The notes under the pieces: model-generated
What the model was told of the DNA's origin: nothing
Databases searched by the model: none
The model's input: only the letters and a program-made list of their open reading frames with translations
Program-made: the position numbers and the translations under genes
Source of the DNA: Ectocarpus siliculosus
Taxonomy: Eukaryota; Sar; Phaeophyceae; Ectocarpales; Ectocarpaceae
DNA length: 64,000 nt
Reading direction: 5' to 3'
NCBI GenBank assembly: GCA_000310025.1
Contig: FN649728.1
Coordinates: 3,346,804 to 3,410,803 of the forward strand
Shown here: piece by piece, positions 1 to 64,000 of the stretch
Layout: each line of letters opens with the position of its first letter
How positions within the stretch are numbered: the first letter of the stretch is position 1

Positions 1-911
1 CCAAGGGTCCCCCAGGGGTAGCCGAGTGGCCACCGGTGAATTGATGCGTCTTCACAAACCTATCGACGAGAAGGTGAACGCCACCATTTCGGGCACCTTG
101 GTTCGTGCGACAGAGGTGGCAGAGCGTGGTGGGGCGAGTTGCGGGCTGTGGAGAATCGGGTATGGTGTGTAGCTATGAAGACCTAAACGGTACATACAGG
201 TTCGGCGAACGACTTTTCTTGCATAGTATTGTAGCCTACTTTCGTACCGCAGCACTACAAATGTAAGAAAGGACTCAAGTTACCATGTACTGTATACCTA
301 AACTTTCGGATAACAAACTGTTGTCTACCCTCGTCGAGATGTGCATGTTTCGTCATCGCCGCTTACGACACACGCACCATACATTCAGGTTTTCAGGTAC
401 GATAATACGTGTAGCACTACGTTTGTGTTTGTTCCGTCCCATCCAATCTGGCACCAGAGTCTACGATACACCGGTCGGTTTGACGTATCAGCCGGGGTAA
501 CCCAGGCGGAACACACGGGACGCCTGGTAGAAATGGTTGTATATTACTCTCCCACCTTCCCTCCTGGGGTGCTTGCCCAACGCTGTGCAGTGGTTTTCAT
601 TACGAGAAGGGTTCAGCCGTCCCTTACCCTCGTCGACAGTCAAGTTGACTTGAATATACATACGAAGTCAAGTTTTCACTCCAAAGAGGGAATATCGAAT
701 GCACCACCTGCTGTCCGTACGTTTTCGAGGTTACCCACTACACCAACGATGCGAAATATGTACATTGTTTGGTTGCCATGAATACCTATCATCAACCTAC
801 CACGGATTTTTCAGAAGCATCACGCGTCAGCGAAAACGCGTCAACGTACCAAAGTACTCTCGCGACCCCCCGACAACATTCCCCCACGACAATACCCACG
901 AAAACATCAAA
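1..911. other. left-edge region, no supportable gene
   Basis: Short overlapping reading frames only. A frame at the extreme left on the + strand (about 1-170) has coding-like composition and ends in a stop, so it could be the 3' end of a gene outside the window, but it carries no recognisable domain. Bases about 17-33 resemble the D-arm (A box) of a tRNA-Leu or tRNA-Ser gene, but no anticodon or T arm follows. Confidence 0.35.
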
Positions 912-1195
912 TCTTGGCCTTGACAGCCTCGGGTATCTGCAGCCCCGTCGGTACCGTCTGCACCACCTTCTCGAGCTGTACGAGATCGACCACGCGAGGA
1001 GCGCCCGGGTTGCTTTCTTCTCCTCCCCCTACCTGCAGCGTAAGAAAGTATACGTACAACCACAGAGAGACCACCCGTTCGAGATATAACTACAACCACA
1101 GCAGTAGTCGAAGGAGATGTGTTGTTTTAGGCCAATTCCAAGAAGCATATTTCCGATGTGAGTGCCTTGTTGGGTGTTTTCTTCAGGTGTGGCAC
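912..1195 (-). repeat. dispersed copy of a KDM5-like exon B and its upstream intron
   Basis: This 284-bp block aligns end to end, in the same orientation, with 62565-62857. I count about 13 mismatches and one 9-bp indel (the distal copy has an extra tcagcagcg), so roughly 95 % identity. On the minus strand it keeps the CTGCAG acceptor and about 40 codons of the KDM5-like exon (including the run VVQTVPTGLQIPEAVKAK), then reaches a stop two codons past the point where similarity ends. Because intron sequence was copied as well, the event was at DNA level and not through mRNA. No neighbouring exons are present, so it is a gene fragment. I see no target-site duplication at its edges. Confidence 0.9.
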
Positions 1196-3169
1196 ATTTT
1201 ATTGTGAACATGTGAATCTAGATTTTTTTGTCGTGCATACCCCTTGGTTCATCAAAAGCAACCTGCCAACGGCATGACTGAACTCAACCCTCACCCAGGA
1301 GCTAACATTCCCTCCAGTAGGGTTGTTCAAAATCCCAACCCCAAGATTCGACGGGACACTCTCGTGTTCGAGTGAAGTGCAGTTGACGATGGAACTCTTC
1401 CGTTGTCTTCGACGTTGCTATTCATTGGCAATTCATGTCCAAAAAGCTGAACAAAGAGTTCGTAGATTTCTGGGTGTGACTGCAGTTGCTTCACGAGAAA
1501 GTCTCGGCGAAATCGTCAGTGCAGGTCCTATGTAGAGACTGTGAGGTGGTCTTCTTCGTTGGTGATAACGACGAGCAAGGGCCGTTAAATACACTGGCAA
1601 CCATCATTTTCTGGTATCCCATTACATGTTCAACTGGGAGGAGCAGTGCACTGCATTATCATGGTGTTCAAGAAAATGCAGAGAGAGACCGTTTTTCTTG
1701 CCTATGGGAGAGACCCGATAGATGTAGGCGCAGCATTCAGTTCATATGCCTCGGACTTTGAGGTGACTCGAGTTTGCTTTGCCCGAGAAAACGTGCCGCT
1801 CGACAGTTGTTTGTGAACCTATTCGTGGAAACCACAAGCGACCATCTTCATTTGTCGTTTGAAAATGTTACGACGATGGTAATTGACAAAACGTGGCACA
1901 GACGTACAATGTTTGAATCCTACTACTGCGAGTGGTGTTCTGCGAAGGGACATGCAAGATATGTACGGGCGTTCATGAACAGTCATGGAAATCCGCAGAT
2001 GTTCCTATCAATTCTCCGGCGGAATTCAAGTAACCTGTCGTAATAGAAAATACTGTAAATAGTTTATTTACGCCTGATCGTCACCCCACGGCCAACCGAC
2101 GCCCTGGTGGCCGAGAGCTTGGCGAGAACGCGGCGCAGCCGAACTCTCGGAGTGCGGAAACAGAGAGAGAGGGCGATGGAGAGAAAAAGACCGCTCGACC
2201 AATCAGAGGGCGTGGCACCCTTAGAAAGAAGTCGCTCTGGCAGACCGAAATAACTATTGCAAATGTTACGATGCCTGGAAAACCTCCAACCTCTATACTT
2301 CCCTCTAACGGTGCCCCTCAAAATCGGCACCCCCACCATAAAATCAGGCGGTTCAACCTCGTGTAGGGTTAATCTACGTCACGGCGAATACCCACCATAT
2401 TGCACTTCGGTTCTGACTTTTCCGTCAAAAGCATGAAACCCCCATTTCGCATGCGAGAAACAGCTTGCTGTCTAAATCTGATATTCCGGCGGGAGGTACC
2501 TCGGCTTCCACTTGCAGCACGCGCCTTCGCCAATAAACTACTCCTTGGCTACCCACCTACACACAGCACTGGCCAGTCTTGAACTGGCGCGTGGTGCCTA
2601 CCTCCCAAACGTACCGTAAAATGCTCTACCGTACCAGTTGCGCTGTCTTTGATTCTGAAACTGCTGGGGCGTGTGCCCGCTTTTTTCCGTCCTCGTCTTT
2701 CCGACACCTCGTAAAAAAAGTCCGACAACAAACGTCAGAGGAAAGCCTCGACGCGAGCAAAATCCCGGCTGGGAGGAACTCCCTCCAGCCTGCCCGTGGT
2801 TTTGAGTCAACCACCCCCCCCATGTACCGGTCAACGCTAGATACACCTTGACGCATGTTCGTCTCCCGCATCCTACGACACCTAGCCCGGCATGCATTAC
2901 GAGGCCTCAAAACGTCGGGCCTCCGCAAGCAACCCTAGTGGGAGGCATGCACTTCTCTCCCAAGGCCTTCGGAAAAACTGTTTCCGCCGCTCCTCCGGCC
3001 GGCACGTCCAACATCTACCAACAACGTGGAGAGACTGGCGACAGAAGAGGACAAACGGGACGAAGAACACACGCACGCCTCTATCATAGACAGCAGCGAA
3101 CCTCCGGGCCCTCGTAGGAACCTTACCCTCAAGTCTAAGCTCGTAGTAACAATCCTCAAAGCCAACGGA
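1196..3169. other. non-coding region downstream of fabD
   Basis: No exon chain or domain can be supported on either strand. The right part should include the 3' UTR of the minus-strand fabD gene, whose stop codon is at 3170-3172. The many short frames here are fragmented and mutually overlapping. Confidence 0.5.
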
Positions 3170-6097
3170 CTAGACCTCGACGTTGGTCATCTTGGCCTTC
3201 CTGTCGACGCGCTTCAAGATGCCGGCGACCACCTTGCCGGGCCCGCACTCGTAGCCGTACTCGAAGCCCTTCCCCATCACGTTGGCCAGGCTCTGCTCGA
3301 ACTGCACCGGGTTGGTCACCTGACCGGGGGGGGCGCCGCCACGCCACACGGACGGCCAAGGGGCCGAGAGTTGGTGCGGTGTGGCGGGAGAATGAACATG
3401 ATTGCTGGTTTGTACCTACTCCTTCGCTACTTTACAGCCGATGCGACCGTCACGCCGTGAGCAAACGACAAGTGTGTGCCAACGCGAGCGCGTCAATTTT
3501 TCCGGTGCACTCTACAATTGATAGGTATATTTTCCGTGTTCGATATTTCGACCATGCAGCGGCGTGAAAAGGAGAGACGGCCAGCGTCTGCAAGGGAGGA
3601 TTTAGGACCATCTCTGTCTGTCTCTGCCTCTCTCGCTCGTCGATGGAAGCATTCCGTTAACAATTTCTCGAGATTGGCAATCTCCTGGTGTTGTTGGAGA
3701 ACAAAGAGCCGCAGAAAGCTGCCTGTCGTCAAACAGTACTCCGACATCGCACATGCTCCACACGACGCAGCACGACACCCGCCAAGACGAGGCTCGGCCA
3801 AACACACGCGACAAAAATCCGACTCGTCTCGAAACACGTGCAAAACCCTTGCTTCCTACCAAAACCGCACCTGCTTCTTGAGAATGTCCTTGATGACAGC
3901 CGGGTCCGAGTGCGGCTCGGCGTCAACGTTGGACACCACCGGTATCCGTGGCTTCTTCACTTCGATAGAGTCCAGCACCGCACCCAACTGCAACACGAGG
4001 CCGCCGCCCCGCCGACCAAGACAAGAGGGTGAGAAAACAAGAAAAGCGTGAAGCGTGCGGCGTCACCAAGTTGCCGCCAACGTGGGCCACGGTGTACCAG
4101 TACATGTCTATGCAGGTGCACTGTCCGCAGGTGCACTGTCCCGCAGGTGCAGCAGCTGTGAGGAGAAAATCGCGATACCACCCCCCGACTCGAAACCTCA
4201 CCGTGGCGATCATCCCGTTCTGGTTGTATTTTTCGAGGTCAACAGTTCTCGACCGGGAAGAGGCACGACCTTAGTAACGCCAACCGCCGCACCTTATCCA
4301 CGGCCGCCTCCATGAAGTCGGTATGGAAGGCCCCCGCCACCGCGAGCCTGACGGTCATGCGCGCCTTGAAGTCCGGCTTGGCGATCTGCTCCACGACGTC
4401 GCACGCCTTCGAGGAACCCGACACCGCGTAGTTCCCGTTGCACAGGAAGTTGGCGACCTGCGCGCGCCGTTGCGGTGGTGGTGGTGGCGGTGGTCGCGTT
4501 GTAAGTCGGGAAGCAGAGTCGTGCCGCGCGAAAACACGCGGCAGACGACGGGCGACGAGAGAGCAGGAGCAAAAGCACCGGCAGAGAAGTCCTCCACGAC
4601 AGGACTATTCAATTAAATCAAAAGAAGAAAAAACAACGCCTTCTTGGCAGGGGGCAGAGGCACCAACTAAGGACTTGCTTCTCTCAGACCCAAAATCCGT
4701 GCGCGACCAAAATGATGGGCGACTTGTAAGTACAGGCGCAATCTCAAGTAACGAGAGACGTACTGCCTTATACCCGAAAGCCATACAACCCAACACTCAT
4801 AACATATCGCACGCACGACTATTCCTAGAGCCTTGTCGGAAGCAGGCCGCAGGGGTCATGACACAAGAAAGATTATCCGTGTAGGAAGACTGCGTTACAA
4901 ATCTACGTCAGGAATCGCTATCAAAAACGTTATCGGCACGGAGGGGGAGATAGAGGAGCGAGGCAATGCTCGAGAACGAGACCGCCAGGCACACATTCCA
5001 GACGCCGCGCAGGCTCGAAGTTGTTTCGCAAAACAAAATCTTAGCAATGGACGAGAAGAGAGGGAGAGGGGGGAGGGTAAGCCAGGGAGGCGCTTCACAA
5101 TCTCTACCATACAGCCGGATTTGTGCGTTTTCGTGTGTGTCGACCTCAAAATGCCACTGATACAGTAAACAGCGATAGGGCACGTATACCTCTGTTGTTC
5201 TTGATGGAGGAACAAACGAACGCACCCATTTACCTCAAGCGCTTGGTCGCGGGCATGTTGATTGTGTCCGCAAAAGCGCTAAATACAGCAATAACAAAGA
5301 AAAAAAGCACAGCTCGCTGTTGAAAAAATATGTGGGCCTAAAAGAGTACCAACACACTATTTGGGACTAAAACTTGCATACCTGCACTGGCTCCCCCGAC
5401 TCCTTGGCAGCAGCGTCGCAGATTTCTTGCACCTTGTCCGACTTGAGGCCGATGACGCTAACCATGGACCCGTCCGTCGCGTCCGACGCCGCCTGCATCG
5501 CCTCCCCCCTACAGCAGCACATTGCACGAAAACCGCAAACAAATCAGGCACAAGTGCATGCATGCGGAAGGCGGCGGAGAAAAAATAGGAGTCCGCATCA
5601 TCACGGAGAGAGTTTTCCACAGAGCGACGCGAATCATTGTCAGAGAGAAAGACATGCTGGCACGCACACGCACTCGAAAGGAGTTCGTGCGGCACTAAAC
5701 CGTCAGTACTGCAGTCCCTTAGTTCACGGTTCTGTATGGTGATCTTTCCGAGAACGCGCTGAACCCCGAGACCAACATTACGCTCTTCATTCTCGTCTCC
5801 GTCGCTCCCGTGTCAGAGAATCCCGTGGATCAACAAGCCATCCACACTTTTGTTTTTCGCCCCGGAAAAAAACGAACGTCTATTCCTTCACAAGCCGGCG
5901 AGCTCGGTGGACGCTACAACGAAACGAAACCGAAAACACAAACACGCCACCCGCCCCGCCAACACAGACGGGAGAAACCAAAGGATGATGCCTATCGGAT
6001 CACGTGGGACGTTTCGGGTCACGTCGGATGAGATGAGATGACGCCCTTTCTCTGTACGTCTCCTGCTGTAATCAAGCTCAAGCCTAATTCTGCTGTA

Positions 6098-6154
<57 letters not shown>

Positions 6155-9100
6155 TTCGAGCCGCCCGTCCAGGCCAGGCAACAAACAACGGTAGTGGTGG
6201 TCCCCATATACCGCGCTGTAGTGACAAGCAAAAAAACAAAAAGGAAACCGCGGTATATCGCGACCCCGCACTATGGAGCGTTGGGGGAATATATGGGTGT
6301 TGTATGGAAGCCAAATCCCGAGACAAGCGATTGTTACCGCGGTTTATTGGGACCCGCACTACTCGGGACTGCGGTACGGTGTACCGGACCACCACTGTGT
6401 GGCGAACGTGTGTGTGGAACAAAAAAAAATAAAACGGGCCTCGGACAATTTCCCCGGCAAAGAGGAGCCCGTGCTGACGACACCGGCGTGCCCTGATCCA
6501 ACGCCAACACACACGCACACGCATTCTTGTTCTGTTTTCAGTCGCACTTCAGACTGGCGCCTTTTCTTTGGTCAGCCGAGATAGTTAGCCGGGTCGACGC
6601 AAACAATTCATAACAATTAGCGGACACAGAAGTATACTTATAAAGCAATTCCGGTCATTACCTAGGTACTGTTGTTTACGGCAGACCAATACTAAATGAA
6701 TGGACATTTGAGTCGCAATAGGCGCACATACCCATTCACACTTTATGAGCCCTCTCTGTTGTGAAGCCACCAAGGCTAACGTCTTTTGATTGGTCAGACC
6801 GTACCACGCAAACAAACAATAACGACGCAAGAAAAAAATAACAACACACAGACGCACAAAAACAGACACACAGTAGAATCAGACGCACCTCGCCTTGGTC
6901 ACCCTGACACCGTCCTCGAAGGACAGCGCCCCCGCGAAGCAGAGCGCCGAGTACTCCCCGAGGCTCAGCCCCATGGCGCACGTGGCCGCGTCCAGCGCCT
7001 CGTCGCCCTCGTCCGACCTCAGCTTCTCCACCGCCGCCATGGAGCACACGAAGATGGCCGGTTGGCTCACCTCCTGCAGGGCGTACGAGGAGCAAGAGCC
7101 ACGGCACAAACAAAAGAAAAAGCGCATCTGAGAACTGCTGCTGCTGTAGTCTAGAGACCGCAGCGTGCGGCCTGGGAAACGCGATGGTGTCCGTTCTGGG
7201 CCCGGGGTCTCGTTACACGTTTTCGGTACTGCTTGTTTCTTTCACCCAGTTGCAAGCAACGAGGCAAGCAACCACGCAACCAACTAACCAAGCAGGCAGG
7301 CAAGCAGGCAGTCAGGCAAGCAGGCAAGCAGGCAAGCAGGCAAGCACATTACCCGTCTCCGCTTTCTCACCGTCGAGTCGAGAACGTTCTTCGGACCGTT
7401 CTTGCACTTGTCTAGCAAGTCGTACCCCAAGATGGTGCTGGCCTTCTCGAACAGCTCCTTCGCCTTTGGCACCTGGCAAAAATAAAATAAAAATCGTGTT
7501 GTGAAACCGAGCCAATATTTCCGCCACATCACCACGGGAACCAAAGACGAGATCACGGAACGACCAAATCAGTCCGTGAAACATGAAAAACACGAGAGCG
7601 AGACACATGACATATCACCAAGTTGCTATCGTACGGCGTGAGCGTGTGATTCTCGCGGGAACATGACCGCAGAGCGAAAAATATTGCCACCCCAAAACAT
7701 CCGCGGCGACACGTTCTCGAAGACAATCGAGGCCGGAGTTTTTCGACCTCAGGCCCGAGCCAAGCATGCTGCAGACCGGACCAAGAGATTGCACAGCTCT
7801 CACACAGCAATATCTACTGTGGCAGCGGTTCTTGGATTCCCCGCAGATAGACAAGAAGTGCGCACCCAAAGGAAATACGGACATAGTTCGTGTAGGTCTA
7901 CCTCTCTGTCAATGCAGGCTACACCTGCTTCGTCTGCGAGTGCCCTATCTTACGTTAGAATAGGGGACGTGCGGCCATCCTTATTCTCTTGACAGTAGCA
8001 GGGAGGGCGGGAAGGGCGGAGTAGACGACCAAGGTACCGGGGAAGCTGCAGCGCAGATAATCTACAACAAAACGGCCCTCGCCGTTCATGGACGGGACGG
8101 ACTGACCTCGTCGCAGATGCCCGCCGCCATTCCCATGTACTGGGCTCCCTGCCCGGGGAACATGAAGGTGACCTTGCTGTCGTATTCTGCGAAGTCGGTG
8201 TCCGACATGCGCATGCCGGAGCCGCGGCTAGAGACGCCTCTTGCTGCCAATGCGAAACGGCAGCAACAGCAGGAATCACGAGGGAATCCGGGCGTGAAGA
8301 GCAGGCAGTTGTATGGATGATTGAGAGGGCGTCACCTATCAGCAGCACCAGCAACGTCAACAGCACCAGCAAGAGCAATGGCAATAACAAGGTCGGCAGG
8401 ATGGAGAGTTCAGGAGCCAAAATCAAACCGTGGATCAGAGATAGAAGTACACGACACCGCTCAAAAGATCGCGGTTGGGATTCATCCGCACTTTACTCAT
8501 CAATTTGTCGGAGCTTCCGCATGTAACGTAGGACGCGCATCGTTGAGTGGAGATACTGCTGGTGGCGTCGTTCTCCTGGTGGCCACACGGTTGGAAGGTA
8601 TACTTCTCAACATTGTAACAAAAAAACGACGTTGACAACCGTCTTGTTTGTGCACACATGCAGCAGCGACCAGCGCAAAAAAAAAAAATGGAAGATCGGC
8701 CGCACTGCTGCTGCTTTACACTCATACCCTCGCATCACCGCGGGTAACATGTTGGGTGTCGAGAGACGTATAGGTGAAACCACGGACAATATTTGTAAGG
8801 CTGCCTCAGAACACCTCTGAAGACCAAATCAGCCCTCTCTCAGAAGCAGTGTGGCCTACAACGTACCGCTCCATCCCACCAATCACCCGCGGCCTATATA
8901 TGAGTCGAGGCTGGATTGCACATGGACAACATGACTGCTGCTGTACCGCGCGGGCGGGGTCTCTGTATGCGCTGTTCGCTCAGCAGCGCTGTTGGCAAAT
9001 TCCCGCTTCGCGTGTCCTTTCGAAGAAGCGTTCTGTGAGCGAATCGTGCTAGAAGCACAGCACCCAGCAGTACTTTCTTCCAGAGGAAGAATCCCTGTGC

Positions 9101-9758
9101 CTGAGGATCATAGCCCCAGACCCTCTGCGTGGTTGGTCAAGATCCTCTGTGCAAAGAGCGCATTACAGCGGCACATAGCACCGATGTCTTACAAAGCAGG
9201 GGAATCGCCTCTCAGCATGGATTGACCATCATTGCCCTGCTAGGACCACCCCGAACATGTCCATAGCGGCAACAGCAGCAACGGCAAGCTCAGCTCCGCC
9301 GTTGGTGCTAGACATGCTATGTAGCGAACAACCGCTGTCATCTCACCATGCGTCTCAACGGCTCAAACTGCAGCTGCACACCCTCGCTGCCGCCGCGTGT
9401 GTGTGAACATGCGCCCCGGCAGCAGCGTTTTTCGATGCACAGCAGCAGAGAACAATCCAACCTCCACTCGCACGCAGCAGAGCGGCAACTCTCTGTGCTC
9501 TCAAAGCAACAACGACCGCATGTGGCGTGATAGCAGTGCACTGATGTTGCCGAGGATACAGGGGTTATACGCTAACCCCTGCACCGCCTCCGTGTCCCGC
9601 TCCTATATGCACACACGCCAAAAAACAATACCTGCTGCTCTCGCCGCTACCCTGCTCGAGCTTTGCCGACCAACCGCACCAAGCGTCCCCACGAACGCCG
9701 CCGTCCGGCTGCATACTCCGAGCATTGCGGTGGCCGCGAGCAGCGTGCTTGGCGTCAT
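3170..9758 (-). CDS. fabD: malonyl-CoA:ACP transacylase, plastid-targeted
   Basis: Transfers malonyl from CoA to acyl carrier protein for plastid type II fatty-acid synthesis. Exons, 5' to 3' on the minus strand: 9758-9632, 8243-8107, 7472-7371, 7073-6889, 5508-5382, 4457-4293, 3987-3871, 3319-3170. All have GT-AG borders and continuous phase, giving 370 codons (369 aa). Visible family motifs: FMFPGQGAQYMGM near the mature N-terminus; the nucleophile motif GLSLGEYSAL (serine); the arginine in VTKARGEAMQ; the catalytic histidine in GAFHTDFM; TNPVQFEQS; and the C-terminal ECGPGKVVAGILKR. The mature part is about 310 residues, the usual FabD length. Exon 1 encodes a hydrophobic signal peptide ending CSRTAAFV, followed by an Arg/Ser-rich stretch. 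That is the bipartite heterokont plastid presequence (ASAFAP-like, Phe at +1). The ATG at 9756-9758 is chosen because it begins this signal peptide. The first intron is about 1.4 kb, and introns hold CT/GA and CAGGCAAG repeats. Confidence 0.95.
4112..4152. repeat. 15-16-bp tandem repeat, about 2.7 copies
   Basis: Units beginning gcaggtgcactgtcc lie at 4112-4126, 4127-4142 and (partial) 4143-4152, inside the fabD intron between the GAFHTDFM exon and the next exon. The third copy runs into further CAG triplets. Confidence 0.85.
6101..6152. repeat. (CT)n microsatellite in a fabD intron
   Basis: About 26 perfect CT dinucleotides on the + strand, therefore GA on the fabD coding strand, inside the 1.4-kb intron 5509-6888. 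The long Arg-Glu and Ser-Leu reading frames across it are artefacts of the repeat. Confidence 0.98.
7286..7347. repeat. CAGGCAAG minisatellite in a fabD intron
   Basis: Degenerate 4/8-bp tandem array built from cagg and caag, located between fabD exons 7371-7472 and 6889-7073, about 24 bp past the donor site on the coding strand. Read on the minus strand it gives a spurious Cys/Leu-rich peptide. Confidence 0.9.
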
Positions 9759-10775
9759 GCTTTCTTTCCTGCGCGTCCTCTCACCGCCGTCCGCTGCCTC
9801 TCGAAATCCGATGCAGGATGTGAGATGGAAGAGAGTCACCCGTGGTGCCGGGGGGCACAAAGACGAGGCTACTGTACATGATTTACCCCACCCACACATG
9901 GCAAAGAGGGGGCACCGTGATAAAAAATCATGAAACCGTGGGTGGTGGTTGCGGTTGACTGTTGATTGGTTTGAACGTTTGAACACTGACGTCTACATGT
10001 GTATCTCGCCACAGCTTGGCCTTAGGAAGCAGCACAGCGGTCGCGCGTAGGCGAGTAGTCGGGCCGAGCAAAGGAAAGTGCTGTGCGGTGGTGAGGGCCT
10101 GGTGTTGGATGCACTCCCGCTGTTTGTCTTGGCTGCGTTGTTTGGATGTACCGACAAACAAACGCCGTTGTCGACTCGGTAAAAGTCACTCCCAAGTAAA
10201 TGGTGGCGGGTACAATCTCTGCCCCCATCCCTCTCTCGTTTACAGTTTACAGAGCGAAGATTCAGCCATGGGCAATATGGACATTGCGGGAGTTGAACGG
10301 AATCGTCCAGCAGAGTGCGAAATGCGAAAGTTTCCTTTGTGACTACTTCGAAGTATTGAATACAAATGCGGAACGCAAGCCTACATATCTATCTCTCTCT
10401 GTACATATCTACATACATTTGTACACAGACAGCTTTGCAATACATACCACAGCAGTACGTACTTATTATTTTCAAATCTATAGACTATATTTCGAAATGG
10501 GTGGCTGCCTTGCTGTTTAGCGTGCCATTGCTTGCAACTGAACTGTGATTCGAAGGTACATATACTGTAGAGAGAAAGCTCTGCTACTGCTGCAATATGG
10601 TAAGTATAGACTAATACTGTGGCTGGGGTTGAAGAGGTGCAAAATCCAGCCTGACCATCGCTGCAATTTCTCCGATAACACGGTACCGTGCACCCCTTTC
10701 CACTGTCTTTCCAGTCCTTGAGGAAGGCCCGTGCGATCTCCACACAGACGTCCGCGGTCGCACGCCTTGTACGCC
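9759..10775. promoter_or_regulatory. divergent intergenic region (fabD / channel gene)
   Basis: About 1 kb separates the fabD start codon (minus strand, 9758) from the proposed channel start codon (plus strand, 10776), so both promoters and 5' UTRs should lie here. I cannot point to a convincing TATA box or a defined transcription-factor site. A 5' non-coding exon for either gene cannot be excluded. Confidence 0.5.
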
Positions 10776-13226
10776 ATGTCTTCCAAGGTAGTCCCCACGA
10801 CAATCACTACAACTCCTGGAGAGAGCGGCGATCTCACAAAGGAGAGAATGAGCTCGCGATCGCTCGAAAGACTTCTAAGCTCTGTGGAGGGCAGCACCGT
10901 GTTACCGTCCCTTCCTCAATCCCCCCTGGCTTCTTGGAGAGCCAGCGAGGTCCTCTCAGAACCGGACGCAGCCGATGGGAATGCATCGGAGACAGGGCTT
11001 GGGCTGGGGTTGCCAACAGCGAGTGGTGAAGGGGCTGGGGTATCGCTATCTAGCTTGGCATCTACGGCCACGCCACAAGAACGTTATCAACGGGAGGCTG
11101 GCCATTCTACACGGGGGATCTCGATCGGTGATGGTCACCGTATGGGCTCTTCCCTACCAAAGGTGGTTGCACGTGGTTCGGGGAGGCACCAACTCAGTTC
11201 GCCACCGGTCAGCGCTGCGGGGAACTCGGCGGTGAAGCTCAGCACATTAGTCTCGGCACCAGGACCGTCGTCATCAGAGCAAGCGGCAGCAACAGGGGTA
11301 GTGACATCCTCCGGTGGGAAGGCTGACGCCGTTGCTTCTGCAATGTTGTCGCAAGCAGCGTTATTGAAGGCGTCAGGCGCAATCGGCCGTGGCAAAGAGT
11401 GTGAGGTGGCAGACGCAAAGGGAGAGGGACGAGATAAGCGGACTCATCTCCAGCTGCAGACCGTGGCCATGCTTCCTATTTTAGCGAGGCCGCACGTGGC
11501 GTCCTACGCCGAGGAACACAACCAAGACATTTCCGCAGAAATCAACTCTCTGTCAACGGTGCGGTGAAGCCCTGAAGTCGCACGTCAACGGCACCCGTAG
11601 GAAAATGTTCCTTTTCCTACGCCATTTGAAGAAAGCAACGGTGTTTAGTCTACGTGTCTACCACATGTTTGTTTGTAGCTTTTTCGCTACATAGGTGTCG
11701 CTCAAATTGCCAACTGTTTGTTTCAGCAGACGCAAAACACAAGCCGGAGGGATGGACGCTAGACGTTGCGCTTGTTGTGTCATCGATTCGTTCTATTCGA
11801 TTCGTTCACACCGCTCACAGCCCCCACCTTGGCATGCCAAGCAAGCCCAGATGTATCTGTCCGTTGTCATCCTGGATGGCTAATTGACCTGTTGGCGTAT
11901 TCACTGGGAACCCGGAAACGCTGTCGCAATACAGATATCCGCCCACGAAGACGTCGAGGAGGGGACCCGCTTTCTTCTGCAACACGAATCTACGGGAAAG
12001 CTGACGTGGGACATTGTCATGATGATCTTGATCATATTCTCGTCCTTCGTCAATCCCTTGAAGATTGGTGAGGCAAAGAAGACTCGAATGGGTCCTGTTG
12101 TAGTTGTTGCTCCTGTCGTAGCTTTCGTTTCGTTCTTGGTGGCCTTGTTGGTCTGGACGCTTGTGTTCTCGCCCTCGTCCCTCTCCTTGTGCTTGCTCTT
12201 GCCCTTGCTCTTGCTGTTCCTCTCTATTCCCTTCTTCGGCATCCTGCAATCCATCAGATGGTTCTGTTTGCTCAACCCTTTCCCGTCTCGATCAACTAGA
12301 GCACTAGACACAGATACACCCAGAGTTGACCCTAGGATGATCCCTTCATGCCCTGAAGATTTGGTTGGTACAGGTTGCTGGCCGAGATGGGGATATAAGA
12401 TAAGACACAACTTGACATAGCACGCCTTCGTGTACTTTGCAACACGCGTCTCAGACGTCGTACTTGTGCACAAGGTCGGGCGTAGTTGTTTTATTATCCA
12501 TAGGGCTGTCAGCATGGAACGCCAAGGGTGACGCCTGGAAGAAGTCCAGTGCCTCGGTCTTCGAAATAGGACGAGGAATCGCTTTTCGGCCTTGTGCAAC
12601 ACGGACAAGAGTAGGGAGGCGCATGACCAGCCGACTTTGGGCGGCACCTCGCATGACGTTCGTTCGTCAGCAGGTTCTAGAGGCACGTGCGGTTCTCTCG
12701 AGGCCTCGTCGTGTCTCGTCGTACCCGCGTCGAATCAGATCCGGGGTTGCATTGCGTGAAAGCGTCGGTTAGTAAGCGGAGTGTTGTGCTCCCGAGGCGT
12801 GTGGCGGAGAAAACAAACTCTCGTTCTCCAGAGATTCTCCCTCAGAGCCTGTGCACGGGTTTTCTCAATGTACCAGATGGTGCGTGCCATTGGCCGAACT
12901 TATCCCACATCCCACGATTGTCTGTCGAGAGTGACGCCTCGAAGCCGCGCTGCTAACGATCGACACCCACTTGCCCTACCCGCTTCTCCGCGGCCGTTCC
13001 AACGGCCAGGATTTGATATTACCTCTCGAGGAGCTCTTCTGGTTATCGAGGTGCTGGTCGATTTTTCTTTCATCTTTCATATTGGACTCACCTTCCGGAC
13101 TACAGTGATGGACACTGAAACCAAGGAAACCATCACAGACGTCCGAGAGATATCGGCAAGGCAAGGGCGGAAACATGATTTTCCCCCCTTTAGGCCAGAG
13201 TTGGTGCTGGAACTCCGTGTGTGTGT

Positions 13227-13291
<65 letters not shown>

Positions 13292-15392
13292 CGGGGGGAG
13301 AGAGAGAGAGAAAGAGGGTGAGAGAGGAAAAGTTTCAAGGGAACGTTTCAACGTTTCTGCTTTTTTCTCTTGACTTTTCGTTTGTTGGTTGGCGTTGATG
13401 ATGTTATATGTCTTTCGTGAGTCTCAAGTTTGAATGTATTTGCGATGTCATGTATCATTCCGCAACGCCACCCAACACACCATGCGGACTACAAGCGACG
13501 AAGACTCCAGCGATCGTCTTCACGAACGGGAACGGGCACCGATACAACATTTTCAATTTTGTTCACGCTGAGTTGACTGCGCCGCGACCGGTCTCATCCC
13601 GCTATCTATCGTCTTCCCACAACGTTCAAAACACGAGTGACAGCAACGGTTAGCAATGAAACGCAACCCTTGGTGGAGCAAAAGTAGCTACCTCGCCCGC
13701 ATCGAGGGGTTGTGATCGGTAAATCTCTCCACCGCCCCAGCCCAACCTTACCATGCCAATCAAAAACCGACCTCTAGAAAATTCGGAGTATGCACCTACG
13801 GAGCACTGCTTTCCCCCCTACCCCATGCGGCACGCTGTACAAGTATATTGATCCGCGTGCACGCGCGCATGTGTCACTGCACCGTCCGTTTCCGCCACGT
13901 GTTCGCTTTGCGCAACACCCCCCGAAAGAAGATATCTGAAGGGTTGGTTCGTCCTGGATGTGGCGAGCTCGCTGCCGGTAGCGTTGATAGCCCACACGGT
14001 GGACGTCACCGGCCAGGAGAACTTCTTCTACATGCTCAAGTTGGTGAGTCCGCGGCTTGGTGTCGCCTTCCCCACTGCCCTTCCCCTGGTCATCTGACAT
14101 TGGCGTCCACACACATTTTTCGCAGCGAGGCTCCACGCGGGTTCCTCGTTCCAAGTGTGGCTCACGGTGATGGTGCCCTTTTGCTGAGCTACTGAACCTC
14201 GAGGGTATCGCTCGAAACAATTAGTCGCTGTTAATAGCCTTTGAGGATATTCCCCTTTGCGGGGGCATGCCCGTGCAAGGACCTCCTCTGGACGATGATC
14301 ATTCAATAGTCAGCACGTGGAAGTCGGGAAGAAAATTCGAACCATGACTTGGAAATCAAGCAAAACAACTGCGACCGACGTGCTAGAATAACCTGTGGTT
14401 CGGATGGGCACCCCGCGGTACTACAACCAGCGGTGCTTTCTCACTCCCAACCCCGACGTTCACTGGGCAAACCTTTGGCAACCCATTCGTGGATGCAACT
14501 GATTACACGCTTGTCGAAACGAACATTTGTACTTCCACCCCTGACGTGTTTTATCCCTCGTGATGCAATTCGAAGTTCATGGCGTTCCGATGTATTCTTC
14601 GTAACTTTGATTCATGACCGGCAGTGCATATGATGCTTGGTTGGCTCACCCCACCGACCTTCAAAAGCTGGGGGGGTTGTGTCCCTTGCCAAAAAACATT
14701 CGTTCTCCGGGTGCTTTTAAACCAATATGATGCAGTTGCGAACGCTCAAGCTCCACCAGCTCTCGGTGATATCGACTGCGGTTCTGCAGCGGTTCGAGGA
14801 CAGGGATTTTAATCCTTCGGTGAGAGGTCGCACAACACTCGTGCAAGTTGCGAACTTCCAGTTTTTCGTTGATTTTGCAGTGTGTGGAGGCGGATTGTTT
14901 TTTTTCGCTGGATCTCGTCCATCACACAGGGGGGAGGGAGGAGGAGAGATTGGTATAATTATGAGTGAGAGGGGAGTAAGAAAACGACACGACCCGACAA
15001 TCGGATAGTTTGGTAGACTTGTTGAGCACCGGACTTCATGTTGGACGACTCACTTCGCGCTTTGCCTTTCTCGGCTTACCGACAAAGTCTAGAGTGGAGG
15101 TAGTAGGACGGCCACATGGTGCTTGAAAGGTATTGGGCAAGTTGTTGCCCATGAACCATACGTAGCACTGTTCATTACTCTAACTATTTCAACGACGACG
15201 CGTGCAATGAGTTTCATTCTCATCGAGAGCTGGAGATTTACCTTTGCGAAACGTTGGGTTGTGTTTCGTGTGGTGGGAAAACGACGGCAGTATCGCCACG
15301 CAATAGCTGAAAAATTGACAACGAAATCGCGTGAATACGCCCCGTCCTTCTCTCCGCCCGTCGGTTGGCCTCTGTTTGCCGACGTCCGCGTG

Positions 15393-15447
<55 letters not shown>

Positions 15448-18400
15448 GCTGCGTATCAAAGATGTTCCGCATCTACATTTTCGTCTTCACGTTTGTGCTC
15501 GTGGTGCACTTTATTGCCTGCGGCTACTGGTTTGTGTCCAGGTGAGGAAAATTACGAATACACCAGCAGCCAAATCCTTCCACACCCTCTTGAAACTCCC
15601 GAATAATATCTTTAATGGCAAGTGAATGGCTGTGGCTATGTCAGAGCGTGACAGTAGTCCGCCCCGAAGGACCGCGAATGACGATAGAGTAAATGGGGTG
15701 TCCACAGAGTGAGACACAGTAAATGCAGCTCATGATTCAGTTGTCCTGTGAGGTAATCCGAGCGCAGAAAAAACAGAACGGGTCGGCAGGCACGCCAGAA
15801 AATTGTTGCGTTTTCTTTCCAGGACAAACCCCGAGGCACGTGACAGCTTCAGTTGACAAAGGCGAACTGTTTCACAACAGAGCAAAACGGTTCGGGACCG
15901 TGACGGGATAGATAGGGTACAGCAACAAACAGTAGACCGTGTGTGCAGCGTCATATTGTCTAATTCCCCGGTGCTTCAAAGTGAAAAGAAAATGGTAATG
16001 CTCAAACCACCCATGTTCGCAGAACAACGGACCCAGAGTTCGAGGGGCTTTGGGTCCCGGAGCAGGAGTACCTGGACGCCGCCTTGTACAAAAAGTATAC
16101 CCGGGCTCTGTACTTCTCCCTCGTCATCACCTACGGAAACGACTTAAGTGAGGGACAGATATCGGCGCGCTGATTTCTGTGCCTAGGATACGGCTGTAGT
16201 TCAGGGGTAAATCGAGCAACGGCGTAGCTTGGGGTCCTACCCTGTACGGGATATATGCCGGCCAACAACCGAACACGACATGGGAAAAAACTATTACAAA
16301 CTACACGTGGAACACTTTGAGCGTTTTCAAAGGTTTGATTATGGCTTTGGGAATGAGTAATACTGGATTGAACCTGTATGGAACCTCCACTACCAACGCC
16401 TTGTTGGAAGACTACTCCATGTCGAAGCCTGCGGGCGTCAATCACGTGAATAGTTGCTGATTGTCGTGTCATCAACGACGAGATCTCGGAGGCATGCATA
16501 CATCCTCTGTTGTTTCGATAACTTCGCTTTCTCGATACCAACATCATTCACAACTCATACGCGCACTCGGCCCATGGAAACAACGTGTCGTGCACCTCCT
16601 TCCCTTCCTCCCAGGGACTTTGCCCTCCGGAGTATTGTAAGCATTGTTGGCCATCCTCCACTGCACGACATAGATTGAGTCGGGTAAGAGCTCTCTGGTT
16701 GACCGATTTTCCACATGTGCCCGTGTGCCAGATATTCTGGCAGTGGTATCGGAGAACTCTTGTCTTGTGCAACTATCGTTGAGTACCTCGCTTCGAAATC
16801 GCGCGTGTGGTGCTGGTGGCACACCGACCCATCCCGCGGGACCCCCTTCGCGGAACGAATGTTTCTTGAAGAACCGGAGAATGACGCGGAGTACGTGTTC
16901 TCCAACATCTGCTTGACGCTGGCTCTGCTGACCAACGCCGTCATCATCGGGAGCGCCACAAACCTCCTGTCAAACATGGATGCTGGAGCCGTTGCCAAGA
17001 AGACGCAGATGGACGGGATAAACGGCTACATGCGGTTCCGAAAGGCGAGGCGGCTCCTGCTTGTCTATGTAGAACAGCGTTTGTTGGTTGGGATTTCAAC
17101 CGACGTGGGTAGGGGAAACGGTCACATTCGTTTCCCGAGGGGAGAGTTCGCTTTTTTCGTCTGACTTGGCGTGTGTTGGCTGGGGTTTCGCGAATGGACG
17201 AGACAATCGGATGTTTCCAGATGGTCAGGTGGTATCCGCTTGTCTTGAAAACGGGTTTGTCGGGAATCTCGTTACCCTTTGGGCTGGGGCGGGTCGTTCC
17301 GGAAACGCTGATGGCGGTGGGTCGCTTCTTGACGTCGCCATCCTCGTGTTTGTGAGCATGGGAAACGACGGGTATTCGGGAAGGAACAGTCATCTGCCCG
17401 CTGAAAGAGCTCATGCTATCCGATACGGATGTTGGCGAGCCTTGGAAACAGTGGCCACGATGAAGAAGTAGCATGCCGTCGAACGATCATGGTGGGTTTT
17501 GCCTGCTTTCTCACTGCCACTGTTGCGTTCTGTTGTGACAAGAACAAGAGGGAAAGAACATAACGATTTGAACCCGTTTTTGGCATGTACCTTCCGTTGT
17601 ATTTGCCTGAAATAACAGAGTATGCTGCAATTTGATGGACAATGGGATCGTGGGTTCATGATAGCACACGCTCATGTTGTCATTCCACCCGGAATACGGC
17701 CATCGGTTTGTAGTGAGGTGCCTGACAGCGTCTGAATGAAGTTCACGAAACGAACAAGGCCAGGGACACAGGGACATAGCCCACGTGTCTTGCTCAATAT
17801 TATCCAACTCATATTCAGTCCTGGACATTTTTTCTAAGCGAATTGTCTCATGCGGCAACGACAAGCAGGTGCCCAAGGGACTCCAAAAACGGATCCGAAC
17901 GTTCTACGAGTATCTTTGGGATTCAGGCCAGGATAGCCATAGTTCGGGCCTCTTCGAGGAGCTGCCGGAAAAGCTCAAGCTGCAGCTCAATATTGCGCTC
18001 AAGAAACGCCTCATTGACCAGGTGAATGCTACACCAGCTGCTCGCGGCATAGGTAATCCAGAAATCTGTGAAGGATTCGTCGACTGTTGCACGCAAGGCA
18101 TACGGCGCCGATACGTCAGCTTTCGGGCGCATGGTTAGACATATATCGCGCGTGCGCGTAGACTTCCACAAGAGGGAAAACGCCCCGCCCATGCCCCCCA
18201 GCCGATGTCTCGATGGTCTGAAGTCCGGGGAGGCGATGCAAGCGCAGATTAGGGCGGAGGCAACTGAATATGTCTTGCGGAGGGAGCTGAATAGCAATGA
18301 TGCCGTTCCGCCATGGTGATGTTCCCGCTATATGCAATGACAGGTGCCGCTCTTCAAGACGTTTTCGCCGTCTGGAACAATCGCTCTCGTTCAGAACCTG

Positions 18401-19965
18401 ATCCCCAGCATTATTCTCCCGGGAGAACTAATCGTACGCCAGGTGAACCTCAACAAGCAAGAAGATCGCTAAATTCTGACGGCGTAAGCCTTGTGGCGGC
18501 CACAGACAATACGAGAATCACCACCAAACACTGCCACTTTTGATTTCCAAGTCCTCCCTCGAGTCTACCAACAAGGTTGTGAGTCTTTACGCTGAAACAG
18601 GATGCCCCCAAACGTACAACCCGAAATCCAGGATGAGCTTCATCGTTGGGCATTGTTTGTACGGGGCATTCTGGCAACGCCTGATGTGGTGGGCAGAAAT
18701 GAGCAACAGTGCTCGGTGTGCTTGTCTCATGGCGGCAAGAACCGACGACCACGTAAACGCATACTCCTTATTTTGACACAAGAGGCGAATCGGTATTTTG
18801 GGGGTGACATCTGCTGGGGTTTTGTTTTGCCACCCTGCGCAGGGAGAGCCAGCGACGTGCATGTTCTTCATCAGCAGAGGCTCCGTGCGAGTGACCGTGC
18901 CCGAAACCGAGGACTGCGACGACGAATTCCCGGAGGAGACGTACATCATCTCGCTGGGCGCCGGGTCGTTCTTCGGAGAGGTGGCTCTGCTTGAGGAGGT
19001 AGGTCCATCATGTGTCGAGCGGCGACATCTCACGAGCTTCGTAACCCTAAGAGCTCTAGTGGCCTAGCTTGGAAAGCCATGTGGCTGCGGCGCGAGTTCT
19101 TTAACAAAACAGAAGCTTGGTAAGATAATGTCCGAGTCCATCACACTGCGTATCGCAACTGCACAATGCAGGAGCACGTCCGGACGGCGAACGTGAGGGC
19201 AGAGGCGTTTACCGAGTTGCAGGTCATGCACGCCGCGGATTTCAAGGCTCTCGCCGAAGTGTTCCCAGAGTTCAAGGTGCGGATATAGTGTGTGGTCGGG
19301 CGTGGATGCGCGGTTCTGTCGTTAGTTTCATGAACGTTCCGTCGGTAAATGTCTCGAATATCGGCAAGAGACAGTGGTGTGCTCAAGGATTTGCGGTTGA
19401 TGTTGATCTCGTGCACAAATAACTTGGTTCGTGGTCTCGAATGAGAGGGAGAGCTGCTGAACCGCTCCGGCCGTAAAATTTGCTGTTATACGTCTTTCCC
19501 TACCCTTACTCCCCCCGGCCCAACCCATCCGCCGCGACCCGCACAAACCAACCGCCAAAAGACGGCGGTCAAGTCGATTTCCAAGTCTCGCATGAAGGCC
19601 GGCGAAGCTCTCGGAAAGATGAAGGCACGTGGAAAGAAATTTTCCAAAGGGAACTCTCGTTCCACTCGCGGTCCAGGGCCCCGGTCGATGAAAACCATGC
19701 GAAATGCCATTGCCGCCGTTAAAGCCAATCCTCGCGCCGCGACCGGTAGAGAAACCAGAGAAAAGAAGCCCAAGATGGCAAGCTTGGTGGAACGATTGAT
19801 GAGGAAGTACAGGTGAGCCTGCCGCTAACACCGTAGTCATCGCTTATTCTGCTTGTTTCCCCCACCCTTCCCAGCAGGAACGAAGGCTTAACGAACGAAT
19901 TCCCCGAACTGAACAAGGTTGCCATCAACAACCAAACGATCTTGCTCCAGTGTTTCCATCCGTGA
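10776..19965 (+). CDS. cyclic-nucleotide-binding six-TM cation channel (CNG/HCN/EAG-type)
   Basis: Voltage-gated-like channel with a cytoplasmic cyclic-nucleotide-binding domain. Exons: 10776-11558, 11935-12067, 13010-13160, 13932-14043, 14736-14819, 15462-15541, 16023-16147, 16872-17044, 17869-18021, 18344-18442, 18843-18998, 19172-19276, 19562-19812, 19878-19965. Phase is continuous, giving about 830 aa. Residues 1-261 are Ser/Thr/Gly-rich and disordered. S1 is around TWDIVMMILIIFSSFVNPLK, S2 around VLVDFSFIFHIGLTFRTT, S3 around YLKGWFVLDVASSLPVALIA. S4 is a weak sensor (KLLRTLKLHQL, basic or His residue every third position), S5 FVFTFVLVVHFIACGYWF, then a P-loop with filter VITYGND, S6 and a C-linker ending YMRFRK. 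The cNBD (about 599-718) has GSFFGEVALL and RTANVRAEAF, keeping the phosphate-binding Glu and Arg-Thr. A basic tail follows. Two introns use GC donors (after 13160 and 17044). The ATG at 10776 (GCC before it) is the first in-frame Met; the frame is open upstream. The tail is uncertain: a good acceptor at 20226-20227 could add a further exon. Confidence 0.92.
13230..13320. repeat. (GA)n microsatellite in a channel-gene intron
   Basis: Long GA run, slightly degenerate at its right end, in the intron that follows the exon ending at 13160. It starts about 70 bp after the GC donor. Confidence 0.97.
15393..15447. repeat. (CT)n microsatellite acting as a polypyrimidine tract
   Basis: A (CT)n run with one A interruption ends 14 bp before the acceptor AG at 15460-15461 of the S5 exon. 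It is the only pyrimidine tract at that acceptor, so the microsatellite probably functions in splicing. Confidence 0.93.
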
Positions 19966-22854
19966 TTGCGCTGGCTACGGGTGTAGGTGACCGGGTGAGA
20001 AGTTTCGGTCGAAGAGAGCAAGAAACACCCGCTGTTGGTCGGCGTGCTAGACACATGAAGACCGAACCCCACCATCAGTGCCGAGCGCGGCGAGCAGCCT
20101 GCATCGTTGATAGATTGGAGCGGGGATTTGGTTTCCTCGCGGTCGTAGAGTGGATGTGGAATGACCCGAGATCACGCCCGAGGGCCGTCTCACCAACCAT
20201 TGTTTTAATCTTTCTTGGAACCTTCAGGCGGTCAAGCGCGGAAAGGAACGAAAGGGCCGCATCGGTGGCGAGATCCTTTCCTAATTCTGGCCGTGTTGGC
20301 ACGTCGCGCTGGTTAGGAGGGCAGAGCTTCAGGGAAAAGGAGCAGCGGTGAAGACCCCTCAGTTCGATAGAGTCTCCGCAAGTTTTGGTTTGACCTTACC
20401 TTTGTCCGTAGACACCAAACCTTCACACCAACAAAAAGATTCTCTTACATCGTGTCGAACAAGTGGAGAACTTTGCATAAGCCGGCACGGCATCGACGTC
20501 GTGAGAAAACAATAGTAATAACGCACACACGGAGACGACTCAGTCCTTCTCGCGATACAACCTAAGGCAAGCATCACGGAATCGAAGCTGGGGAAATCCT
20601 CCTGTATGCCCTCGTGTTGTGTCACACCAGCTTGTGAAGCGTCCACAACTACCAAGGAGCAATTTTCCTGACGTCCGTAGGACATATTTGATTCACCAAC
20701 TCCCGCCCCCTTCCCTATGTATGCCCCGTTTTCGTGGTAGCAGGTCTGTTTATGAAAGGATCGTAGCGCACGAGGCGCTGGTGTCACACGAGGCGGCCAT
20801 ACGCGTAGCGAGAGGGGGGGGGATAGCGAGGGAGGACCTTTTGGCAATGAATCATCTGTAGCAACGGCTATGGGCTCATTTGTGTTGCGGCCAGCACCTA
20901 CAAACGAGTGGCTCGTTGCGCGAATTACGGCGTTGCGGTGTGCTACCGTCACGCCGAGCCCATCGTCCTAGCAGAATATCCTTACCGATCGCTCAGCCGC
21001 CACGAACAGGAGCACCAGCATGTGATTCCTAGAATCGGTTAAGCGCGGAACCGTCGGACAGGCACCTGCAGTACAGCAACCTTCTTGAATATCGTGAGGT
21101 AGATTAAAGTAGCCCAAGCTACAGTAGATATTTGACTCCTCCGTGAGTAACCTTGATTTTGATGTGCGTTCCGCGTAGTGCTAGAGCTTCGCACCCGGCT
21201 GGGTAGCGAAGCGGTAACACTATTCTTGTGCAGTAGGACCGTTTGTTTACAACTACCTTGCTTCCTGTCAATATGTGGTGCGTGTCTCGCGTTTCGTTGA
21301 GTTTTTCGTTGAGGCAGCAGCTTCTTGTCGCTATTTAAGGGGTGAAGCACTCACCCACCTTTGATAAGCCAAATTATACACTCAACTCGATTGAGAATCA
21401 TTGGATATCTTTCACTTGTTCCCCCGGGCAGCTCCTTAGTTCTGGGTGTTTAGTTTGAGCGCAACTGAATCCTGTCCCCGTTGGCATAATGACGTGACAT
21501 TCTACTAACATCCTCCCGCACTGGTGTTCAGTACTGCGCATGGAGTAGCGCGGCACTTCGTGGACATCATGATCTGTCCAAAATGGAGTTGCAAGAAAGA
21601 AGTCCGAACTGTGGTTCGGTTTATGTAGAACAGCCCTGTGTCGCAAACTCTACCAGATGGTGCACCCACAACTCTCCGTGGTAAGTCCCATCTATGTGTG
21701 GTCCATATGTGGAAGTGTAGTCTGCACTATGATAGCAAGGTTAGTGTAGACGCAATATTTGATCAAGAGGGTACAATAGACAAATCTGAATACTACACCA
21801 ATGGCCTATTATAGTGTTTGCGGGATCTTCTCTCTTGTCTCTCCACTCTGCTGCAGAAAATGAAAACAAGTCGACGTTGCATGCATAGACTATGTGTGCA
21901 ACCAACGCGAGAAGGAAAAAGCTCACGGCCGTCCCACACCGTCGCATGTGCAGCACCGCCTTCTCGGGCAGAAATGCTGTACATTTGGCCGATGCCTACG
22001 GACTGCACAGGTTGCATTTCACTAATTCGAGTTGGCAGCAGTCAGGCCCGGATCGGGTCAATGCTCACGGTACTTGCATGATTTTCTCCCTCCTCCATAT
22101 ATTGGGTGAGATGGCCGAATGTGAAAGTACGACGAGACTGAGAATTTTTACAAGTACTGTACACTTCAAGTTCCAGGTGTGAATGTCTCAAGTGAAATTC
22201 AATACCTCACGATGATGGTGAAAGAGAGGCGCTTGTTCCTTGTGACGACAACCTGAAGAACCCGTCGTTGCGACAAGATTTTGTTGTCTGGGCTGACATC
22301 GTGAAAGTTTTCTCTACCCGTACCGCATGACTCTCCATCTCTCCATAGTGTGTGGCGCAGCTCATGCAATTTTGATTCAGGTGGTCATCCTCTTACCCGT
22401 GCATGGGACAAAGGGGTAGAGAGACATCTATGGTGTAGGGCGTCAGTCGCGTTGCGTCGGCCGCCCAATGAGAGAAACTTTGTAGCCGAGCCGAGCAGTA
22501 CGGAACGAAATCTACGATGAAATCTACGATGAAAACCTACGACAGACAATGAAATCTACGGAGAACACGACTTTCTTTGTTTCCGTAGGTCTACAGGGTC
22601 GGCGGGTGATTTCAGGCTTCAGGGATGCATCATTCAATTGTGCACGACGTGCCTTGCTTGGTGACGCCTCTTTCCTTCGACAGGCGGCTTGGGGAGGACC
22701 GGTGTTCTGACAAAAGAGCTCGTGTCATGATGCCAGGGTACTTTAGTGAGTAGCACATCTAAATCCTTGTTGCAACCCTTCTGGGAGCAGGAGGTGGGTT
22801 TGTCGCCCCGTATCGGCCTCAATGCCGTACCCGTTGGGTATTTCCAAGTCGACC
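19966..22854. other. intergenic region between channel and mosaic-protein genes
   Basis: Contains the channel 3' UTR and a possible extra terminal exon: a strong acceptor TTGGAACCTTCAG ends at 20227 and is followed by open basic frames. Beyond about 20350 I find no exon chain or domain on either strand. At 22509-22564 a short motif (a)aatctacga/gg is loosely repeated three to four times. The promoter and 5' UTR of the next gene should lie at the right end. Confidence 0.5.
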
Positions 22855-25800
22855 ATGTCCTCACCATGGTACCTGACTGCCCTGATGGCAATGTTTCTTG
22901 CAACACGGGGGGCAGCAATCGCTCCGAATCATGGCGACTTTCAACAAGCATCGCCTGAACCGCAAGTATCGGCAGGATCGCCTGGATCAACCAGCAGTTT
23001 GAAGGTATCGTGGGATACAGTCGCGGACCGGGCGGCTCCCAAGATCCTCGGGTGAGCGGTCTTGCAGCAAATAACTCTTTGTGTGACCTAGCTTTTGTTT
23101 TGGATCCCTGCTCTGGTCGCGTCCTAATTTACAATATCCTTGAGTCCAACTCTGACTGGGTATTGGATCATTGCAGCGGGACGACAGCACAGCGAGACTG
23201 TGTTGTAGTACTCTGTAGTACAGACTGCATATATGTATGCATTGTAGTCTACATGCGGTACCAAGAATGTTGATTCTTCATTATACTGCTTATTGGTGTT
23301 GATAGACCAGCCACTCGTATTATTCCTCCCCTTCCTGCTGTGGACCCTTATTGCAAGAGAGGTTTACTTCGAATCTTGTGATTGGAGCATTTGTTCAGCT
23401 TGATTTGCACGCGTTGGTGCTGGTATGCAGATACGAGCTACAATACGCCGTGGCCGGGCGTACTGGAGGCAGCGATGACACCATCGCAAGTTGGAAATCT
23501 GCGGAGGGGAACACCCACGATACCTGGGACATCACCATTCAAGTGGACGGATTTGACAGGTACAACATGTATGATGGAAGGCAGTTGGCGCGCGAGGGAA
23601 TCAACTTGGGGCAATAACAAAATGGGGTGGACATACACGATTCGAATATACTGCTGAGGTACTGCTGTGCAGGTCTTCGACATAAAGACTTGGCAAGCTG
23701 AGGTACTGCTGTACAGGTCTTCGACATACAGGCTTGGTAAGCTCAGACGAAAATCCCGTACATTGTGTAATGAGGTTTTCAGGATAAGCTACGGCCGCTG
23801 GTGTTGGAAGGACCGGTTTATCAGGGTCGCTGTCGGTTTCGATCATACACTGCTGTCACGGTCGCTATGATACGTTAGCCACCCATCGGTTGCGACGGTG
23901 TGCGAAACAATACAATACAATTATTGTAACATAGGCATACCAAACATGTTGACCTTGATGTTTCCGCGGTCCTGAGATGTGCTGGTGTCTGAGTGTGTTT
24001 CCGTCCCATCTGGGTACCAGTCTACAGTTTGACCGCGCGGCCGGGGCCACACGAAAGAACGGCAGACGATGGGTTCGATCTCATCAACATTTTTCTCGTG
24101 CAGCAATGGCCTTCATTGTGTGACATGCTGAGGCTAAAGAACATAATGATATATCGCTCGACCTATTGCACGGACACAGCGTACATGCTGCACTGGAAAA
24201 GGACTAACCCACCCGTTCGAGGTCGAGCATATCATCAACCACGATCGCTCCTTACGGATCGTGGACATATTTTTCACCGAAAATCGACAGGTCTATTGGG
24301 AGGAAGCACATGGTAGAAGACGGATGGTTCACTCTTGCGTTATCTCGGGCGTACCCCAAGCCTAGTTCACTGCCAGACCTGTGGTTGGATACGGAGCCAA
24401 TCGGGTGGAACGAAACCTGGGTGGACATGGAGGCCAAAGTTCAAAAGACCCTCAGGTGACGAAGAGCAATGGTTGCAGTCCTCCGAGGCCTACGCGTATC
24501 TTTTAGGTTTGTGCTTCTTCCTACGTTAGTCTATACAGAAGTGGTCCCGGGAGAATGCCGTTCGCCCCGTATATTGCCGGCTATTTCGACTGGATCGCAC
24601 CAGCATTACACCGGGACCACTGGTGAGGCGAGATGTTGTGAGTCTCTACATGCCAACCTCACAAGTGAATGAACCCGAACATTTCACTCTGAAGACCAAG
24701 GCTCAGGGAGTCTTCTCCGGAACGATGCGAAAAGAATATTTCACCTATGTTGTGGGAATTGTGTCTCCTGTACCAACAGGCCTCCTTCCATGTCTGTCTG
24801 TAATGTCCAACGTCAGTAGGAGAATCCCTTCGACTGGGCTCATCTATGACTTCTCTGTCATCTTGATGGCCGATGGCTGTCCTCCCTCGCTCCTCTCAGC
24901 TAACTCCCTTTTACTACCTCTCTCTGGTTCCACCAAACCTGTCCACATTGTTCTATAGGTACTATACGTCAGGGCAGCTTGCTCGCCGCAATAGAGAGCT
25001 CGTAACTCTCCATCGACTGTAGCGCAGAACCACATTGGCGTCAGCGTTTGCGGCAGCGCCGCTGTCACCCTTATCACCATAGAGTTGTTGGTCGACGTCC
25101 TCGGACTCATTGTACTCCGTCGCCATGACAAAGACTGGGACACTCTAGGACAAGTGCTTTGTGGGACACACTTGTCCTAGAGTGTCCCAGTCTTTGTCAG
25201 TACGACGTCGACCCACAACTCAATGGCGACATGGGTGACAGCGGTGCTCCCGCAAACGCTGACGTCTTTGTGGTTTTGTGCTACTACAGTTACGAACTCT
25301 CTAGTCTTATCAACAAGTTATTGTCTCAGTTTGACCAAAGTTCACCACTAATACCTGGGGGGGTAATGTGGGGCTTGTCTCTCCTGAACAGACAAGCCTC
25401 ATTTACTATCTTGTCTGAAACGTCCAACGTCAGTCGGAGAATTCCTCCGGCTGGACTCATCTATGCCTTGTCTGTCATCAGTAACGAGGAATCTCCGTTC
25501 ATGATCTTGGTGGCAGCATATCCACCCTCGTCCCTCTCAGCTCACTTCACTACCTCTCTCTGGTTCCACCAAATGTGTCATACTGTCCACGTGGTCCTAC
25601 ACGTGCCTCTACTTTCATTGTCGCTTATCTACGTGAGGACAGCTTGTTCGCCGCAAGAGTAGAGAGTTTGTATCTCTCCATCGACTGTAGCACTCTAACC
25701 CCAAACCACAATGTCGCCATTCGCGATCGATCTGTTCTCCGTCTTCGGTTTGTTCCATCTTTGTAAACTTTCAGTGCAAAATATATTCCATATGCTCGAA

Positions 25801-28800
25801 CTAGTCGGCCATGATTCAACCAACGGACGACACGAACGCCTTACCTCCCCAACCTAGCCGGACCGAGTAGGACCATCTGCTATGACGCTTTAACGTTGCC
25901 CGACTCCCTCGCGTGGCGACGAATTATCAGAGAATCTAGGCACCCCCAGTACTCCTCTTGGACGGCTGCCGTGGTGAGATGCGACGAGACTGAAGAGCGG
26001 GGCGGCAAACATTGGGCGGGAGGGTGTCGTTTCCTCGAGTACGGGGGCTTCACTTGGCACCTCCGGTAAGCTACCCAGTCAACGCTAGGACTCTGGGACG
26101 CCCGGCAGTGCCTCACGAAAAGGTCATGACCAATGCCGGCTGGCCATACCTCAGCATGATTTAACCGAGAGCTTCACCGGACCGTGATGGTCGACATGCT
26201 CTACGTAAACAGGCTGTCCCCCCCACCCGGAGATGCTTCAGCTACGCGTGAGGATTTCCCGGTGGTGACAGTGACGAAAGAAACAATCACGGCGAAATGG
26301 AGTGGAGATGGCGATCAGGTGCGACAATCGATTTCGTCCTTAAGGGACTGCTTCGAACGCCGTACGTGTGTGTCTGTGGATGGGATTTTGCACACCCTGT
26401 GGTGGAGAGGATAGAACTTGGCGCGTGCCCAAGCATCAAAGAGTTTCGTTTGGTTTCCTTGTCGGGTACTGTCATGATGCAGGTTTTTCGTGACCAGAGG
26501 CCCTACGTTGAGAGCCCGAACATGTTGAAAAGACCGCCCGCCTGTTGTGAACGTAGGAAAGGTCTTGAATTCCCGTAGCCGATATATTTGGCGCTCGGGG
26601 CCGACGATTCATCTACTCGTTCGCTGCCCAGGTTGTATCTGAACGCTTCGGCGATCATTCTCAATCTGGAGGAGAAGACAGTGCGCACGAAGAGGATTTG
26701 GGACGAACAAACCTCATCGATCCTTTCTTTTGCCAAAGAGGAAGGTGTGGAAAAAAAAAGTGCTTTCGAGATGTAGATTTTATTTTGTTGGTCTGGTTTG
26801 TGATTTCGGGTCGAGCTTGTTGTCCGTTTCGTGTACTTATGGGTAAAAATGTCGACAAATGTTCAAGCGGGTTTGCTGCCGGTTGTATGGAAACATAACT
26901 TCAAACGGTTGGCCTGCTCCACGACGGACTGTCGGAGGTGGTTTTTTCACCAACGCGGGACAAGACACCTTTTTTTCATCCTTCTATAATGTGACCCACA
27001 TCGTTCCAACAACGTCATTTTTGCTGTCTTCACAGCTGCGAACGCATGTTGGAGGGTCTAGCGGCGGCGACACCGTACCTCGTGAGGCTGAGGGCCTACA
27101 ACCGGAATGGCTTCGGTCCCTGGATGTCATCTACCACTGATGTAAGGACGATCGCGTGATCTCGCGTGGAAACGATTCGCTCGAAGCCCCTGTACCGCGG
27201 ACGGTAGATCCGCGGTCGTCGACCGAGAGCAAGGAGTTTGACTCGATTTCCCCCCTCAAGAGAAGAGCAAATGATGAAGCGGCAAGTTTGGCTGGCTTCG
27301 GCCCCAAAGCTTCGTCTATCACGTAGGTAGCTTCGGCATATATGCTCTCATCCTCCACAGACAATCAAGCGCCTCTCAACCTGCTGGACACGACCGGCCT
27401 TTACTTCGAAACTCTTGGCTCTCGCAGCGCTTTGGTAGTGTGCGAACGACCTGCACGACAGCCGTCCTCGTTGATTCTCCTAAGAACCCCGATGCTAACG
27501 CGAGCGCGTGCGTTCCGTCACGAAACAATTGAACGGTTGAGACACCCGTGCACAGCATATTCCCCCTTCGGCGTCCCTTCGCGGGTTCCTACGCACGTCG
27601 TTTCGGTGTTTGCATGGCGTAGTAGATGTCTGTGGGAACGACGGGAGGAGGAGCTGCCGGGATCAGCACAAATACCGTACCGGTGACCCCAGCTCCCAAA
27701 GCTCCGAAGCTTTCATCTTCAACCCCAACCAGCCTCACCGTGTTTGTGGACACGGCAAGCACGACCGGAGCGGCGGAGATCGAGGTGAGAAGTCAATTTC
27801 AGGAAACTGATTCCCTTGAGATTCTTAGGCGTGGCGGTACTATGAACTCCAGGAATCGCCACACGTCCCAAGTAGATCGGTCGAAAGGCCAACGAGGACG
27901 CTGAGGAGGCCCATGCCCAGTGTATGTTGAGTAAAACGGTCCAATCGAGATCCAAGCCTTTCCATGTATCACCTCGAAGAGCACCGCCGTTTGGTGTTCG
28001 GAAAGAACAAATTTGTACAATTTTCAACTCTGGTCAGCGATTTCCATAACGAACAAAGCAGTATCAATCCAAGCACAAAACGACTTCATAACGACTGCAT
28101 TGGTTGTGATTCGTGCGGCCAGCCTCCGTCGCAGATTTAGACTATTTCACGACGTGCCAGCAAGCGCCACCAACGTGCCGAATCAGGCAGCAGAGAACAC
28201 TCCCGATCGTTGCAGCATGAGGGGCTCTCGTCCGTATTTTAGCACTGACGAACTGACTGTGATGTGTCTTGTCGCTTCGGGCGATTACATCGAGGTCGAC
28301 CCAACCGGAGATGGAGGGGCACCGTCTGAAGCTTGAAAACGTGCAAAAGAGCCACCTTACAGGGAAAGAAACGCATCGTCATCTCTGACATTTCGGGTGG
28401 AATCACTAACGCTCACAGAACGCGTGAGTGGAATTGCTACGTGTCTCTGGGGCAGTTCCATTTTCCAAGGCTGCCCTGTTTTGAATCGGTTTGGCCAGCG
28501 CCACTGCTGTGGTTTCGATTCTACCGGTTTTTGCGTCTGCGGTACGCACTTCGCAGGCCTACGAGTTCGAAGTCCAGCGGCACGAGGATGACGGCTACAG
28601 CGGGGACACCACGCGGTGGATTCCGGTCTCAACACACGCCGACGACAACAGCGATGCCGCAGTGCCGCTGACAACAGCAACGGAGCTGTCGCCGTCCAGC
28701 AGCTACCGCTTCAGGGTGAGGGCCCGGCACAGCAACGGGCTTAGCCTGCTCAGCGGCGTGTCGGAGCCTTTTACCACAGGCAAGATAAACGTTGAGCACA

Positions 28801-31800
28801 TGAAAAACGGATTTAAACTTGTGCTGAAAGCAGGTTGTGAAAGGGCGACTACAGATGTTTCATGGTGGCGTTAGCGAGCTTTCGAAGCAACGGCCATATG
28901 TGTGTATTATTCGTTGCTGAGTCAACTTGAGGTTTGAAGCTTGCGATGCTTGGTGTCGCGCACAGTGTAGGCGCAACTTTGGTCCGAGGGTAGACTTGTT
29001 GTTGAATCACGATGATGGTCGGTGAAACGTGAAGAATTCGGAGCTCGTCGGCGCTACGAGGGACAGCCAATCGACGAGCACACAACGCCAATCGCCACAG
29101 GCCTGGGACTGCCAACACCCTCGCCGTTGGCGCCTGCTGTGGACGTGACATCGATAACTTCCAGTACGATGGCGGTCAAGTGGTCGTCATGGGCACAGGC
29201 AGGTAGGTGATAGAGTCGGGGAACAATAGGCAAAATTTCTTGTGTTTCGTTGTTGTTTTCGACGATGTCGTCGTCGTTATTTCTGTTGACACCCAGGCGC
29301 AAGAGCTACGCGGCAAAGACACCGCAGCACGGACACTCGCAAGAGCGGGGAATATTCGAGGTTCTCAAACGTTGAAACCTGAGACGGGTGAAATCTACGG
29401 CGTGATGTTCCCACGAGTTAGTAACAATACATTCGCTGGTGAAGTTGGGCATGTCGATGTTAGTGGCCGAGAGACCCATTCGTGGTGATGGTATACGCCC
29501 GGGGGCGACAGGAACCGTTTGACGTCTCGACCATCTCGTTGTGTGCACATATATATGAAAGTTTTGTTTGCTGCCGCATGTTGGCAGGTGTCGAGTACAG
29601 CAGTTTCGAGGCTCAGTGGGAGCGGCTCGGCAGCGGCTACTGCCAAAATGCGTCGACCATCACCCAAGATCGGTAGGCTCCCCAACAAGCCTTGCTCGTT
29701 TGGCATCGAACTCTATGCTGCCCCCTCGAAAATGAGATTCCTTGACGCAGGAAAATAATACTCTAACCATTTTCTCTCACAACCAGGGGTTTGCTCTATC
29801 GGCAATCGTAACAGTCACAGCTTGGGCACAACCACCACGCCTTGTTGCCACTCATGCGTTGTCCTAAGATTAACCCAAAAGCAGTCCTGGCGTCCACAAG
29901 TCGAGCGTAACGTTGTTTTAGGGATCAGTTTTTTCTATGTTGGTTGCACTCGCCCAAGTAGCAGATACTGGAACTACCGACAGCTACAGTAGTCACCAAA
30001 CTCTTCGCGAAAACAACCCTTCTTCGTGCCGTGGACCGGCCATCGCAAACTCCTACAAATCGCGAAGGGGGAGCCAGGAGGAGTGGCGAGCAACCGCGGA
30101 AGGGCTCGAGGCCTACTCCCAGCACCGATTCCGGGTGCGAGCCGTCAACGCGGTCGGTGCCGGCGAGTGGTCCGCAGCTAGCGATTGGGCCAGGACCAAA
30201 GGGGACCCCTCGACTACTGCCGGCGTCGACGGCTTCGAGGCGGAGGCGGTCGATTCAGGTGATACGGTTTGTTCGCAGTGGCGCGCGGTGGGTTTGAGGG
30301 GAAATGAGTACCTTTCCTCTTCTTCCCTTTGATGGGCTACGTTGGTGCTCCGGGAGAGACACGACCATGACCCTCACATAGTAGTATACGTGAGGAAGAC
30401 AGTCCAAGTACCTGAATGGGTGGAAGTCGATGGAGAATGGACAGACCAGGGGGGCGTCCCACTACGTCACGGAGATAGAATAATCGTTGAACAGAATGAG
30501 AACATCGTCACTTGGCAAAGCATCGAAACATCGAAAAATCCATGTATGGTGGTGAATCACGCCTCCCCCATATTTTTCGGATCTCCTTGTTCGTGTGGTG
30601 GCAGAAAACAGAGGATACGCTCATGGCATGCGAAAGTCCCTGACGTGTAGCAATATCTTGCAAAAAGAACGAGAAAGATAGGTCGGTGCCTATTCCTGTT
30701 CTCGGCGCTTCAGGTCTCCCTGCGCGTGATCCCTTCCCCACACCACGATGCACCCTTCATTGTTACGCCGCACCCCCAAGATATTCCGGCTTCTGTGCTG
30801 CTCTCGGTGAGCGGAGAAGGGCAAACCCCAGGCCACGCCAAAGATTTCGACTATTACCACGGCATAGGGGTCGGCGGGAAGGTCTCCCTCGACGGCCAAG
30901 GGGGAGACGGGGGTCCGGGAGCGGCCGTCATCGTGTCGAGGATTCCGGGTGTCCCTTTACCGTCGCGGTCTTCGTTTTTCTTCACTGGTAAGAGAACACC
31001 TCCTGAAAACGTTTGGTCCACGGGTGCGAGGAGTAGACGGTATACAGAGCACAATTTCCATTGGTATCGGGTTTTGCGTTGCGCTTGCGATGATCGTGAG
31101 GGGAACTCGATTACGTTCCGAATGGTGTGTGGTGGTTGTCCGAGTGGGTCGAATAGGGAGGGGACTGTTTCCGTGACGCTGTCGCTTTCCCTGTTCTCCA
31201 ACAAACATGTCCCGGTAAGATTTTTTAAATATGGGTCGAAGTGCCGGAGCATGAAGAACCCACCGTAGCGAAATTTCATCTGTCGCTGTGCGCGTTGAGC
31301 GAACGAGGTCTTGAATGCACGCGAACCTCGCAGTCCGGCGCCATGTAGCACAACACCCTACAATAATGTCCAAGCTAAGTGCTAGGAACAATGTCGTGAA
31401 ATTTTGCACGTGTCGATTCCTAGTTTTGATGGTCGAACCGGGACGAGCGCGTTACTCTGACAACACATTTTTTGCGTAGAGCTCACGATAACGGTCCGAA
31501 CGTGCCGACGGCGCGGCAACTACGTAACTTCCGTGCACGGGTACAGGCGCCCCGGAGTTGTACGCAGTCCCAAGTCATTCGGGCGTGACGAGCGTCACTC
31601 TCAAACTGTGGGGAGCAGGTGGAGGAGGCGTTTTGACACTGGTAGCGGCCGCGGGTGCCCCTGGAGACAACCAAACTTCCAACGCGACCCAAGGTTTGAC
31701 CGCAGAGAAACAATCGAAGATCCTTGCAAGGTGGAGAGAATGGGCAATGGTATCCTCAGTCCTTCCTGGGTGCAGATCAATTCGTGAACAGTTAACACCC

Positions 31801-34800
31801 CGGGACGCACTCAGTGGGATGCTGGGGATGTTTCCTTAAGAACAGAACCAAGCTTGGGGCGAAAATGCACCGAAATCTTGTTTCCATCCGTTCCGTCCGG
31901 GGCATGCCCTGGATGCATGCCACCAGGAAACTATCAACTGAACGAGAGAACTTGGAGTCAACGACGAAGAGGATGCCCCTTGAATAGGAGAAACAAGAGA
32001 GAGAGCAATGATGTAGATCAGAGCAATGTCTTCGACCCATCCGAAATTCCATACGCCCGTCAAAACCCACAAAAGGCCGCAGTAGACCTCCAGGGCTAAT
32101 GGAGAATGGTCTTCTCTTATCTTAGTGACGAACATACTTAGGCAATTGAAGAGTTCCTTAGACCGAAGAGAAACAGGGCACAGAGTAACCACGTCCCGGG
32201 CGGTGATGCTACGTGTCGCAGTAGACACAGGTACCCCAGCAGAAACGTCACGAGATGCTGAATCTTGTTTAGCAAGCACTTCGAATCCGGAGACTGGAAC
32301 CCTATCGGCTATCCTTCTCCGCGCCCCTCCTGCCAGGGAAACCTTCAAACTGCATCGCGTGTCCGGGCGTGTCATCACACGAAATCTATTAGTCGAAGTC
32401 TGAGGGTTCAAAGCCGGTTGCGGCACCACCTATTCACAAACGTCCAGTCATGCTTGCTACCTATTTTTGATGCGCAACATTCAGTTTCTCCACGCCACCA
32501 AGATTGTATCAACATGATGAATGAATCGAGTCCGTCTATCATGGCCAGTGAAAAATACTGCTGTGATCGATAACCCACACGTTCAATATAGGTTGGAACT
32601 ATTACTGGTGGTTCAAAGCGTTGGCGAATCCCGCCCCACGAGCTCAACCGCCCCTGCAAAATTACCTCGCGTACGCCTCTGCAGTGCTGGGAGGGGGTGG
32701 AGGATTCTTGCAGGCTGAAGTGAAGGTGTCTCCGGGGGAGATGCTTGAGGTCTTGGTCGGGGGTGGAGGTGGGGGAGCGCCCGGGGAAGCAGGAGGAGCA
32801 GGGGGCTTCAACGGGGGACAGCCAGGTGGGTAGACTTAATCGGAACGGATACCCTTTTTTCCTTGCAGGAAGGACACGCTCCTGCCCAACAAGGTCGTGG
32901 TCGAGCTCTCGGCACTCATACACTTGGTTCTCCGGCACGAGCTACGCTAGCAAGATTGGTGTGTTCAGGAAGCTGGGTGGGTTTGGGAAACGTGGTGGAA
33001 CCATCGATTAGTGCTTGATGTTCTCTCTGCTTACCCTTAGTGTGGAGCAGCTGTCCTACCTCTGTGACGTCGACGGTCGAAACATACGCATCACTCGTTC
33101 ATAAGAGGGAAGATCAAGTACGCAACAACCGAAACCTACCGGACACACAGACACACACAAAGGATATTGCGTTCTCTATAGAATCAGCATCATATGCCAA
33201 CCATGACACCTCAATCAACAACAGGGGGTAGTGGGGGGAGCGGAGCCGCGGGGGGTGGGGGGTCAACCTCCGTGCTGCGAAGGGACGGGAAACGCCTAGT
33301 TGCAGCAGCCGGAGGCGGTGGCGGCGCGGGAAATGCCGAAAACTGCTGCTCCGAGGGCGGCGCCGGCGGCGGGGTCAGGGGTACCGACGGAGGCAGCCCG
33401 GCCCTCGATCAGATGGTGGTCAACACGGGAGGGGGAGGGGAATGCCAGAACGGATGGTGTTCAGCATCCGAGGTATGTTTCCCGCGGTCCCCGAACCTCA
33501 ATACCTTTACGCTGGCAACGTCTTCGGATAAGGGTTAATAGGGGGCTAAGGCCTCGGTGGCGGAGAGAGAGCTCTCACGTTGGTCACGGACAGAATGCCG
33601 GTGCGGCCGGGAAAATGTCGTCGTGCCGACCAAGATATCATCGAGTAATGCACTAACGAGAGGCGACTGCCTTATACATTTGAAAGCTCCCCGCGTGAGT
33701 CGTGTCCGCAGAAACTATTTCAGAATATGTAGTGATGTATTGTACTACATACAACCTTGCCATTTTGATCGCAACGCGTGCACGACACGAGAGAAGGCGG
33801 ATGCAGTGTCGTATGAAGGCATTGAGAATTGGGTCACAACTGGGGGAAGCGGCGGAAGCACCGTCCAGGGAGGGCTCGGAGGCAAATCGGACGTCTTCGA
33901 CTGGGTGGACGGAGGTGGTGGGCGTCAAGGAGCAGTTTCATCCCCTCGTAGCGGGGAGAGTTCAATGCCAATCGTCTTCAGGGGAACCGGGTGAGAGGAC
34001 GATCATGGAACTCAATATCGAGACGCCTGGGAAACCAGTCTTTCGTTCCGTATTCGCTGCGAAACCAACGTCCTGCGGCCGAACGCAGTGGTGCGATAGG
34101 GGAGGGAGTGCTCCTTGTTCGACGTGAAAGGGTTGTTTTCCAAGTAGGACTCACGTACGTACAAGTCAGAGCCACGAACGAGTTTGCCAGCCTGTGGCGA
34201 AGGATCCTGTACTTAAGACGACAGGAGGTGGCATTCCCGTGAGCACCTACGGTTTTAGGACGCGGATTCACGCACCAGAACGAACCGCATCATCTGGAAT
34301 GACAGATGGTGTTGGTCCTACCATACCGTTGAAACCCCCTCCGTCCTTGTCCGGTAGTTTTTTGTCAGGGTAAAGTATCGGCTTCCCCACCAGTTGTGGA
34401 AAGGTCGGAATTGCTCCTTGTTTTCAAAGGTGGTTTCCGTCCCCAACCAGGGAGGCTTGATCCATGATGGCATCGGGCCTGCTCATCACCGGAACCAACA
34501 CTGGCATATCGCATAGATTCGAGTTCGGCAGGCAAGAGTAAATAAAGGAACCCAGAGGGTTGGTCCATGAAAATGCCGATCGTGCCCGGGGATGGATGCC
34601 TAACAAACCCTCGGTAACTTCTTGAAGACCCACGAAGGAGTAGACCACAGTTATTGGTGCGGTAATTCATACCAAACTGTATTTCTGGCTAGTGTTCCTA
34701 ACTTAGCTTCGTCGCGTTGCTTCTGAGGGTTCACCGCGCTTCCGCTCTTGGAGCAGTTGTCCGATCTTGGTCTCGAGTCCGCACCCAGTCTCACTCCCCA

Positions 34801-37800
34801 ACCCGCCCCGCCACACAACACCAAATTTCCTTCGTCACGTCCAGCTCCCGCCCAGCCACGCCTGGCCGCTCCTTAACCGGGGGCATAGGGGCAAACGGTG
34901 CGAGAGGGGGCGGAGGCGGCGGGGGCGGTTTCTACGGTGGCGGAGGGGGCGGATCCGGACAGCAGGGGGCGGGGGGCGGGGGTGGATCTTCTCACGCTGA
35001 CACCGGTGCGCTGGCCTTGGACCACAGGACCAACGAGTGGGGGTCGGGGGGAGAGGACGGCGTGAGGGTCGTGGAGGTTGGGGAGAGTTGGGTCGAGGTG
35101 GAATGGCGGGCGGTGGTGGGCGCCGTCGCTGGAGAGCAGCCAATGTTTTACGAGGTGTGTGCCGTGGTGGCATTGGCTAGGAGATAAAGTTGTGCGTAAG
35201 AAGCAGTTGTTCGTAGAAGGTCTCGAGTGAAAGTGTGTATCAGTGATGACTCACGCCGACAGATTAGCTTCGCTGTTGGAGTTGGGGTCTGGACATGAAG
35301 GTCAACGTCGGTACAACCCACGCCAACGGGCAACACTGCCTCGAAATCATCGAGAAAACACATGAAGACAACCAGGACAGTGCGGGTTATGGCAAGTTAT
35401 TGTAAAGGAAACATACGCACCAGGGGGAACAGCGAAAATAAAGTCCCTGTAACCTAAGAGTGAAGGTTTTTCTACTCCCTCTGGTGTGCACATTTCCTTT
35501 TCAATAACACAAATAACTTGGCTTAACCCGCATTCCTGGTTGTGTTAATGTATTTTTCTCGGTGAATTCCAGGCAACGTTGCCCGATGGTGTGGCTGTAC
35601 CGACGTTGACCTTCATATCCAGACCCCGTTGCGCGCGGTTGGTCAGAAAAATATCTATATATCGTCCAGTATAACCGCGTGAGTATCTCGATACAACACC
35701 CCCTGACGCACCTAGCGTGCGACGCAGCAAGCGTGCGTGCAATTGAGAACTCCCCACCAAACGCTCGGATTTCTTCTTGGCAGGTCGAGATTTCCGAGGG
35801 GAATGGCAATGAAGACTTTCGCCTGTCTGCAAGAGTGGACGCGTTCGACGGATACAGCCCATCCGCGATGTCGTCTTACTCCCACGACGTCGGCGATACC
35901 TCGTCCGTGTTTCTGAGTGCAGTCCTTTCGGCCCTCAGCCCGAACTCTGACTTCGATGTGCGAGTTGTTCCAATTTCGAGGTGTGTCGACGGGAAGAAAC
36001 TCTACAGTAGTAGCACGACTTCAAGGTGTCGTTTGTATGCTTAGCAGTATTGATTGACGTGGAGGGCCCACGGAGAAGGTGGCTTGGGTTCGGTTGGGGC
36101 GAGGCAGGGTTGCTTCATAGACGGGTCCTTCCTGACCCTGCGGAGGAAGAGATACATTCATCGCCGGGTTTGGGCCATGCAACCTTGTGCATATGTAAAA
36201 CGCATGACGTGCGGGGGGCTCGAGATCAAGGCGCAGGCGATAACCGTAACAATCTTGTGGAAACTCTGCAACGTCAAATCGAGAGTACAACCCTGGAAAG
36301 AAATCTTTTCCGGTTCACTAATGTCGCGACACCCACCCCGCCGTCGTTTTTCTTCGCCCTGTTGACGATATGGCGACTGCAAGATTGGGGACAGGAACTC
36401 CATCAGCCGTGGTCCGCTTCTCAACGAGTGCACTCCCCGTCAACGAATGGGAATGGGTGAGAAAAGCATATTGTTTTCATGTTGCCGTAAGTTGAGAACA
36501 AAGTATGTGAGTTTTATGCCGTTTGTCGGGTCGAACTTCCGACGAATTGTTTTCTTGAGCGCACTTGCCAAAGACCTGAGATCCCTTTTACTTTGTGACC
36601 ACGAAATCGACGGGCTGATACAGATCATCCCACGCCCCTCTTGGCCGGAGCGACATGGGCGCGGACTCACGGGTCCCGAACTCGGGAGGACTGGTTCATG
36701 GGACACGGATCTGGCGTCTATGGAGGTACCGAACAAAATCACAATAAGTCTAGGTGTTGGCTATAACTCGGCCAAGCCAGCCTTGGACCCCTCTCAAGCC
36801 GCGGGAACCATACAGAGCGAGAGGAGGAGAGATAAAAAGATCAGCGTGTCTCGGCACGGATATGTGGCACACCTACGTCCTCACGAAAAGCTTGCACCAG
36901 GAAAAAGGGGGAAAACTTGGAAATTTGTCTGTACGTCGTTGTGTGGCGCTATTGAATAAGGTGGTCGTTTACGCCGTGCATAAATATGTGGATGTTTGCG
37001 AGCCTGATCTCGCAACTTTCCGCTGAGCAGCCTCTTGCTTGCCCATCTCTGTGGCTGAAAAGCAAATAGACCGTTCCAGCGATCGTTCGCTTGGTATGTG
37101 ATCATGCTGACCTGAGTCATGATTCTGGACCTAGCATTCAAAAGCTTCAAACATACAATCACGTGAGTCTCTCAAATTCGGTGCGCACTTGCTGCATACA
37201 GGCAGAGGGGGGCGGATTATCGAATCCCCCGACAGAGATGAGGCAGGAGCTTCCCTCGCCAAGATCGGGTCACACGATGGTGGTCATCGCCGGAAAGGTA
37301 TGCCGGCGGATATTTTATTCCGCACACGCCCCCGCTGTTCAATGCCCATACTCTTCCCGCTTGAACTGCACTCAAGTTCGACATCTTCCCACACTGGTAA
37401 CTCCGCACGAAGTGTCAAAGACCATCCCGACGGCACTTCTATTACATTTTCCAGGTGTACATGTTTGGAGGTATTTCAGCGAAACCTTTGTGTTCCTCAG
37501 CGACAGTGGGTTCTACCGCCCTTGGAGATACCGCGGGAGGGGCAAACACCGACGATTGCATGGGGGGCGACTCTTTCAGGTGGGTACTGGCTCTTCTACT
37601 GAATGGTACGTCCCGTAGACGCTGCAATAGTTACTGTCGTTTACCGCTGTTGATCCATGTGAAAGCTCATTGATATTTCGTAGGCTATTTCACTCCTGCG
37701 TGCATCTTAGAGATCGGTTCCCGACGGGCGCAAAACCCTCTCCTTGTTTGTCGTATGAGAATACATTCTCGATCATCAACAGTGCAACATATTTACGCGT

Positions 37801-40800
37801 CTCTCTCGAAATCTACCAGGTCAGGTGTTTTCCCGACAGTACGAATTCGCCAAGACAGTATTAATGATGATCATGTTGTGTTGTTCCAAGTGGTCCCTAA
37901 CTTTGTCCGCTTTCGTTCAAAACCGAATCGTGTGCGAAAAAACAAGCGTCTTTCGGCCGACAACATGTGTGAGGAACTTCTGCAAGTTGGTGTTGTACGC
38001 TGCACCGCGTCTAGAACATATCGAAACTAGCTCAAGACGCGCCCTTTTCTGCGAACGTTGTATACCCTCGCGGCACGGACGGCTGATCCTCACGACGATA
38101 GCGCCGAGCTGTGGGAATTCAACCCGTCAACAAGCGTGTGGACGGAAGTCCTGGTCAATGTCGACGGAAATGCCCCCCCGGCGCGTGACGGACATACCGC
38201 TAGCGTAGTCGGCTCGAAAATGGTTGTCTTCGGTGGTAGAGGAAATGGATCCGACTCCGATGCTCAAGCCGGGAGGGGGTCGAACACCGCCTTGCTTGAA
38301 GACGAGTGGGCAATCGATCTCGACCTAAGCCAGCTCATCACCATCTCCACCAACTTTTCCACGGTGGGTGCCTGAATGCTGTATTGAGTCTTTGGGCGTG
38401 ACCGACGCCTGATGTATGACGCTGGTTTGGGGTGAGTCTGCTTCTTTGCTCCAATCAAGCAAGAACTCGCCAGCCAGACAGCTCGGGTGACATCATTATC
38501 GCGCCAGCTGGTTCATGTCAGCATCAACCCTTACTCGGTCGCCAAGTGTTGTGCCAATGATGTTCTCGTTCTCTCCCGGATGTCATCGAAAAGTTGGATA
38601 CGCGGGACAGCGACCGTTTCTTTTTGGTATCCAAGCGCTGACAGTATCAAACGAAATCCATATAGAGTGTGTGCAGCAAATACTTGTGTTGTTCATCCCT
38701 CGTTAGGTGCTTCGCGTGAATCGTGTTGTTGTTGCCGCTGTTGTGTTCATATTGTTGCTACCGTTTCTGGTGATCAGACCAACCCGTTCAGCCGTCACCA
38801 CATAGTCTACATGTTCGACGCGACAAAATCAAAGACCCGCGGTCTTCCTCGTCTACGCTCGCTCTTCGCCTTTGACACCCCAACACGAATAACACCCCAC
38901 CAGAACATCCGTGAGGGCGGCCAGATCTTCATCCCTCTCGTCGTGGAGCAGACAGAAGCGCAGCGGGCCGAAGCAGACGTGGACATGTGCGTCACTGACT
39001 TGTCAGTTGCCGTAGAGATCGATCACGACTGCATCCAACAGCTTCAGCTGACGCTCTACGGCCCCGGACCACCCCCGGGAGACACGAGCCCGCTTGGAGA
39101 CGTGTCGAGAGCTGAGCCGGCCGTGCTAGTCCTTGGCGGTGGCATCTCAGACTGTGCGTCCGACGTCGACCTGTTTGGGGATGGAAACGACGGCGCGGCT
39201 GGCGACGCTTCCTATGGAGGGTGCGTGGATGGAATGGACGTGTCCTTCGAAGATTCTGCGGAGAGCGGCGTGTGGGAGGGCTGCAACAACAGGAGGTACG
39301 CACGCGCCGGCGACGGTGTCAGGTACCTTACCGTTGCGACCTCGTCGATATCAGCGATATACGTTCTGGCACGACACGCCGGAACCATGCACGAGGTCCA
39401 CACGACTAAGCCAGAGAGACTTTGCGATTTTCCGGCCACGCGTTTTGAGTCTATGTACGTGGATTCTTCGTCGCCCCTGCTTCTTTAGCATGGTTCGCAG
39501 TCCCCTTCACGCCTGTGATATAGCCTGAAGGTTGGAAACGCAGGTTAACAACCTATGACTCGAAAACCACGAGCCTCGTGTGGGGACCCACTTTCCTCAA
39601 TCGCTTACTCTACGGAAACGCCGCTGTGGAGATGAACACGTGCACCGTGAGAAGGAAATTTTCAGTACCCTCCATTTACTGTACACCAATCGTGCAGCCC
39701 GCTCAGGGGGACATTCAAGGCCGCAGATCGGTTGTTGGTTGGTCGGTTCCTCCGCATGCCGGCCGAAGGGGAATGGACTCTTGGCGTGCTTGACAACGCG
39801 GTCGACGGAAGCAACGGGACCGTGACCCGCTGGTCTCTCGACGTCGAGATTCGCCCGTGCGATTGGCGATCGGCACTCCGGTCAGTTTCAGCGGTGTAGA
39901 TGCGTGGTGTAGTACGCCGCTGTAGGTGTTGACTGACAGCGTACAAGCTCTTCGTACAAAGAGGTTGATGGCTGCTAAAACGACGACTTTGATGTTTGGC
40001 CAACGTTTGAAAGTATGTATTGTGAAGAGAGAACGCGTATGATGCATGTATGAAAAAAGCGCTCCCAGCAGTACAGGAGTAGACATCTTACCGTCGCACA
40101 CGCCGATCTAACGATAGTGCTTGGCGCGCCCAATGGGCCCATCCGCAGTAGTGAAGGCGGAAATTCGTGCGTGCATCGACAGCAAGAATTCCTCTGCTAC
40201 TGATTACCCAGGAGCTCCGGCACCCGACGGCCTCCCTGTGCGACCGTTTCGCGTGTTTGCCCGCCTCCGCAGGTGGATCAACGTTTCCGGCGATGCGAGG
40301 CCTCCCGCACGGGCAAGGCACACAGCGGCCGTCGTCGACGGAGGCCGTTTCGTCTCGGGAGGCACGGGGAGTTTCGGGGCGCTGTCGGACCTCTGGCGAC
40401 GCGGAGAGGCCTCTTCAGAGTGGATGATCCTCGCTGAAGGCCCCGGTGTTCCCTTGGCATCCACTGGCCCTTACAACCCTCACGGGGCGAGCATCATGGT
40501 GTCTCCCTGGGGGATGCTTTCGATCGGGGGCATGCTGCCGGGACGTGGGGTGGAGTCAGCGACGGGCGTGTGGGTTTTGGACCCCGTGTCCAAACGTTGG
40601 CACTCCGTTGATGGCGATGGCGGGGTCGACGCGTCGTCGCCGGTGGGCAGGCAAGACGACAATCCGCCTTTTCTTTTCTGTTGAACACTGTTCAAGAGGC
40701 TTGCTTTACCCGCTAGAGAGAGAAGCTACTTTGTCGATGATAATACTAGTGTGAAGACTGCGAGACGAGGGGTTCGGGTGTGGGCCATCTCACTTGAGTT

Positions 40801-41510
40801 GGGACGTACCGGCGACGTACGGTAGGCTGGGATATAGGCTACCGGTTTGCCTCTCATAGTGAGGGACGGAATGGTAACCATGGCCACCCCTTGCCGGGCT
40901 GGTGTTGCGAAAAAGGGATGGCCCTGCCCAAAACGTCCTGCACGCAATACTGGTTGAATCGCAAAGCGGACGAGGTTATTCTCGCAGCATCATCTGGAGA
41001 AAGATGGCAAAAGGGCCTGAAGTACGACACAACAAACAAAAAGCATGTTATTAAGTCAAAGGTTGCTGGGTGTTAACCGCTTGTACTGCGTTGTCCCCCG
41101 CAACTAGGTATTCCTCCTCCGTGGCGATGGTGAAGACCCTGCCAGGTAGCTCGACTAATGACAACACACACGGGCTGTTGATACTCTTCGGGGGAAAGGA
41201 CGATTGGCGGAGATTGGATGACCTTTGGAGACTTAACCTTCGCTCCGTCCACGTGACTACGTCCGCGACGGCCTCGAGCAGCAACGGCCTGCAGGCCACG
41301 CCAAGGCCGCACACGCACGGCAGCTGGTCCCTGGCTGAGCTGGGAAGGGACGCTCGCTGTGCGCATGCCCTGGTTGCAGGCACCGCAAACGACACGTGGC
41401 ATTCTTCGTGCGGAGACGGGGCCAATTGGGGGGCGAGCGGGGAGGACGGCTGCACGATGGCCGCGGTGTTGGAGGCGGCATGGTGTCTCGGAGAGTATCA
41501 GAGCGTCTGA
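22855..41510 (+). CDS. secreted mosaic protein: FN3 / glycine-rich / FN3 / Kelch / P-like / Kelch
   Basis: Large predicted extracellular or cell-surface protein, about 1,706 aa; function unknown. Exons: 22855-23051, 23431-23559, 24291-24455, 24539-24622, 26213-26318, 26632-26744, 27036-27141, 27626-27784, 28557-28779, 29101-29202, 29588-29672, 30068-30266, 30714-30987, 31547-31627, 32685-32825, 33225-33472, 33827-33914, 34856-35154, 35784-35980, 36384-36456, 37202-37297, 37455-37579, 38102-38363, 38778-39295, 39544-39639, 39707-39880, 40273-40650, 41108-41510. All junctions keep phase. The start gives a signal peptide (MSSPWYLTALMAMFLATRG...). FN3 modules lie at about residues 33-110, 195-300, 313-427, 428-545 and 905-1020 (e.g. 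SYRFRVRARHSNGLS). The glycine-rich domain is about 560-905, Kelch motifs (PRSGHTMVVIAGKVYMFGG) about 1025-1180, a P/Homo-B-like domain (GEWTLGVLDNAVDGSNG) about 1184-1446, and more Kelch repeats run to the stop. Least sure: exons 2-6, 12 (could start at 29990) and 17, and the GC donor after 31627. Two adjacent genes cannot be fully excluded. Confidence 0.83.
23653..23740. repeat. 44-bp direct tandem duplication
   Basis: Two adjacent 44-bp units (23653-23696 and 23697-23740), each starting gctgaggtactgctgt and differing at about four positions. They lie in the intron after the second exon of the mosaic-protein gene. Confidence 0.92.
24760..25755. repeat. composite direct/inverted repeat with a 30-bp perfect palindrome
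   Basis: Within one intron (24623-26212) of the mosaic-protein gene. Segment R1 (about 24760-25125) recurs in direct orientation as R2 (about 25375-25745), sharing for example gtccaacgtcagt, ctacctctctctggttccac and ctctccatcgactgtagc. Between them, 25199-25305 is a diverged inverted copy of about 24985-25125. At the centre 25127-25156 and 25169-25198 form a perfect 30-bp inverted repeat around a 12-nt loop. No long ORF is present. It looks like a non-autonomous fold-back element, or two nested or rearranged copies of one; no family is recognised. Confidence 0.85.
30714..35154 (+). other. glycine-rich domain block of the mosaic protein
   Basis: Exons 30714-30987 to 34856-35154 encode repeated Gly blocks: TLKLWGAGGG, GGGGGFLQAEVKVSPGEML followed by LVGGGGGG, then GGGGSTSVLRRDGKRLVAAA with GGGGG, and GFYGGGGGGSGQQGAGGGGG. 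The order (vWGAGGG, then a strand with V.PGE.L.V.VGGGG, then a vlR.dg..L..aaGGGGG strand) matches the glycine-rich beta domain found in many algal and protist secreted proteins and, more remotely, in ALK-type receptors. The last exon runs directly into an FN3 module (SWVEVEWRAVVG). Confidence 0.8.
35284..35627. repeat. intronic inverted repeat, arms about 57-59 bp
   Basis: Arms 35284-35342 and 35571-35627 are inverted copies at roughly 85 % identity, sharing the 20-mer gtaccgacgttgaccttcat (read on the minus strand for the left arm). About 230 bp lies between them. Both arms are inside the intron 35155-35783 and could form a long hairpin in the pre-mRNA. Both encode a CTDVDLH-like peptide, but neither fits the exon chain in phase. 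Confidence 0.85.
37202..41510 (+). other. Kelch and P-like domain block of the mosaic protein
   Basis: Kelch blades are recognised by the sequence P-x-x-R-x-G/R-H-t ... GG followed by a Trp-containing strand: LPSPRSGHTMVVIAGK/VYMFGG, ELWEFNPSTSVWTEV then PPARDGHTASVVGSKMVVFG, PPARARHTAAVVDGGRFVSG, and RYSSSVAMV ... LLILFGG. Exons 38778-39295, 39544-39639 and 39707-39880 interrupt the blades with a jelly-roll-like unit ending GEWTLGVLDNAVDGSNGTVT, the pattern of the proprotein-convertase P (Homo B) domain, rich in acidic residues. The protein ends with about 50 Cys/Ala/Trp-containing residues after the last blade and has no obvious membrane anchor. Confidence 0.75.
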
Positions 41511-43407
41511 TCAGCTTGTCGGAGAGGCACAAATTTTCAGCACAATGGGTTAATTATACCCAGCGAGTGCTACCTAATCTTGCTCGGCGAATCATCCGGG
41601 CCGTTATCTTGTCTTTCAGTCTTCCATCGTTGAATGATCCAAACTTTTATTGGTACAACGACTTGTTAATGAAAGCCAAGAAATAAAACGTAAACATGGC
41701 AGTTGTGAAAATAAGTCATCACAGTAGCTATTTCTGTCCATATCTGGCTAACAAGACAGTATCATTTTCTTTTAAGGCATGTACTCAGACCTTTCTCAAA
41801 ATGTTTCACGCCGAAACGAACATCAGTGCCCCGACAGTAATGCTACATGTTAACCACCCCACACCACCATACTCCCACACCCCAATACCCCAAATATCCC
41901 CAAATACTTTCATTGCGAGTCAAGACCAAGTACAGACGTACTGTTCCCCACGCATTTTGCACCACCCCTCCATTTCCACATACTTATTTCTAACTGCATA
42001 TCATCGATCGGGGGTCACCTTAAAGAAATCCTATAGGGTACTAGCCTTTAGAAAAAAAACAAAATATATATATATATATATCACGATAAGGGTTCACCCG
42101 TCCTTCTGAAGTCACGAAGGCGCTTTCCACTCTTTGGCATGAAGTGTTCAACAAACTGTTTCCGCCGAGATTCGAACTCCGCCCCCTTACCACTCCATGG
42201 TCTTTGTGGATACCATTTTCGTACTACCGGGATGGTACCACCGGGGTGACCCGCTACTTCCAAACACAGAACATGAACTCTTCAACAAAACCTCCAACAC
42301 ACAAGCCAATGCAATCAATCCCCTTCCGGTACAAACAGCTAAGTCGTTGATAAATATGTGGTAAACGTAGTCCGCGTAAATAGACTAGCCCCAATACGGA
42401 ACAATGCCGTATGCCTTGCGCAATGGCCGCATTGCTTTGCGCAATGCTACTCGTAAAAACGTTCCGTTCACCTGAAACCATTCTCGCCATTTTTACAGTG
42501 AATGGAGCGCGAAACCGTAAACCAATGGCACCATAGAGGATACCTTTTTCAAAGGAATACCCCTACCTCCTACCCAACGCCGAGGATACCCTACCGCTTC
42601 GCCCGTGGGCTCGTTCGTAGTGAGCGCTGGTTCTATACCCCGGCACCTAAAGTCCCGATGTGAAAGTGAGTATTTTTTACAACAAAATGAACCATTCAAG
42701 GATAGCGAGCTTTGTGGCGTGAACGACACATATTGAAATAAAAAACGAACCTCAGCAAGGTCATTTCCCAGAGACATCCCCCCAAGTGTGTGGAACCCCA
42801 AAATCGATGTTTTTAAAAGTTCACCGACAAACACCGAGTGCTTCGGCCACACATTCGGTGCCTGCCAAGAACCGAGCCACAGCGTAGGTAAAGTCTGTGG
42901 CATACGCTCAGGTGGACATGACGCGGTTCTTACGTGCACGTAGTTCTACTGAAACAAAGAGGAGAGTATCCCGAGCTCCGCCCACCGGAGAAGTGTAACT
43001 TTCAAAAAACGGTTACAAAACATTGGCTACCTGGAGGTACGCACGCGACGAGTTCCGCTGGGCAGCAACGGCCGATAAACGTGCCAACATTACATCACAG
43101 AAATTGGGCTGGCAGACCCAACCCATCATTCATATTTCCGGCGGTGAATTCGCTGCAACACGTTGTACACACACGCCTACCCACATAGAACGGCGTAGCC
43201 CCCTTACCGGGCGCGATCAATCTTCCACATCGCACACGCATCCGAACGTCCAGTTCCTCAACTGTTCTTTCTACTAAGCATGCCCTGTCGGCAGTCCAAC
43301 CTACTGATACCTGAGAGCGGAGATGCTCAACAGCAGCCAGGAGCACCCGCAGTCAAGACTCACGCCTACCGCGGCACACTCCGCGGTGGCTGCAATAGAC
43401 GCCATTG
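41511..43407. other. intergenic region, no gene seen
   Basis: AT-richer than its surroundings. Holds the 3' UTR of the mosaic-protein gene, a C/A-rich stretch near 41850-41900 and a (TA)n run at 42064-42081. On the minus strand near 42160-42180 a GTTCGAATC box with flanking GC stems resembles a tRNA T-arm or SINE B box, preceded by an A-box-like tggagtggta, but the anticodon arm is missing. No exon chain is visible. Confidence 0.5.
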
Positions 43408-44999
43408 CTAGGCGCACATGTAGTCGAGGAATGCCGAGACACCCTGGGCAGCGCACAACTCCTGTTCGTCGACAATGTCGAGCTCGATCTCCTCTTTCTT
43501 ATCGTTGAGCTCCTGAGCGCACGGCAGTGCCACGTGGTACGGAAGTTTGCAAGCGGGGCAGCAAGAGCGAGTTTTTCTTCCTGGTTGAAGACCGGTCTCA
43601 TGGCCCTTTCTGGCATAAGACACACCTGCGCCCACTGGGTACGCAGTGGAATCGTGACACGGCACAGAGCGTCTCGCCCATAGTCGAAAATACGTCAAGT
43701 CACAACAACCTTTTGTCGCTGTACGCGCGCACCTTCCTCAGCCTGGCGCAGGCCTCCTGCTCCCGCTTGACGTACGGCCCCGTCCATATACACCCCGCCC
43801 CCGGCGAGGACACCGAAATGTACGCCAGTGGCACCACGTGGCATGCCATCCACAGGCTGCGGTGCCACAGCGACGCCTCCATCTGCTCGACCTCCTCTCG
43901 CAAGGTACGCAGGCGAGAAGCCGGATCGGCCAGCTTGGCCGCGAAAGATCTGAGCTCGGCGAACGTTCGAGGAGAGGCAAGGGGGTCTAACCGGGCGCGT
44001 TCCGACCGGCCAACGAACCGGCGGATCTCGTCCACCTGCTTGAACGATTCGCTCCCATACCCGTCGTTGAGCAACACCAGCGGCATGTTCAGGCCGCTGT
44101 CTTCCAGCACGCCCTCAACGAACTGGGCGCCTGCATGCCTTTTGGTACAAGGGCGGACAGTCGTAGGGTATAGAACAAACAGGGCAAGTAAGTGCCCGGT
44201 GAGGATGGTCAGCCACATGAGGAGTTGGCCCGGGGGCAAAATATACTCGACGGACTCGACGGCTGCTAGCACACACCAGTGAACACCTCCGCAATTTGGG
44301 GGAAAGCGAAGGACCCGGAATTCTGGAGCCCCCGCCATCCATAGCTCTCATTGTCATGTGAACACAGCTAAGTAGAGCTTCTCGCCCCGGTCCGAGGCAT
44401 CGTCGGGCTATGCTGGGTGCTTCGCACTTGGCTTCGGTGAGGATAGCAAAGCAATCGAGGTCGCTCTTCATCGAAGGCAAGCGTTTTGCGTGAGAGTGTT
44501 ATATCATGAGTGCTGCAGAGGGGTTCCTACGCCATCTTCACCTTCTCTCCTCCTCCGTTCGCTTGTGGCGCCTGCTTAGCGCCGCCTGCCGGCACACAAT
44601 CAGCTTGGAGCAGGGCAGGTGGTTAAGCTGCCTCAGGAGGACGGCGTAGTGGCGGAACTCCGTCGGGCTCACTTCCTCCTGCTGGACCAAGAATAGCAGG
44701 GTGCTGAGGCTGCCTTCCCTTTTCAGCGCCTCAACCAAGGCATCGAAGTTCTTCGAAGTGGTCTTGGGGTCGTGGCCGGGAAAACCAGGGGTGTCAATCA
44801 CGACCAGGTTGGCCCACTCTACTCTTTGGGTCTCGGTCGTGGACCCGTACGTGCCATCCCCTTCTTCGAAGGCGTCCCACGTGGGGTGATTCAACAGTTT
44901 GTTGGCGAGGTTCGATTTGCCGGCTCGAGGCATCCCGATCACCATAACCACCTTCGGTGCCTCTTGTCGGCGGCGACCGTTCGAACCGGCGCCGGCGCT
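43408..44999 (-). CDS. AIG1/GIMAP-like P-loop GTPase, 5' end not found
   Basis: Supported exons on the minus strand: 44999-44598, 44122-43733, 43512-43408 (stop TAG at 43408-43410). Phase is continuous, giving about 298 residues from an acceptor (CATCAG) at the left of the G domain. The first exon has the Walker A/G1 motif GMPRAGKSNLANKL, a Thr-rich G2 region (STTETQ) and G3 DTPGFPG. This P-loop plus DTPGF arrangement with a following LVEALKREGSLSTLLFLVQ strand fits AIG1-type septin-like GTPases. No NKxD/TKxD (G4) motif is visible, so guanine specificity is uncertain. The middle exon has helical Glu/Arg-rich segments and possibly a short hydrophobic stretch (WMACHVVPLAYISV). The gene should start upstream of 45000 but I cannot place its first exon; the donor of the G-domain exon could also be the GC at 44585. 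Confidence 0.65.
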
Positions 45000-47900
45000 C
45001 TGATGCTCAACGTCCAGCCGTGCACTCAGAAGCCCTTCTCCTGGTCAGTGTTAGAGCAGATGAAAAAAAAAGGAACTCGGGTTGGGCCGTGTGGTAGTAG
45101 ACCTGCCAGTCGAAACTGTGCAGACAACACAAGGTCATTGAACAAATCTCCTTACAAAATCTCGTGTAGTGTAGCAGCTTCTACCCGTCAAAGGACCGCA
45201 CGGGTGGAGCATTAGAGAGCCGACGGAGCACTTGTCCAGACCGGCCGTATGCCTCACACGCAATAGTGTACGTCGACGACACCCCCAGACACGTTGGCTA
45301 GAGATTTCGGTGACGAGCCGCGAAACCTGATACTGTTGTTGTAAAAACAGTAGTAGACCCTGATGCTGGGCTCTTTCTCGGCACCTTCACGAGGGTCCTT
45401 GATGCACAGAGCAATCTCGAAGATACTGTTGTCCCTCTGCTTATGAAGGATACAGCAGGCAACAGCAGTGAGTACGTTTCTCGTGGGCCCGCTCTCAATG
45501 CGTGGCCTTTGAAGCCCCTCACGCGATGCCTAGCGACAGCTTCGCGCCCACAACACCGATACCTCACTTGTTTTCGCAATACGTTTACTGAAAGCATCTC
45601 TACAATGCGCAAGGACATGTAAATAGATATACAGTACTAGAGCGGAAGAGGAAATTTCGGCTTTCGTAGAATGATCCTCTGCGCTTACACGACTATCATC
45701 TTGAAACAGGTGTCATATGGATTCGTGTGTCACACATTCTCTTGTGGGAGGATAAAAGACTGAACAACGCGTGCCCTAGTGTTTGAGCGTTATCTGATCA
45801 TGAATGTTTTCGAGCAAACGAAGGGGAAAGTGAGTGCGTACATACATAACGTAAATCAACACTCTGGTGGTGCGCTTCAACAACCTGTCGAATCGACCTC
45901 ACCTGGCCCGTCCAGGAAGTCGGTCTCAAGAATGCATGGACTACTGAAGAACTGGTCTAACGTGTTTCCTCTCTGGTGCTTGAGTAGACCGCAAAGAAAG
46001 AGCGGTTCAAATGGAGAGGTGCAGAAACATGACGCCGCCTACGTACACGACAGAATGTTTCGCACGCCAGCACGGAATGGGATACCCAACTGAGTTGCCA
46101 CCACTTCGTGCGCTTCAAAATATCCGGACGCAATGCCCTCCTCGCCAGCACGTTCACCGTGCCTCGACCGCAGTCCATGGAGAAATTCCTCCCCCGGCCG
46201 ACGTACAAGTAGTCTACCATCACCACCACCCGTATGTACCATGATCATCGTATCTTGCATGGATGAAACATACAGTAGACTAGTCCACCGTCCGCATAAC
46301 CGTTTTTTTTTTTTTTCTCGCCGAAAACACAAACAGAAACTACTGATGTAAAACTAGCTGCACAGCAGTACATGCACCATGCTCCCGCGTGTTGTCGAGC
46401 CTCAAATACGCAGACCAAGGTCGATCCCGATGTGGTTCGATCTAGAAAATCATGAGCTCAAACACGAATATCGTTTGAGTACAATACACAGGGCCTGTGT
46501 TATCACGACAAGGAAGGGCCATGTTCGCGTTTGGTTTGTTTATGCTTCATGAGCGGTACATGGTGTGGCCACGCTTTATAGGAATGTAAACGGCGCGGAC
46601 CTTCCGTCCTGTTGCACCGCCATGTGTCGCAGATCCGTTGATATTGATACGCAGATCAAACTCTTTGTATTATTCTATGTACATAGTAGGATTCGCTATC
46701 TATTTATTGCACATTTTTCTGCCAGCCCCAAGAGTTTCGTCCCCTTCAAAATACACCTCGGAGTTACTGCTGTAATCTCATATATCACTCGGCATACGTA
46801 CGTACATGCGGGCGGTGATTGTTGTTGTACGATGGTACCAATGAGACGTGTTTGTCAGGAGGCAATGCGCCGAATATTCGGCAGAGTGGATATCTGCAAG
46901 TACTGCAAAGCATATCTGCTATCTTCCGCAACTTCGACGACAACGCTTAGCTTTTCGGCAGTGCTGGTTTTTGCCCTTGGTCTTGTTCTACAGAATGTAC
47001 GCTGCGGTGTCGTGTTCGAGCATCGACGAATGGAAGAAACGGACTTGGTATCTACCTCTCTCGGGTACCGAGAAGGGGGGGGGTCGAGTTGCTCACCTCC
47101 TGTGGTCATCGTGTTGACAAGGAACCTCGCTGACGAGGAGACAAGCTTCGCGAGAGTGGTGTTCTGCTGTGCACTGCTGCAGGCGCTGTGGTTCTGGTTT
47201 GGAGATTGCAGGTTGCAGAGCTATAGCAGTAGTTGCGGACCGCTGGTTCTTGTCAATGACGTGTTCCGCTTATCTTCCTACATTGAAAATCGGGGTGCTC
47301 GGAAGTAAATGCACCGACGGACGTTGGCCACTGGTACGTGCGTATTTCGCCTTCGAGACTCGTCGGCAGATTGTCGTCTTGTCGAGGTGGCTGCCACTGT
47401 CCTCGCATTGCCCCCCGGCCGTCCCGTGTGGGTGTGGGTCATTTGCTGCTGTCCGGCAGCTGGTGTCGGTCATCAGGTGAGTGAGCAGGTGATCAGCTTG
47501 ATCTGATCAGGTGATCAGGTGATCAAAAAATATTTCTGACATTCCCGCCGACAGTCCCGCGGAGAAAAAATATTCCACATTGCTTCCTCCTCGCTGATTT
47601 TATTTGATTGCTGCCAACCGCCTACAAGACAGAGGCTGAGAATATCAGGCCGCTGCCTGCGATGAAAGACGCAAAGCAGACATGTTCCCCGTTCGCGAGA
47701 GTACTAGACATGCCGCAATTACCACGTTCTGCACCCTGCACGCGCACACTTGCGGCAATTGCCCTGCCAACGGCCAACAAGCCAGGAACCCACGACGCGT
47801 GTGGTCGCGTGGCCGATCGTAGTAACGGGATGTACCCCTGAACGTCCTAGATAAACTTACGCGCACGCGACGGGTTTCCTCGGTGGTTTCGTTGACGCCA

Positions 47901-48565
47901 GCGATGGCGCGCTGCGTCGGCTTAGCTCTGGCCACGGTGTGTCCTTTTTGCAACCTTGCGATACATACAGCAGTAGTCCTGTTGACGCTGGGGCCGATGT
48001 AGAAATATCGCGACCGACTTTTCCCACAAGGTGTTCGCGGCATAACAGACGAGACGCGACCTCTGTGCGAACCGAAATACCGAAGACATCATCCATGCAA
48101 GCGTCGTTGCTCAGGTTGATTAAGTCCGCCTCACAAGCTGCTCTTGGGGCTCAACATCTAACACTCAAATGTCGCACACCTGAAAAATTGATGCTATTTA
48201 ATACGAGAGCCCAAGTCGGGGACTACCTAGACTAACGGGGTGGGACATGTGCCACCGGACCCCAGTGCACCACGACCAGGGACGAAACGTCGACCGGAAT
48301 GTATGCATAGAAAGGGAGATTAATGCAACAAAAATTCTCGTCCGGCGTAAACGTGCATCTCTATTTGTATGAGACAAAATGTCCCCCGTCTAAGATCGAC
48401 TACATGATCATCGATCTTTTCGCCGAACATCATACGAAAACAACACAAGAAATACTGTGGTGCACAACTCCAAGACCCCCCATCCCTCGCTGTTTTCATG
48501 ATCTCATGCTCCCCGTTGATTCGACACAGCCCACGTCATCGCCATTGGTCGATCGCTGAATCCCA
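45000..48565. other. gene-poor region between the GTPase and KDM5-like genes
   Basis: Should contain the missing 5' exon or promoter of the minus-strand GTPase gene and the 3' UTR of the KDM5-like gene. A 247-codon frame on the + strand (46565-47308) has no domain, no good start context and no codon-use support. At 47484-47526 the palindrome tgatca recurs in a short array (aggtgatc units), followed by two aaaaaatatt copies about 45 bp apart. Poly-T lies at 46303-46317. Confidence 0.5.
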
Positions 48566-50078
48566 CTATGTACCTTTCGTGCTCCCCGCCCCCATGCCGC
48601 CCGCTTCGGCCTGATTGCGTCCAACAACGGCAGTAGTAGTAGCGGTTGGCCTCTGTTCGTGGCTGGTCCATGCCAACGCCGCCGTCACGACGGCCGTGCT
48701 TGCCTTTGCCGCGATGACCTGCCCGCGGGTGCCGCCAGCGCTTCGTTTTTCGAGCAACATGCCGGCGTGATCCTCCCTTCGGCCGCTGTTGTGACTCCCG
48801 CCGTCGCCGTGGGAACTGGGGCGGGCAGCCTGAAGACACCGGGCGTGGGGCCCCACCGCAGAAGGCTCGGCAGCGGGAACAACACCGAACGGCAGCACCC
48901 CACTTGTCGGCGATTGCGGCTCTGTGCTGCTGGAGTGTTGGGTGTGCGGTGCGAGGGTGATCCCCGAGACTGGCGGTAGCGGCGGCGGCGGCGGCGGCGG
49001 CGGCCACACCATACCATAGCGGCGACCTTTGCCTTGCTTCAGAGGTTGGTGTTGTTGGTGCTGCCGGCGATGCTGTTGCTCGTGCAGGTACACATGGCGA
49101 CTGCCGCAGCCTTGCTGGGGCCTGGGACGGGTAACAACACCAAACCCTTGCTCCGCACCGCCGCTGCTACTACTACCGCCGCTGCTGACAACCAACCCAG
49201 CTCCGGCGAGAATTTCCGCCATCGGAGGAGCACGAAGCACCACGGGTTGCGACAACGCCTCCGCTTCTTTCCCTTCTCCTTGCTCTTCACCGCCCCCCTG
49301 CCGCCCCTTCCCAACCCCTGGACGACACGCACCATCAAAGGTCCTCCCCTCGAAGGCGGGAGCAGCACAACTCACTCCGTACCCCGAAGAAGACTCGCTT
49401 CCCTTGGCCCGGGCAACAACACCAGCGCCGCTGCCGCCGGCCGCCGCCGCCGCCGCCGCCGCCGCCGGCTCCGCATCGGGTGCCACCACCTCCTGCGCGT
49501 CGTCACCAACAAGCGCAGCACAACACCTCCCCGCAGGCGGTGCCTCGCTTCCCATGACTCGGGCAACAACGCCGGTACGGCGGCAGCAGCGTTCCGCCGC
49601 CGCCGCAACTGTCGGTGCCTCTCTCGGGGGACTAGGGGGCGGCGGCGGGGGGGGGGGGAAAGGGATTCCCAGACCGGCGAACTCTCGCGCCACCGACTCG
49701 ACGTACCTCGCCACCGACCCCGCCGCCCGGGCACGCTTAGCCCCCGGGCGGTCATCACCGCCACCGCCGTGGCGGGACGACCCCTTGTCCCGGAGGCGCT
49801 TGGAAGCCAAGCCGGCTGACTCTGCGGCCGCCTTTGTTCCGACGACGGCCGGGGGACGGCCGCCGGCTACGTGATGATGGTCGTGGCCGCCACCGCCGCC
49901 GGCCGAGCCGCTGGCGTCGGAAAAATTCGGCGCGGGTGGACCCACCGAACGATCGCCACCAGCTGGAGAGGCGGCCGCATTGCCGGCTGCAGGAGGCAAT
50001 CTCCCGGGGGAGACGAATCTGCGCCCGTCCGCACCCTCTTCTTCGCCCGTGTTGCTGCTGGTTTCTTTTGGCGGCGGC

Positions 50079-50111
<33 letters not shown>

Positions 50112-53100
50112 ATCGGGTTCTGGCTGCTGCTGCTGCTGCTGCTGTTGGCGGTCCTGCGGGGGGTTGCTCGGCGCACGGCGGCTTCGATGGCCACGTTAGT
50201 CGACCACCTGACGACCCACGGACGAGCACGCACGGCAAAGAGGTAAGTAGATGGGCAGGCAGGGCAGGGCGCCTGGTCGGAACGGGGTTGTATCTTGTGG
50301 ACGGCATCTCTGTATTGGTGAGTGGTTGCACGGCAGCCTCGATGGGCACCGAACGGACATGAGCCATTCGGGCGAAATACAAGCAGGCGGAACCCGTCAC
50401 GTCCCGACTTGACACACGCACAAATAATTGGGATGAAACCTGGATCAGGGTGTTCTGTGAGTATGCTGGAGAACTCTGATATCGCCCTTCGCGCGGAGCC
50501 ATGATGCACGCCGCCCCGCGTCTACCCTCATTCCCGACGTTCACCGGTCGCATGCGCCAACAGACGGATATCGCCAGGACGGACAAGCACCGCCAGCACA
50601 ACAATGCAAGGCATTTTTTTTACGTACGTTCTACGCGCACCATAGCTCGATGCGCGAAACAGAAAAAAATCCCCCCCGACGTTGATCGTCCAGGTGGAAC
50701 ATTTGACCAAAAGTGAACCTTCTTCCCGAAACAACGAAGTGGTCCGGAAAGTCGGAGACGTAGAACAAGATCCAACCCGACTCCCTTTATCTGCACCTGT
50801 GCTTGTAAGGGCCGTGCTTCTCCGGGTGCGCCTCGCAGCACACCAGGCACCGGTACTGCTGCAGCTCACCCGCCGTCTGCGCTGTTAAACCCACACTGCC
50901 CCGAGAGGCGGCATAGGTTTACGTTTTGGAGATGACAAGACCCGGACGGCCGGCAAGTTTTGGAGAAAGGTGTTGAGGAGGGAACAAAGCGAGAGTGGGG
51001 GGTGGAGTCGGTTAGAGGGCAACGCGTGCGTGAGGGACGGGGGGAGGGGAGAAGTCGGGGAAAAAAACTGCAACTACACACTTCATCGAGTCGAAAGGGA
51101 TCGCTCAAAATCACCGTACGTGTGCAAGGAGAACAAAGATAGAGGTGGGTGGTGTTCACCACAAAGATGCAACTGCCGCTAGACAACCACAACAATAGAG
51201 GGGAGGGGTATGTTGGGGGCAAAGAAAATGAAACTGCCGCAACAAAAACAACCGACGTCTCTTACCAGGACGCATGGTACCACTCCCCGCACAGGTCGCA
51301 CTCCACCATCACGCCGCCGTCGTCCCCCCCCCTGCAGATGCAGTACACATCCACGTCGCCCCCCTGCTCCTCTTGTACAACTGTCGCGCTCTGTGCACCC
51401 ACCGCCGGCTCGCCTGGGGCTGGTGACCACGAATCGACTGCCGCCGCCATCGGCGCTGCCGCTGCTACATGTACCCCTGCCGCCACGTCAGCGGGCGCGT
51501 CGTTTTCTCTGCGCCAGGACAGCTCCGAAGCCAAAGCTCGAGCATAGCCCCACGACGGCTCGATGGCCGCCCATCTTGTGGCCTCTCGGAGCGCCGGCAG
51601 ATTGTTCCTCGCCTCGCGAAACGGCTTGGCTTCCGACCTCACCACCGCCTGCCCGCCCCGCCGTGTTTGCAACGGTTTCGCCAGACACAAGACAAACCGG
51701 TTTTGTTGCGCGACGGAGAGGGGGACCATTCTACACAAAAAACAAACACACAAATCCCAGCCAGACCAACTTGTTGTTTCTAGTGGGGAAGGCCCCAGAA
51801 AAAGAGTCAACGAAAACAACCGCGATGAGTGCGTGGACAGAAACCAGGAAATTTTGCTTGGTCCAGAATGTGGACGATATGCATAAAAACAATCGAGAAA
51901 AAGAAAAAAATTGTTCCCCTCGAACCGAAATACAAGTGTACGAAACAATCCGGCACACTCTCCAGGAACTAGATAAGAACATGTCGCTCAGATGCAACCT
52001 CAACACCGTTTTCCCTCCACCCTCGCTCACCTGAAGGATGTCACCCACGGCATCGAACAAGCAGTTGTACAATCGCACCCCCGTCCCCAGAGGCTCCGAG
52101 CTAGGCCTCTCGCCCGCCAGAGGCAAGGAAGACGTAGCCGCCGCCGCCGCCGATTCGGAGGAGGCCGCACTGGACAGCGAAGATGACGACGAGGACACCA
52201 CACCACTGCTGGTAGACGGCGGTTCTGTGTTCGATACCCCCCCCTTCCCACCGCCGCCGCCACCTCCACCGCCGGTGGCACCGGCGGAATTTCTCCGGCC
52301 TTTGGACTTGGTTCGTGACAGCCCGAGCGTGCTGGGAGCACCAGCAAGCGTGGGCGCGTGTGGCATGGAGGGGGGGGGGGCGTGGGGAAAAGGGACAATT
52401 TGATCGGTTAAGGATTGCGTCGAGCCTATTGTAGTGACGTGCGGTTGGGGTAGGTCGAGTCGGCCAGCTGCCGCAGCTGCCGCCGCTGCAGCAGCTGCAG
52501 GGCTGTCCCCGTGACTCTATACGCTCGATCAAGACGGGCCTGGCGACGTCACACGGGCCTAAAAAAAAACAACGCAAAACAGGCAAGTGGCACACCGAAA
52601 CATTGCCAAAAAAAAGTCAAGAAAGAGCCCAGGAGACAAAAAAAAAAAAAATGTCCGGTAGTGTGCACGACATCGCAGTCTGCGAGGAAACGCTATTAGC
52701 GTAACGGGTGAATTGATTGTCCCTACCGGCCTTCCGTGAGGCAAGCTTCGAGGGTTTCGAAGGTGGGCCGCAGTCTCGTGGTGCTGTCTTGAGACAGGCC
52801 ATTCGATCGCAGGGCCTCTTGGTCTTCCGGGGACAGGGTTTCCTCCAGCCCTGGCAGAGTGGGAGGGAGAGGCAGAGAGAGGCGGTGGAAAACGAGGAGG
52901 GGGGGGGGGGGGGGGGGGGGGGCCAAAAAAAAAAAAAGGGGAAAATTTTGGGCCCTGGGTTTTTTAAACCCCCGGGGGGGGGCCGGGGCTTTTTTTCCTT
53001 TCCCAAAACCTTTCGAAGGGGAAAACGGGGGGGGTTTCCCCCCCCAGGGGTTTAAAACCCCCCTTTGGGAAAAAAACCCCCGAAACCCCGGGGGGGGGGG

Positions 53101-53357
53101 GAAAAAAACCCCCCCCTTTTCCCCCCAAAAACTTTACGGCCCGGGGGGGGGGGAAACCCCCCCCGGGGGACCCTGAACCCCCCCCTTAAAAATTTTCCCC
53201 CCGGGTTTGGCCCCCCGAAAAAAAAAAGAGGGCGCCAAAACTCNNNNNNNNNNNNNNNNNNNNNNNNNNNNNNNNNNNNNNNNNNNNNNNNNNNNNNNNN
53301 NNNNNNNNNNNNNNNNNNNNNNNNNNNNNNNNNNNNNNNNNNNGAAGGGGGAGGGAA

Positions 53358-53395
<38 letters not shown>

Positions 53396-55451
53396 AGAGC
53401 GAGAGCAGGGACGAGTCTTGGCCATGTGCTAGTTGACATCGCAGTGTGGAGTCATGGCCATTTTTCCATTCCCTAGACTCTTCGGAAGGTCAAACCGGCG
53501 TGGATTCCGTCGTCAAGGGCTTATAACGCACCGTTCGGATCAAAAGCCCCGGACACCACGGTATGGCGGGAGACATACCACCGCCGTTCTCCATCCAGAG
53601 CCTTACCGTCACTGGCAGTGTCGAACTCCTCTCGCGACGACGCTGACACCCCCATCTAGAATTGATCCACCCGGCTTGCACGCACGTACAACAGACGAGC
53701 GCTGCCAAACTCTACGACTAGTGTACGTAGCCCTCGTACGTGCATATACAGGTGGGAACGCACCTGGTTCTTGACCAAGCCTTAGGCAAGCCGCCGCCCG
53801 AGGAAGGCACAGCGAGGCCGTCAGGGTCCAGAGGGCTCTTCGGAGCATGGTGTCCTGCGTGATAAGGAGGGGCGCACAGAAGACACAAGCGCGATGCATC
53901 GGTGGGACAACTTTCAAACCTGACGAAATCGCAATTGCAGACGACGAGGTAAAAAGGACCCATGTGCCCTGCTTAGGGGATGAGGTAGAAGGGGGCCTTC
54001 GAGTGAATTCAAAATTTTTGCACATGCCTCGATCTCTATTGCTGCCGGCCTAGCACGGTGTTGAACAGGTGTGCTGCTGCACGTCGACCGTCATCAACGT
54101 GTAAGGCCCGCATTGGACACTCTTATGTACGACAAAAGCAATTACGTAAGGCATTGTGAGGACAAACATACTTTTTTTGTGTCGCACGACACGTCCGTCT
54201 CAACAAACGAAAAAAATCACCAGGCCCAGCAACGGTCCCCGGACGCAACTTCTCGGTTTCTATTCCCCCGCTATTAGACCGCCGTCATTTCACTGGTCAG
54301 CCAGGGAACGCCGTCGATGCTAAGCGAGAAACACACACACATACACGCGCACCCCTGAACCCTCCGCTAGCCGGTAAAACGCTTTGATTAGAAAGCGTAT
54401 TGGCGTTTCCCATACTGCCATGAGACTGACGTGTTGCCATTGGTCCAGCTGGTTAGCGCCGTCGACGAAAATTGCAAAAAAAAAAAACAGTCACACAAAC
54501 ATCGCAAGGCTGCGGTGTTGCCATTGGTCCACCCGGTTATAGCGCTGTCGATGCAAATTGAAATTTCTGACCCCAAAGATGTCCGCCTCTTTGGGGGAAA
54601 AGGGCACAGGGCTTCAGACGAGGCCAGCGCTACCCCCCCCCCCAAGGCCGCGCCGCCGCCCCCCCCAGGGCTTTCATAAAAAATCACTCACACAAACACC
54701 GTGAGGCTGCGGGCGTTGTCATTGGCCAGCCGGTTATAGACACAAAAAAAAAACGAGTACACGTACAATACCTCTTTGTGCACGTCTACCACCTCGATCA
54801 GCACCCCCTCGCACACCAGCCTGCCCAGCCTCTCCACGAGGGAGGCCTCAAACCCAAGCCTTCGCCCTGCGGAGGCAAGCACGAGCCCTGCCGAAGGCGG
54901 CGGCGGCGGCGGGGGTGTCCCTTCCCTCATCGCCGTTGCTTCTGCCGTGTCCCCGCCCTGGATGTACGCCTGGAACTCCTTCACAGCGTCTTCACACCGG
55001 TCCCTCCAACCCACCACCTGGTCCACCATGTAGCTGTGATAGCATAGAGAGCGTGGCCAAAACAAGAGAGACAGAGAACGAGCAAAAGGTTGCAGTCCCT
55101 AAGCGGGTCAAAAAGAAGCGAGCACAAGCCATCAAACAACACGAGGGTGGTGGCTGCTGTACCCGGGCAGCGCTCGATAGCGTAGCCGCCCCCCCCCCCC
55201 GTGCCAACCACGCGAAAAACGAGGGGCTCACGCCCACGAGAGCGGCATTGCGGGTGGGCGAACCAATCTTTCACAACGTACCGCTGTGCAAGCGAAAAAC
55301 ATCCTCCGAGACCCATAAGACAAAAAAAAAAATAGATGTCAAGAACTCCCGCGGCAAGGCAAAGAGGAAAAAAAACTACTGCACTACCTCACGTTGATGC
55401 TGCCAGCACCGCACGCGAAGCAAGCAAGCACACCGCGACTGCTGCTGCGAC

Positions 55452-55487
<36 letters not shown>

Positions 55488-58400
55488 GACTGTGTACTAA
55501 ATCATCACGCACTTGAGGTAAGCTTGGCCATCCACGCCATCGACGGGCAGGCTGTCGGCGTGCCTCATGAGGGCCTCCAGCTCCGACAGCCCCGGGCGGT
55601 GCATCCGCCTCCCGATGTAGAAACCTGCCACAAAGGAGTATGAGGATAAGGGCCGAGTGAAGCAACAGCAGCTCAGTCCGCCGGGGGCACAAACAATATT
55701 TTGGGAGGCATTGACGCCGTCTTGCTTTTGAAGGCTGCATTCGTTTGCGCATTCTTGTCGATTCGATTTGTTGAGGATTCTGCCTATCGGGCCTTCGAAA
55801 AAAAAAAGCGTCAACTGTTAATTTCGATCCGTTCAACGATCTCTGGGATAACAAGGAGTACCACCCACTTCAGTCATTCAAGCAAGAAAAGAAAGAAACG
55901 GCGCTCTCCGTCGCATCGCTGCAGCCAAAAAAATCTGATCCTAGCCATCTAGTTGGCGGATCCATCTCTTGCCCGAGCTTGCCCGACCGCTCGCCCTATC
56001 CCATCATACGACACGCATCAATCACCCAAAACGCAGACCGGCGACGCCTCCTACGGTACGGAGAGACGGTACGTACCAGGAGAGGGAGGACAGGCGAAGT
56101 TGGACACGCCGCCCCTGCGGTGCTCGCACATGGGACACACGAACGCGAGAGCCGGTGCCTCGTGATGACGGCCATCCAGGAGGCTCCTCTTGGGTAGCTC
56201 CTGCGTTCGCCGTTTCGAGGGATGCGGCGAGTTTTGGTGTTATTTGGGATGCTGCTTCTGATCGTTCGAGACATACATGGTGGGGTGCTTTTTTTCGTCC
56301 TTTTGGGGGGTAACCTGCTGGTGATCTTTTCGAGATGCGGGTCTCGCGTTGTTGCACGGGACGCTTGAAATCGTTCGAGATGTGGCGTGCTTTCGTCAGG
56401 GTGCTTGTGATCGTTCAAGATATTTGGCGTGCTTTTCGTCATTGGGGATTCTACTTGCGATTGCCGCGATACGTGGCGTGCGTTGTTGCATTTTGGGAAG
56501 CTGCTTGTGATAGTTCCGACATGCGACTCTCGTTTTTTTTCCGTTTGGGATGCTTGGGTTAACTAAAAATGGACTGGGTGATTTTCGCCACCGATTCTTC
56601 CGGGCATCACGGCGACCGACCCGACGTAGCCCGTTACGTTCCGTTTCCCTTATCCAAATGTCTCCCATCTCGTCTCACAACAAAAAAAGGCGGATCAACT
56701 CCCCTCCACCACTCGACACCATGGCTACCGCAATTCAAGTAGTGGTCCCGATATAATGCCGGTCACACGATTTCACTGGCACTGTACCGGAAACCCGGCA
56801 TCATTTATCCGGCAGCTTACCATTACCATGCCATATGAAACATATTTTAGTCGGGCCCATCATGTGCAGCAGTAGCGGTCCTTGCACCAAGGGTATGTGA
56901 TGCCAAGAGAATTGCCCGGCTGTAGGCCGATCTCCCGGCTTCTAGTATGCGGAGCAATCGGACAACTCGAAAATTCCAACTGGTTTCACGCGATTTCACC
57001 GGCGGCGGCACACAGACAGGGGGCAGCGACCGGCCTTCATCCCGCGGTCTCCCACACAAGGAACCACTACGTATTACGTACTGCTGTACCGAGCCGCACG
57101 GATGATGGTGTCGGGCTTCGCCTTACCTTACCGGAAAATCCACCTCGCGAGGACGGCATGCTCATCAACAACCTGCGCACTACCGTAGCGAGCAAAAAAA
57201 AAAAAAACTGCCCTGTCTTCGACGCACACACAAGAGAGGACCGACTGCAAAACTCGAGAAGCAGCAGCAATCGCTTTTTTTGTGCACCTTGAGCCTGACG
57301 CAGGAAGGGTGGAACCAGCTGGAGCACAGGTCGCACGTCATGAGCGTGCGGAAGCGAGCGGCGTCCGCCGGCAGCCTGCAGAGGCAGTGAAGGGCCTCCT
57401 CGTCCTCCTTCGTCCAACCCGCCTCCTCCGCCTCCTCCGCCTCATCCCCGATCCCCTCCCCTTCTCCTTCCTCCTTCTGCCCCGTGGCCGGGTCGGCCGT
57501 TGACGGTGCACCGCTACTACCCAGGCTGCGGGGGCACCGTCGAATGCATTTTTGCAAGTACATGCACATGGGGGGGGTGGGGTATGATACGACGGGGGCT
57601 CAGTAAACCGCAACGGCGGTGGGAGGGGTGTTCACTCGCCGAAGAACTTAACGATGCAAGGAAGGGTGAGAATGCGAAGATATGGGATGAACATGAACGG
57701 CGATACTTGAAAAGCTTCTTCGTAGTCCGGATTTCTTGCACCGACCGACTCGAGTGGCACCATTTCTCATTTCCGTCACGTTGACCGCACCAAAACCACA
57801 TCTGGCAACTCTGCGTACGCGTGGCACTCCCCTGGCCCTGGGGGTCCAGCCTGGAAGCAACACCACAATTTCATTCGAGAAAAAAAACGACGAAAAAAAA
57901 GAGAGAAATAAAGACCAACAGAGGGAATATAATATTCCTACCGCAACACCCGCTGCTGGATGGTAGGGCTGCTAGGCTTATTTTATCTACAACGACTACG
58001 GCATGCGTTTACATGAGTACCTCCCCCCCACCCCTTGTTGGCCGAGTGCAAAGACCGGGTTCATGTAGTTGCGGAATGCCAGTTGTACAAGAAGGAGAGG
58101 GAAGCATACATGTCTGAGCTGGGAAAAGTAGAAGGAAGATACGGGGACATGTTTGAGGCATGAAATAGCCAGGGGAAGACGGTAGCTGTGCGGGACATAG
58201 GGAGTGGGTTGGCGAGGCGGCAAACGATATCGATGCGATACGTAGGCTAGGGAAAACATTGTTGAGCCACCTTTGGCCAAGTAGGAAGGAACGAGTAGCC
58301 ATCGGTGACCGGTCCTGTGGGAACAATGCTCCGTCCTCTCGAGGACGCGTGGTCAATGGTGTGTAACCGCTAAGGCATGCAAAACATACGAGTACGCCCA

Positions 58401-61400
58401 CCCCTTGTTGGCCCACCTGACGATCCTTGGTGACCGCCTTGCCTCCCGTGCTCTAACCGCCTCCTCCCTAGAGCCCCCCTCGGCAGAGCCGCCACCCACG
58501 TCATCGCCGGCCGCACCTCCTCCGCGCTCTGCACCGCAAACCGACCGACCGACACCCAGCGGCAAGCAAGGGCAGCCGCGTAGAGTAAGCAATGCGACAC
58601 GCAGAAGGGGATTCGTACGTTAAATTAGGGTTTCCGGCGTGGTGGTCGAAAAACGAATCCTAGCACTCGTTCGTAAATACGGCACATCTCTCCTGGACTT
58701 CTTGCTGCACGATAAGTCGTGTCATTTTCCTCGCAGCCACCCTCAATTGTGCAGCACCAAACCGAGCAGAAGACCGACGGCATTTTCCTTTGTTGTGTGT
58801 CTGCGTCCGTGCCTGTCCAATCTGTCGCTCTCTCTGTCCCTGCCTCTGCCCCGGTCTCTGTACCCCCCGCCCCCCCATCTCTTCCTCTCCGTCTCTCCTC
58901 TTCCCGAGTGCACGCCGCGCCACTCACCAGCTGTACTTGTGCTCACCCCCCTCACCCCCCTCGGAGCGTTCCGCCGCTTCGACAAGGCCTTGAGCCTCGC
59001 CAGCTTCTCTAGCCTGGCCTGCCTCTCCCTCTCCCTGGCGTCCTCCTTCTCTCTCTGGAGACGCTCCTTCTCCGCCTCCTCCTCGCGCTGCTCCCTAGCC
59101 AGAGAAAATTCCTGGAAAAAGATAAACGAAAGGACAAGGGAGAGGGGTGCGGGGACAGGTGCGAAGCGAACGTCTTTGTCGTGAACAAGGTGCCGTGGAA
59201 AGAGGCGGCGACACTCCCCTACAATAGTGCGACGAATGATGGCTGAACGGCGCTATTCGGGCAACCCAGCGGTAACCTCACTGCTGCCTCCACGACCACT
59301 AAACAAGAACGACATGAGAGACGGGCAGCACAACGACCATAGGCAGCCAGCTCCCCGGCAGCAGCATCCAGCGGTTTTCATCAGGACACCCTTTTAAGCC
59401 TCCACGATTACGAAACAGCTAAGAAATGATGCACGTGAGAGGCAGCACAGCAAGCACAAGCAGCAGCGGGAGAAAGCAGCAGCAGCAGCAGCATTAGCAG
59501 CAGCAGTATCCATACCTCCCGCGGCAGCACTCACCGCCACGTCCTGCAGCTTCTCCTCTAGGGCAGTCATCGCTGAACCTTCCAGACCCAGTCTAGCCCA
59601 CTTGCCTCTCTCCTTCTCCCCGTCCCTGCCCCTGTCGCAGTCCTTGACCTTGCCACCAGCAGCGGCGGCACCGCCGGTCGCCGAGTCATCCGTTGAAGGG
59701 TCCGACACCTACAGAATGCGACGGCCATGACAGCCGCAGTCCATCAGAACCAAGCAGAAGCGGAGGAGAAAGATTCCACGTAGGAGGAGAGTCGAAACAA
59801 AGGTGACACGAACAGCTGTTATAGTTGCATGGCACAGCAGTAGTACTCAAAAGGCCGAGGGTTTGGGCAACCGTGCCCAGCGTCGAGCTCGTTATTCAGC
59901 TGGGGCAGGCGTAGCAATTTAGACCAGGAGGAGTGAGACGGAAAGAACGCGACAAACAGGCAACAATAACGCGGGAAACATTTTCAAGTTGGACCTCCTC
60001 AACGTGGCTGGTGCTGGTGCTGGTGCTGGTGCTGCTTCTGCCACAGAAAAAATAAAGAAAGGATTAAAGAAACCATGCTATGTTATCTGGTTTGAACCGG
60101 GCAAGACACAACCGCCGTGGCGTTGAATCGCTGCAGGCACCACCCTCGGCACTATCACACCCGACGCAGCAGCACTCTCTTGTCGCACATGGTGGCTGCA
60201 TCGCTGAGTTAGCAGCACCTATTCATAGGACTTGCCTTGATCTTGAGCATGTCGCAAGCCTCCTTCGCCCAAGCCTCTGCCGGGGCCACCAGCTTCTCCA
60301 GCTCCGAAGCGCCTGGAATGAACACGTGGGCAAGCCCCCTGCAGCTACGAATCGCTTGGCACACCTGGTTCGAAAAAACAAGAATAAATGATCTCGTTTG
60401 TTCTGCTCATTGAAAGAAAATAAACAAAAAAACTTAAAAAAAAAATATATATATAAAAATGAGAGAGAAGACGGATACATGCGGGGGTGGGGCGGGGCTG
60501 TACAGCGGGAGAGAGCTTGGTCCCCTCTCGCCGGTGCGACATTGCCCGCAGGCGGCCACGTCCGTGCGGAGTTTCATTCACCCACAAAAGCCTTTTCACT
60601 GCTGTGAAAGCCGCTCTATTTAGCCGTTACACCGACCCGCCGTGTCTCCACAAGGCCCGTGTGATGACCAGACCAAGCGCGAGCTTCCTACTCATGAGGA
60701 AGCACAATCCCTAGCGCCACGAAGACGATATAATCAAGGACAATTTTTGTGAAAGGACAGCCTGGTCACGAAAAAACAGGAGCCGGCGAGGCTGCAAGAT
60801 ACCCCCCGCCGCGTCTCGGGAACTAGGAGAGAAAAAGCTGGATGCAGCACGTGTGACCTGGGAAGTGGGTGGACCGTACGTACTGTACGCGATCGTCCCC
60901 ACCTGACTCATCTTCGGCTTCGGGGGCAGCGCCGGCGATCCGTCCGCCAAGGAAGACTTCGTCGCCGTTGCCGCCGGCGTAACCAGCTGTTTTCTTTCGG
61001 CGACACCGGCCGCGGACAACGCCGCCGAAGGCTTTCTCTTCCCACCGCTCCTCGTGGCAACGGTTACCCGTGGAGGCAGCCCCGCCGCCGGCTTCACCGC
61101 GCCTTGCTCTAGGTTGCCGTTGCTGTCGCCGTCCGCCCGCGAAACGGCGGCGGTTGCGACTACTGTGGCGGTGAGCTCTTCGCCGCAGTCAGGGCTATAG
61201 CCACCGCCTCCGCTGCCGCTAGAAGCTCCGGTGGTCACCGCGGAAGAGTCGTCGGTCCCCCCGCCGGGTGTACCGGCGTCGGCCGCCGGTTCTGCTTCAT
61301 CGTCCCGCGACCCGCATCGCCCTCCTAGCGGCACCCGCTGCTGGCCACCGTCGCCGCCGTTGGGCTCATCGCTGCTCCTGCTGCTGCTGCTGCTGCTGCT

Positions 61401-63824
61401 GCCGTCAGCGGTACTGCCGTCACCGCGAACCTCCATCGTGGCACCGTCGTTGCTCTTGGCACCAGCAGGAGCGGCGGCGGCGCCGGTGGTGCCGCTACCA
61501 CCACCACTGACATCCGTCATCATGGCGTCATGGTCACCCTCGCCTCCGTGCCGCCGCCGCCGCCGCCGCCTACCCCGCCCTCCTCCTACCGCCCCTCGCC
61601 CCCCCCACTGACACATATCCTTCTCGGTCAAACAGCCTACCATACCTGCTGTTGAGGAGGAGGACGCCGCCGCCGGCACGCTTGGACAAGCGCCGCCGGA
61701 GGCGGGGTGGCTCGTCACCAGCTGGGGGGGTTGAGGTTGCGGCGGCGGCGGCGGCGGCGGCGGCGGCAGCGGCTGCCGTTCTTCCGGCACCCTGATGCCC
61801 TGCAGGCCGTGCTTGGACGCGGCGTCTAGCAGGGCCCACACCGTCTGCGCCACGTGACTCGCCCTGAGGAAGGCCGCGGGGGGAAATACGGGACACGAGC
61901 GTTACAAAATTCACCTGTGGAGCTTTCTCCACAGCATTGAAACGGATGGTAGGGGGTGATGCCGGTTAGTTTGTCGTGGGTGCAAGTGTCGTGCTTTCGT
62001 CCACCGACGGCCGTTCTCGCTTCACTGCGGTGCGCAATTCAGGTCGAACCAACTTCCCAAGCCAAAGTGGTGGAAGAGTGATTTTACCTGCCGCTGGGGC
62101 CATCATGTGAGGATCTACCTCTACATCCTGCCAAAATTCCTCTACCTTTCAGAACCAAACGCGAAAACGACAAAAATGGGCACTCGCTCGCTACTTAAGC
62201 ACCTACGTGCCGCTCTCCGCTACCTCCGGCGGGACTTCCAGGTTTGCTGATAGCAGATCCCCTTTGACAAAACACAAAGCACCCTAACCGTGCTACTACT
62301 CGTTTTTTTTCCTGCCCAAGGTGTACGGCACGAGTGCTCCACCCGTTGCCAAACCGCGCAACCCCCCCCGCAATCGCTGAGAGAAATCGACCGGGGCAGC
62401 AGCACAGGTGTCAACAAAAAGTGTTCTTGAGAGCTGGCACCAAAATCTCCCCATAGCCAGCAGCACCGCCTCTACTCTTCCCAAGCACCACCACGAGCTC
62501 GTCATTGGTCATCACGCCATGACGTCATCACGCCATGACGCCATCCATCACCTTGCCACCGTCTTCTTGGCCTTGACAGCCTCGGGTATCTGCAGCCCCG
62601 TCGGTACCGTCTGCACTACCTTCTCGAGCTGTATGAGATCGACCACGCGAGGGGCGCCCGGGTTGCTTTCCTCTCCTTCCCCCACCTGCAGCGTCAGCAG
62701 CGTCAGAAAGTATACGTACAACCACAGAAAGACCACCCGTTCGAGATATAACTATAACCACAGCAGTAGTCGAAGGAGATGTGTTGTTATAGGCCAATTC
62801 CAAGAAGCATATTCTCGATGTGAATGCCTTGTTGGGTGTTTTTTTCAGGTGTGGCACGAAGTTTTCAGCACTCACGTTTCTCCATCATCGGCAAAGAGCG
62901 CGCACCGGGAACAACAAAAAAACAACAGCAAGGGGTTCCTCGTACGGTGCAGCTCAAGCGCGGCGCAGCAGAACGTCTGGTATGCCTAGCTAAACTTGTT
63001 TTGAGGCACACTACCCCAAGGCGCCACAACGTCCCGTACAGAGGAAAGCACGGCCGTGGTAGTGTCGTCTCGAAACAAACAGAGACAGCAGTGCAGCGGG
63101 GAACACGCTTCACACCCACTCTTTTGGAAAAGAAACGAACGGCAAAAAGAACCCAAGAAAAAAAAAAAAAACACACACACACACACAACACACACGAATA
63201 GCTTAGCCTCCCCCATGCCGGCCCCTCACGGAGTCCCAGTTAATGGCATTTAGAAGTTTTTTGCGTTTTCAACCGCACCAAGACTGACGTCTTTCCATTG
63301 GTCAGCCGGTTATCGCGGTCGATGCCAATGAAAAAACACACACACGCACGAAACCGCCGGGCTTCAAAACGCCGGGCTGCAAAACCGGTTGTACGCCGCC
63401 ACGCCCACAACAGCCCCGTCCCCGCATCTCTCTCTCTCTCTCACCTTGCCACCGCCGACGTGGTCGTCGTCGTCGTCGTGGGCATCTCTTGGCTTCCTTT
63501 CGCCGCGACCGGCGCGCGTGGAGGTTCTGCGTCGTGGGAGTTCGCCGGCGGCGGGCGGAGGATGTACGGCGGTCTCCTCGAAGCCGACGGAACCTGTCCC
63601 GTTCTTCCGGGAGGAGGAGGCAGCGGCGGCGGCGGCGATGGCGATGGCGATGGTGGTTCCTTCCATGACGCGGGAGAGCTCCTCGAGCCACTCGTCTCCC
63701 TCCCTGAGCATGACCGACAGGCACTCCATCTCGCGGCCTTGGTAACGCGCTGGCCCCGACCCTGCTGCGCTGCCTCTATTTGCACCGCCGCCGCCCCCTG
63801 CCTCACCTTCGCCCCCGCCTTCGT
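48566..63824 (-). CDS. KDM5/JARID1-like protein, C-terminal part (PLU-1-like and two PHD fingers)
   Basis: Chromatin protein related to histone H3K4 demethylases; 5' part outside the window. Exons on the minus strand: 63824-63445, 62685-62552, 61863-60903, 60364-60236, 59708-59535, 59111-58928, 58528-58417, 57525-57288, 56200-56077, 55624-55513, 55033-54772, 53854-53764, 52850-52727, 52502-52031, 51648-51266, 50895-50797, 50207-48566 (stop). Phase is continuous across all 17, about 1,872 residues. Order: PLU-1-like helices (LREGDEWLEELSRV, ELEKLVAPAEAWAKEACDML), a coiled coil (REQREEEAEKERLQREKEDA), PHD1, a segment with the KDM5 post-PHD pattern (RPGLSELEALMRHADSLPV then VVGWRDRCEDAVKEF), PHD2 and a 547-residue low-complexity tail with poly-Gln, -Ser, -Ala, -Pro and -Gly. 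The 320-residue exon 61863-60903 is also low-complexity. In KDM5 proteins the JmjC domain precedes PLU-1, so it would lie beyond 64000; without it the demethylase call is inference. The intron after exon 60364-60236 has a GC donor. Confidence 0.83.
50797..51648 (-). other. PHD finger 2 exons
   Basis: The exon ending at 51266 encodes VYCICRGGDDGGVMVECDLC and GEWYHAS; the next exon (50895-50797) completes CVGLTAQTAGELQQYRCLVC. Together they supply all eight zinc ligands in the C4HC3 order, with the Trp two residues before the ligand His. The junction splits the Cys codon (TG|T), which fixes the acceptor at GGGGCAG before 50895. Confidence 0.9.
52851..53763. other. intron with assembly gap and unreliable flanks
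   Basis: 53244-53343 is a run of exactly 100 N. The flanks, about 52900-53243 and 53344-53391, consist almost wholly of homopolymer blocks (G, C, A or T runs of 3 to over 20), unlike anything else in the window. This is the look of low-quality read ends and should not be interpreted. The exons on either side join in phase (GAA CCA G | GG CTG), so no coding exon need be lost in the gap. Confidence 0.9.
54430..54745. repeat. three copies of a CATTGGTC...CCGGTTAT repeat
   Basis: In the intron 53855-54771 of the KDM5-like gene. Copies at about 54430-54480, 54512-54562 and 54703-54745 share ggctgcggtgttgccattgg or a close variant, followed by a ccggttatagc-like core and gtcgatgcaaatt. A fourth copy of the core lies at 63283-63335. 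Confidence 0.8.
55439..55492. repeat. intronic (CTG)n triplet repeat
   Basis: CTG array, CAG on the gene's coding strand, beginning about 20 bp after the donor of exon 55624-55513. It is interrupted by two CGA-type variants. Unlike the arrays in the last exon it is outside the coding sequence. Confidence 0.9.
56077..57525 (-). other. PHD finger 1 exons
   Basis: Exon 57525-57288 encodes an acidic lead-in, then ALHCLCRLPADAARFRTLMT with CDLCSSWFHPSCVRLK. Exon 56200-56077 completes it with ALAFVCPMCEHRRGG. The C4HC3 ligands are all present; the loop before the last Cys pair is long (about 25 residues), as in the second PHD finger of animal KDM5 proteins. Confidence 0.88.
60010..60035. repeat. 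(GGTGCT)n hexamer repeat
   Basis: Four to five ggtgct units in the KDM5-like intron 60365-60902/59709-60235 region, on the + strand; intronic by the exon model. Confidence 0.8.
62565..62857 (-). repeat. source-like copy of the dispersed exon B repeat
   Basis: Partner of 912-1195. Contains most of exon B (62685-62552) and 172 bp of the intron upstream. Here the exon is flanked by the rest of the KDM5-like gene and keeps phase on both sides, so this is taken as the original copy. Confidence 0.88.
63283..63335. repeat. fourth copy of the CATTGGTC...CCGGTTAT repeat
   Basis: Reads gtctttccattggtcagccg followed by gttatcgcggtcgatgccaa, matching the core at 54430-54745 nearly 9 kb away. It lies in the intron between the first two KDM5-like exons of the window and is followed by an ACAC-rich run, as are the other copies. 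Confidence 0.75.
63427..63444. repeat. short (CT)n overlapping a splice donor
   Basis: On the coding (minus) strand exon 63824-63445 ends CAAG and the intron starts GTGAGAGAGAGAGAG. The donor consensus GTGAGA is therefore the first part of a GA microsatellite. Confidence 0.85.
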
Positions 63825-64000
63825 CTGCAACAAAAGGACACCACGTACGAAAAGGTACTCGGGCAGGTCGGCGCCACCGCGGAGGAAACGTGCCGGCCAA
63901 CGCGTTCTTATGGGGGTACGTACTACAGCGCGCGACAGGGGGGAAGGGGTTCTTCAACCTCCCTTGCGCGCGCGAGGGCGCGCAACAATCATCTGGTCTG

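What the first reader, a model, noticed from the sequence alone, without database searches (positions are those of the whole stretch)
22855..41510. Mosaic secreted protein combining FN3, glycine-rich, Kelch and P-like domains
The exon chain keeps phase over 28 exons and gives a signal peptide, FN3 modules, a glycine-rich beta domain, another FN3, Kelch blades, a convertase-type P domain set between the blades, and more Kelch blades. I know each module family but not this combination. It suggests an extracellular adhesion or recognition molecule, possibly of the cell wall or gamete surface. The combination and role are inference.
Basis: partly seen in the sequence, partly recalled or inferred. 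Interest (0 to 1): 0.75.

Follow-up and report, generated by a model that had tools for sequence, protein, structure and literature searches.

The report
Mosaic secreted-looking protein, brown-alga-like genome
A 19-kb stretch of a probably brown-algal genome encodes, exon by exon, modules known from cell-surface proteins, with a P domain set inside a Kelch propeller; the modules are real, but two of the joins that would make them one gene are not proven.

Summary
The coding exons are real. A + strand exon chain, 22855-41510, can be built (26 exons, 1712 aa), but with forced ends and hints. Pfam confirms FN3 (83.5 bits), a Kelch propeller (123.1 bits) and a proprotein-convertase P domain (29.4 bits, cut-off 21; mostly its second half). 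With the P exons left out, one Kelch match runs across the junction, so the P domain sits inside the propeller, by eye in blade 2. No peptidase domain accompanies it. The glycine-rich stretch (8.9 bits, cut-off 24.5) and the FN3 after it (15.5, cut-off 25) are below cut-off. The signal peptide rests on hydropathy. Two joins are weak: 27.14-27.63 kb, where the free gene finder starts the gene, so that the signal-peptide exon may belong elsewhere; and 35.98-37.20 kb, where no well-scored bridge was found. Searches with aa 1-808 and with the Kelch-P part matched only this locus in the genome. Secretion and adhesion or recognition are inference; nothing points to gametes. It is a new arrangement of known modules, of moderate interest.

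The parts
22855..23051 (+). exon 1: ATG, putative signal peptide (about aa 1-23), start of FN3-1
   Evidence: model; 19-residue hydropathy 1.31, second highest of the protein after a glycine-rich window of 1.32; codon score -0.2; no signal-peptide predictor available
23431..23568 (+). exon 2: rest of FN3-1
   Evidence: fn3 16.8 bits on exons 1-2 with sequence read past the donor, cut-off 25 not met
24291..24455 (+). exon 3 (uncertain; acceptor -2.1; no family)
26213..27141 (+). exons 4-6 (26213-26318, 26632-26744, 27036-27141): FN3-2; exon 5 uncertain
   Evidence: fn3 21.6 bits with sequence read past the last donor, profile 48-81 of 84 only, cut-off not met alone
27626..28779 (+). exons 7-8 (27626-27784, 28557-28779): FN3-3; exon 7 is the first exon in the free gene prediction and has no well-scored acceptor; GC donor after exon 8
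   Evidence: fn3 26.7 bits
29101..30287 (+). exons 9-11 (29101-29202, 29588-29672, 30068-30287): FN3-4 and linker
   Evidence: fn3 42.7 bits, 6.5e-11
30714..30987 (+). exon 12: linker without family
   Evidence: 0 families
31547..35154 (+). exons 13-17 (31547-31693, 32685-32825, 33225-33472, 33797-33990, 34845-35154): glycine-rich domain; end of exon 17 begins FN3-5
   Evidence: ALK_LTK_GRD 8.9 bits, cut-off 24.5 not met
35670..35980 (+). exon 18: FN3-5; start may instead be 35784 (stronger acceptor, 4.1 against 1.9)
   Evidence: fn3 15.5 bits over exons 17-18 with start 35784, cut-off 25 not met
36651..36693 (+). exon 19: doubtful bridge that keeps phase
   Evidence: donor -3.3, acceptor -2.8
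37202..38363 (+). exons 20-22 (37202-37297, 37455-37579, 38102-38363): Kelch blade 1 and first part of blade 2
38904..39880 (+). exons 23-24 (38904-39322, 39707-39880): P domain, inserted in blade 2
   Evidence: P_proprotein 29.4 bits, 8.8e-07, best stretch profile 52-85 of 86; exon 23 alone no match
40273..41510 (+). exons 25-26 (40273-40650, 41108-41510): end of blade 2, blades 3-5, partial blade 6, stop codon
   Evidence: GC donor after exon 25

Best explanation
One gene encodes a large soluble secreted protein: signal peptide, a stalk of about four FN3 modules, a glycine-rich beta domain, a fifth FN3, and a C-terminal Kelch propeller that carries a P-type jelly roll in a loop of its second blade. 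Shown: the FN3, Kelch and P modules, their order on one strand, and the continuity of the propeller across the P insertion. Inferred: secretion, one transcript, the glycine-rich and fifth FN3 folds, and function. Most likely the FN3 and glycine-rich parts are a spacer or assembly stalk in the cell wall or at the surface, and the propeller with its P jelly roll is the head that binds a wall polysaccharide or another surface protein. There is no serine-protease domain in the chain, so the P domain would act as a binding or stabilising module.
For: Pfam hits in order. Kelch_KLHDC2 123.1 bits with its best stretch 71-297 running across the place where the P domain was left out, against 114.2 bits in a longer protein with it in place. 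No Peptidase_S8 listed for the model proteins. Ten of 21 cysteines lie in the P exons (6) and the last exon (4), compatible with disulphides outside the cell. No 19-residue window above hydropathy 1.32, so no evident membrane helix. The free gene finder put FN3-3 to the last Kelch exon into one gene.
Against: The free gene finder started at 27626, without the signal-peptide exon and FN3-1 and -2, and exon 7 has no acceptor of positive score. No bridge with both splice scores at or above 0 was found for 35.98-37.20 kb; relaxed ones are weak, the best 36429-36456, and the direct in-phase splice from 35957 has a donor of -0.6 and cuts the last FN3. That test is weak itself, since 12 of 25 acceptors of the chain score below 0. 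Exon 1 has no coding score. The P match is mostly its second half. No relative was found to test conservation.
Confidence: 0.45

Rival explanations
1. More than one gene on the same strand: an FN3 plus glycine-rich gene ending near 36.04 kb and a Kelch gene with an inserted P domain starting between 36.4 and 37.2 kb; or, besides, a gene start at 27626 so that exons 1-6 belong to something else.
For: Free gene start at 27626; no well-scored bridge; exon 18 can run on to a stop at 36044; an alternative first exon 36370-36456 joins exon 20 in phase with donor 2.1 and positive codon score.
Against: The extension to 36044 scores as non-coding (-5.3) and the alternative first exon is less hydrophobic than exon 1 (1.2 against 1.72 in 12-residue windows), although a P domain with six cysteines suggests secretion; the two genes would lie 326 bases apart. 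The free run joined FN3 and Kelch parts in one gene. Exon 6 and exon 7 both carry FN3 pieces.
Confidence: 0.43
2. An intracellular or ciliary protein with Kelch and FN3-like folds, similar in build to the Kelch/Ig N-terminus of the third outer-arm dynein heavy chain.
For: The joined propeller matches the Chlamydomonas alpha heavy chain (7kzm_A, E 5.6e-8); of 15 listed PDB sequences it is the only one with a stretch passing the threshold by itself. A table in PMC12338079 on such propeller-bearing dyneins names an Ectocarpus entry (passages read, table heading cut).
Against: Whole-sequence scores are better for KLHDC3 (9.8e-18), LZTR1 (1.9e-11) and a thiocyanate-forming protein (8.1e-9); no dynein motor listed for the model; the order of modules differs; P and glycine-rich parts are not expected.
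Confidence: 0.07
3. A decayed gene: coding once, now with broken exon joins.
For: Weak splice sites and a missing bridge.
Against: The Pfam-supported exons are open; codon scores of exons 20-26 are all positive, though from a table trained on this locus.
Confidence: 0.05

Closest known systems
Kelch propellers of the KLHDC/LZTR1/attractin kind (Pfam PF24681, PF24981)
   Same: Same repeat; best family and PDB matches
   Different: I recall none with a P domain inside a blade (not searched in a eukaryotic collection); attractin is a larger protein with EGF and CUB modules (recalled)
P domain of furin/kexin-type proprotein convertases (PF01483)
   Same: Profile above cut-off, best in the second half
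   Different: No subtilisin-type catalytic domain; lies in a propeller; first half fits the profile poorly
ALK/LTK glycine-rich domain (PF12810) and bacterial or phage glycine-rich sandwiches (recalled)
   Same: Short beta-like pieces between glycine runs, by eye
   Different: 8.9 bits against a cut-off of 24.5; no kinase
Galactose oxidase (jelly roll, Kelch propeller, Ig-like domain; recalled)
   Same: Similar kinds of fold in one chain
   Different: No oxidase-specific family listed; the jelly roll is inside the propeller

Membership tests
Proprotein convertase (furin/kexin) | P domain | tested here: met
   29.4 bits, cut-off 21, best stretch profile 52-85 of 86
Proprotein convertase (furin/kexin) | Subtilisin-type catalytic domain (PF00082) before the P domain | tested here: not met
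   not listed for the model proteins; 8 S8 matches in the genome, none on contig C3
Kelch beta-propeller protein | Kelch repeats above cut-off | tested here: met
   PF24681 123.1 bits (cut-off 50), Kelch_1 56.5 bits (cut-off 20.1)
FN3-containing protein | FN3 above cut-off | tested here: met
   83.5 bits, 4 stretches at E up to 10, in the first 538 aa; singly 2 of 4 reach 25 bits; FN3-5 15.5 bits, not met
ALK/LTK glycine-rich domain | PF12810 above cut-off | tested here: not met
   8.9 bits against 24.5
Secreted protein | N-terminal signal peptide | tested here: inconclusive
   hydropathy only; exon 1 not in the free gene prediction
Outer-arm dynein alpha-type heavy chain | Dynein motor domain after the propeller and Ig folds | tested here: not met
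   no motor domain listed

The most novel reading that the evidence does not exclude
A single secreted protein of a brown-alga-type genome in which a convertase-type P jelly roll is built into a loop of a Kelch propeller that crowns an FN3 and glycine-rich stalk: a wall or surface recognition protein of an undescribed architecture.
Probability: 0.4. Interest if true: 0.5.

Novelty: new variant of a known kind. Interest (0 to 1): 0.38.

Why it matters
Brown algae became multicellular apart from animals and plants, and few of their wall and adhesion proteins are known (general knowledge). A protein that joins FN3 and Kelch modules with a P domain without its protease would be a concrete candidate for such work, and a case of a P domain reused as a binding or structural module. 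The Kelch-P part would keep that interest even if it is a gene of its own.

Tried and rejected
Rejected: that the P domain marks a protease (no S8 domain listed); that the protein is a dynein heavy chain (no motor listed). Near copies in the genome: searches with aa 1-808, with a 618-aa Kelch-P part and with the P domain matched only this locus, apart from one match at E 3.1; exons 16-19 were not searched, and such searches score only the best candidates. A family search with PF01483 found nothing in the genome, not even this domain, which an intron splits, so it says nothing about other P domains; PF12810 rang nowhere; the FN3 family search gave 15 matches, none on C3, so it missed this gene's own FN3s. 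Twenty stretches of the genome were fetched: 15 of 16 other Kelch places and 5 of 12 FN3 places, as grouped by eye. tblastn with exon 23 gave 0 matches there and with exon 24 two at chance level (E 0.15 and 0.65). No relatives in the prokaryote and viral collections, in scans that use short peptide patterns. PDB matches of the P part (E 1 and above) and the glycine-rich part (E 1 and above) were taken as chance or composition. NCBIfam gave nothing; PHROGs one match of 17.5 bits without function, probably by composition. HMG-box search for a hint of the sex-determining region: 11 matches, none on C3, which decides nothing. A first forced run with a wrong gene-start cost gave 67-70 mostly tiny genes per setting and was dropped, except that it showed the FN3 piece at 27046. 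Papers: searches found none; some gave listings (12 of 12, 10 of 149, 8 of 49, 5 of 5); passages of one paper, PMC12338079, were seen.

Full report
What is there. The window lies in a 189-Mb genome of 492 contigs, at C3:3346804-3410803. No call names the organism. The window's only run of N is at 53244-53343, outside the gene.

Gene model. From 16 peptides picked by eye I trained a simple codon and splice-site gene finder. Run freely on 20-44 kb it returned one gene on the + strand, 17 exons, 27626-41510, in which FN3-5 is joined to the first Kelch exon by a direct splice 35957-37202. Run freely on the whole window with the later codon table it gave an 18-exon gene over the same span and placed exon 2 in a separate 4-exon gene beginning at 17211. 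Forced to run from the ATG at 22855 to the stop at 41510, with hints from peptides picked by eye, it gave 26 exons and 1712 aa. So the part 22855-27141 is attached only by force. Two introns begin with GC in an otherwise strong donor (after exons 8 and 25). Control: 169.9 for the real stretch against 8.8 reversed, 0 on the other strand and 0-5.0 in five local shuffles, with the caveat that the codon table came from this locus.

Modules. FN3: 83.5 bits over four stretches (E up to 10) in the first 538 aa; singly 16.8, 21.6, 26.7 and 42.7 bits (the first two with sequence read past the donor), so 2 of 4 pass the cut-off of 25 alone. Glycine-rich part: ALK_LTK_GRD at 8.9 bits, not met. FN3 after it: 15.5 bits over exons 17-18, not met. 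P domain: 23.1 bits in the whole first model and 29.4 bits as the 197-aa part, cut-off 21; the best stretch covers only profile positions 52-85 of 86, and exon 23 alone gives no match, so the first half rests on a weak second stretch and on reading by eye. By eye the P domain enters between the third and fourth strand of blade 2 (DEWAIDLDL before, RWINVSGD after). Blades 1 to 5 are complete by eye and blade 6 is partial. The introns before and after the P exons have phases 0 and 2, so these exons are not a symmetric cassette.

Is it one gene? Across 31.7-32.7 kb the glycine-rich pattern continues, and the sub-threshold glycine-domain match spans it. Across 35.15-35.78 kb the sub-threshold FN3 match spans the intron. 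Two other joins are weaker. Exon 7 (27626) has no acceptor of positive score and is where free prediction starts. Exon 18 ends at 35980 in phase 2 while exon 20 begins at 37202 in phase 0, and no bridging exon with both splice scores at or above 0 exists; relaxed candidates are weak. The splice matrices are generic and 12 of 25 acceptors of the chain fall below 0, among them some within Kelch and glycine-rich parts, so the missing bridge counts little by itself. Parts for two genes exist too: an extension of exon 18 to a stop at 36044, which scores as non-coding (-5.3), and a first exon 36370-36456 for a separate Kelch gene. I put one gene over the whole span at about one half.

How it may work. 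Without a peptidase domain the P module cannot be serving a convertase in the same chain. P domains share a jelly-roll fold with galactose-binding-like modules (recalled), and propellers bind partners on their faces (recalled), so a binding head on an FN3 stalk is the most economical reading. Ten of 21 cysteines lie in the P exons and the last exon, which fits secretion. No membrane helix is apparent in the hydropathy scan. The target, a wall polysaccharide or a surface protein, is a guess; gametes are not indicated by any result.

Relatives. Searches with aa 1-808 and with the Kelch-P part match only this locus in the genome, and the P domain only itself apart from one match at E 3.1; exons 16-19 were not searched. 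The genome has other Kelch and FN3 places: 40 of the 42 Kelch matches lie elsewhere, and all 15 FN3 matches, the search having missed this gene's own FN3s. In 20 stretches chosen from these no P-like exon was found by tblastn beyond two chance-level matches. No eukaryotic genome or protein collection was at hand, so the statement that the architecture is new is untested there. Searches of papers listed none on such a protein (two searches showed only 10 of 149 and 8 of 49).

Verdict. A real and unusual set of known modules on one strand, with two unproven joins; of interest as a candidate wall or surface protein, not a new kind of system.

Noticed in passing
window 24795-25479 and 25019-25284: In the model's third intron, a 68-nt direct repeat (87%) and an inverted repeat with 81-nt arms (85%), perhaps a small mobile element.
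   Followed up: no
window 23653-23743: Two tandem copies of a 44-nt unit in the model's second intron.
   Followed up: no
window 3170-8208, - strand: A predicted 6-exon gene encodes an acyl transferase domain (Acyl_transf_1, 75.7 bits), FabD-like by recall.
   Followed up: partly
window 17211-23617, + strand: The free gene finder joined exons with a cyclic-nucleotide-binding-like peptide (GSFFGEVALL, by recall) to exon 2 of this gene; the upstream part gave no Pfam match, so the 5' neighbour is unresolved.
   Followed up: partly
window 48566-63992, - strand: A predicted 15-exon gene for a protein rich in simple repeats, whose span includes the assembly gap at 53244-53343.
   Followed up: no
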